IMG/VR virus record: IMGVR_UViG_3300037502_001447
Location: 1 to 35,356 of that record
Strand: one strand, 5' to 3'
Length of the DNA stretch: 35,356 nucleotides
Source of the DNA: a virus
This document shows positions 1 to 35,356 of this stretch, in pieces; the first letter of the stretch is position 1; each line of letters begins with the position of its first letter. The notes beneath the pieces were generated by a model. The model was not told the DNA's origin and searched no databases. It worked only from the letters and a program-made list of their open reading frames with translations. A program made the translations under genes and the position numbers.

Positions 1-1477
1 ACGGGTTTGCCCGCCGCCATGCGTCCACCATCTTGCGGCTCTCGCTCTCGGGCAGCACGATGCCGTAGATGCGGCCCATCGCACTGAACGCGCCCACACC
101 TCCGGCGAACCCGCAAGCTAACTCCTGAACTTTTCCGACCTGGCGCTGGTCCTTGGTGACGTCCTCGACCGCGCAATGGAACGTCGCGGCCGCGTTGACC
201 TTGTAGACGTCGGCGCCGTTGCGGAACAGGTCGAGCTTGGCATCGCCCGCAGGACCGCTGCACCATGGCGTGACGCGCGCTTCAATGGACGACCAGTCGG
301 CCACGACGAAGGACTTGCCCTTGTCGGGGATCAGCGCCGGGCGCAACATACCCTTGAGCACGTCGGTGACACGCTTGCCGTAGCGCGGCACGATGGCGTG
401 ACGGCGCACCATGGCCTGACGGACTAATTCAGGTTCCTCCGCGCATCTCCGGGGGAAGTTATGGACCTGGAGGCCATAGCTCGAAGCTCGTCCAGTTGCT
501 GCACCGCCAGAAAATACAAACGCACCCCGGACGCGATGGTCTTGATCATCTGCAAGCGCTGCGGCTCGGCTGAACTTCGCCACGGACGATGCCCACACAT
601 CGTCCGCGCACTGCACCACCTCACGGACTTCCGGTGAGATTTCATCATGGTCCTCCATTGCCAGCAGGTTCGCCCGCACGGCCTTGTCGATGCTAACCTT
701 TGCCTCGCCGTCTTTCCAGACCGTCATCAGCTTGCGGGCTTCCGGCCCGACACGATCATAAACCCATTCCCTCATGCGCGGCGAGCGGATGCTGCTCAAG
801 CCGGTGATGTCCTGAAAGGTGCTCTCAATCTCCTCCAACTCGGCCGCCGCGTAGGTGATGGCGGCTTCGGCCAGCGGCACGTCGAGCTTGACGCCACGGT
901 CGTTGATGCGCTCGTTAACGTGATAGTCGGCCAGTTCCTCATCCGTCAGGTCACGCATGGCCTTGGAGACGGCCCGCATGGCGCGCACGTCGGCCTCACA
1001 ATAGGCAATCATCTCGGCCATCAGGTCGGCGTCCTCGCGGAACTGCCCGTTGGCCTGCGGCACGGACAGCGCGCGGATCAACGCGGCACCGCGATGGTCC
1101 TTCTTCATGCTGGCGCCTGCGAAGCGGCCGACGTCCTCCAGGCTGCCCGGCGCGCAGTTGGCGCGGGCTTGTGTTGCGGTGCAATAGAATTGCTCCAGCG
1201 CAGGCTCCGGCACGCCGAAGTCAGGACAGATGACGTACCAGAACAGCAGCCGCTCAAAGGCGGCGTTGTGCGCCCTGATCTGTGCACCAGAAAGAATTGC
1301 CTCCAAAACTTTCTGTGGAAATACTTGACGTGGCGTCCACGTCACCACGTCTTCGTCATCGAAGGCGTAGGACATGCACAGCACCTCAGTGCTGGGGTCC
1401 TGCATGTAGTTATAGACGCCACGGCTCGGCAGATCGCAGCGGCTGCGCGTCTCAAAATCGCACCAGAGTATGGTCAT
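1..1477 (-). CDS. DNA polymerase I family (family A), N-terminal 492 residues, cut by the window edge
   Basis: This is the replicative polymerase of the phage, with a 3'-5' proofreading domain followed by the polymerase domain. I translated it by hand from the ATG at 1477. Exonuclease motifs are visible: Exo I D7-F-E9 (CDFET), Exo II around HNAAFE (70-75), and Exo III Y159-x3-D163 (AYCEADV). In the polymerase part, the TGRxSS-type motif is at 328-333 (ATGRASSYGLQVHNFPR), motif A is VVADWSSIEAR with D394, and a motif B-like segment (RQVGKVQELACGFAGG) lies at 445-460. The frame is open to position 1, so motif C and the C-terminus lie outside the window. There is no 5'-3' exonuclease domain, as is usual for phage PolA. 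It follows the SSB-like gene by 42 nt. No Shine-Dalgarno sequence precedes the ATG, and a strong hairpin occupies that position. Identification is very secure. Confidence 0.95.
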   Translation of the reverse strand, partial: MTILWCDFETRSRCDLPSRGVYNYMQDPSTEVLCMSYAFDDEDVVTWTPRQVFPQKVLEAILSGAQIRAHNAAFERLLFWYVICPDFGVPEPALEQFYCTATQARANCAPGSLEDVGRFAGASMKKDHRGAALIRALSVPQANGQFREDADLMAEMIAYCEADVRAMRAVSKAMRDLTDEELADYHVNERINDRGVKLDVPLAEAAITYAAAELEEIESTFQDITGLSSIRSPRMREWVYDRVGPEARKLMTVWKDGEAKVSIDKAVRANLLAMEDHDEISPEVREVVQCADDVWASSVAKFSRAAALADDQDHRVRGAFVFSGGAATGRASSYGLQVHNFPRRCAEEPELVRQAMVRRHAIVPRYGKRVTDVLKGMLRPALIPDKGKSFVVADWSSIEARVTPWCSGPAGDAKLDLFRNGADVYKVNAAATFHCAVEDVTKDQRQVGKVQELACGFAGGVGAFSAMGRIYGIVLPESESRKMVDAWRRANP

Positions 1478-1486
1478 GAAATGGTC

Positions 1487-1512
1487 GGGGGGCAGGCTAG
1501 CGCCCGCCCCCC
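1487..1512 (-). promoter_or_regulatory. Strong hairpin just upstream of the polymerase start codon
   Basis: Arms 1487-1497 and 1502-1512 pair over 11 bp (ten Watson-Crick pairs plus one G-U on the minus-strand RNA) around a 4-nt loop, and the stem is almost all G-C. On the minus strand the hairpin ends 9 nt before the polymerase ATG and there is no T-run after it. It occupies the place where a ribosome binding site would be. It could reduce translation of the polymerase relative to the upstream SSB-like gene, or protect the RNA. It does not look like a standard intrinsic terminator. Confidence 0.6.
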
Positions 1513-1519
1513 TCGCCCG

Positions 1520-2158
1520 TTAGGCGCTGCGACGGCGGCGGGTGGGCGTTTCCACCGGCGCTTCGCTCACGGACTGATCGTCGGCCTGCCCGTCAAGACC
1601 GACCCAAGAAACGATCTCAAAGATAGGCGTATAGATGCGGCCGTAGGACTTGTGAGTGTAGTGCTCCTTCTTGAGACGCACAACAGCCACGGGCTTCGTC
1701 TGGTCCTTCTCGACCTGCGCGGCGATGTCAAGGGCCAGCTTCTGAACGGCGCGCTTGCCGCCCACGGACGTGACGTTGTAGGTCACCTCCAGCCCCTTGT
1801 CCTCGCCGCTCATGCACTTGAGGCTCATGCCGACCTGCAGTTCCCAGCCACGCTTGGCGCCGGGCGGCGGCACGTCCATCTCCGGCAGCGGGTCAGCCAC
1901 CGGCACCATCTTCTCGCCAAGCACGTCGCCCTCACCCCACGCAATGTAGCCGTGGACGAAGCTGAACGGGTTCACCGCCCAAGTGCTGTCCTCCTCGATC
2001 TCCGTCTGGTCAGCGCCGAACACCCAGTGCCCGGTCTTGTCCATCTTGAGGATCGCCATGCCAGTGCCACCGACCTCATGCTCCAGAGAGCGCAAGGCGG
2101 TCGAGAGGTTCTGGACGGAGGGGAGCTTGGCGTTGCCAAAAGTCACGATGTCGTTCAT
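1520..2158 (-). CDS. Probable ssDNA-binding protein of the phage replication module (by position)
   Basis: A 212-residue protein. I chose the ATG at 2158 (MNDIVTFGN) because AGAAAGGA sits 7 nt upstream; the longer reading frame would run into the preceding nuclease gene. I see no signature motif strong enough to name the fold. The middle is rich in beta-type sequence (KPVAVVRLKKEHYTHKSYG, then YTPIFEIVSW near 160-187), compatible with an OB fold. In related replication modules the gene between DUF2800 and PolA is an ssDNA-binding protein (DUF2815 type), and this gene holds exactly that place, 13 nt after DUF2800 and 42 nt before PolA. The C-terminus is basic (TPTRRRRSA), unlike the acidic tail of bacterial SSB. 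The function is inferred from synteny. Confidence 0.6.
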   Translation of the reverse strand: MNDIVTFGNAKLPSVQNLSTALRSLEHEVGGTGMAILKMDKTGHWVFGADQTEIEEDSTWAVNPFSFVHGYIAWGEGDVLGEKMVPVADPLPEMDVPPPGAKRGWELQVGMSLKCMSGEDKGLEVTYNVTSVGGKRAVQKLALDIAAQVEKDQTKPVAVVRLKKEHYTHKSYGRIYTPIFEIVSWVGLDGQADDQSVSEAPVETPTRRRRSA

Positions 2159-2171
2159 TGTATTGTCCTTT

Positions 2172-3296
2172 CTAGACAAGTTTACCAAGAGCGGCAGACA
2201 GTTGCTTGCCGATCTGCAACACGGCGGGGCGCGGGTCATCCGCACTTGCCAACGTGTTACCCGATGAGACGGAGGTGATGAGGCCTTCCGGCATGTCGAT
2301 CTTGCGCTTCTTCAGCACCTTCTCGACCTGCGCCGGCGACTTCAACTCCGTCAATTCCTCTGCACTACAGCCTGCTTCGCGCAGCGCTGTCAAGGCCGCA
2401 GCCTCGTCCGTCCACTGACGGGTGGCCCGCTTGGCGACCAGCTTGTAGCCCGGCACGTCCACGCCGTTCTCCAGCAGCGTCTGCGCCATCTCCTTGGCGT
2501 CCCTGATCCAGCCCTCCAGCACGTCGATCTTGTCGAGCGCGTCAGCCAAGTCATCGACGTTCACCGTCTTGAGTGCCGCGCGGTCGGCACGCGCAACGGC
2601 GCCCGTAACCAGTGGGCACACCGTCTTGGCGGCGCACCAGCGGCAGTGGTCGCCGGTCCGCAGCGGCGCGTCCGGCTGCTCGGCGGCGCGCACGGCGAGG
2701 ACCAGATCGGCCTCGAAGCGACGCACGCGGTCGAGATCGGTCGTCCACTTCTTCACGAACGGCGGCTGAACGATGTAGACATCAATCGCCGCAGTGTCCC
2801 TGAACGCCCAAGACGTTGACGCCGTGTGTAGGGCGGCGGCAATATAGAAGAGCGCCTGCGGGTTTTCTTCGGCTTCGACAGCCACGCCGTCACCAAACTT
2901 CCAGTCCACCAGAATGCCTCGGTCACCAATACGACCAACCAAATCGGCGGAACCAAAAACCCCAGGGAGTACGTTGCCAAAACCAACAACCTTCTCGACC
3001 TCATATTCCATCACCTTGTCGGGGTCGATCTCGTCCAGCGCAGCAAGCGCAGGGAGCAGCTTCCGCTCCATCAGGTCACCCGTCAACTCAACGCCGTTGT
3101 ACTCGGTACCAAGGAAGTCTTCCGGCGCCTTGCCCGTCTCCAGCACGGCCGCGATGACGTGGTGCAGCAGCGTACCTTCGTCGGCGTACTTGCTGGAGGG
3201 CTTGGGCGGCATCTTCTGCACCAGCGCAACACTGCCCGGGCAATTGATGACCCTCTTTGCCGTTGATCCGCCTACGATATTTGAGTGTGCTGCCAT
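2172..3296 (-). CDS. DUF2800 protein, Cas4/RecB-like PD-(D/E)XK nuclease with Fe-S cysteines
   Basis: A 374-residue nuclease of the DUF2800 family, predicted to cut or resect DNA during replication and recombination. Catalytic residues of the RecB-like fold appear intact: H45-H46 (GTLLHHVIA), D118 (FGSADLVG) and D131-x-K133 (ILVDWKFG), with a Q at 147 in the following helix (ENPQALFY). One cysteine near the N-terminus (C19, INCPGS) and a C-terminal cluster (C218, C221, C227 in HCRWCAAKTVCP) reproduce the four-cysteine Fe-S arrangement of Cas4 and AddB. The C-terminal third is a helical extension. Start ATG 3296 has AGGAG 7 nt upstream. It heads the leftward operon with the SSB-like protein and polymerase, and is transcribed from a promoter back-to-back with that of the VRR-NUC gene. 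Confidence 0.9.
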   Translation of the reverse strand: MAAHSNIVGGSTAKRVINCPGSVALVQKMPPKPSSKYADEGTLLHHVIAAVLETGKAPEDFLGTEYNGVELTGDLMERKLLPALAALDEIDPDKVMEYEVEKVVGFGNVLPGVFGSADLVGRIGDRGILVDWKFGDGVAVEAEENPQALFYIAAALHTASTSWAFRDTAAIDVYIVQPPFVKKWTTDLDRVRRFEADLVLAVRAAEQPDAPLRTGDHCRWCAAKTVCPLVTGAVARADRAALKTVNVDDLADALDKIDVLEGWIRDAKEMAQTLLENGVDVPGYKLVAKRATRQWTDEAAALTALREAGCSAEELTELKSPAQVEKVLKKRKIDMPEGLITSVSSGNTLASADDPRPAVLQIGKQLSAALGKLV

Positions 3297-3319
3297 GTCG
3301 TCTCCTGTGATTTGTTCTC

Positions 3320-3348
3320 TTGCTACAGATTTCTTGTTGACCTGTCAA
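3320..3348 (-). promoter_or_regulatory. Leftward promoter for the DUF2800-SSB-polymerase operon
   Basis: On the minus strand TTGACA (3343-3348) is followed by a 17-nt spacer and TAGCAA (3320-3325). The -35 element is perfect and the -10 is moderate. The start codon is 24 nt further on. The -35 forms the right half of TTGAC-CT-GTCAA, whose left half is the -35 of the rightward promoter. Confidence 0.55.
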
Positions 3349-3365
3349 GCGATGTTTGTTAGAGG
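3337..3365 (+). promoter_or_regulatory. Rightward promoter for the VRR-NUC/methyltransferase/helicase operon
   Basis: TTGACC (3337-3342), a 17-nt spacer and TAGAGG (3360-3365). The -10 is poor and coincides with the ribosome binding site of the ATG at 3372, so a transcript from it would be leaderless or nearly so. The block ATTTCTTGTTGAC around the -35 recurs exactly in the divergent promoter at 31741-31870, which supports a regulatory role. Confidence 0.4.
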
Positions 3366-3371
3366 ATGACC

Positions 3372-3686
3372 ATGGGCGGCGAAAGTCACATCGAGAAGTA
3401 TTTCGTCTGGACGGTCGAGCGCATGGGCGGGACGGCTTACAAGTTCCGTTCACCCAACCACCGCGGCGTTGCCGACCGCATCGCCTGTCTGCCTGACGGA
3501 TCGGTGTGGTTCGTGGAACTCAAGGCGCCCGGCGGGCGGCTGGCACCGCTCCAGAAGCTGTTCGCGGCCCGCATGAAGGAACTCGGACAAAACTACACGG
3601 TATTATGGTCAAAGACGGAGATAGATGAATGGCGGCGTACTATAACGAGTTCGACCCCTACGCAGCCCAATGGCTGCGAAACCTGA
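3372..3686 (+). CDS. VRR-NUC domain nuclease
   Basis: A 104-residue single-domain nuclease of the VRR-NUC family (PD-(D/E)XK superfamily), which in phages acts on replication or recombination intermediates. Visible residues: an N-terminal SHIEKYFV helix, D35 in RGVADRIA, E49-x-K51 in WFVELKAPGG, and the following Q61 helix (LAPLQKLFAARM). This is the full length for phage members. I chose ATG 3372 over ATG 3366 because AGAGG then lies 6 nt upstream; with 3366 the two would overlap. It is the first gene of the rightward early operon, and its last 58 nt overlap the methyltransferase start. In comparable phages it sits next to the SNF2 helicase, as here. Confidence 0.9.
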   Translation: MGGESHIEKYFVWTVERMGGTAYKFRSPNHRGVADRIACLPDGSVWFVELKAPGGRLAPLQKLFAARMKELGQNYTVLWSKTEIDEWRRTITSSTPTQPNGCET

Positions 3687-4702
3687 TCGACAGTAAACTG
3701 ATAGCGGAAGGTGATGTAGATGACAGATCAATTCGGGACGTGGCTCCTGGCGACCTCAAGGGTTACACGCAGTGCCACTTCTTCGCGGGGGTCGGCGTCT
3801 GGTCCTACGCCCTCCGGCTCGCCGGATGGCCTGACGACCGCGCCGTCTGGACCGGCTCCTGCCCCTGCCAGCCGTTCTCCGCAGCGGGCAAGGGCAAGGG
3901 CTTTGAAGACGAGCGTCACCTCTGGCCTGAGTTCCATCGGCTCATCGCCGAGTGCCGCCCTCCAGTCGTGTTTGGAGAACAGGTTGCGAGCAAGGACGGC
4001 CTCCAGTGGCTCGACACTGTATGCGCTGACATGGAAGCATCGGGCTACGCCATTGGGGCGGCTGATCTGTGCGCTGCGGGCGTCGGCGCCCCGCACATCC
4101 GCCAGCGCCTCTGGTTTGTTGGAGAGCGGCTGGCCGACACCTCACGCACGGTCGAATGCGGGCGGAGAGTACAAAGACCCCGAGAAAGCCATAGCGCGGT
4201 TCTTGAACAAGGACCGGAACAACGATCTGAACGAGGCAGTGTTTCTAGCGACATGGCCAACGCCAGTGGTGAACGACGCGACGGGCAGCAAGTACGCATA
4301 CAGTCAAGGGAACAAGGACAAGCCGGTGTTGAAATTGCCGGGCACGGCGGACTTGACGGGCTGGAACACGCCCGCAGCCTCGGACGGGAACGGGGGCAAG
4401 CGACCGCACCCGGACACGACGATGACGGGCCAGCACCCGGAGGGCAGGAAGGTGAACATGGGTCTGGCCTCGCAGGTTCACATCGGCTTCATCAAGACGG
4501 AACCCACCCGACTAACGGCCACTGGCGAGATGCTGACTGGCTCTTCTGCCGGGATGGAAAGTGGCGGCCAGTTGAACCCGGCACATTCCCGCTGGCTCAT
4601 GGGGCTCCCGCCCGAGTGGGACGCCTGCGCGCCTACGGCAACGCCATCGTCCCGCAAGCAGCGGCCGAAGTGATTGGAGCCTATCTTGACGCTCGCCCTT
4701 AG
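3629..4702 (+). CDS. C5 cytosine-specific DNA methyltransferase
   Basis: A 357-residue DNA (cytosine-5) methyltransferase, likely protecting phage DNA from host restriction. Motif I is FFAGVGVW (51-58), motif IV is GSCPCQPFS with catalytic C80, motif VI is FGEQV (115-119), motif VIII is RQRLWFVG (158-165), and motif X is YGNAIVPQ near 335-342. Between 166 and about 300 the sequence is an odd G/R/E/Q/H-rich linker with LADTSR, MANASG and LEHARS repeats, where a target-recognition domain would be expected. The same DNA reads as a better-composed protein in the +1 frame (see 3720-4673). Start ATG 3629 has GGAG 8 nt upstream and overlaps the VRR-NUC gene. All core catalytic motifs are present, so activity is plausible. 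Confidence 0.9.
   Translation: MAAYYNEFDPYAAQWLRNLIDSKLIAEGDVDDRSIRDVAPGDLKGYTQCHFFAGVGVWSYALRLAGWPDDRAVWTGSCPCQPFSAAGKGKGFEDERHLWPEFHRLIAECRPPVVFGEQVASKDGLQWLDTVCADMEASGYAIGAADLCAAGVGAPHIRQRLWFVGERLADTSRTVECGRRVQRPRESHSAVLEQGPEQRSERGSVSSDMANASGERRDGQQVRIQSREQGQAGVEIAGHGGLDGLEHARSLGRERGQATAPGHDDDGPAPGGQEGEHGSGLAGSHRLHQDGTHPTNGHWRDADWLFCRDGKWRPVEPGTFPLAHGAPARVGRLRAYGNAIVPQAAAEVIGAYLDARP
3720..4673 (+). CDS. Long overlapping frame inside the methyltransferase gene, possibly a second protein
   Basis: A 317-codon open frame lies entirely inside the methyltransferase gene in a different frame. It starts at ATG 3720 with GGAAGG 8 nt upstream, a good ribosome binding site. Residues 1-135 are S/A/R/T-rich and look like the shifted reading of the methyltransferase core. 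Residues from about 140 on look like ordinary protein, with three repeats (GWPTPHARSN, TWPTPVVND, GWNTPAASD) and a C-terminus LNPAHSRWLMGLPPEWD that resembles C-terminal segments I recall from phage methylase-associated proteins. Similar overlapping frames seem common in phage methyltransferase loci, from memory. It could be a true dual-coded protein, the C-terminus of a frameshifted methyltransferase, or a conserved shadow. Confidence 0.45.
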   Translation: MTDQFGTWLLATSRVTRSATSSRGSASGPTPSGSPDGLTTAPSGPAPAPASRSPQRARARALKTSVTSGLSSIGSSPSAALQSCLENRLRARTASSGSTLYALTWKHRATPLGRLICALRASAPRTSASASGLLESGWPTPHARSNAGGEYKDPEKAIARFLNKDRNNDLNEAVFLATWPTPVVNDATGSKYAYSQGNKDKPVLKLPGTADLTGWNTPAASDGNGGKRPHPDTTMTGQHPEGRKVNMGLASQVHIGFIKTEPTRLTATGEMLTGSSAGMESGGQLNPAHSRWLMGLPPEWDACAPTATPSSRKQRPK

Positions 4703-6017
4703 ACCTTACCAAAACGACGCCGTCACGTTCCTCTACGAGCGCGACCGCGCCATGATCTTGGCCCCTGTGGGCGCGGGCAAGACGGCCATCACGCTCACGG
4801 CCATGGCCGAGACGCTGCGCGATGGCGCGGTCAAGCGGTGGCTGGTCGTAGCGCCCAAGCGCGTCTGCACAGACGTGTGGCCGGTCGAGCGTACCAAGTG
4901 GGCGGCGCACCTGACCATGTCCATCGCCGTCGGCAGCGCTGCCGATCGCCGCGCGGCCTTCGTCGCCGGAGGCGACATCGTCGTGTTCAACTACGACAAC
5001 CTCGACAAGCTGCCGGAACTCGACTTCGACGGCGTCGTCTTCGACGAACTGACCCGGCTCAAGAACCCGTCAGGCAAGCGGTTCAAAGCGCTCCTCAAGG
5101 TGCTGGACCGCTTCAAGATCCGCTGGGGCTTGACCGGCTCGTTCACGTCGAACGGCCTTGAGGACGTCTTCGGCCAGTGCAAAGTGATCGACGAGAAGCT
5201 GCTGGGCCGCACGAAGGGGGCCTTCATGCAACAGTATTTCGTCTGCATCAACCGCGACTTTGGCGAGTGGATGCCGCGTAAAGGAGCGCTGGAACAGGTG
5301 ATGACCCGCATCCGCCCTGCCACCTACGTGTTGGAACCCGGCGTCTATAAGGACAAGCTGCCGCCGTGCCATGTCGTCGAGATGCGCTGCGACATGCCCG
5401 ACCGCGAGCCATACGAGAAGATGAAGAGGGAGTTCATGTGGCAGGACATCACCGCCTTGTCGGCCGCTGCGGTCACGACTAAGCTCCAGCAGATGGCGGG
5501 CGGTTGGGTCTACGACAGCCAGACCGTCGCGTCCGACAGCCCCGGACAGTTCAAGACGGTCAAGGCCCCGCACTGGTTCTCGACGCACCGCTTCGACCTG
5601 CTCGACGAGGTGCTGGAGGGGAACCAGCGGGCGAACACCTTGATCGTCTACAACTTCATCGAGGAGTTGGCGGAACTGAAGCGCCGCTACCCCGGCACGC
5701 TGTGGACACTGGACGACGGCGCCGGTGTGGTTGAACGCTGGAACGCGGGCAAGATACCGCTGCTGGCCGTTCACCCTAAGTCGGCCGGTCACGGCCTGAA
5801 CCTCCAGCACGGCGGCAGCCATATGGTGTTCCTGTCGCTGCCGTGGTCGCTGGAACTGTATGAGCAGGTCGTCGGTCGTCTGCACCGCAGCGGGCAAGAG
5901 CATGACGTGTGGGTCTACGTCCTGCTGACCAACAAGACCATCGACGAGCGCATCTGGGCCGCGCTTGCCGACAAGCGGGCGATCTCAGACGTGGCCCTTG
6001 AGGAGCTAAAAGGATGA
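4686..6017 (+). CDS. SNF2-type DEAD/DEAH-like DNA helicase
   Basis: A 443-residue superfamily 2 helicase/translocase of the SNF2 group found in phage replication modules. The Q-like N-terminus LRPYQNDAV is followed by Walker A PVGAGKT (27-33), Walker B variant VVFDELTRLKN with D120-E121, motif III LTGSFTSN (149-156), and in the C-terminal RecA lobe NLQHGG and motif VI QVVGRLHRSGQEHD. Both lobes are complete. I chose TTG 4686 (MTLALRPYQ) because GGAG lies 6 nt before it; TTG 4674 is an alternative with a weaker site. The start overlaps the methyltransferase end by 17 nt. It likely works with the VRR-NUC protein on replication or recombination intermediates. Confidence 0.9.
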   Translation: MTLALRPYQNDAVTFLYERDRAMILAPVGAGKTAITLTAMAETLRDGAVKRWLVVAPKRVCTDVWPVERTKWAAHLTMSIAVGSAADRRAAFVAGGDIVVFNYDNLDKLPELDFDGVVFDELTRLKNPSGKRFKALLKVLDRFKIRWGLTGSFTSNGLEDVFGQCKVIDEKLLGRTKGAFMQQYFVCINRDFGEWMPRKGALEQVMTRIRPATYVLEPGVYKDKLPPCHVVEMRCDMPDREPYEKMKREFMWQDITALSAAAVTTKLQQMAGGWVYDSQTVASDSPGQFKTVKAPHWFSTHRFDLLDEVLEGNQRANTLIVYNFIEELAELKRRYPGTLWTLDDGAGVVERWNAGKIPLLAVHPKSAGHGLNLQHGGSHMVFLSLPWSLELYEQVVGRLHRSGQEHDVWVYVLLTNKTIDERIWAALADKRAISDVALEELKG

Positions 6018-6202
6018 AGAGTGCTTGGCACGACCTGAACGTGCTGCTGTCCATGCGGACGGAGGACCAGGTCAAGGCGATGCTGGACGAGGAGGTGAAG
6101 GTCCACAAGCGACCGACGTACCTCGTTCGTATCCATCAACGCTATACGACGCTGCGGGCGCAGCGGGAACGGAAGGAACTGTTGGAGAGGATCAATGACT
6201 GA
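6014..6202 (+). CDS. Small basic helical protein, unknown function
   Basis: A 62-residue protein that starts at an ATGA overlap with the helicase stop, with AAAAGG just upstream, so translation is coupled. The sequence is helical and charged (DQVKAMLDEEVKVHKRP, then LRAQRERKELLERIND), with no cysteines or membrane segment. I do not recognise a family. Its place suggests a small partner of the helicase; that is inference. Confidence 0.65.
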   Translation: MKSAWHDLNVLLSMRTEDQVKAMLDEEVKVHKRPTYLVRIHQRYTTLRAQRERKELLERIND

Positions 6203-6578
6203 ATACTTGGATAAATGGGACGGTGACATTATCCGCGCATTGCGGTTCCAAGATGAAGAGATTTGTGAATTGGCAGCCGACGAGATTGAGCGGCTGCGTG
6301 CAGAGATGAACGCGCGTGACCCCGTTGACGCGATGGATCGTGGCATGTCGCCGGTTGAGGCGGCTGTCTACCATGTGTGGGGCGAGCGTTGCTCTGACTT
6401 TGAGCCGGGCTGCACCACATGCAAGGCGTGGGCGGAGTTCGATAAGATCAAGCGGCGGCGTGCGGCGCTGGAGACGTTATCTAAATACAAAGCCAACGAG
6501 GATGACATGGACTGGTATGACACAGTGTTGGAAATGAATGTCATCGCCCGCGCCGCCCTCGCGCAGGGAGGTGAGTGA
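6195..6578 (+). CDS. Hypothetical protein, 127 residues
   Basis: It overlaps the previous gene by 8 nt and is followed by a TGATG junction. The N-terminal half is an acidic helix (ICELAADEIERLRAEM, 23-38), the kind of heptad pattern seen in short phage accessory proteins. A cysteine group (C66, C72, C75 within ERCSDFEPGCTTCKAW) could bind a metal but lacks a clear second pair. The C-terminal end is helical (VIARAALAQGGE). Family and function are unknown. Confidence 0.65.
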   Translation: MTEYLDKWDGDIIRALRFQDEEICELAADEIERLRAEMNARDPVDAMDRGMSPVEAAVYHVWGERCSDFEPGCTTCKAWAEFDKIKRRRAALETLSKYKANEDDMDWYDTVLEMNVIARAALAQGGE

Positions 6579-6802
6579 TGATCCGCATGGAACAGATACC
6601 CGACGAGGTGGTGGAGGCGGCTGCGAGGGCACTAGCCGATGACGCCAAATTAAACTGGGGTGACATTCCATACGCTCACAACGTGATGCGGAAAGAAGCC
6701 CGCGCAGCCATCGCAGCAGCTTTGAATGCGTGGCCGGGTGGCGGGCTGATAAAGTGGCCTGCAATATTCCTCCCCCTGCCGCAGAAAGAAGGTGACGCAT
6801 GA
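6578..6802 (+). CDS. Small phage accessory protein with EARAAIA motif (copy 1)
   Basis: A 74-residue protein. I chose ATG 6578, in a TGATG overlap, because GGGAGG lies 6 nt upstream; GTG 6575 and ATG 6587 are alternatives. The pattern IPDEVVEAAARALADD followed by RKEARAAIAAALNAW is widespread in short phage early proteins of unknown function. The C-terminal tail is proline-rich (FLPLPQKEGDA). It seems to be a paralogue of the next gene, which carries the same two helices. Confidence 0.65.
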   Translation: MIRMEQIPDEVVEAAARALADDAKLNWGDIPYAHNVMRKEARAAIAAALNAWPGGGLIKWPAIFLPLPQKEGDA

Positions 6803-7068
6803 CGCCGGATGAACTGGTGGAGCGCGTGGCGACAGCTATTGCCCGTGCGTACGTGTCCGATGTTTCTGGCGGCCACTTGTGTCTGGAAGACAGCGAATAT
6901 CATTGGTCAGATTGGCGTGTTGAAGCCCGCGCAGCCATCGCCGTGGTGCTGGAAGAGGCGGCGAAGACAGTTGACCAAATGCCGCTCAGCCACCCCGGCA
7001 ACGCTGCTGAAACTGCGCTGGAATGCGCCGCCGCCATCCGGGCGATGATCCCAAAGGGGGGAGTATGA
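6799..7068 (+). CDS. Small phage accessory protein with EARAAIA motif (copy 2)
   Basis: An 89-residue protein coupled to the previous gene by ATGA, with GAAGGTG upstream. It repeats the layout of its neighbour: an N-terminal helix (TPDELVERVATAIARAY), a variable middle with a Trp pair (EYHWSDWRV), then EARAAIAVVLEEAAK. A third helix (TALECAAAIRAMI) is added. Function is unknown. The shared motif and adjacency point to tandem duplication. Confidence 0.65.
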   Translation: MTPDELVERVATAIARAYVSDVSGGHLCLEDSEYHWSDWRVEARAAIAVVLEEAAKTVDQMPLSHPGNAAETALECAAAIRAMIPKGGV

Positions 7069-7430
7069 TCGAAAACATTTTAGCTGAACGCCAGAAGACC
7101 CATGGCGATTTCTACGATGTTGCCATGACCGCTCAGACGCTCAAGGACGCAATGCGGCGAGGCAAGAACTGGAAGATTCTAGACGATACGCAACGCGAGA
7201 CGCTGGAGATGATTGCTAGCAAGATCGGGCGCATCTTGGCGGGCAACCCACATGAGCCGGATCATTTTCAAGACATCGCGGGCTACGCTCAGTTGATCGT
7301 CAACGCTTACAACGCCGTCGAACGTGATCCCATTCGCCCCCACGACGAATGCAGTCCCTCCACGCCTGCGCCTGCTCGGGAGGCATCCGTTTTAGGAGGG
7401 TGGGCAACGCTGCCCGGAACATCACGGTAA
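7065..7430 (+). CDS. DUF6378 domain protein
   Basis: A 121-residue protein. The start ATG 7065 lies in an ATGA overlap with GGGGGGAG upstream. The core ILAERQKTHGDFYDVA...TQRETLEMIASKIGRILAGNP...HFQDIAGYAQLIVNAY matches the DUF6378 family of phage proteins, which is thought to be related to nucleotide metabolism or regulation; no enzymatic role is established that I know of. The family core ends near residue 80. The remaining ~40 residues (IRPHDECSPSTPAPAR onward) run into the convergent lysis gene at 7300-7530 and look like unconstrained read-through. It is the last gene of the rightward operon. Confidence 0.8.
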   Translation: MIENILAERQKTHGDFYDVAMTAQTLKDAMRRGKNWKILDDTQRETLEMIASKIGRILAGNPHEPDHFQDIAGYAQLIVNAYNAVERDPIRPHDECSPSTPAPAREASVLGGWATLPGTSR

Positions 7431-7530
7431 GAAGGCCGAACCAAAAAGACGGGCGTTGGGCGACGAGGAAACCTCCCGCAGCAACGCCCATCAGCAGCAC
7501 GACAATCGCTGCGACTTCCAGCCAGGTCAC
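7300..7530 (-). CDS. Small single-pass membrane protein at the end of the lysis cassette
   Basis: A 76-residue protein. I chose GTG 7530, which forms a GTGA overlap with the holin stop; TTG 7551 is the longer option. One N-terminal membrane segment (LEVAAIVVLLMGVAAGGFLVA, about 4-24) is followed by a second partly hydrophobic helix and a basic C-terminus (ECxRRGGEWDxxRxRC-like: DCIRRGGEWDHVRRRCKR). Such proteins are common next to phage lysis genes; a holin-like or spanin-like role is possible but unproven. Its last 131 nt overlap the DUF6378 gene tail to tail. Confidence 0.65.
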   Translation of the reverse strand: MTWLEVAAIVVLLMGVAAGGFLVAQRPSFWFGLLTVMFRAALPTLLKRMPPEQAQAWRDCIRRGGEWDHVRRRCKR

Positions 7531-7688
7531 TTCTTGGACCAGATGGACCAACCAGCGGCGAAGATGATACCCAGCGCGCCGATGATGTCATTGACGGTAG
7601 ACTGTTCCAGAATACCGGCGCCGACAAAGTAGCCGCCGGCTGCCGCGAGGACGGCGCGCACGACGCCCCAGATCATGTCCTTGGTCAT
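7527..7688 (-). CDS. Holin, Pam3-gp28-like
   Basis: A 53-residue membrane protein that should form lesions in the inner membrane and release the endolysin. Two hydrophobic segments are visible: VVRAVLAAAGGYFVGAGIL (8-26) and IIGALGIIFAAGWSIW (35-50), with a charged KDM start and a WSKK end. Size and pattern fit the Pam3-gp28 family of putative phage holins. ATG 7688 has AGGAG 9 nt upstream and overlaps the endolysin stop as ATGA. It follows the endolysin gene, the reverse of the usual holin-first order. Confidence 0.8.
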   Translation of the reverse strand: MTKDMIWGVVRAVLAAAGGYFVGAGILEQSTVNDIIGALGIIFAAGWSIWSKK

Positions 7689-8110
7689 TTCTTCGCTCCT
7701 GTTTTGGTGCCGGGGTATTCCTTCCACGGCAGTTGGTAATGCGGTCCGTCTTTGAATTTCAGCCAGTCGCCGCCCCATTCGAGCGGCACCTTCTCGGCCT
7801 TGGCCGCTGCCTTCATGGCCTTGGCCAGACGCTCGTACAAGGGCCAGTGCCAGGTGACGGCGCCCTTCAGCACGACGGCCAGATCGACGGCGTGGGCGTA
7901 GCCGTTGGGGGCCTTGAGGTGACGCGACCGCAGGGTACGCGAGGCGCCCTTCTTGACGAGCAGCTTCTGCTCTTCAAGGGTACGCACGCCCTGCGTGACG
8001 ATGAAGCCGGTGTCTTTGTCTTTCCAGTCGTCGGCGCAGCGCAGCACGACGCGCACCAAGTCGGGGTGAACGCCGCGCAGCCGCGAGAGGGACGTGATGT
8101 TCAGCTTCAT
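7685..8110 (-). CDS. Endolysin, peptidase M15 (L-alanyl-D-glutamate/D-Ala carboxypeptidase type)
   Basis: A 141-residue peptidoglycan peptidase of the M15C type. It contains GVRTLEEQKLLV (41-52) and the zinc-site pattern SRH64...AVD76, with the third ligand H124 in DGPHYQL. EWGGDWLKFKDGPHYQ (111-126) is the typical C-terminal signature. There is no signal peptide or cell-wall binding domain, so export should depend on the holin encoded just after it (ATGA overlap). ATG 8110 overlaps the preceding small gene. The length is normal for single-domain phage endolysins. Confidence 0.93.
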   Translation of the reverse strand: MKLNITSLSRLRGVHPDLVRVVLRCADDWKDKDTGFIVTQGVRTLEEQKLLVKKGASRTLRSRHLKAPNGYAHAVDLAVVLKGAVTWHWPLYERLAKAMKAAAKAEKVPLEWGGDWLKFKDGPHYQLPWKEYPGTKTGAKK

Positions 8111-8364
8111 GCCTTGTCGGCCTTCTCGTTGATGCGCTCGAACAGCGTGTTCAGCGTGCGGTCCACCTGCTGGAAGCCGGACCGAATGTCGTTCTTGATG
8201 TCCGCAACTGCCGTCTTGAAGTCATCCTTCTGGACGTAGTTCAGCGGTATCTTGCGCACGTCTTCATCCAGACGATCTAGGCTATGGTAAATCCTGCTCA
8301 AGACATACCCTCCAAAGACGCCGGCCGCCCCGACAGCGAGGTTGAAAAGCACTTGATAGTCCAC
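8107..8364 (-). CDS. Signal-anchored membrane protein of the lysis region
   Basis: An 85-residue protein read from GTG 8364, which has AGGTG 6-9 nt upstream; ATG 8397 in the same frame would overlap the preceding gene by 29 nt. One membrane segment (VLFNLAVGAAGVFGGYVLS) is followed by a soluble coiled-coil type domain (LDRLDEDVRKIPLNYVQKDDFK and TLNTLFERINEKADK). The pattern DxDVRxxPLxYVxKDDF is frequent in proteins next to phage endolysins. It may be a holin partner, antiholin or virion-release protein. ATGA overlap with the endolysin. Confidence 0.7.
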   Translation of the reverse strand: MDYQVLFNLAVGAAGVFGGYVLSRIYHSLDRLDEDVRKIPLNYVQKDDFKTAVADIKNDIRSGFQQVDRTLNTLFERINEKADKA

Positions 8365-8368
8365 GTCG

Positions 8369-10165
8369 TCACCTCGCCATCCGATTGCGGTTTTCATCCG
8401 CCATGGTATTTGGCGCGGTCGTAACCGGCGTACGCTTTACCATACGGCTGACTGGGCCGGACGGCCGGCGCGGAGCGGCAGCAGCGCCTTGACCACCAGA
8501 CCGGCGCATCGCCGTCTCCAGTGCGTCCGCAGCCTTGCGGGCGTCCAAGAACTCCAAGGCGATTTCCATCGCCATCTTTTCGTTTATTTTGCCTTCCAGA
8601 CGGCGAAGAATTTCGTTGGCGATGGTGGCCACGCGGTCGAGCAACGGCGGCAGAGAGAATGTACCGGCCGGACGCGCCAGTTCAGGCGCGGCCTCGCGGC
8701 CCATCTGCGTTAGTTCCTTGACGCGGGCGTCGCGTGACAGGTCCAACATGACGCGGTCCACACGGGCCATCTGCGGCGGCGACAACACCTCGGTCAACTT
8801 TTCATAGCGCGGCGCGCCGTCGAGCGCCTGCTTGATGGTACGCGGCGCCTCGCGCACCGCTCCCGCAAACACGCCTGCGCGCTGCGCGCCTTCCGGCAGC
8901 GGGGCTTCCAGCTTTTCCCGCAGATAAGTCCCAACGTCCATCTGGTTAAGCGGTTTCGACCCCTTGCGGAAAGCCGCCTGCGCTTCTTTCATTGACGGGA
9001 TAGCTTGTGTCAGGTCGTCCTTGATGTTGGTCAGTTCTTCTTTGATGAACTTGTTCTCTTCCTTGGCCATTAACGACTTCAAGCCGTCCAACATCGACGA
9101 CACTTCTTTGGCGTTGGTGCGCGGCGCCCGCACGGTTTTTTCGACCGTCTTGACTTTGCCAGACGGTGTAACCGTTGCTACTTTACGTTTTTCAGGCTTT
9201 GTCAAACCTTCGCGGATTTCTTTAAGCGCCGTCAAAAGTTCTTTGTTGCCAGGGTTGGTTTTAACAAGCCCGTCAATGTAATTAAGGGTCGGCTTGACGT
9301 CTACCACGTCGCCCGCCGTTTCGGCGGCTTTGAAGAGCGGGTCAGCCCGCCGGGTACGCGCAGCTTCCACCTTCGCGCGAATTTCCGGCGTCTGTTCAAT
9401 CGCCTTCAATTCGCCGACACGCGCTGCTTCCTGCACGTCTTTGACGCGCAGGGCTTCGGTCGGCTGGAGCTTCGCCGCCTGTTCACCAACCGCCGCCACA
9501 CGCGGCAGACCGACGTCAGCGGTCGCCTGCGCAAATGTCGGGCGCACGCCAGGGATGATCTCGGCTTCAGGCGCCCGTGCGGCGCGGATCAGTTCGGCAC
9601 CCCGACCTTCGGCAACATCCAGATAAAACTTGGTCTTGGGGTCAATGATGTCGCGCATCTTGTTGACCGTGGCTTTTGTGACCTTGGTCGTTGTCTTGGC
9701 GCCGGGCACCTTAGCCGGCGTAGCCGTCAGCGCGACCTGCATCATGTTGGCAACGTCGGACTTGGGCAAACCTGTAATTTCAGATACGTAGTCAACGCCT
9801 TTGTCAAGGTTCTCGGCGACAAAAGTCACCGCTTGTCGCAGCGCATTTTCTTGGTATTCCGGCGTCTCAACGACGCCTGTCGCGCGGCCGATTGGCTGCG
9901 CGGTCGCACCCAGCACACGCTCCTGACTGGCCGCGATGTCTTCAGCCGTCTCGCCCGTCACGATGCCCGCTGCGCGGCGGAACGGGTATGCAATCATCGC
10001 CGCCGTACCGGGAATGGCCTCGGCTAGAATGTCGGCGGTAGACGCGGCGCCGCGCAGCACCTGCTGACCAAAACTGGCTTCAGGTTCGGGGGCTTCGACG
10101 GGCGGCGCTTCGGCCCACTTCGGCTTTTTTGCAGACCGGACAACCGGCGCGTCACGCCATCCCAT
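8369..10165 (-). CDS. Large internal virion / DNA-ejection protein
   Basis: A 598-residue Ala/Lys/Glu-rich, mostly helical protein, the last of three successive ejection-type genes. Its N-terminal MGWRDAPVVRS segment and a Gly/Ala helix (ADILAEAIPGTAAMIAYPF, 48-66) resemble large podoviral internal proteins that leave the head with the DNA and help cross the envelope. The long middle part is coiled coil with heptads (KEENKFIKEELTNIKDDL). The C-terminal tail is basic (RMVKRTPVTTAP). It starts at a TGATG junction with the previous gene. I do not see a muramidase motif. The P22 gp16 position is suggestive; the exact equivalence is inference. Confidence 0.7.
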   Translation of the reverse strand: MGWRDAPVVRSAKKPKWAEAPPVEAPEPEASFGQQVLRGAASTADILAEAIPGTAAMIAYPFRRAAGIVTGETAEDIAASQERVLGATAQPIGRATGVVETPEYQENALRQAVTFVAENLDKGVDYVSEITGLPKSDVANMMQVALTATPAKVPGAKTTTKVTKATVNKMRDIIDPKTKFYLDVAEGRGAELIRAARAPEAEIIPGVRPTFAQATADVGLPRVAAVGEQAAKLQPTEALRVKDVQEAARVGELKAIEQTPEIRAKVEAARTRRADPLFKAAETAGDVVDVKPTLNYIDGLVKTNPGNKELLTALKEIREGLTKPEKRKVATVTPSGKVKTVEKTVRAPRTNAKEVSSMLDGLKSLMAKEENKFIKEELTNIKDDLTQAIPSMKEAQAAFRKGSKPLNQMDVGTYLREKLEAPLPEGAQRAGVFAGAVREAPRTIKQALDGAPRYEKLTEVLSPPQMARVDRVMLDLSRDARVKELTQMGREAAPELARPAGTFSLPPLLDRVATIANEILRRLEGKINEKMAMEIALEFLDARKAADALETAMRRSGGQGAAAAPRRPSGPVSRMVKRTPVTTAPNTMADENRNRMAR

Positions 10166-11349
10166 CAGGGCTTCCTCCGCAGTACGCCGTCAGGATCAAG
10201 GAACTCCGCGCCTGACGGAAGCGCGTCATATTCTTCATCAGTCGAAATCTGTCGAGGACCGCCGGGCGCTTCTTCAGCCCCCGCACCATCAGGCGCGTAT
10301 TCAAACTGGTCGCGGTACTTTTTAAACAGCCGCACAATCTCCTTGGCCGCAGCGCGCTTGACACTTGGCGGAACGGTGGGGTCCGCAAGATTACCAGCGG
10401 CGTCCTTGTAAGACTGTACATCAAAATTTGACTGCGGGCCTTCAAAGCGCGGTACCATCTTCAAAGCCAAGTCTGCGATAGGGGCTAGCTGCGCAATCGC
10501 TTCTGCGCCTTCAGTCCCCATAGAAAACGTGGCTGCCGCAGTATCAAAAAGATTTCCAAGATAGCCGCCCGTGGCAGTGTCGATTAAACCGCCTGGCTTC
10601 ATGGCACCTTCTATTTCAGTAATAGCAAGGCTCAAATCCTTAGCGCGCTTTTCGTTTGCCAAACGTGCTTTGACTTCTTCAGCCGTTTCTTTCTTAGCAG
10701 GCTTGAGAACGCGAGGCTGCGGCGGCACTTCGGCACTGATCGGCGCTTCGGCCGGCGCAAGCGTAGCAGGCGCAATTTCGCCTGTGTCGCGGTTTAGAAT
10801 GAAGATACCTTCATCCGTTTCAAAACGTTCGTAGTTGCCCTTTGGCGGGCGTCCTAGTTCAGCCGCAAGCTGCTGCTCTTCCATCTGAAGACGCCGCGCG
10901 TCCAACGCCGCCCGCTGCGCCGCCGTATCGGCCTGAAGGCGCATATTGGCGGTCGGCTCAAGCTGGGCCAGGATCAGCTTGCCTTCATCATCCTTGAGCA
11001 GTTCGGCGCGCAACAGCGCTTGCCGCAGCTTGGGGTCAGGCACGCCGCGCAGCCGGTCCATGAACGGCGCAAAGGTGTCAGCCACCTCGGGCGGCATAAG
11101 TGACGCGGCCGCTGCCAAGCCGGCGTCTGACGGATCAGAGAACGCAGCGGCAACTGACGGCAGCATTATCTGCGCGATGGCCGCCTGCTGCTCCTTTTGC
11201 GCCTGCTGTGCCTGCGCCTGCCGCGCCGTCTCAATCTTGTAGATGTTCTCCATACCCTGCACACGCTGCTGCATAAGGGCGTTCACGTCGGGCATGTTGG
11301 CCGCCATGTTGGACATGGAGTTGGCGATGATGCTAGGATCAAGCGGCAT
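10165..11349 (-). CDS. Internal virion / DNA-ejection protein, middle member
   Basis: A 394-residue protein with an N-terminal Gln/Ala coiled coil (ARQAQAQQAQKEQQAAIAQ, about 42-60), a second coiled coil (RRLQMEEQQLAAELG), a short beta-hairpin (FETDEGIFILNRDTGEI) and a C-terminal end (STDEEYDALPSGAEFLDP) of a type often found at the end of phage ejection and tail proteins. It lies between the gp7-like and the large ejection gene, as the three ejection proteins do in P22-like phages. ATG 11349 has a modest AGAGG upstream. Role by context: virion protein ejected with DNA. Confidence 0.7.
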   Translation of the reverse strand: MPLDPSIIANSMSNMAANMPDVNALMQQRVQGMENIYKIETARQAQAQQAQKEQQAAIAQIMLPSVAAAFSDPSDAGLAAAASLMPPEVADTFAPFMDRLRGVPDPKLRQALLRAELLKDDEGKLILAQLEPTANMRLQADTAAQRAALDARRLQMEEQQLAAELGRPPKGNYERFETDEGIFILNRDTGEIAPATLAPAEAPISAEVPPQPRVLKPAKKETAEEVKARLANEKRAKDLSLAITEIEGAMKPGGLIDTATGGYLGNLFDTAAATFSMGTEGAEAIAQLAPIADLALKMVPRFEGPQSNFDVQSYKDAAGNLADPTVPPSVKRAAAKEIVRLFKKYRDQFEYAPDGAGAEEAPGGPRQISTDEEYDALPSGAEFLDPDGVLRRKP

Positions 11350-11361
11350 GGCGACCTCTTA

Positions 11362-12057
11362 TTACGCCGACGCAGTCGGTGTGATGGACCTGAGATAATT
11401 CATATACGGTTCGTTGGCGTAGTAACCGCCGACAGCCTGGCCGATGCCGCTGATGGCGTTGCCAATGGCGCCTGCCGTGCCCATCGCCTGCGCCGCCTGT
11501 ACGTTGCCGCGCTGCGCCGCAATGTCGGCCAGCGCCGCGCCGGTCGAGCCGACATTGGCGGCCTGCCCAGCGGCCGCGGCCTGACCAACGCCGGTCAGGT
11601 AGCGGTAAGGGTCCATGCGTGCTTCGCGCTCAGACAAGTAGCGACTGAACGCATTCTCGTATTCTTGGCTGGCAAGGTTCTGGCCAAAACGCGTAATGTC
11701 CTTGAGCGTGCCGCCAGACTGAAGCAGACCGCGGGCAGCGGCCGACCGTTCCAACGCCTTCATGCCTTCCGACATGCGGAACCCGTATCCGGGGTCAGCC
11801 TGAAACTGCTGCATTCCGAAAGACTGATACGGCGCCAGCTTCTGGTATTCAGCCAGCGCGGTCTTGCCAGCTTCGACGTAAGGCTTGGCCAGCGCGGTCT
11901 GCGCCGCAAGCGCGTTCTGCTGCGCCCGCTCGGCAGATTTAGCCGCGTCCTTCTGAGCCTTGGCGGCTTTGTTCGAGCCAACAATACCTGAGATTGCGCT
12001 ACCGGCGGCTCCAATCGCCGCGGCGCCAAGAATGGCTGCGCCTGTTGCTATTGCCAT
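11362..12057 (-). CDS. DNA-ejection protein, P22 gp7-like
   Basis: A 231-residue protein. The N-terminus is a Gly/Ala hydrophobic stretch (AAILGAAAIGAAGSAISGIVG) followed by a coiled coil of K/A/Q. The central signature DPGYGFRMSEGMKALERSAAARGLLQSGGTLKD (around residues 89-121) is characteristic of a family of podoviral DNA transfer/injection proteins. The C-terminus is again Gly/Ala-rich. It overlaps the GNAT gene by 10 nt. It is probably packaged in the head and ejected first to help form a channel in the host envelope. Confidence 0.8.
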   Translation of the reverse strand: MAIATGAAILGAAAIGAAGSAISGIVGSNKAAKAQKDAAKSAERAQQNALAAQTALAKPYVEAGKTALAEYQKLAPYQSFGMQQFQADPGYGFRMSEGMKALERSAAARGLLQSGGTLKDITRFGQNLASQEYENAFSRYLSEREARMDPYRYLTGVGQAAAAGQAANVGSTGAALADIAAQRGNVQAAQAMGTAGAIGNAISGIGQAVGGYYANEPYMNYLRSITPTASA

Positions 12058-12518
12058 GCCAGTGACCCTTTCATGTAAGTGCGCTCCATGGGTTGGAACC
12101 CGGCGCGCTTGTAAAACCTGTCCATCTTGTCCACACGGGCATCGTCCAACGCAATCATGAATACCGCAACGGCACCCATATCCTTAGCCCAATTCTGCAC
12201 GTTTTGAAATAGCATTTCCGCCGCCCCGCAACCCCGCGCTTCCGGCTCCAGCCACCAGAACAGTTCCTGCACCACCTCGCAGGCCGGATTGAAGTACAAG
12301 GGGTAGCACAGCGCCCCGGCCAAACCGACCGGCATCGCGTCGCGTAGGGCCAGCCAGACGCCCGCGCGAGGGTTGGCGAACATGCCGTGCAGCGTCACCG
12401 CCATGCCGTCACGGTCAAACGGTGCAACTTCTGCGACAGGAGACGCGCCGTGGAACCGCGCCGTCATGGCGAGACACGCCGGCAGGTCGTCCTTGCTGGC
12501 GCGGCGCACCTCAATCAT
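12048..12518 (-). CDS. GNAT-family N-acetyltransferase
   Basis: A 156-residue acetyltransferase. The N-terminal beta-alpha unit IEVRRASKDDLPACLAMT is typical, the acetyl-CoA loop is RGCGAA (94-99 region, in LEPEARGCGAAEMLF), and motif B shows DKMDRFYKRAGFQPMERTY, the usual GNAT FYxxxGF ending. The substrate is unknown. It is embedded in the structural operon with a TAATG start and a 10-nt overlap with the ejection gene, so it is expressed late with virion proteins. It may modify a virion or host protein; that is speculation. Confidence 0.88.
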   Translation of the reverse strand: MIEVRRASKDDLPACLAMTARFHGASPVAEVAPFDRDGMAVTLHGMFANPRAGVWLALRDAMPVGLAGALCYPLYFNPACEVVQELFWWLEPEARGCGAAEMLFQNVQNWAKDMGAVAVFMIALDDARVDKMDRFYKRAGFQPMERTYMKGSLAWQ

Positions 12519-12853
12519 TACGTCACCTCGCGGCCCGATACGCGAATGTTGATCGCGGACGCCGTTCCGGCGATGGTCGAGATAAACCCGCTGGGCGCCA
12601 GCACATGCCCAACCAGTTCGGGGAATGTGTAGGTCTCGGACGGCTGCAACGTCTTGGTCTTGACGATCAGGTTGTCGTTGCTTGCAGACCCCGTTGCTGT
12701 CACCAGGTTGACGCTGATGGTCGCCGCGGCCGCGGAATAGTTGGTGGCCGTGAACTTGTCGATGATGGCCGTGACGCCCGCCGCCGTGTATTGCGTGGTC
12801 TGGACATTTTCGGCCGTCTTGGCCGGAACAAGGACTTTAACCGTTACGGTCAT
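12518..12853 (-). CDS. Small beta-rich virion protein
   Basis: A 111-residue Thr/Ala/Val-rich protein with alternating strand pattern (TVTVKVLVPAKTAENVQ, YTAAGVTAIIDKFTATN, TYTFPELVGHVLAPSGFIS). It resembles small head or neck appendage proteins found after tail-fibre genes in podoviruses; there is no enzymatic motif. It is coupled by ATGA to the preceding gene and by TAATG to the GNAT gene. Virion role inferred from composition and position. Confidence 0.65.
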   Translation of the reverse strand: MTVTVKVLVPAKTAENVQTTQYTAAGVTAIIDKFTATNYSAAAATISVNLVTATGSASNDNLIVKTKTLQPSETYTFPELVGHVLAPSGFISTIAGTASAINIRVSGREVT

Positions 12854-13677
12854 GTTGCACCTCTGGAACTAATGTTATCTGTAACCGTCAGAATGATTGA
12901 CGGAATGGCAGGATGGACAGCCGTTGCAGGATCAGCGTGCAGCGACACTGACACGTCTGATACTTCCCACATCAACTCAAAATAGTCGCCAGCGTTCATG
13001 GATAACAGGAAATTCCACGCGGCGACGGCTTCGGTATTGTTACCCTCAATGCGCAGCACGGTTGCAGAATTGGGTATGTCGGTGCCGTTCTTGCGCAGCC
13101 AAATCCAAGCGTTGTGTGCACCGCCGGCCGTGTTGATCAACTGCGCCGAAAACTGAATGTTGTAGATGTTGATCGTGTCCACATAAACGCGGGACGTCGG
13201 TGAGCCAATGTACACGCCGTTGGTGATGTCGGTCGTATTGAACGTCATGCTGTAGGCTGTATTAGTTAACGCGGCAGTCTGGTCGGTCGTGTCGTAAAAC
13301 GATCCGTACCGCAGTCGAGGCAACTGCGGCGTGTACATAGGCGCTACTTCTAGCGCCTGAAGGCTAGCCTGTAGATTAGTTGGATCAAACACTGCCTGCT
13401 GCGAAGCTTCCAGCGCCTGCAATGACGTAAGGATCGGCCCAAGATCAGAAGGCAGGATACCAGAAGACAGTTGCGCGTCGGATAAAATGGCGTTAGCATC
13501 AACGGCTTCGCCCGGCGGTCCTTTTTGAATGTCTTCCAGCGACAACGTGCTTTGCCCAGTCTGGTTAAACAGACTGAGCAGGAACAGATACCACTCACGC
13601 GCAATCAAACCTGTTTTTGGGTCTGTCAGCGGTACGCGCGGCGGCGTGATGTTGGTGATGTTAGGCACCTGTGCCAC
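12850..13677 (-). CDS. Neck/tail appendage protein with C1q-like C-terminal domain
   Basis: A 275-residue protein. The N-terminal segment VPNITNITPPRVPL...IAREWYLFLLSLFNQTG is a common start of podoviral neck or tail appendage proteins. A coiled coil (ILTSLQALEASQQAVFD, LQASLQALEV) follows, then a beta-sandwich from about residue 125 (FYDTTDQTAALTNTAYSM ... WIWLRKNGTDIPNS ... MNAGDYFELMWEV) of the kind seen in C1q/TNF-like trimeric domains. It overlaps the gp10-like gene by 17 nt. Probably a trimeric virion appendage. Confidence 0.72.
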   Translation of the reverse strand: MAQVPNITNITPPRVPLTDPKTGLIAREWYLFLLSLFNQTGQSTLSLEDIQKGPPGEAVDANAILSDAQLSSGILPSDLGPILTSLQALEASQQAVFDPTNLQASLQALEVAPMYTPQLPRLRYGSFYDTTDQTAALTNTAYSMTFNTTDITNGVYIGSPTSRVYVDTINIYNIQFSAQLINTAGGAHNAWIWLRKNGTDIPNSATVLRIEGNNTEAVAAWNFLLSMNAGDYFELMWEVSDVSVSLHADPATAVHPAIPSIILTVTDNISSRGAT

Positions 13678-15292
13678 TCACCTGTAGTTCAGCACCCATA
13701 ATGGCAATCTTCACGGGGTCTGTTCCAGACACCTCGTACACACGGTCACGAATTTTAGTCGTCATGCCAAGACGGCGCCAGATCGTGCGGTAGCCAAACT
13801 CGCCAATCTTACCCATAGACCGCCAATGTTCGTTCGACCAAGTGTGCCCGCCATCATCAGACCAACGCAGCATGACCTGCGGGTTATACCCCGGCGCCGC
13901 AGTGTACGCGGTTGTGGTCAGGTAAACCGGCGGCGTTGTGTCATACGGTGCGTCAGGTACGTCGGCAATCGTCTCAAAATTGTCGTTGGCTTCAGTCGTG
14001 ATAACCTCGCCGCTTTCCGTAACAAGGTCGTTCTGTACGTATTCGGCCAGCAAAATATCGCCGCTTTCCGTAATCAAGTCTTCGGCGTCGTATGCCGGGT
14101 ATTGCTCCAGACCAACGCCGGTTTCACAATCAAGCTGGAGCGCGTGCTGCGCCGTACGGCGCAACGTGTTTTCGCCGGTCGGCAGCGCGCGCCACGAACG
14201 AAGCCAGCGCTGCGTTTCGCCGTTGTACGAATATGTGTCGGGGTCTACAGCATAGATGTTGCCGTTTTCGTAATCGCCTAGCACGTTTTCATTGTTGAAG
14301 AAGACCTGCGCTTGCCCGCGGTATCGTGTCCAAACGTCATCCCAGCCGGCGCGCTCATGCCAAGCGCCTGTCGAAGCGTCGTAGACCCACGTCTTTCCGG
14401 CGGATGGAAACACAAGCACGTAGAACGAGTGACCGTCCTGCTGGTATGTATAGCCAATGGCATCCGACATCGTGCCGTACTGCTGAATTTGCCACTCAAC
14501 AGAATGCGTCGAGATGCGCTGCCCTTGGTATCCGTTTGCTACATAAACGATACCTTGCCCGCGGAAATCCTTGCCCAACCAGTAAATCTGGTTGTTCATC
14601 TTGGCAACGCTGTACCGCGCCGCGCAGCCAAGCTCGTTGTATGCGCCTTGAATACGGACTAACGGAAAATCCGACAGCCCCGCGTTGTACCACACTTCAG
14701 TCGAGTTGTTACCAAACAACCAAACTTCGCGGTGGTCTACGATCATGCTGACAATGTTGTCCGGGTCGCCTTCAGCGCTGGCAAAGTCCAACGGGTCGAT
14801 GCTGGTGCCGTCAAGCAGTGCCGTCACCCAAACGCGCTGGCTATTGGGTTCGATGAAAACGAAGTAGCCGTCAAGGTAATCAACAACCGACGCACCAGGA
14901 AAATCAGCGTCTGTAATCTGCCCAAAAACGCCTGTTGAAGTGTTGTAAATGTACCCTGTCGGATTAGCCGCAATCATGATTTGCGTGCCGTTGTCTGCCA
15001 TGGATACAGGGCCAGACCCAAGAATAATTCCGAGCGCCGTTACAGTGTAGCTGGTTGTGACGCGGTAGAGCGTGTTGCCTGACACCACATACATGTTGCC
15101 CGCATGTCCCCACATGCCGCGGATCGGGCCTGTGCCGACAGTTACGCGAAGGGTCAAACCAGGCACGCGCTGAAGAAAAGCCGGTTGTTTGCCGCCTTCT
15201 GGTACAACTTCGGGAAACAAGTTTACCATGCGGTTGTCCGCAGCGTTAACGCTGCGGGCCACATACGCGCTGCCGAGGATCGGCGTCTGCAT
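13661..15292 (-). CDS. Packaged DNA stabilization protein, P22 gp10-like tail hub
   Basis: A 543-residue protein of the gp10 family, which plugs the head and builds the short tail after packaging. N-terminal PILGSAYVARSVNAADNRMVNLFPE and the C-terminal block QVMLRWSDDGGHTWSNEHW ... YRTIWRRLGMTTKIRDRVYEVSGTDPV are signatures. A beta-propeller-like middle has repeated aromatic strands. Residues about 395-440 hold an unusual insertion with two ITESGD-like repeats. The length is slightly above P22 gp10 (472 residues), consistent with that insertion. It lies next to gp4- and fibre-like genes, as in P22. Confidence 0.92.
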   Translation of the reverse strand: MQTPILGSAYVARSVNAADNRMVNLFPEVVPEGGKQPAFLQRVPGLTLRVTVGTGPIRGMWGHAGNMYVVSGNTLYRVTTSYTVTALGIILGSGPVSMADNGTQIMIAANPTGYIYNTSTGVFGQITDADFPGASVVDYLDGYFVFIEPNSQRVWVTALLDGTSIDPLDFASAEGDPDNIVSMIVDHREVWLFGNNSTEVWYNAGLSDFPLVRIQGAYNELGCAARYSVAKMNNQIYWLGKDFRGQGIVYVANGYQGQRISTHSVEWQIQQYGTMSDAIGYTYQQDGHSFYVLVFPSAGKTWVYDASTGAWHERAGWDDVWTRYRGQAQVFFNNENVLGDYENGNIYAVDPDTYSYNGETQRWLRSWRALPTGENTLRRTAQHALQLDCETGVGLEQYPAYDAEDLITESGDILLAEYVQNDLVTESGEVITTEANDNFETIADVPDAPYDTTPPVYLTTTAYTAAPGYNPQVMLRWSDDGGHTWSNEHWRSMGKIGEFGYRTIWRRLGMTTKIRDRVYEVSGTDPVKIAIMGAELQVSGTGA

Positions 15293-15295
15293 TGG

Positions 15296-16123
15296 TTATG
15301 CCACCGTAGCGCCGCGCACGCCGATAACCGCCCACCCTTGCGTGAAATACTGTAGGGTAACGCTATCACCGACGTTCGTAAATGTGATCGTGCTGTAACC
15401 GACACGGGTCGTCGGCGTGAGAATGCCGGTGTCGGCGCCTGCCGCTTCTGCAACATAGGCAATCGTTTTGACCTGACCGACAGTGCCGTTGGCAAGCGTC
15501 AGCGCGTTGCCCGTGGCTGTAGAGGTAAAGGCTGTTGCAAAACTGGTGACGTCAACAGCGCCCGCACCCGAGAGCGACTGCACGTTACCAATGACCGCGC
15601 CGTTGATAGTCTGATTGCCCGTAAACGTCTGCGCGGCGTCCGTGCGCGCGATGGTTGCGCTGGTGGACGGGAACGTCATGACCGTGCTGTCAGTGCCCGC
15701 CAGCGTCAGTGAGTGGTTGGCCGTCAGCGTCTTGCCATCTGCAATCGTAAGCGTGGCACTGGTTGCAGGTGCTGTAATCGCGACATTGTTGACTGACGTT
15801 GCCGTAGCAACGCCGAGTACCGGCGTAATAAGGGTTGGCCCGCTTGCCAAAACAACGTTTCCGGTTCCGGTTGCCGCCGTTGAGCCGGTTCCGCCGCGCG
15901 CGACTGACAGTGTGCCGGTCGTTCCGGCGATAATCGGCAAGCCCGTGCAATTGGCAAGTGTCCCCGAGGACGGCGTCCCAAGGACCGGCGTCGTCAGCGT
16001 TGCGTTCGTAAACAACAGCGTATTGGTCAGTTTCTTGGTGACGCCGCCCTGTACGATAGGGATTTCATCTGTGCCGGCGGCGGCTACTGCGGCAGGAAGC
16101 TGGGAGATGGCAACGGTGGACAT
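15296..16123 (-). CDS. Fibre-like virion protein with TPVLGTPSSGTL repeats
   Basis: A 275-residue Thr/Ala/Gly-rich protein with no charged core. The repeats TTPVLGTPSSGTLANCTG and ITPVLGVATATSVNNV, plus SVARGGTGSTA, are characteristic of phage fibre shafts. The C-terminus (RVGYSTITFTNVGDSVTLQY, GWAVIGVRGATV) looks like a beta-rich cap. It lies between the gp4-like and gp10-like genes. It could be a tail needle equivalent or a head/neck fibre; I cannot decide. The start has AGGTAAACC upstream, a reasonable site. Confidence 0.75.
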   Translation of the reverse strand: MSTVAISQLPAAVAAAGTDEIPIVQGGVTKKLTNTLLFTNATLTTPVLGTPSSGTLANCTGLPIIAGTTGTLSVARGGTGSTAATGTGNVVLASGPTLITPVLGVATATSVNNVAITAPATSATLTIADGKTLTANHSLTLAGTDSTVMTFPSTSATIARTDAAQTFTGNQTINGAVIGNVQSLSGAGAVDVTSFATAFTSTATGNALTLANGTVGQVKTIAYVAEAAGADTGILTPTTRVGYSTITFTNVGDSVTLQYFTQGWAVIGVRGATVA

Positions 16124-16131
16124 GGTTTACC

Positions 16132-16842
16132 TCAGTAGTTTCCGGCAAATATTGAGTAGCGCTGACGCGTGCCGACGATGCTGTAAGGCAGCGCCATGAT
16201 GTCGTCGGGGTTGTTGATACGCTTCAAGTTGCGCTTAGACGTCATGGCAATGCGCTGTACCTGCCGCGACGGCTCGACGCCAAACTCAGGTGCCAATTCG
16301 CAGGCCAGATTGTAGCGGAAGCAGCGCAGATAACCCGGCGGAAACGCCAAGTCAGTGGCGAGATTGGCCGGCTGGGTTAGCTCCTGCACCGAAACGATAT
16401 GGAACTCCAACACCTTTGTCGGCACCGGGTACACATACATCTCAATGTTTGGGTAGGTCATGTTAACCCACAGCACCTGCGGGTAGGTGCTGGTGACGGT
16501 TTTGACCGCAATGCCGTTATACTGCTGCTGGTTGATCAACTTCAGACCATAGGAGATGCCCGACGCCGGATCGCGAAAATACGTGCTGTCGTCGATCATC
16601 ACCGGACGCGTACCGACAATGTCGCCGGTCGGGCCAAAAGTGCGGAAGCGCTGCCCCGGCGGCCAAGTCTCAATCTGGTCAATCGTAGAGAAGACGGCGA
16701 GGCGCTCCGTATTCCAACTGTCGATCATCTGGTTTAGGGCAAGCAGCGCGTCCTGCGCTGTTTCGGAAGAAGGCGTTTCGCCTTCCGCCAACTGCCCGAT
16801 TAGACGAAGAGAGCCGTTAATGATGTCGCCAGCCGTTGCCAT
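16132..16842 (-). CDS. Head completion / tail accessory factor, P22 gp4-like
   Basis: A 236-residue protein of the gp4 family, which binds the portal ring after packaging and forms the platform for the tail hub. N-terminal GDIINGSLRLIGQLAEGETPSSETAQDALLALNQMIDSWN (4-43) is diagnostic; the middle (PQVLWVNMTYPNIEMYVYPVP) and the LAFPPGYLRCFRYNLACELAPEFG helix (164-187) match as well. The extended C-terminus is typical of the family. ATG 16842 follows the upstream gene by 1 nt. Confidence 0.92.
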   Translation of the reverse strand: MATAGDIINGSLRLIGQLAEGETPSSETAQDALLALNQMIDSWNTERLAVFSTIDQIETWPPGQRFRTFGPTGDIVGTRPVMIDDSTYFRDPASGISYGLKLINQQQYNGIAVKTVTSTYPQVLWVNMTYPNIEMYVYPVPTKVLEFHIVSVQELTQPANLATDLAFPPGYLRCFRYNLACELAPEFGVEPSRQVQRIAMTSKRNLKRINNPDDIMALPYSIVGTRQRYSIFAGNY

Positions 16843-16843
16843 T

Positions 16844-17086
16844 CTATTCGTCCTTTGACGCGCGCGGCCTACCGCGACGCCGCGGGGCCTCGCTCATGAC
16901 ATTAACCTCAAGTTCCGGGTCTGGCAAGTCAACCGCAAAGTCGTCCATGCCGTCGTCAGGCTGCGAATTAACCATGTCTTCCGGGTCAAACCGGACCCAG
17001 CCGTTGTTTTCGTCATACTGCGCTTCCATCTCCATTGAGGCGATTTTAACGCCGTGCTTGGGGTGCATCAGATAGATTGCGGTCAT
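16844..17086 (-). CDS. Small conserved phage protein of the head-completion region
   Basis: An 80-residue protein. IYLMHPKHGVKIASMEMEAQYDENNGWVRFDP is a pattern I associate with small podoviral proteins next to gp4, followed by an acidic middle (DDGMDDFAVDLPDPELE) and a basic AT-hook-like end (APRRRGRPRASK). Function is unknown. The RGRP element could contact DNA, which is inference. AAGGTGG lies 7 nt before ATG 17086. Confidence 0.7.
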   Translation of the reverse strand: MTAIYLMHPKHGVKIASMEMEAQYDENNGWVRFDPEDMVNSQPDDGMDDFAVDLPDPELEVNVMSEAPRRRGRPRASKDE

Positions 17087-17103
17087 TGTTCCACCTTATG
17101 AGG

Positions 17104-17129
17104 AACAGGCGGCCCGAGGACCGCCTGTT
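17104..17129 (-). terminator. Intergenic hairpin after the 17133 gene
   Basis: Perfect 9-bp inverted repeat AACAGGCGG / CCGCCTGTT (17104-17112 and 17121-17129) with an 8-nt loop. On the minus strand it falls between the stop codon at 17133 and the ribosome binding site of the next gene, and no T-run follows. It may be a weak attenuator or an RNA-stabilising structure. Confidence 0.45.
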
Positions 17130-17132
17130 TGG

Positions 17133-17426
17133 TTAGGCAATCAGGTTCAACGCCTGGAGGCGAGTTTCTAGTTCGGATACGCGGGTCTGAAGATTAGCAA
17201 TAACCGCCAGAACCGAGTTACCTTCGTCCTTGGTGACAAAACCAAAAGCGCTGGTGTTCACCAAATCCTGAATGGCATAGTCGGGCGTGCCGGGAGCCGT
17301 TGACGTAATCGTCGTAAGCTGGGCCGTCAGCGCCGCGCCCTTGGCCGAATAGACCGGGTTAGCGATGGTGGCGCCGTCGAGGTACGGGTCCTCGTAGGCA
17401 ACACCAACAGGCTTCGTATTGGGCAT
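17133..17426 (-). CDS. Small virion protein with C-terminal coiled coil
   Basis: A 97-residue protein. N-terminal VAYEDPYLDGATIANPVYSAKG, a hydrophobic Thr/Ala middle, then a regular heptad helix at 72-94 (VLAVIANLQTRVSELETRLQAL), probably forming a trimer. Between two hairpins and next to the coat region, it is likely a head fibre or decoration protein. AAGGAG lies 8 nt before the ATG at 17426. No enzymatic motif. Confidence 0.72.
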   Translation of the reverse strand: MPNTKPVGVAYEDPYLDGATIANPVYSAKGAALTAQLTTITSTAPGTPDYAIQDLVNTSAFGFVTKDEGNSVLAVIANLQTRVSELETRLQALNLIA

Positions 17427-17447
17427 GTGGTTCTCCTTGAAGGATGA

Positions 17448-17471
17448 GGCGGGCAGCTTGCGCTGCCCGCC
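17448..17471 (-). terminator. Intergenic hairpin after the decoration-like gene
   Basis: Perfect 10-bp stem GGCGGGCAGC / GCTGCCCGCC (17448-17457, 17462-17471) with the 4-nt loop TTGC. On the minus strand it follows the stop codon at 17478 and is followed by TCATCCTT, a weak T-containing stretch. It may be a partial terminator that lowers expression downstream of coat, or a stabiliser of the coat transcript. Confidence 0.5.
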
Positions 17472-17477
17472 GTTGCG

Positions 17478-17906
17478 TTAGGCGATACGATAGATCGTAT
17501 ACGCCGCATCGCCCGTCTTGCGCCAACGGAAGATGCCCGAGGTGTTGTTGGTCTTGGTCAGCGCGTCCTGGATGACGTCGTTGCCGACGAGGGTGTTGCC
17601 CGCGCCAGCCGTAAACGTCACATCGTTGCCTGCGTCGTCGCCGATGTTGATGAAGGCGCAGTCAAAGGTCGAGCCAACCTTGAGGCTGGGAAATGCGGCG
17701 TCCAGCAGCGCGCCCGTCGGGAACACATAGGTGCCCGCAGAGGTGCTGCCGGGGTCCATCGTGCAAACGCCGTTTGCAAGATCGGCCGCCGTGATCGTCA
17801 CCGACGCGCCCGTGAGCGCAACCGGAGCCGAAGAGTTGTAAAAGCTGATCTCGCCAAGGTTGCCGTCGCCAACCTGATAGCCACCAGCGCCATTCGGAAG
17901 TGCCAT
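17478..17906 (-). CDS. Probable capsid decoration or head protein
   Basis: A 142-residue Gly/Thr/Ala-rich beta protein directly after the coat gene, 26 nt apart. Visible strands include VALTGASVTITAADLANG, FPSLKVGSTFDCAFINIGD and DVTFTAGAGNTLVG, with the C-terminal TSGIFRWRKTGDAAYTIYRIA that is common in phage decoration and fibre-tip proteins. No catalytic motif. Role inferred from composition and position. Confidence 0.7.
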   Translation of the reverse strand: MALPNGAGGYQVGDGNLGEISFYNSSAPVALTGASVTITAADLANGVCTMDPGSTSAGTYVFPTGALLDAAFPSLKVGSTFDCAFINIGDDAGNDVTFTAGAGNTLVGNDVIQDALTKTNNTSGIFRWRKTGDAAYTIYRIA

Positions 17907-17932
17907 GTGCGTGTTCTCCTATTCGCTACCTG

Positions 17933-19138
17933 TTAGCCCCAAAGACGGCAAGCCATCGGGGCGCGGATGACCGAATAACCATACAGTACGTCGATACGGC
18001 AGGGCATACGGTCGTTGTTGATGTCGTACTGGCGCACAACGCGCATCGAGATGCCGTTGTGAACCTGCCGCGAGGCCATATCGACACCGTTCGGAAGCAG
18101 CAGGTCGGCCGTAGCGAACGAGATGGCATCCTTGTGGTAGATCAGGTTCTGCGGGTAGTAGGTCGAGGCCGCGCCAAGGAACGTGACCGTGGCAGACGCC
18201 TGCGGGAAGCTGTCCACCGTAGCCAGCGCGTTGGCCGAGGTGTAGATCGCCGGGCTGATCTTGACGGCGGTGTAGGCACCAGCAACAGCCGTAGCGGCTT
18301 CGGTAACGACAAACTGCTGAAGCGCACCAGTGGACTGACGGGTCTGCGGGTTGACCGCATACACGTTAGCAATGGTAAACACGTCGCCGACCGCAATCGT
18401 CTGCGTGCCGGTGCCGGTGATGTTCAGCGTGGACTGACCCTGCGTAGACACGGTGGTCGTGACAGAGTGAGCGCCGGTGCGAGAACCCGTCTGGTGCTGC
18501 TGGATCGACTGAGACATGTTGATCTCTTCGTACCCCAGCACGCCTTCACCCATCATGCCGTTCTTGAACTGACGGGAGATGGTATCGACCGGGTTGAAGA
18601 GGCCCTTCATGCCTTCGACCAGACCCGCGTTAGCGGCCGGGTTCACGGTCGCATAGCGGTTCGGCATCATGGCGGCGAACTCGTTCAGCTTCTGCTGGCC
18701 CTGAAGAAGGACGAGCGAAGTGGCCGGGGTCGTGCCGGGGGTGCCGACGGACGAGTAGATGGACTTGTAGGCGTTGGCGACGTCAGCGTCGATAGAGGAC
18801 GCAAGCTGCGAGATACGCGGCTTGAGCACACGATCAGCGAAGTCGTCGAGCTGCATGGTAAGTTCGGCAGACGTGAAGTTCACGCCGATGTGCTTCTGCG
18901 AAGCAACCGTCAGCGTCGTAAACTGCTCGTTGTCGTCCTGCACCTGAAGGGCAGCACCGTCGGTCACCAGCGCACGGTCGGGCAGACGGATGCGGAGGGT
19001 GGAACCGATCTTGGCGCCTTCGACGGCGAAGCTGTCGTCGTACTGACGGTTGACGTTACGGGTGATGACCAGGTTGTTCTCAAGGATTTCGAGAGCCTTC
19101 CGGGTGATCATGTCAATAGTAAGAAGTGAGTTAGACAT
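17933..19138 (-). CDS. Major capsid protein, P22 coat protein family
   Basis: A 401-residue coat protein with an HK97 fold of the P22 gp5 group. N-terminal MITRKALEILENNLVITRNVNRQYDDSFAVEGAKIGSTLRIRLP is the family signature, followed by the E-loop type region and an inserted Ig-like domain position (around 200-300: STLNITGTGTQTIAVGDVFTIANVYAVNP). C-terminal MRVVRQYDINNDRMPCRIDVLYGYSVIRAPMACRLWG also matches. P22 coat is 430 residues, so the length is normal. It follows the scaffold gene by 21 nt with AAAGGT upstream of the ATG. Confidence 0.95.
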   Translation of the reverse strand: MSNSLLTIDMITRKALEILENNLVITRNVNRQYDDSFAVEGAKIGSTLRIRLPDRALVTDGAALQVQDDNEQFTTLTVASQKHIGVNFTSAELTMQLDDFADRVLKPRISQLASSIDADVANAYKSIYSSVGTPGTTPATSLVLLQGQQKLNEFAAMMPNRYATVNPAANAGLVEGMKGLFNPVDTISRQFKNGMMGEGVLGYEEINMSQSIQQHQTGSRTGAHSVTTTVSTQGQSTLNITGTGTQTIAVGDVFTIANVYAVNPQTRQSTGALQQFVVTEAATAVAGAYTAVKISPAIYTSANALATVDSFPQASATVTFLGAASTYYPQNLIYHKDAISFATADLLLPNGVDMASRQVHNGISMRVVRQYDINNDRMPCRIDVLYGYSVIRAPMACRLWG

Positions 19139-19159
19139 TTATCCTTACCTTTCAAGGAC

Positions 19160-19936
19160 TTATCGTCTGCGTTGTGCCTCGTACTTCTTGATCTGGCGCA
19201 GCCGTTCCTGCTCAATCCACTCCGACGTTGACATGCTCTTTACAGAACGCGGGTCGGTGGTGTCATACGCAGGCGAACCTGTGGTTCTGGCCGTCACCGG
19301 AGCAATAGGCGCCGGGGCGGTTGAGGTCTTTTTGGCCGGAGGGTTCGCGGCCAGTCTGGCCTCGACCTTTCCGATTTCCCGTGCCTGCAAGAGCGGGCTG
19401 AGACGCGCAATCCGTTCGGCTTCCTTTGGGTTCGACCCGAGCCAGTAAATGACGTCGGGACCGATCTCGGATGCCTGAATGGTCTGCGCCATCGTTTCCG
19501 TGACGGGGAGCTTCGGGTTGTAGGCGACCTGTTCAAAGTCGTCGTACTTGTTCCGGGCGTCCTCTTCACGGTCCTGATATGCGTCGAGCATTGCGGCCCG
19601 TTCAGCTTCGGCTTCGCGTTGGGCGAGGAGTTCCTGCGCCTTGCGTTCGGCCATCGCGTCGGCATAAGCCTGGGCGTTGGTAAAATCGTCGGGCTTCAGG
19701 GGTTCAGGCGGCGGTGCCGCCGGAACGACTGGAGCCTTGGACTTCTGCTCGCGTTCCCATTTCCGTTGCTCTCTTGCGAGACGCTTGCTTACGATGGCAT
19801 CCAACTCTTCTTGCGTGAAGGTTTTGGGCGCCTCCGCAGGCTTCGGTTCCGGCGAAGAATTATCTGTTTCGGGCGCAGAGGCGGCCGTGGCCTCCGGTTC
19901 CGGCGCGGGCGCACCCGCTAGTTCGTTCTCAATCAT
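19160..19936 (-). CDS. Scaffolding protein
   Basis: A 258-residue, highly charged, low-aromatic protein placed just before coat. The N-terminus is a Pro/Glu/Ala-rich disordered stretch, then a helix (FTQEELDAIVSKRLAREQRKWERE, 39-62), a long coiled coil (MAERKAQELLAQREAEAERAAML) and a basic C-terminal helix pair (STSEWIEQERLRQIKKYEAQRRR) like the coat-binding helix-turn-helix of P22 scaffold. It drives procapsid assembly and leaves before packaging. A candidate promoter precedes the gene. Confidence 0.87.
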   Translation of the reverse strand: MIENELAGAPAPEPEATAASAPETDNSSPEPKPAEAPKTFTQEELDAIVSKRLAREQRKWEREQKSKAPVVPAAPPPEPLKPDDFTNAQAYADAMAERKAQELLAQREAEAERAAMLDAYQDREEDARNKYDDFEQVAYNPKLPVTETMAQTIQASEIGPDVIYWLGSNPKEAERIARLSPLLQAREIGKVEARLAANPPAKKTSTAPAPIAPVTARTTGSPAYDTTDPRSVKSMSTSEWIEQERLRQIKKYEAQRRR

Positions 19937-19983
19937 TCACATACCTTTCGGTTCCTGGCGTACCCTGCCAGTAGGGGTAGTTT

Positions 19984-20012
19984 TCCGTAACATATTTTGT
20001 TACAGTGGTCAA
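19984..20012 (-). promoter_or_regulatory. Candidate late promoter before scaffold and coat
   Basis: On the minus strand TTGACC (20007-20012), a 17-nt spacer and TACGGA (19984-19989), in the only sizeable gap (76 nt) in this part of the late operon. The spacer contains GTAAC-N7-GTTAC. The -35 hexamer is the same TTGACC as at 3337. The -10 is weak, so this is a suggestion only. Confidence 0.3.
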
Positions 20013-20318
20013 TCAAGCGTAATAACTGATGTTTAGCTTCGCGCTGGCCGCCGTTTCGATAAACTTTATGCGGGTCAAGTCGCCGTCATACTGAAACGGA
20101 ACCCCCGCTGCCAGCGGCATACCGACAGATGCGGTGGGGTCCGTGCCATCGTCGCGCCAGCGCACGTCCTCGGTCTCGGCAATAATTAGCGCGAAGGTAG
20201 GCTGCTGTTTATTGCCGTTCTTGTCTACAGTCGGAACAGTCAGGCCAACCGCTGAACTGAGCGTTGAAATCTGCTGGTAGCCGATGCACGACGTAACAGC
20301 TTTAAGGGTCATTGCCAT
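20013..20318 (-). CDS. Small conserved virion protein
   Basis: A 101-residue protein. GYQQISTLSSAVGLTVP, ALIIAETEDVRWRDDGTDPTASVGMPLAAGVPFQYDGDL and IKFIETAASAKLNISYYA form a pattern common in small phage virion proteins, sometimes annotated as decoration or fibre-associated. It is all beta, without charge clusters. GGAG lies 9 nt upstream of ATG 20318; ATG 20312 is an alternative. It ends exactly at the candidate scaffold promoter. Confidence 0.72.
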   Translation of the reverse strand: MAMTLKAVTSCIGYQQISTLSSAVGLTVPTVDKNGNKQQPTFALIIAETEDVRWRDDGTDPTASVGMPLAAGVPFQYDGDLTRIKFIETAASAKLNISYYA

Positions 20319-20320
20319 GG

Positions 20321-22354
20321 TTAAAATCTCCGTTTTTCGGTGAAGGAGCGAAGGTCATACTGTACGTTGGTATTCGCTACAGGGACAGGAATGGCGAACA
20401 GCCAGCCCAAATTATTCCCTGCATCAACGTTTCCGTTGGTCGCGTATGCTTCCCACGTTGCGCCGCCGGTAGCACTGCTATCCTTGATAGATACGTAGGA
20501 CACTGAAACGGTGCCGCTGGGCTTGCTAAATGTAGCCCTTGTGCCACTTACGGTAGTGTCCAGAGTAATGAGGTTGCCCGGCGTGCCAGACAAAGAGAAG
20601 GCACTAACAGTCTGCGTTGTGCCAGCCGTAAGCCTGATAGTCGCAGGCTGCACCGTGTTGGTGATGTTGGCAAAGGTGCTGCTCTGGGCAATCGTAAGAG
20701 TTCCAGCCCCGCCTTGGTTCAGTGTTGGCCAAGAATAGCCGCCGCCTTGAAACGTCTTTGCGGTGGCGCTGGTCATACTGATAGTGGCTGTGGACGGGCT
20801 GACAGTTGTACCTGTGCCCGGTGCGTTCCAAAATGACGTTACCGTCCATAGCCCGCTGCCGAGCGTGATTGTCTTAGTACCGCTACCGCTTGCGGACAAC
20901 GATCTAATCGTTACGTTGTTGTTATTGGCGTCAAAAGTTCCGGTAGTAACTCCTATATCAAGGCTTGAGGTGTACGCATCCCCTAACCTAAACGTACCTG
21001 TCACCGCATTCGCGGCAGCCGTAAATGTGATCGTTTTACCAGCGGTAGTGAAGACCATTGTGCCACGACCAGCAAAATTTTGTTGGCCTCCGCCGGATAC
21101 GGTCACACCAGACCCTAGGGTGTAGGAACCGTAACGATCCTGAATGGCGGAATGGTTTATTGTGATGCCAGTAGTCCTAGTCGAACAATCAACCGCGCTA
21201 ATGTTATAGATTAGGCTATGGTCAAGCGTTCCTGTCAATGCGGTGTCGTTATTTATAACTGCCGTATCTTGGGCCAGCGGAAAATTGTTGTCCGAGCCGG
21301 CCCCGCCAGAAGTCAACGCCCAAGAGGATGACCCCTGCCAAGTAGTACTTGTTCCCACACGATAAACAGTCTTTGCCGCTGGAAATGTAATGCCGCTGTT
21401 TCCCCCACAATCACCGGCTCTTGTTGGAGTAGCCCCAGCAGCAGATCCAGCAAGTGTAATATCTCGGAAGTCGCAGTCATTGGCTGATATGGCGTTTGCA
21501 GTAATAGTTCTAACTGTTCCAATAACGCTGGAACGAACAAAACCGCGCGCGATAGCAGACGATCCAGCGCAAGTAAACGTGCCGTTAACTGTCTGGTCTC
21601 CACCTAACGAAAGTTGAGACAATCCTGTAACACTCGCTACCAGTGTCAAATTATTAAAGGTGTGCGATGTTGAAATTGATCGCGTGCCAGTATTGGCAGT
21701 AGTAAACGAGCAGTTGTAAAAAGTCAGAGATATGGATGAGTTAATCGAACCAGACAGACCAGTAGCGTTTATCTGAGATGTTCCGGCGTCAAATGATAGA
21801 TCGCTGCCGGTTACAGTAAAATTCCCGCTAAGAGTTACCGTTGATGATCCAAGCTGGATAGCTCTAGTCAAAGACCCGTTGCTATTGATATTAGCAGATG
21901 TCAAATTGTAGTTTGCTGTAGCAAACGTTCCCTGCGTAACTGTTAAGTTATTAGTACCAATATTAAGCGCGTCACCTAGTGTGACGGTAATTCCAGCACC
22001 ATCAATGGTTACGTTTCTTACGTTCTTTCCAGACGAGATAAAGGTCCCTGTTCCGGTAAACGTAATTGTACCAGTGTATGAGTATGTCATACCGGCAACC
22101 AAGGTAATGCTGCCAGCTACTGAAATAGCCGCAGACCCAGCAAGCGTCCCGGTAAAACCTGTGCAGTTGATGGACTTTGCGCCAGTATTACCGGCTGCAA
22201 TCGTTACAGTCCCTGTCGAGAGATTATCAAAGAAGACATCATCAGCAGATGTAGGGACGGTCTCCCCACCAGTACCACCAGACGAAGCAGCCCATTTTGT
22301 TCCTGCTGTGCCATCCCATGAGGCTGTACCACCAACCCAATACCTGTCAGCCAT
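20321..22354 (-). CDS. Large beta-helical fibre protein (YWVGGTASWDGT repeats)
   Basis: A 677-residue Ser/Thr/Gly/Asn-rich protein made almost wholly of short beta strands. I chose ATG 22354 (MADRYWVGG), which overlaps the preceding stop by 8 nt; an in-frame start 21 nt further up exists. The module RYWVGGTASWDGTAG ... SGGTGGETVPTSADDVFFD (4-45) recurs in degenerate form near 335-380 (VYRVGTSTTWQGSSS ... SGGAGSDNNFPLAQD), so the protein seems internally duplicated. It is probably a receptor-binding or adhesin-like fibre on the virion. No enzymatic motif is evident. The AT content is clearly higher than in neighbouring genes. Confidence 0.72.
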   Translation of the reverse strand: MADRYWVGGTASWDGTAGTKWAASSGGTGGETVPTSADDVFFDNLSTGTVTIAAGNTGAKSINCTGFTGTLAGSAAISVAGSITLVAGMTYSYTGTITFTGTGTFISSGKNVRNVTIDGAGITVTLGDALNIGTNNLTVTQGTFATANYNLTSANINSNGSLTRAIQLGSSTVTLSGNFTVTGSDLSFDAGTSQINATGLSGSINSSISLTFYNCSFTTANTGTRSISTSHTFNNLTLVASVTGLSQLSLGGDQTVNGTFTCAGSSAIARGFVRSSVIGTVRTITANAISANDCDFRDITLAGSAAGATPTRAGDCGGNSGITFPAAKTVYRVGTSTTWQGSSSWALTSGGAGSDNNFPLAQDTAVINNDTALTGTLDHSLIYNISAVDCSTRTTGITINHSAIQDRYGSYTLGSGVTVSGGGQQNFAGRGTMVFTTAGKTITFTAAANAVTGTFRLGDAYTSSLDIGVTTGTFDANNNNVTIRSLSASGSGTKTITLGSGLWTVTSFWNAPGTGTTVSPSTATISMTSATAKTFQGGGYSWPTLNQGGAGTLTIAQSSTFANITNTVQPATIRLTAGTTQTVSAFSLSGTPGNLITLDTTVSGTRATFSKPSGTVSVSYVSIKDSSATGGATWEAYATNGNVDAGNNLGWLFAIPVPVANTNVQYDLRSFTEKRRF

Positions 22355-22541
22355 CAACTTGCTCCTCTGCAACAAGGGAGGTTATAGTGGCAACCCAGTT
22401 GTCAAACCTCTGCTGCTTCATAGCTTCCAGGCCAGCCTCACCAAGAGCATCGATCTCCTCTTGCGTAAGATTAAGAGCATCTCGCAGATTGTTAGCGCCG
22501 TCTGTCTTTGTAAACGGTATGTTGATGAGTTTGACAGCCAT
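22347..22541 (-). CDS. Small acidic helical protein in the receptor-binding cassette
   Basis: A 64-residue protein with two helices (NNLRDALNLTQEEIDALGEAGLEAMKQQ, NWVATITSLVAEEQ). It lies 2 nt after the tailspike gene and overlaps the fibre gene by 8 nt. I do not recognise a family. A chaperone or adaptor for the fibre is possible from position only. Confidence 0.6.
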   Translation of the reverse strand: MAVKLINIPFTKTDGANNLRDALNLTQEEIDALGEAGLEAMKQQRFDNWVATITSLVAEEQVDG

Positions 22542-22543
22542 GA

Positions 22544-24493
22544 TTACTCGATCTCGTAAACGCCGCTGAACGTCATGCTATTGGCATTTGCGCCGGTTCC
22601 CATATCGGAAACGGCCAAAAACGTATCGTCTCCGTTAGCCGTAGTGCGGAAGCAAATTTCTATAAGCTTGGAGTTATTTTGAACACGCGCGTTAATTGGC
22701 CTGTCGCCACCAAACGTAGTAACGTAACTCAAAGAGATTGCTGAATACGTGTTTGTTACGTTCTTCGATGTAAACGGCAAGCCACCAACCACAACGACGC
22801 CGCTTGCGGCGCCCACGGTAATGGCGTCGGTACGAATGTTGCCAGAAAAATAAACGAGTTTACCGACCCTGATAAACCGGCCTCGCGTGTACGGATCGTA
22901 AGTTATGGATGTAAAATCCGTCCCTAACGTTGTATAAACCGGCGTCCAAATTCCTTCTTCGTAGAAATACTTGTCTGTGATGTTAGGGTAGTACGTGTTT
23001 TGCGGATATTGATTTTTTGCGTCGGAGTTAATGTTGCGAACTATAATCGGGCCGATGTTTTCAATCGTGACATCCCAAGTCGTATGCCCACGAGAAATTA
23101 GATCGTTTACTACAATGTCACGTTGCAACGGATAGCCGTGGTCGTACAAAAAGCCATTGCAAGTACCAGCAGGGTCTCGCAGAATAACGGAACCAAGGTA
23201 AAGACCATCCGCCTGACGAATTTGCAGTTCACGGTTGGGTGCGTTGGTTTGATTTCCAACCGATACGATTGACCCTACACTGCACGAAGTAACGTCGTTA
23301 AAGGTGATGGCAGGAATAGCCGTACCGTTGTTGTTGTAGTTGGTAACGACTACACTATCGACATGGCAATTATCGCAGAAATTCAAGAAGAACGCCGATC
23401 TGTCGGTTGCACGCGAACAGTTATAAGCGTTCCAATGGCCGACACGAACATTGGTACAGTCTTCCAGCTTTCCGCCGTCGCCTGTCATAACAGTGTCGAT
23501 GCTGACATCAATGGTGTTTGCTTCGCCGATAAAACCACAGTTGTTATCGGTAAACGCAAGCCCAATGTAACCTCGCGCGCATGTGGCTGTTAAGGACGAC
23601 CCAGTGCCAAGTCGAATGCGTTGATCGCGGGTAACGCCAGGTGCGTTGGTTGTCGCGCGGATTTCCTCGACGCGCCAATCTACAACGGACCAGAGCATAA
23701 CGGAGTAGTAGTTGGCGTTGGCAACGTGAAGTTTATTGGCGTAGAAGCCCTGTACTTCGTCGCCGGCTGCAACGCTATTACCGACAGTGATGCCGCGGAA
23801 GTAAGCATCCAATACGGTAGCAGTACCGTAAATGCGGCAGTTGTTACCGAGAATGTTCAGGTTTCCAGTGTAGTTAGAAGTTGAAAAAAGCGAACTGTCG
23901 TTGTTTGCCTTGTTACCGTTAACAGTAAAGTCACCTTGAATTGTGATGTTATTGCCGCTGATCTGAAGCACCGCAGGGCCGGTAAGGGAACCAATCGGCA
24001 CCGTGTTGTTTGGCAAGAAAAAGATGACGTCGGTGTCCATCATCAATGTCTTGTTAGGTAGCGTAATGTCAATCGGACCCAAATAGGTTCCGCTGTTTAC
24101 AAACACATAGTCGTTTGCTGCAAGCGCCGCCAGCAGAGACGCAGTGTTAATTTCGCCGTAATCCGAAACAGCTACAAAAGGCGCGTTGTTGTCAATTGTG
24201 CTTGTGGAGACAACATTGTCGTATGTGCCAATAAGCACGTTTGTTGATGTGGTTACCGTAAACTTGTACTGAACACCATTGGTAAGCCAGATTTCGCCGC
24301 CGGGTACGCGCCCCGCAGCGTCCAGAATGATGGGGTTGGTGTGCGCGGTTCCGCCGTCAGAACTGGTGTATGTGGTGCGCGGGGTCGTTGTTCCGGCGTT
24401 GTAGGTGAACAACTTTCCGCCGCTTAACGGGTCGCCGTTATTGTCAAAGAACTGCGCTGCGGCGCCAGCAAGAGGAGAAAGACCCACGGCCAT
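22544..24493 (-). CDS. Tailspike with head-binding domain and pectate-lyase-like beta-helix
   Basis: A 649-residue receptor-binding protein. I chose ATG 24493 since AAGGA lies 6 nt before it. The N-terminal domain (LSPLAGAAAQFFDNNGDPLSGGKLFTYNAGT ... NGVQYKFTVTTSTNVLIGTYDNV, 5-100) is the virion-binding module found in many podoviral spikes. Residues about 115-500 show the Asn-rich repeats of a right-handed beta-helix (NNITIQGDFTVNGNKANND, CTNVRVGHWNAYNCS). The end (EEGIWTPVYTTL, GRFIRVGKLVYFSGNIR) is the common C-terminal trimerisation-type domain. It may cleave or bind host polysaccharide; catalytic acids cannot be assigned by eye. Confidence 0.87.
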   Translation of the reverse strand: MAVGLSPLAGAAAQFFDNNGDPLSGGKLFTYNAGTTTPRTTYTSSDGGTAHTNPIILDAAGRVPGGEIWLTNGVQYKFTVTTSTNVLIGTYDNVVSTSTIDNNAPFVAVSDYGEINTASLLAALAANDYVFVNSGTYLGPIDITLPNKTLMMDTDVIFFLPNNTVPIGSLTGPAVLQISGNNITIQGDFTVNGNKANNDSSLFSTSNYTGNLNILGNNCRIYGTATVLDAYFRGITVGNSVAAGDEVQGFYANKLHVANANYYSVMLWSVVDWRVEEIRATTNAPGVTRDQRIRLGTGSSLTATCARGYIGLAFTDNNCGFIGEANTIDVSIDTVMTGDGGKLEDCTNVRVGHWNAYNCSRATDRSAFFLNFCDNCHVDSVVVTNYNNNGTAIPAITFNDVTSCSVGSIVSVGNQTNAPNRELQIRQADGLYLGSVILRDPAGTCNGFLYDHGYPLQRDIVVNDLISRGHTTWDVTIENIGPIIVRNINSDAKNQYPQNTYYPNITDKYFYEEGIWTPVYTTLGTDFTSITYDPYTRGRFIRVGKLVYFSGNIRTDAITVGAASGVVVVGGLPFTSKNVTNTYSAISLSYVTTFGGDRPINARVQNNSKLIEICFRTTANGDDTFLAVSDMGTGANANSMTFSGVYEIE

Positions 24494-24502
24494 GTTCAAT
24501 CC

Positions 24503-24868
24503 TTACGCGAGGAATTTCAGCTTGTAGATTGTTGTATAATACAACCCGACGATTTCGTCGATGACGTTCTGAAGCGGGGTGCATTCCCGGTCCACAATGT
24601 CGTACCGCGTTTTTTCGATCTGGTCAGCCTGACGTTCCAGAAACTCCAGAACGTTGTTTGACTTGTCGGCCGACATGAGCGCAACCGGGCCGATCAGGCC
24701 GTACTTGCCCTGATACATTTCGGCAAATTTGTCAGCCAAATCAACGATTTCGTCGTAAAACTTGCCCAGTGCCTTGTGCTTGGCAAAGGAGCGTGTGTTC
24801 AGGTGCGCTGAGTGCGTAACGTCGCGCGCCAGGAACAGCATACCTAGAAACTTATCGCAATTGCTCAT
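24503..24868 (-). CDS. DUF5856 family protein, four-helix bundle
   Basis: A 121-residue all-helical protein. LGMLFLARDVTHSAHLNTRSFAKHKALGKFYDEIVDLADKFAEMYQGKYG (8-57) matches the DUF5856 family of phage proteins, followed by helices LEFLERQADQIEKT and LQNVIDEIVGLYYTTIYKL. His and Asp/Glu residues are placed along the helices in a way reminiscent of ferritin/Dps-like bundles, but no function is known. It is coupled to portal by ATGA. Confidence 0.83.
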   Translation of the reverse strand: MSNCDKFLGMLFLARDVTHSAHLNTRSFAKHKALGKFYDEIVDLADKFAEMYQGKYGLIGPVALMSADKSNNVLEFLERQADQIEKTRYDIVDRECTPLQNVIDEIVGLYYTTIYKLKFLA

Positions 24869-27027
24869 ACGGGTGCTCCTTCGGGCGGCATCGGCGGCTC
24901 AGGTGCCATCGGCATCTCGCGCGGTGCCTCAGTCGGTTGCGGCATCATCGGGCGGCCCGTCGAGATGTCGCCCGTCTCGATGGCGGCCGCGATGGTGCCC
25001 ATGACAATGTCCTGTATCTGGTCCGGCGTCATGGCCTGCTGCATGGCACTGATGCGCTTGGTCTCGGCGTCATACGCCTTGATCTTCAGTTCCTGCGCTT
25101 CCATGGACTGCTGGACGTTCTCGATCAGGCCCATGGACTGGTTCAACTGCTGCGTCAGCGCCTCGATCATCTGTTCAGCCGACTGAAGCTCGGGCGACTT
25201 GTCGTCTTCCGCCAGCACCTTCGGGTCGATAATCTTCTTGAAGCGGGCCGCCATCTCCTGCGCGCCCGGCCAGTCCATGTTCTTGATGAACAGGTCGCCA
25301 GCCACCTGCCACAACTGCGGGCTGGTTTGAAGGATGTTGGCCATGGCCTCGACGGCTTCCTGCCGCTTGGTCAGGTAGCTCGGCCCGGTCGTGATGACGA
25401 CGTCGTACTGGCCAACCGTGGGGTTGTAAATCTTCTCGATCACGTTGCCCATCTGGTCGACGATCTTCTTGACCGGCTCGGGCTGCATCGGGTTGATCTT
25501 GGCCATGCCGACCTCACCATCCACGCCGATGATGCGGGCGATGCGCTCGGTGTCGTAAATCTTCGGGATCAGGTCCACAAGCTGCCGCGTGACGTGACGG
25601 ATGGCGCGGCCCAGATTGTCCACGAAGTGGTACGTGCCGGTGTCGCCCTCCTGCACGCGCGCGAGGATAGCTCTGCCAGACCGCTCGTTGCCCTGCTGGC
25701 CCAGCGAGGCGTTGTACTGCCCCGTGGTGGCCTTGATGTCCTCGGCCGCACCCATCTTCGCCTGGATCAGGCCCGTCTGTGCCAGCGGCGGCTGGGCACG
25801 TTGCGGGAGAGGCAAGACATTGCCCGCGCCGTCCGTCACATCCGGGTTCACTTCGAGGTACGGCCAGTTGTTCGTGTTGGCCGTCTTCCACTGCATCTCG
25901 TAGCCTTCGAACTGGCCACCATAGCCAATGAAGGGTGCCTTGGGCGCCAAGGCCAGCATCTCGGCTTCCTGGCTAACCCAGTAGTTGTACATGCGCTGGG
26001 CGTCCTTGGCGTTGCGCACAAGGCCCGACACGTACAGGCGGCCGTCCACCTCGAACTCGTTGCCGACCACGCGGACGACCGGGATGTACTTGCCCGGCCA
26101 CTCGCGCTCGTCCAGCACCTCGTAACCATTGGTCTTGAGCCACATGACCCGCTTGCGGTCCACGTTGCGGGTGCGCAACGGCTTGCCGAACATGGCAGCA
26201 AGCTGCTGGTCCTGCGGCGTGCCCTTGAAGGCCGTCACGTTGCCCGGATAGAGGTGCAGCGTCGCCTTCTGGTGGTCGATGTAGAAGTATTCCGCGATGC
26301 GGATCGTGTTCTCCGACAGCCACATGGACAGCGACTGGTCGCCAATGCCGCGCGTCAGGATGGACGAGATGGGTGCTGCGTCCGGGAACATCCGCTCATA
26401 GTCGGCCTTGACGATGTCCTCAGTGATGAAACACCACTGGGCGTCCGACCCGCATGGGTCCTGGATCGTCGGGTCCATGTACACGCTGAAGGCGTTGCGG
26501 ATGCGTCCGATCCGCAGGTCTTGGTCGAAGCTGTCCTCGCGGGCGTACTCGGTCAGGACGCGGACGTAACCCTCGCCGTAGGTCACCTGGTTGTCGCAGG
26601 CGGTGTCGTAAGCCACGTCAGCGTCCGACATATACTCGATGTGCCGGATGATGCCGTCGAACACCTCTGCAACCGCCACGTCGGCCATGTCGTCGGCCGG
26701 GATCACCTTGCCAGACGGCCGGTTCTGCCGCTGCTGGTTGGTCACTTGCCGAACGTGCTGCGGCAGCTTGTTGATGGTCAGGCACGGCCTAGCGTTGATG
26801 GTCTGGCCCTGCACCGAACCGCGCGTTGCCAGCACGTCGGCTGGCCACTGCCACTGGTTGTCGGGCGAACCGGCCATGAAGCGCAGATCGTCCAGTTCGT
26901 CCTCGCGGCTCTCGCCATAGGCCGAGATGGCCATGGTAAAGCGCGAACGCATGGTAGCAAGCAGGTCGGACTTGTCCGACCCGCCGTTAGCGACGCGCTC
27001 TGCGCCCTTGATGCCGTCGTCTGCCAC
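24865..27027 (-). CDS. Portal protein, P22 gp1-like
   Basis: A 720-residue portal, the dodecameric ring for DNA entry and exit at one capsid vertex; P22 gp1 has 725 residues. Family features are visible: SAYGESREDELDDLRFMAGSPDNQWQWP (35-62), ARPCLTINKLPQHVRQVTNQQRQNRPS, IEYMSDADVAYDTACDNQVTYGEGYVRV (131-158) and the wing/stem region. The C-terminal barrel helices (SMGLIENVQQSMEAQELKIKAYDAETKRI) are long coiled coils, followed by a Pro/Met-rich tail. The start is GTG 27027 in TAGTG, with AGAGGAAG upstream. Confidence 0.95.
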   Translation of the reverse strand: MADDGIKGAERVANGGSDKSDLLATMRSRFTMAISAYGESREDELDDLRFMAGSPDNQWQWPADVLATRGSVQGQTINARPCLTINKLPQHVRQVTNQQRQNRPSGKVIPADDMADVAVAEVFDGIIRHIEYMSDADVAYDTACDNQVTYGEGYVRVLTEYAREDSFDQDLRIGRIRNAFSVYMDPTIQDPCGSDAQWCFITEDIVKADYERMFPDAAPISSILTRGIGDQSLSMWLSENTIRIAEYFYIDHQKATLHLYPGNVTAFKGTPQDQQLAAMFGKPLRTRNVDRKRVMWLKTNGYEVLDEREWPGKYIPVVRVVGNEFEVDGRLYVSGLVRNAKDAQRMYNYWVSQEAEMLALAPKAPFIGYGGQFEGYEMQWKTANTNNWPYLEVNPDVTDGAGNVLPLPQRAQPPLAQTGLIQAKMGAAEDIKATTGQYNASLGQQGNERSGRAILARVQEGDTGTYHFVDNLGRAIRHVTRQLVDLIPKIYDTERIARIIGVDGEVGMAKINPMQPEPVKKIVDQMGNVIEKIYNPTVGQYDVVITTGPSYLTKRQEAVEAMANILQTSPQLWQVAGDLFIKNMDWPGAQEMAARFKKIIDPKVLAEDDKSPELQSAEQMIEALTQQLNQSMGLIENVQQSMEAQELKIKAYDAETKRISAMQQAMTPDQIQDIVMGTIAAAIETGDISTGRPMMPQPTEAPREMPMAPEPPMPPEGAPV

Positions 27028-27737
27028 TACTTCCTCTTGCCAGATGCACTAGAAACGTTACGGCCGCTGCTGTCCTTGCGGGGGCCAGCCACGCCACCCT
27101 TGTTGAAGGCGTTCTGTGACATGCGCTGCATCCCGGTCATGCTAGTTTTGCCCGCAACACCCGCCTTGGTGACGGTCGAACCTGTACGCGATCCGGACGT
27201 AAAGCCCAACGTAGACCCGGTGCGCGGGTTAACGGCCATGCGAGCCGGTGCCTTGGCCTTGGCGGTACGAAGACCCCCGCCAGGAATGTTGATTTCGGTA
27301 GGCTTGCGGGCGGGTTTAGCCGCAACTTTCTTTGCGGCAGCAACAGCACTGGCCGCTGTTTTGGGCTTAGCGGCTACCGGGCGAAGCCGCACGTCGTTGA
27401 GCGCCACAATACCTGCGCCGCCGGGTACAGTACCCCGATTAGACGGGCCAATAGGCTGGCTGTACTTGCGGGCCGACGTTCCGCCGGGTGCGGTACCGTA
27501 CGCTTTCATGCCGCCAATCGACCGCTGCGTCGGAACGCGCGACTGGTCCTTGGAACGCTTAACGTTAGCCCCAAGATTGGTGACCGGCATACCAAGACCG
27601 CCGCCGCTGTAGCCTTGCTGAAGATTTCCCGCAAAATCGCTGCGCGTGACCCTGCCGCCGCCGTAACGGCGGGTGTCTCCCGCCACAACGCTGCTAAGAC
27701 GTTCGCCACGGTCGGTGCGAACAGACTTTTTAGCCAT
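27027..27737 (-). CDS. Basic Gly/Lys/Ala-rich protein, possible DNA-binding head protein
   Basis: A 236-residue, strongly basic and mostly disordered protein. The segment [19 protein letters not shown] (about 123-141) looks like the tails of histone H1-like proteins. Ser/Gly/Arg patches at both ends are low complexity. There is no fold or motif I can name. It is the largest of four consecutive basic proteins between terminase and portal. DNA binding in the capsid is inference. It overlaps the preceding gene by 8 nt. Confidence 0.7.
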
Positions 27738-27879
27738 TTTTGGCCCCTTTCTTAGCCGCCGCGCGGCGCTTCACGCTGTAGGCGATGGCCGCAGCCTGCT
27801 TCGGAGGCTTTCCGGCCTTGATCTCAGCGGCGATATTCTTGCGAAACGCCCCCTTGGAGGCTGATTTGACCAGCGGCAT
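27730..27879 (-). CDS. Small Lys/Ala-rich phage protein (49 residues)
   Basis: A 49-residue protein ([20 protein letters not shown]...[16 protein letters not shown]) read by hand. It matches a pattern I know from small basic phage proteins in the packaging region ([17 protein letters not shown]). It starts 1 nt after the previous stop and overlaps the next gene by 8 nt, so coupling is likely. It is helical and basic; function unknown. Confidence 0.75.
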
Positions 27880-27880
27880 G

Positions 27881-28168
27881 TCACTTACCCTTCTTCATGG
27901 GCTTGATACGCTTCATGCCGGGCAATCCGCCGTAGCCAGACAGCGACCGCTGGGCCGTTCGGGCCGATTTCTTGAACGCTTCGGCGGTCGGGGCGCCCTT
28001 GGCACCCGGTTTCCGCATCTTTTCGCCCGATCCAGCGGCAATCCGGGCGCGTTTAGCGTGAATATTGTCGTAAAGTCCGGGTTTCTTGGCCATCAACTGT
28101 CTCTCTGATGGGGGCATCTTGACACTGATCGGCCCCAATAGGTTGTTGGTGTAGCGCGAGGAGGCCAT
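27881..28168 (-). CDS. Small basic phage protein, [19 protein letters not shown] type
   Basis: Up to 95 residues from ATG 28168 (MASSRYTNN), which has GGTGGAAG upstream; the internal ATG 28093 gives a 70-residue form ([36 protein letters not shown] split as usual) with a weaker AGAGAG site. The part after 28093 matches a known small phage protein pattern with [27 protein letters not shown]. The preceding 25 residues may be a separate or fused leader. It is Lys/Arg-rich throughout. Confidence 0.72.
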
Positions 28169-28169
28169 T

Positions 28170-28412
28170 TCAGCACTTCCACCGACGCATGGACGCCTTG
28201 GCGCGCTCGGCGTTCTTCGACTTGGCCACCACACCGCCCATGCGGGCACAGAACGACCGCTTGCGGGGGCCGCCCTCGGGCTGCGGCGGCTTCAGCTTGC
28301 TACCCGTGGCGGCGTTATACTTGGCCCGCCCCTTGGCGGTCAGGCCAGCACCCTTGGAGACGGGCAGCTTCTCGCCCCGTCCTACCGACAGCGATACGCC
28401 CTTGCGTGCCAT
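28170..28412 (-). CDS. DUF6321 family small basic protein
   Basis: An 80-residue protein from ATG 28412, a TGATG overlap with the TerL stop. KGAGLTAKGRAKYNAATGSKLKPPQPEGG then KRSFCARMGGV is the signature of the DUF6321 family of phage proteins located near terminase genes. The C-terminus is basic (AKSKNAERAKASMRRWKC). The family has no known function; DNA or RNA contact is plausible from charge. Confidence 0.83.
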   Translation of the reverse strand: MARKGVSLSVGRGEKLPVSKGAGLTAKGRAKYNAATGSKLKPPQPEGGPRKRSFCARMGGVVAKSKNAERAKASMRRWKC

Positions 28413-29938
28413 CACGATCCTAGCCAAGAGGTTGCAACACTGGATTGACCATAGGCTTTACGTGGCGTCTTGTCAACGCGCTCGGTTCGTGAGCCGATAG
28501 GGAACGCGAACGTAACGGCTATCGCGTCCGCGGCGTCGGGGCTTGCGAGACCACGGGCTTTCATCTCTTTCTTGCCTTCGAGGTAGATCGTGCCCTTGCT
28601 GTCCGGCTTCATCATGGGCGAGATCAGGTCCGTCTTCAGGGTCTTGTCCGGCGGGATCGACGCGCTTTTCAGCCATTCCCGCATGGCTCCCCACATCTCA
28701 GCCCGCTTGTTGCCGTACATGACCGGCTTGGACGACCTGTTCCCAAAGTTCACTCCCCTGATCCTGTACCGCTGCTCCTTCAGCCGGTCCACGACACCCG
28801 CGCCCAGGCCGCCCTCGTCGATCACGACCAGTGCGGGCTTGTACTCCTCGATGGCCTCGATGACGCGGCCTACGACCTCCATGGTGTCGTCACCACGGTA
28901 TCGCTTGATTGCCACGAGGTCGCGGCCTTGCCGTATCGCAATGACCGTCGCGTCGGCACCGAAGCGTGCTGGGTCCACGCCGATGACAATCGGAGCCGAG
29001 GTGTCCTTGTAGCGGGGTCGCTCCATGGCATCATCGACAAGATTGACCGGGATGAACTGGTCATCACCTGCGCTCGGAAACGCGCCATACACTTCGACGT
29101 GGGCTTGGACACTGTCTGCTCCATACTCCTGAATGATCTGGTCATAGACCGCCTTGTCGGTGCCCTCGACCGACCGAGCGTCCACCGTCTTGTTGCGCCA
29201 AAAGTCCCGCTTGGCGTTGAACGCCTCGTAGAAGTACCCCTGATTGCGGCGAGGGTTGGAGAACGCCATCCAGAAGCGGTTGGGCGTGTTCTCGGTGAAG
29301 AAGCCCGCCGCGACCTGCCAGATGCTGTCGGAGATACCGCTGGCTTCGTCGAAGATCAGCAGCACACCGTCGAAGTTGTGCACGCCCGCGTAGGCGTCCG
29401 GGTTCTCCTCCGACCATAGGCGCCCCTCGACGCCCCAGTAGCGCGTGCCCTTCTTCAAATCGCGCTCAACCAGTTCTGCAATCCACTTGGCAGGCATGAC
29501 GCGGGTGGCCGAGACCTCGAACCAATGGCTGTTGAGGGAGAGGGCCAGCCACTTGGTGATCTCGGCCCAGGTGATGGACCGTAGCTGCGTCTCGCTGTTG
29601 GCCGACACGATGGTCGTGCTGCCGATCCGCGTCGTCAGCATCCAAATCACCAGCCAGCTTACGAGTGCCGACTTGCCAATGCCACGGCCGGAACTGACGG
29701 CCATCCTGAACACGTCGAAGTCCACCTTGCCGTTGTTCTGGCGGATGTGCTCGGCCAGTTCCTGCAACACCTCGCGCTGCCACTTGCGCGGTCCGGCGAA
29801 GTGCTCCAGCGGCGTGCCGGGTTGCCCCCACGGGAACAAATAGAGCACGAACTTGTACGGGTCGTCCTTGAGCGCGGGCGACCACAGGGTCGCCATGAGC
29901 GCCTGCTCGTCTTCAGCGCTGTAGATCGGCGTCTGCAC
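28412..29938 (-). CDS. Terminase large subunit (ATPase and nuclease)
   Basis: A 508-residue packaging motor subunit. Walker A is GRGIGKS (84-90), Walker B LLIFDE (193-198, catalytic E198), and the coupling region lies near STTIVSAN. The RNase H-like nuclease carries D322 (IGVDPARFG), D374 (VVIDEGGLG) and D468/D471 (SPDAADAIAV). All expected residues are present. The start is GTG 29938 with GGAGG 9 nt upstream. It overlaps TerS by 26 nt. Together with TerS it packages a concatemer into the procapsid through the portal. Confidence 0.95.
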   Translation of the reverse strand: MQTPIYSAEDEQALMATLWSPALKDDPYKFVLYLFPWGQPGTPLEHFAGPRKWQREVLQELAEHIRQNNGKVDFDVFRMAVSSGRGIGKSALVSWLVIWMLTTRIGSTTIVSANSETQLRSITWAEITKWLALSLNSHWFEVSATRVMPAKWIAELVERDLKKGTRYWGVEGRLWSEENPDAYAGVHNFDGVLLIFDEASGISDSIWQVAAGFFTENTPNRFWMAFSNPRRNQGYFYEAFNAKRDFWRNKTVDARSVEGTDKAVYDQIIQEYGADSVQAHVEVYGAFPSAGDDQFIPVNLVDDAMERPRYKDTSAPIVIGVDPARFGADATVIAIRQGRDLVAIKRYRGDDTMEVVGRVIEAIEEYKPALVVIDEGGLGAGVVDRLKEQRYRIRGVNFGNRSSKPVMYGNKRAEMWGAMREWLKSASIPPDKTLKTDLISPMMKPDSKGTIYLEGKKEMKARGLASPDAADAIAVTFAFPIGSRTERVDKTPRKAYGQSSVATSWLGS

Positions 29939-30344
29939 GCGGCAGTACCTCCGTTGCGGTCAGGTCGATCACGCGCTGCTGCGCCTGCTCCAGCGCGGCT
30001 GTTATGCTAATCTTCTGGTCCACGGTCACCTCGATGGCCTGCTTGGCAGCCCAGCCGTGGGCGTAGCGCAACACCTCAAGGGCCGCCTTGGCGTCGCCTT
30101 GCAGGGCGGCGTCGTGCAGAATGCCCGCCATCTCCATCTCGCCATCCGCGCGCCCTTTCTGCTCGGCGTACTCCGCGATGGGGTCCATCTGGCAGAGCCT
30201 GCGATACTCGGTCGGCGTCATCCCGGCGGCGAGCGCCAGCGTGTCGCCCTTCAGGCCACGCCGCGCCGCCGTGTAGATCGCCTCCAGACGCGCCTCGGTG
30301 GCGGTCAGCGGACGCGGATCATAAGGGAGAGACTGGAATGTCAC
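29913..30344 (-). CDS. Terminase small subunit
   Basis: A 143-residue DNA-recognition subunit of the packaging machine. A helix-turn-helix is visible at about 28-50 (RRGLKGDTLALAAGMTPTEYRRL), followed by an oligomerisation helix region (ADGEMEMAGILHDAALQGDAKAALEVLRYAHGWA) and an acidic/amphipathic end. The start is GTG 30344, forming GTGA with the previous stop. It lies immediately upstream of TerL. Confidence 0.88.
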   Translation of the reverse strand: MTFQSLPYDPRPLTATEARLEAIYTAARRGLKGDTLALAAGMTPTEYRRLCQMDPIAEYAEQKGRADGEMEMAGILHDAALQGDAKAALEVLRYAHGWAAKQAIEVTVDQKISITAALEQAQQRVIDLTATEVLPRADADLQR

Positions 30345-30574
30345 CGACCGCCTTTGCCGACAGGGGCTTTAATCTTCTTGATACGCGAGCCAGGTTCCGC
30401 GCGAATGTCACGCTTGGTGCGGCTAGTTTTGATATCTTCACGATACTGAGAAGTAGTAGGAAAGTCTTCGCGCATCGTGTTCTTAAATTTGGCCTGCCGC
30501 TGTTTGCGAGCAGGAGAAGGCGACTTTACAGCGCCGAAATACGGTTTGCCGCGCGGCACGGAACCTTTAGGCAT
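30341..30574 (-). CDS. Small basic protein upstream of TerS
   Basis: A 77-residue protein from ATG 30574 (MPKGSVPRGKPYFG), with CGGAGA 9 nt upstream. It is strongly basic (PARKQRQAKFK, TKRDIRAEPGSRIKKIKAP) and probably disordered. I recognise no family. As the first gene of the late operon it may assist packaging or bind DNA, by analogy with the basic genes after TerL. Confidence 0.65.
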   Translation of the reverse strand: MPKGSVPRGKPYFGAVKSPSPARKQRQAKFKNTMREDFPTTSQYREDIKTSRTKRDIRAEPGSRIKKIKAPVGKGGR

Positions 30575-30639
30575 GAGACGTCTCCGATTGACTGCGCGGC
30601 AGCATAGCACGCTTTTTCAAAAAATAAAAAAGTTTTGTT

Positions 30640-30656
30640 TGTGGCCCTTGGCCACA
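30640..30656 (-). terminator. Hairpin with displaced T-tract (weak terminator candidate)
   Basis: TGTGGCC (30640-30646) and GGCCACA (30650-30656) form a 7-bp stem with a 3-nt loop. On the minus strand AACAAAAC and then T6-A-T6 follow, so the T-run starts 8 nt after the stem. It could stop transcription from the 30823 gene before the late operon. Confidence 0.4.
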
Positions 30657-30717
30657 GCAACAGCAGCGGCGCTCGGCCCTGTCCCCCCCCCCCCTGCCCT
30701 GAGCACTCGCAGCAAAA

Positions 30718-30732
30718 TGCTGCAATGCAGCA
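30718..30732. repeat. Inverted repeat TGCTGCA-A-TGCAGCA
   Basis: Perfect 7-bp arms around one base. A related perfect repeat GTTGC-A-GCAAC lies at 30794-30804, and further TGCAGC words occur at 30777. The cluster upstream of TerS could be an operator or a packaging recognition site. Confidence 0.45.
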
Positions 30733-30822
30733 ATCTATCTACCTATAGTTGTCTATCGTAGAGGTTGCGAGAAGTTTGCAGCGCAGCTTGTGCGTTGCAG
30801 CAACATGCTCGTGGCCATTTGC

Positions 30823-31125
30823 CTAGAACCATTCGCGCCCTTCCACGTGCCTAGTGCGGGGCTTGCCTATCCTCCAAGCCTTGTCGACAATGCGCGCGCG
30901 CTGATTGATGCGGAAACGGCGCTCACCAGCTTGCACGTAGATGATAGATTTGGGTGAGCGAATGCCAACCTTAACATGGCAGGGCAATAAGGGCGTTAGT
31001 TCGGCAAGCAACACGCGCGCCTGGTTGCGCGTGATCTCTCCCCAAACTTGCATCCTGTTAACTTCGCTCTCCACCCAAGGCAGCAAGGCTTTCGGCATAT
31101 CGAAACTGTCATGATACGCAGGCAT
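30823..31125 (-). CDS. Hypothetical protein, 100 residues
   Basis: The start ATG 31125 (MPAYHDSFD) has GGAGG 7 nt upstream. The N-terminal half is helical (ALLPWVESEVNRMQVWGEITRNQARVLLAEL), the C-terminal half beta-rich and basic (PKSIIYVQAGERRFRINQRARIVDKAWRIGK). I do not recognise a family; the basic C-terminal part could bind nucleic acid. It is the only gene between the two non-coding stretches. Confidence 0.62.
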   Translation of the reverse strand: MPAYHDSFDMPKALLPWVESEVNRMQVWGEITRNQARVLLAELTPLLPCHVKVGIRSPKSIIYVQAGERRFRINQRARIVDKAWRIGKPRTRHVEGREWF

Positions 31126-31141
31126 CGGTTCCTCCAAGTTA

Positions 31142-31169
31142 ACGCAAACGCAATATAGTACGCAAACGC
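31142..31169 (+). repeat. Direct repeat ACGCAAACGC, two copies, 18-bp period
   Basis: ACGCAAACGC occurs at 31142-31151 and 31160-31169, with the 8-bp spacer AATATAGT. Exact repeats at a fixed distance are typical of protein-binding iterons. They lie 17 bp upstream (leftward) of the 31125 start. Confidence 0.55.
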
Positions 31170-31270
31170 GGTAGAAACAAGGGGTTGAATGCGCAGGGGC
31201 GTGTTTGGGGTATTGTGGGGCATTCTAATCGTTAGATTGGCAAACTGCAGTCCATACGGCTCCACGGAAC

Positions 31271-31315
31271 ACATATAGAACAACTGTTATAACAGTTATC
31301 TCTCTTACATATAGA
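31271..31315. repeat. 16-bp palindrome flanked by direct repeats
   Basis: The palindrome AACTGTTATAACAGTT (31282-31297) is perfect. ACATATAGA occurs on both sides at 31271-31279 and 31307-31315, 36 bp apart. This looks like an operator or initiator site for a dimeric protein. Confidence 0.5.
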
Positions 31316-31390
31316 GGAAAAGAACACCCATAATACCCATAAGCCGATAAAATAAGGCTTTTGCCGCTCTGTGACATTGCCCATGTCGTT

Positions 31391-31423
31391 ACCCCAACGC
31401 CACCCCACGGCCACCCCAAAACA
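31391..31423 (+). repeat. 11-bp tandem repeat with CCCC cores
   Basis: CCCC cores at 31392, 31403 and 31414 are spaced exactly 11 bp apart, within ACCCCAACGCC / ACCCCACGGCC / ACCCCAAAACA. The repeat has helical periodicity and abuts the terminator. Confidence 0.5.
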
Positions 31424-31425
31424 AA

Positions 31426-31448
31426 ACGGCGGCCTTTTGGGCCGCCGT
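31426..31448 (-). terminator. Rho-independent terminator of the 31493-31741 gene
   Basis: ACGGCGGCC (31426-31434) pairs with GGCCGCCGT (31440-31448) around a 5-nt loop. On the minus strand the stem is followed by TTTGTTTTGG. It lies 45 nt after the stop codon at 31493. Confidence 0.8.
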
Positions 31449-31455
31449 GTTCGAA

Positions 31456-31473
31456 CTACACGCTAGCGTGTAG
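31456..31473. repeat. Perfect 18-bp palindrome
   Basis: CTACACGCTAGCGTGTAG reads the same on both strands. It is located between the stop at 31493 and the terminator. It may be a protein-binding site, as the terminator already has its own stem. Confidence 0.5.
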
Positions 31474-31492
31474 CACGTCTGTTATGTGCGTG

Positions 31493-31741
31493 TCAAGCGC
31501 GCTCGATTGCCTTGAAACGATAGCGCGGGCCGTAGATGACGCGGAATTCGTTTCCGCCGACGGTCCAAACGCGGATGACGTCGCCGCGTGATTTCTTTGC
31601 CTGGATCGGCGTCGACGTGCCATGCTTGGCAAATTGAGCGCCAGCCATATAGGCCAGCCATGCGTCACTGCTCCACAGATAGGGATTGTCAATGTCAGCC
31701 TGCGAAGCGTTGTAACCCTGGAGGAATTCGGTAGTAAGCAT
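31493..31741 (-). CDS. Hypothetical early protein, 82 residues
   Basis: ATG 31741 (MLTTEFLQGYNASQADIDN) has AGGA 8 nt upstream and lies just after a good leftward promoter; the frame opens further upstream but would cross the promoter. The N-terminal part is polar and helical (SSDAWLAYMAGAQFAKHG), the C-terminal part a small beta unit (GDVIRVWTVGGNEFRVIYGPRYRF). Family unknown. It is a single-gene transcript with its own promoter and terminator, which suggests a regulator or early host-takeover protein. Confidence 0.68.
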   Translation of the reverse strand: MLTTEFLQGYNASQADIDNPYLWSSDAWLAYMAGAQFAKHGTSTPIQAKKSRGDVIRVWTVGGNEFRVIYGPRYRFKAIERA

Positions 31742-31772
31742 TGTCGTTTCCTTTCTGTGTTGATATGTGCAC

Positions 31773-31801
31773 ATCCTATGCGAAAGAAAAACGCATGTCA
31801 A
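31773..31801 (-). promoter_or_regulatory. Leftward sigma70-type promoter for the 31493-31741 gene
   Basis: On the minus strand TTGACA (31796-31801), a 17-nt spacer and TAGGAT (31773-31778). The inverted repeat arm TGCACATATCAAC (31759-31771 on this strand) lies immediately after the -10, in the place of the initial transcribed sequence. Confidence 0.75.
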
Positions 31802-31814
31802 CACAAATTTCTTG

Positions 31815-31843
31815 TTGACATGCCGCGCGGCCTATGAGAGTAT
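31815..31843 (+). promoter_or_regulatory. Rightward sigma70-type promoter for the early operon
   Basis: TTGACA (31815-31820), a 17-nt spacer and GAGTAT (31838-31843), followed by the second arm TGCACATATCAAC (31843-31855). It mirrors the leftward promoter around position 31807. Confidence 0.7.
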
Positions 31844-31870
31844 GCACATATCAACAGAGGAGATGACGCC

Positions 31871-32077
31871 ATGGACAAGCCCGGACACATCCGCACCAGT
31901 TCCACCAGCCCGCGCTACTGGTACGCCTACGGCTACCGCTCGCAACAGGCCGCCTTAGACGCTATCGAGGACATGTACGCCGACGGCGAGATCTCGCCCT
32001 GCAATGACCCGCGCGTGAAGCCTTACGAGACCACCGACGGCGCGACGCGGTACGGCGTGCAGTTGCTCGAGTACTAG
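31871..32077 (+). CDS. Small conserved phage protein (SPRYWYAYGYRS type)
   Basis: A 68-residue protein with GAGGAG upstream of ATG 31871. RTSSTSPRYWYAYGYRSQQAALDAIEDMYADGEISPCNDPRV is a pattern I have seen in short phage early proteins; it looks like a small alpha/beta domain ending in TRYGVQLLEY. Function unknown. First gene of the rightward operon driven by the divergent promoter. Confidence 0.75.
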   Translation: MDKPGHIRTSSTSPRYWYAYGYRSQQAALDAIEDMYADGEISPCNDPRVKPYETTDGATRYGVQLLEY

Positions 32078-32087
32078 GCGCTAGACG

Positions 32088-32108
32088 ACGGGCGCCGCGC
32101 GCGCCCGT
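32088..32108 (+). terminator. GC-rich hairpin without T-tract
   Basis: ACGGGCGC (32088-32095) and GCGCCCGT (32101-32108), perfect 8-bp stem, 5-nt loop, 11 nt after the stop at 32077. No T-run follows, so it is either a weak attenuator or an RNA end-protector. Confidence 0.4.
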
Positions 32109-32152
32109 TCACTAGACCCTAGTTTAACCTTAACCCGAAAGGACACTACACT

Positions 32153-32713
32153 ATGCTAATCCCTACCGATCTACTCAAAGCCGCCCTCTATTGCGCCTCA
32201 ACCGAGGAAAGCCGCTACTATCTGCGCGGCGTTCACCTCGCCACCTCCGGCCACATGGTCACCACTGACGGCCATCGCCTCTTTTGTGCCAAGCTGGCCG
32301 AAGCCGTACCGGCTGACGTCATCATCCCGCTCGATACCGTCAAGGCGGCGCTGAAGCTCGCAGGCAAGCGCGCGGAGACGATCGAGCTAAACGGCAACAC
32401 ACTGGGCGGCGTCGTGTTCCAGCCCGTCGACGGCACGTTTCCCAATTGGAAAGCAGTCATTCCGGCAATTGACGGGTTCCAGTCCGGCGATGGCAAGCCC
32501 GCGCACTTTAACCCGGACTATGTCTATGACCTCGGTCAAATGTCCCGCGCGCTTGGTTCAAAGACGGGCACGGCATTTCAAATCCACGGCTGGGATAGTG
32601 GTTCGCCGCATGGCGTGACGTTTGCCAATCGTGAAGATTGTTTCGCTGTCATCATGCCCATGCGCACCACTAAGGACGTCACGCCCTGGCACGTCGCACG
32701 TTCTATCGCTTGA
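32153..32713 (+). CDS. Half-length sliding-clamp-like protein (DNA polymerase III beta-type)
   Basis: A 186-residue protein with clamp features: YYLRGVHLATSGHMVTTDGHRLF (23-45) is the usual first-domain pattern of beta clamps, and DGTFPNWKAVIPAI (98-111) and AVIMPMR (170-176) resemble the FPxWxxVIP and C-terminal clamp motifs. Bacterial beta has three domains in about 366 residues, so this protein has roughly half, about two compressed domains. It may form a higher-order ring and serve the phage polymerase, or interfere with the host clamp. GAAAGGACACTAC precedes the ATG. The family is also seen in other phages, from memory. Confidence 0.8.
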   Translation: MLIPTDLLKAALYCASTEESRYYLRGVHLATSGHMVTTDGHRLFCAKLAEAVPADVIIPLDTVKAALKLAGKRAETIELNGNTLGGVVFQPVDGTFPNWKAVIPAIDGFQSGDGKPAHFNPDYVYDLGQMSRALGSKTGTAFQIHGWDSGSPHGVTFANREDCFAVIMPMRTTKDVTPWHVARSIA

Positions 32714-32723
32714 CAATAAACGA

Positions 32724-32753
32724 TTGACGGGCGGCTCCGGCCGCCCGTATACT
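32724..32753 (+). promoter_or_regulatory. Promoter with a hairpin in its spacer
   Basis: TTGACG (32724-32729), 18-nt spacer, TATACT (32748-32753). An 8-bp perfect stem ACGGGCGG / CCGCCCGT (32727-32734, 32741-32748) fills the spacer and may end the clamp transcript as well. The leader ATCAACACAGGAAAGGACACTAC shares AATCAACA and GAAAGGACACTAC with other leaders here. Confidence 0.6.
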
Positions 32754-32787
32754 CTCAACAAATCAACACAGGAAAGGACACTACGCT

Positions 32788-32871
32788 ATGGCCAAAGCTG
32801 CCGAAATTTTCGCCGCCGTCACCGGCATCGCCATTTGGTGCGGCGTTATCTACGTCATTCTTGCAATCTGA
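32788..32871 (+). CDS. 27-residue membrane peptide
   Basis: MAKAAEIFAAVTGIAIWCGV followed by IYVILAI: one hydrophobic segment (residues about 8-27) after a short positively charged start. GGAAAGG lies 10 nt upstream, in the same leader sequence as the clamp gene. It is the first gene after the promoter at 32724 and is followed 11 nt later by the next gene, so translation is likely. Possible inner-membrane effector or superinfection factor; function unknown. Confidence 0.6.
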   Translation: MAKAAEIFAAVTGIAIWCGVIYVILAI

Positions 32872-32882
32872 AAGGAAACACC

Positions 32883-33206
32883 ATGTCTTACGTTTATATC
32901 CCGTACACTGTCCAAGTTTGGAAAGACGAGATTTGCCTATTTGAGACGGATTGCGAGTTGAAAGTCACCTATGACCTGCCCGATGGTCACTCAGGTCCGA
33001 TCGACTGGGACGTGACCGAGTTCCATTTCGACGCGTGTGGCACTGAACCGGGCAAGCGCATCTATACCAAAATTGCGCCGCATGAGCCTCTCTTTCACGC
33101 ATTCAAAAAAGACCTCGATACCGAATGGATTGATGAACGCCTGCGCGACATGCTGGCGGACAGTGGCATCGTCGACCGCTATGGCGTGCCGTACCATGCG
33201 CTCTAA
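32883..33206 (+). CDS. Hypothetical protein, 107 residues
   Basis: ATG 32883 (MSYVYIPYTVQVWKDE) has AAAGGAAA 5 nt upstream; a longer frame upstream crosses the clamp gene and promoter. The N-terminal half is beta-rich (VYIPYTVQVWK, ELKVTYDLPDGHSGPIDWDVTEFHF), the C-terminal half helical (EPLFHAFKKDLDTEWIDERLRDML). It resembles small phage proteins of unknown function. It overlaps the next gene by 11 nt. Confidence 0.65.
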   Translation: MSYVYIPYTVQVWKDEICLFETDCELKVTYDLPDGHSGPIDWDVTEFHFDACGTEPGKRIYTKIAPHEPLFHAFKKDLDTEWIDERLRDMLADSGIVDRYGVPYHAL

Positions 33207-33378
33207 GCATCCACCCGGCTATGACGCGCGCGGCATGGTGCCAGACCCCAACCGCCTGGCCGATGCGCGGCACATCACACGCGACACGGTGACGGGCGAG
33301 ATAAGCTGGCCGCCGTCACGCATGGCGGACGTGCTGCGGGAACTGAAACTACTAGATGAAAAGGACCACGATACATGA
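33196..33378 (+). CDS. Small hypothetical protein, 60 residues
   Basis: ATG 33196 (MRSKHPPGYDARG) overlaps the previous stop by 11 nt; ATG 33235 is an alternative. Sequence: MVPDPNRLADARHITRDTV then WPPSRMADVLRELKLLDEKD. No family recognised; the acidic/basic helical end suggests a small adaptor. Ends in an ATGA junction. Confidence 0.55.
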   Translation: MRSKHPPGYDARGMVPDPNRLADARHITRDTVTGEISWPPSRMADVLRELKLLDEKDHDT

Positions 33379-33665
33379 TCGACACAACCGAAAACGCGGT
33401 TAAATTGGCCGAAAAATTGCGTGCTATGCCCTTGGTTGACGTCGCCAATTGGATACGCACGCGGCGCCCGCGCGGAAAAGCAACACAAGATCAATTCGCC
33501 GCGCTGGCTTTTCTGATAGTTGACTTGGCGCACATAGACTTCGTTTCCCGCCGCCCTTCGCCGGATCACCCCTACTTTCAGGAATTGAAACGTCGCGCGG
33601 ACGCCGCGCATGACCTCGCCATGAGTTACCGTCGCCAAATTGAACAAATGAAGGGAAAACGCTAA
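33375..33665 (+). CDS. Hypothetical protein, 96 residues, helical
   Basis: Coupled by ATGA to the preceding gene. Helical throughout: NAVKLAEKLRAMPLVDVANWI, DQFAALAFLIVDLAHIDF, FQELKRRADAAHDLAMSYRRQIEQM. The Arg-rich loop RTRRPRGKAT in the middle and the coiled-coil end suggest a small nucleic-acid or protein-binding factor. Not recognised. Confidence 0.6.
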   Translation: MIDTTENAVKLAEKLRAMPLVDVANWIRTRRPRGKATQDQFAALAFLIVDLAHIDFVSRRPSPDHPYFQELKRRADAAHDLAMSYRRQIEQMKGKR

Positions 33666-33910
33666 TGGCCCGCGACTACATAGAATACATGAACATGACG
33701 GCCAATGACCTGGCGCAATTCGCCCGTGAGGCCGCCGAACCGCATCAGGTGCTTCTCTTGGCACTGGCCGACATGCTCGACACCGTCGTAGAGGAATGCA
33801 ACCGGCTGGAGGATCGCAACGCCGAATTGGCCGACGCTGAACGCCGCGCGGAAAGCTGGCGTGAGGAAGCAATGGCAATCCAGCGTCAGCTCGACATGGT
33901 GCGCGGATGA
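33665..33910 (+). CDS. Hypothetical coiled-coil protein, 81 residues
   Basis: TAATG junction with the preceding gene. A single long coiled coil, ADMLDTVVEECNRLEDRNAELADAERRAESWREEAMAIQRQLDMV (35-79), with heptads of leucine and charged residues. No family known. It could dimerise with a neighbouring product. Confidence 0.6.
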   Translation: MARDYIEYMNMTANDLAQFAREAAEPHQVLLLALADMLDTVVEECNRLEDRNAELADAERRAESWREEAMAIQRQLDMVRG

Positions 33911-34113
33911 AGGCTGACCCCGTCTACTGGGCCACAAACGTCGCCCCGCTCGATGACGCGACCTTGCTGCGCTTCCTTGACGCCGTGGAGGCACGCCGTG
34001 ACCGCTACGCGGTGGCCCTCGACGCGGCACTGAACGAGGCCCGCAGGCGCAACCTCATAGAAAAAAGGCCGCCCATTACGGGCGGCCAGTCAACTCAGGG
34101 GAGGAAACCATGA
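33907..34113 (+). CDS. Small hypothetical protein, 68 residues
   Basis: ATGA coupled. The pattern YWATNVAPLDDATLLRFLDAVEARRDRYAVALDAALNEARRRNL is helical; the tail RPPITGGQSTQGRKP is encoded by a hairpin (34067-34087) that acts as a terminator on the other strand, so the last ~15 residues may be of little importance. Family unknown. Confidence 0.55.
   Translation: MKADPVYWATNVAPLDDATLLRFLDAVEARRDRYAVALDAALNEARRRNLIEKRPPITGGQSTQGRKP
34061..34087 (-). terminator. Rho-independent terminator on the minus strand, inside a plus-strand gene
   Basis: GGCCGCCC (34067-34074) and GGGCGGCC (34080-34087) form a perfect 8-bp stem with a 5-nt loop; on the minus strand the stem is followed directly by TTTTTTCTATG. 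It would stop transcription coming from the right-edge primase gene about 540 nt after its stop codon. It lies within the coding end of the 33907 gene and before the strong ribosome binding site of the next. Confidence 0.8.
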
Positions 34114-34571
34114 CAGAATATCAGACCCGCGCCCTTGACGCAATGGAGGTGGAACAGCACCTGCGCGCGTACCTTGACACGCTCGTGGAACTTACCGGAG
34201 GCCGCCCCATGACCGTCGTGCGCGTCGCCCGTATCGTGCTGGATGAGGTACAGGCGGCCTATTACAAGCGCCACCCGCCCGCCGCACTGGTGAGCGCGGA
34301 AACCATACTGGCCGCCGTCGCTGCGGCCCACAACATGACCGTGGATGCTATCCGCAACACCGACCGCACGCGGCCCGTGGCATGGTGCCGCCACCATGCG
34401 GCGTGGGAGCTACGCCAACGCCGCCCGGACCTCGGGCTGAACAAAATCGCGGCATGGCTCGATCGCAAGAACCATGTCACGGTTATGAACAGCCTGAAAC
34501 AGTTCACCACCGCCGTGCAAGATGGCCGGTACGAGAAAGAGCGCGCCCTTGTGGAGCGCGCCCTATCGTGA
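34110..34571 (+). CDS. Protein with DnaA-like C-terminal DNA-binding domain (domain IV)
   Basis: A 153-residue protein. From about residue 60 it matches the origin-binding domain of DnaA: ETILAAVAAAHNMTVDAIRN (65-84), RPVAWCRHHAAWELRQRRPDLGLNKIAAWLDRKNHVTVMNSLKQF. The NHVTVMNSLK run corresponds to the DHTTVxxAxxK signature of DnaA. The AAA+ ATPase part is absent; instead there is a short helical N-terminus. GGGGAGG precedes the ATG. It may bind a phage origin, host DnaA boxes, or act as a regulator. Confidence 0.85.
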   Translation: MTEYQTRALDAMEVEQHLRAYLDTLVELTGGRPMTVVRVARIVLDEVQAAYYKRHPPAALVSAETILAAVAAAHNMTVDAIRNTDRTRPVAWCRHHAAWELRQRRPDLGLNKIAAWLDRKNHVTVMNSLKQFTTAVQDGRYEKERALVERALS

Positions 34572-34627
34572 TCGTGCTGGCTGCCGTGATCGTCGCGGCC
34601 ATCGTGGCCGCATGGCTGGACCTTTAA
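34568..34627 (+). CDS. Possible 19-residue hydrophobic peptide
   Basis: GTG 34568 forms a GTGA overlap with the DnaA-like stop and is followed by MIVLAAVIVAAIVAAWLDL and TAA. The peptide is one hydrophobic segment. It lacks its own clear ribosome site, so translation would rely on coupling; its stop abuts the convergent primase stop. Doubtful but worth noting. Confidence 0.3.
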   Translation: MIVLAAVIVAAIVAAWLDL

Positions 34628-35356
34628 CCCTTCACCACTGTCAACCCCGGACCTGCGGCGTGCTCGACCATGCGCCGCAGGTCGCTCTTGTTATAGCTGC
34701 GCACCATGTCCTCGCGTGCCCATAGGTTTTTCTTGGTCTGGAACTCAGCCGATTTGACGGCACCTAGGTCAACCCACCCGGCTTCCTTGAGGCCATGAAG
34801 CAGCGCCGCCTGCGGTATTTTCACGCCGCCGGGCGCCCCCTGCTGGAGCGCATTGCACAGCTTGTGAAACGGCGACGCGATGACGCCCGCCGCGAACTCG
34901 CGCGACGGTTGCAGCACCTGCTCGATGACGTAGCTCTCTGCCATGCTGCGGCCCGTCTCGATCAGGCGCGTGCGGTAGTCCGTCCAAGGCGGCATTGCCT
35001 TGGGATTGAACGCGGACACGTCACGGTCAGCCAGCCACCGCGCCACGGCCTGGAGGCCGCCTTGCTTCTCATACCAGCGCCACAACGCCGCCGCATCGGC
35101 CTTGGACATGCGCGGCGCATAGGACCAGACGCAGAACCAGCGCCGGTCCTGTGTCGGCAACGTGATCGGCACCGGATCGTTGGTGAACGCAAGGACGAAC
35201 AAACGGTTCAGCATGGGGTACGGATGTAAGCCCTTGCGCTCGATCGTCAGCGTGTCGGGCGGCGCCGCAATGATCGGCTTCAGCTTGTTGGAGAGCGCGC
35301 GGCGTTCCTTCGCCTCCGGCTCTTTCAACTCATTCAGGATCAGGATTTCGCTCTCC
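34624..35356 (-). CDS. DUF5906/VirE-type primase-helicase, C-terminal part, cut by the window edge
   Basis: About 244 codons of the C-terminal half of a phage replicative helicase (D5/SF3-like, DUF5906). The frame continues past 35356 (ESEILILNELKEPEAKE reads upstream of the inner TTG at 35328). ESEILILNELKEPEAK is the Walker B region, and RLFVLAFTNDPVPITLPTQDRRWF (about 50-75) contains the sensor-like N and the arginine finger expected in SF3 helicases. The C-terminal helices are typical of the family. It should open the fork for the phage polymerase at the left edge of the window. Converges with the early operon. Confidence 0.87.
   Translation of the reverse strand, partial: ESEILILNELKEPEAKERRALSNKLKPIIAAPPDTLTIERKGLHPYPMLNRLFVLAFTNDPVPITLPTQDRRWFCVWSYAPRMSKADAAALWRWYEKQGGLQAVARWLADRDVSAFNPKAMPPWTDYRTRLIETGRSMAESYVIEQVLQPSREFAAGVIASPFHKLCNALQQGAPGGVKIPQAALLHGLKEAGWVDLGAVKSAEFQTKKNLWAREDMVRSYNKSDLRRMVEHAAGPGLTVVKG

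Follow-up and report, generated by a model that had tools for sequence, protein, structure and literature searches.

Two selected reading frames overlap in a viral cytosine methyltransferase gene and are predicted to encode a two-polypeptide enzyme

Introduction

Can one stretch of viral DNA maintain two proteins in two frames of the same strand, and do the two proteins then form a single enzyme? The question is raised by a cytosine methyltransferase gene in a stretch of 35,356 nucleotides (IMG/VR record IMGVR_UViG_3300037502_001447, positions 1 to 35,356; hereafter the window), where a second frame is open across nearly the whole gene. The original prediction proposed either that two frames are under selection, or that a programmed frameshift joins a frame-1 catalytic half to a frame-2 target-recognition half. 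Its frame coordinates, frame-2 length, GGAAGG site, repeats, motif X and frame-2 ending all hold on recheck. The frame-1 gene is here called alpha, and the nested gene in the +1 frame is called beta. The features of the locus are as follows:

3629..4702, plus strand: alpha, C5-cytosine methyltransferase; frame 1, 357 codons; motifs I, IV, VI (GEQV), VIII and X
3706..3722, plus strand: putative beta start, GGAAGGTGATGTAG-ATG, with Shine-Dalgarno GGAAGG (3706-3711) and ATG 3720
3720..4673, plus strand: beta, nested gene with W-x-T-P repeats and motif IX; frame 2 (+1 to alpha), 317 codons
3723..3971, plus strand: N-terminal part of beta, kept open and weakly constrained; overlaps alpha motifs I and IV
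3972..4118, plus strand: first doubly selected segment; alpha motifs VI-VIII and the conserved beta N-terminal element GSTLYALTWK...LRAS
4122..4505, plus strand: beta W-x-T-P repeat and target-recognition region, where alpha is an unselected open linker (from omega, stops and codon-position rates)
4499..4633, plus strand: second doubly selected segment; beta motif IX and alpha HWRDADWLFCRDGKWRPVEPG...RVGRLRA
4634..4657, plus strand: motif X YGNAIVPQ in alpha (frame 1), tail APTATPSSRK in beta (frame 2)

Results

The frame-1 gene

C5-cytosine methyltransferases are recognised by motifs I, IV (PCQ), VI (ENV), VIII (QxRxR) and X (GN) in this order. Alpha carries FAGVG (I), PCQPFS (IV), GEQV (VI), IRQR (VIII) and YGNAIVPQ (X) in the same order, and its matches to the Pfam family DNA_methylase (2e-16) and to M.HhaI agree with this assignment. 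The claim that frame 1 has all the catalytic motifs needs correction: motif VI is the variant GEQV, not ENV, and motif IX is absent from frame 1, a motif IX-like LNPAHSRWLMGLPPEWD sitting at 4572-4622 in frame 2. In the one-chain form, motif IX and the target-recognition domain (TRD) lie between motifs VIII and X of the same chain, an arrangement that alpha does not have. Since split C5-methyltransferases exist, the missing motif excludes the one-chain form, not membership of the family. In the structure model of alpha, M.HhaI is matched by residues 1-170 together with the C-terminal motif X helix (Z 14.8, 166 aligned, rmsd 2.9). The large domain and the C-terminal helix are modelled with confidence, and the linker is disordered (pLDDT below 50).

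The nested gene

Searched separately against viral databases, as had been proposed with the original prediction, the two proteins lead to different families: alpha to phrog_363 along its full length (1.5e-88), and beta to phrog_1008 (1.5e-36), also labelled DNA methyltransferase, and to 207 phage records. Three copies of a repeat, at 4130, 4253 and 4361, read WPTPH, WPTPV and WNTPA in frame 2, and LADT, MANA and LEHA in frame 1. Profile alignment places beta on the part of the single-chain ShiLan gp70 that holds the repeats and motif IX (probability 94%, E 1.3e-7), and on the beta of Paenibacillus phage DevRi (probability 98%, E 1e-13); the ShiLan alignment shows beta to be a homologue of the part of one-chain methyltransferases that carries TRD and IX.

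PDB sequence searches with beta and the beta profile as queries gave chance matches only. AlphaFold modelled beta alone poorly (mean pLDDT 58.8), and Foldseek gave no fold match for the model; half of a domain might give such a model, which is in itself no evidence for this. The low-confidence model was not read as a new fold.

Selection along the two frames

A total of 160 viral loci was retrieved, frame 1 and the C-terminal half of frame 2 each bringing in 80, with E-values that are relative. Selection was followed in 94 loci, the window and its viral homologues, which are related sequences whose counts are not independent, and omega was obtained by a four-class count over disjoint nearest pairs. 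Before the beta start, omega was 0.18 in the alpha frame and 1.23 in frame 2. The values for alpha and frame 2, respectively, were 0.20 and 0.52 across the N-terminal part of beta (alpha aa 41-112), 0.13 and 0.27 at alpha motifs VI-VIII (3972..4118), 0.97 and 0.36 in the W-x-T-P region (only 8 pairs), 0.23 and 0.20 at the motif IX segment (4499..4633), and 0.13 and 0.30 at motif X. The conserved parts of beta have omegas of 0.20-0.36.

Mismatch rates by frame-1 codon position showed the usual third-position excess over alpha aa 1-120 (0.29-0.45). Over alpha aa 161-300 the fastest position was frame-1 position 1, the wobble position of frame 2 (0.23-0.30), and position 3 was slow (0.02-0.15); over alpha aa 301-340 every codon position was slow. 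The same switch of rates recurs in two other beta families. The codon of frame 2 at 3972 is NTG, and alpha V119 is GTT, in 94 of the 94 loci. Since omegas and codon-position rates switch along the gene, each frame is the coding one along its own stretch, and in two segments both are constrained. Both frames are maintained, in the 94 loci as in an independent set of 69 loci from bacterial genomes, and the selected frame changes from alpha to beta and then to both. The homologue alignment and per-frame omegas that had been called for give each frame a selected part of its own. The parallel repeats noticed in both frames are W-x-T-P repeats of frame 2; what frame 1 reads from them evolves like a side effect free of selection (alpha omega 0.97).

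With the beta protein and the local codon usage held fixed, the alpha linker of 92 loci should contain 333 frame-1 stops; none was observed, and the linker is likewise open in 61 of 61 distinct loci found via beta alone. Upstream, over alpha aa 39-115, 115 frame-2 stops were expected given the alpha protein, and only one was observed. The third frame, which controls for composition, does not avoid stops in the same test (304 observed, 278 expected); relatedness of the sequences makes all these stop counts non-independent. Frame-2 stops are frequent up to alpha aa 38 and vanish afterwards. The +1 frame of about 110 distinct homologues of the locus runs open over nearly the whole gene, usually for 780-1200 nt, vs usually only 110-430 nt for the third frame. 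The openness of two frames exceeds chance.

Breaks of frame in a few loci (L096, L052, L091 and L120) speak against a two-polypeptide reading. Single loci carry a stop in the beta frame (L096, after STLF; L052, at alpha aa 60). In L091, L092, L120 and L324 the frame is broken within the W-x-T-P region, so that the end with motif IX falls in a different one; real decay, indels or assembly errors may account for this.

The start of beta

GGAAGG lies 8 nt before ATG 3720, with an anti-Shine-Dalgarno duplex energy of -7.0 kcal/mol. A start was counted where a frame-2 ATG at alpha aa 27-43 had a Shine-Dalgarno site (SD) at or below -4.5 kcal/mol and the frame was open onward. Such a start is present in 87 of the 94 loci, vs 19.9 +/- 3.7 under synonymous reshuffling and 0 of 94 in the third frame. 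The best ATG lies at alpha aa 31 (48 loci), 37 (30) or 41 (9), each site having its own SD built from different alpha codons. The ATG at aa 31 taken alone is unconserved (GAC in 33/94), and the pattern becomes clear once aa 37 and 41 are counted. Among 69 bacterial-genome loci that were unused in finding the pattern, 61 obey it, and the set holds one frame-2 stop over aa 39-114 vs 229 in the third frame. Codon-position rates, omega, stop avoidance and these independent genomes strongly support the original suggestion that two frames are under selection.

Distribution and architectures

Relatives of frame 2 were found in the 207 phage records, in 13 plasmids and in bacterial genomes, from which 80 loci were retrieved; almost all are proteobacterial. 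With three beta queries, from three divergent families, beta was +1 to the motif IV frame in 231 of the 238 loci in which motif IV was found. Paenibacillus phages DevRi and Lily, Stenotrophomonas SOVA965 and Pseudomonas Shamal have a +1 beta despite very different catalytic halves. Depositors annotated both frames in K1ind2, PhiXhv-5, PhiXhv-18, DevRi and Lily ('g62 internal gene'). The records of SOVA965 (L171) and Shamal (L172) list beta and miss or mislabel alpha, whose frame is open, and that of phiKX2 (L170) annotates only beta or part of it. A megablast of the N15 alpha against E. coli genomes gave no match.

Relatives of ShiLan gp70 are fused in one frame in 15 loci and nested in 22, where alpha keeps X and the +1 frame has IX; in 12 others alpha ends early and IX is in the +1 frame. 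Five of these 12 were read (L410, L411, L419, L420 and L427), and a motif X-like GNGV or GNGVC follows IX in the +1 frame. Compared by architecture and not by a tree, these loci suggest that the +1 overlap is old and that motif X has fared differently among them, in whichever direction the forms changed. In ShiLan gp70 itself (L168, 1009-2178), with TRD, IX and X fused, the +1 frame still has a 153-codon open stretch, SSWK...FSETWP..GMTRSG..LLPTP, which resembles the beta N-terminal element and is perhaps a relic of nesting.

Alternative explanations

A programmed +1 ribosomal frameshift, fusing the catalytic half of alpha to the recognition half of beta in one chain, would fit a +1 relation that is constant across loci, a joined order resembling one-chain methyltransferases such as ShiLan gp70, and the invariant codons xxT and GTT at alpha aa 115 and 119. 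A shift would be marked by a second frame open only downstream of a conserved site; here frame 2 is open for about 75 codons upstream of any such site, with an ATG and SD of its own, and the fused product would be without motif X. Moreover, a frame-2 Leu/Met explains the invariant codons, and DevRi keeps a similar Leu pattern. No conserved slippery site came to notice, short of a dedicated search for one. The frameshift is thus the part of the original prediction that finds no support, and we judge it very improbable. Separate initiation of beta is better supported, because frame 2 has its own ATG and SD, near aa 31, 37 or 41, and is stop-free for about 75 codons upstream of its conserved part. 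An internal start at the invariant NTG 3972, giving a short beta of about 233 aa in place of one from ATG 3720, draws on the strong frame-2 amino-acid conservation that begins there; yet this codon has no SD (mean duplex energy +0.3), and the upstream stop avoidance and the conserved ATG with SD would be left unexplained. Such a start is unlikely, and the NTG more simply represents a conserved Leu/Met.

It could also be argued that frame 1 alone is functional and that GC content and codon usage keep frame 2 open, given a GC content of about 62% and long antisense ORFs elsewhere in the window. The selection pattern already contradicts this, as the linker omega is low in frame 2 and not in frame 1 and the third frame shows no stop avoidance, and the probability left to this explanation is close to nil. 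Beta might, on the other hand, be selected for another role, such as regulating the methyltransferase or a separate function; its model alone has no recognisable fold, and the two-part enzyme is predicted from sequence. Against this, alpha has no motif IX and is unselected where the TRD is expected; beta, for its part, shares homology with the TRD/IX part of one-chain enzymes, and in relatives the two are fused or linked. We consider another role quite unlikely.

Discussion

By sequence analysis, two frames are maintained at this locus, with a switch of selection, a conserved start region and a +1 rule. It is highly probable that the locus encodes one C5-cytosine methyltransferase as two overlapping-frame polypeptides, in the manner of M.EcoHK31I. 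Alpha would supply the SAM-binding and catalytic large domain, including the catalytic cysteine, and motif X. Beta would begin independently at ATG 3720 with its own SD and supply the W-x-T-P target-recognition region and motif IX, reading the DNA. The two probably assemble as a heteromeric enzyme that modifies phage DNA; expression, assembly, DNA target and role are what we infer. Each chain would bear a translated stretch whose own sequence is hardly selected, if at all, since the DNA at that place serves the partner. The target-recognition region seems to lie on beta, and the earlier view of frame 2 as the target-recognition half finds strong support.

The small gene of M.EcoHK31I is reportedly nested within the large gene in another frame, and beta is nested in the same way, in the +1 frame inside alpha. 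In its published description, M.EcoHK31I (YGGCCR; Lee, Kam and Shaw 1995) is a two-polypeptide C5-methyltransferase with motifs I-VIII and X on the larger polypeptide, motif IX on the smaller and the TRD placed on the large subunit (PMC3404938). Compared by motif content, the larger polypeptide, with I-VIII and X, and the smaller one, with IX, are alike in both systems. Unlike what that account gives for M.EcoHK31I, the alpha stretch matching the TRD is without amino-acid-level selection and the TRD is apparently on beta, which suggests re-examining the location of the M.EcoHK31I TRD. Alpha and beta also differ in being phage-borne, with no restriction enzyme identified adjoining them within the window.

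M.AquI (CYCGRG) is a C5-methyltransferase naturally split after motif VIII (PMC3404938). It too consists of two polypeptides, but its motif X is on the small subunit, whereas here it is on alpha; the five actinophage relatives named above, whose +1 frame holds both IX and X, resemble the M.AquI topology. The single-chain actinophage proteins ShiLan gp70, Rabbitrun gp78 and Magnar gp43 share the order of catalytic half, WMMG motif IX and motif X, with LPTP repeats between catalytic half and motif IX in ShiLan gp70; unlike alpha and beta, they lie wholly in one frame. An out-of-frame protein within a phage methylase gene has been described in the hidden HNH endonuclease of the ShiLan domain (PMC11855218). 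That protein is an inserted homing endonuclease, whereas beta would be part of the methyltransferase itself.

Since M.EcoHK31I has been published as two polypeptides, the kind of enzyme is already known. No paper on the phage-wide nested form was found in the open-access literature, outside which most subscription journals lie, and REBASE curators may know of it. What appears to be new is the selection switch, the turnover of start sites and the placing of the TRD on beta. We think it fairly likely that a large part of phage and prophage C5-methyltransferases is obligately two-frame, with beta carrying the whole target-recognition region and the matching stretch of alpha, published as TRD for M.EcoHK31I, serving only as an open linker, with a start that moves among three SD-ATG sites, and with fused, split and nested forms interchanging round the same +1 overlap. 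Long same-strand overlaps of this kind are rare, and here selection visibly changes frame along one gene, in a pattern that recurs across three divergent families of phages and among prophages of many Proteobacteria. As most records annotate one frame, sometimes the wrong half, alpha-only annotation, cloning and specificity prediction would fail.

Genomic context

A VRR-NUC-like ORF (3366-3686) overlaps the alpha start at 3629. The beta stop TGA (4671-4673) abuts TTG 4674 of a SNF2-like helicase (4674-6017), and alpha ends inside the helicase. This chain of overlaps, from the VRR-NUC-like ORF through alpha and beta to the helicase, suggests translational coupling. On the minus strand, 11362-29938 has PHROGs matches to a DNA ejection protein, head-closure Hc3, major head, portal and terminase, a structural module that points to a tailed phage, possibly a podovirus of the P22-like type. 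Two long ORFs lie antisense on the plus strand, one of 891 aa (24937-27612) to the portal gene and one of 543 aa (647-2278) to DUF2800/exonuclease-like genes; both are probably GC-driven.
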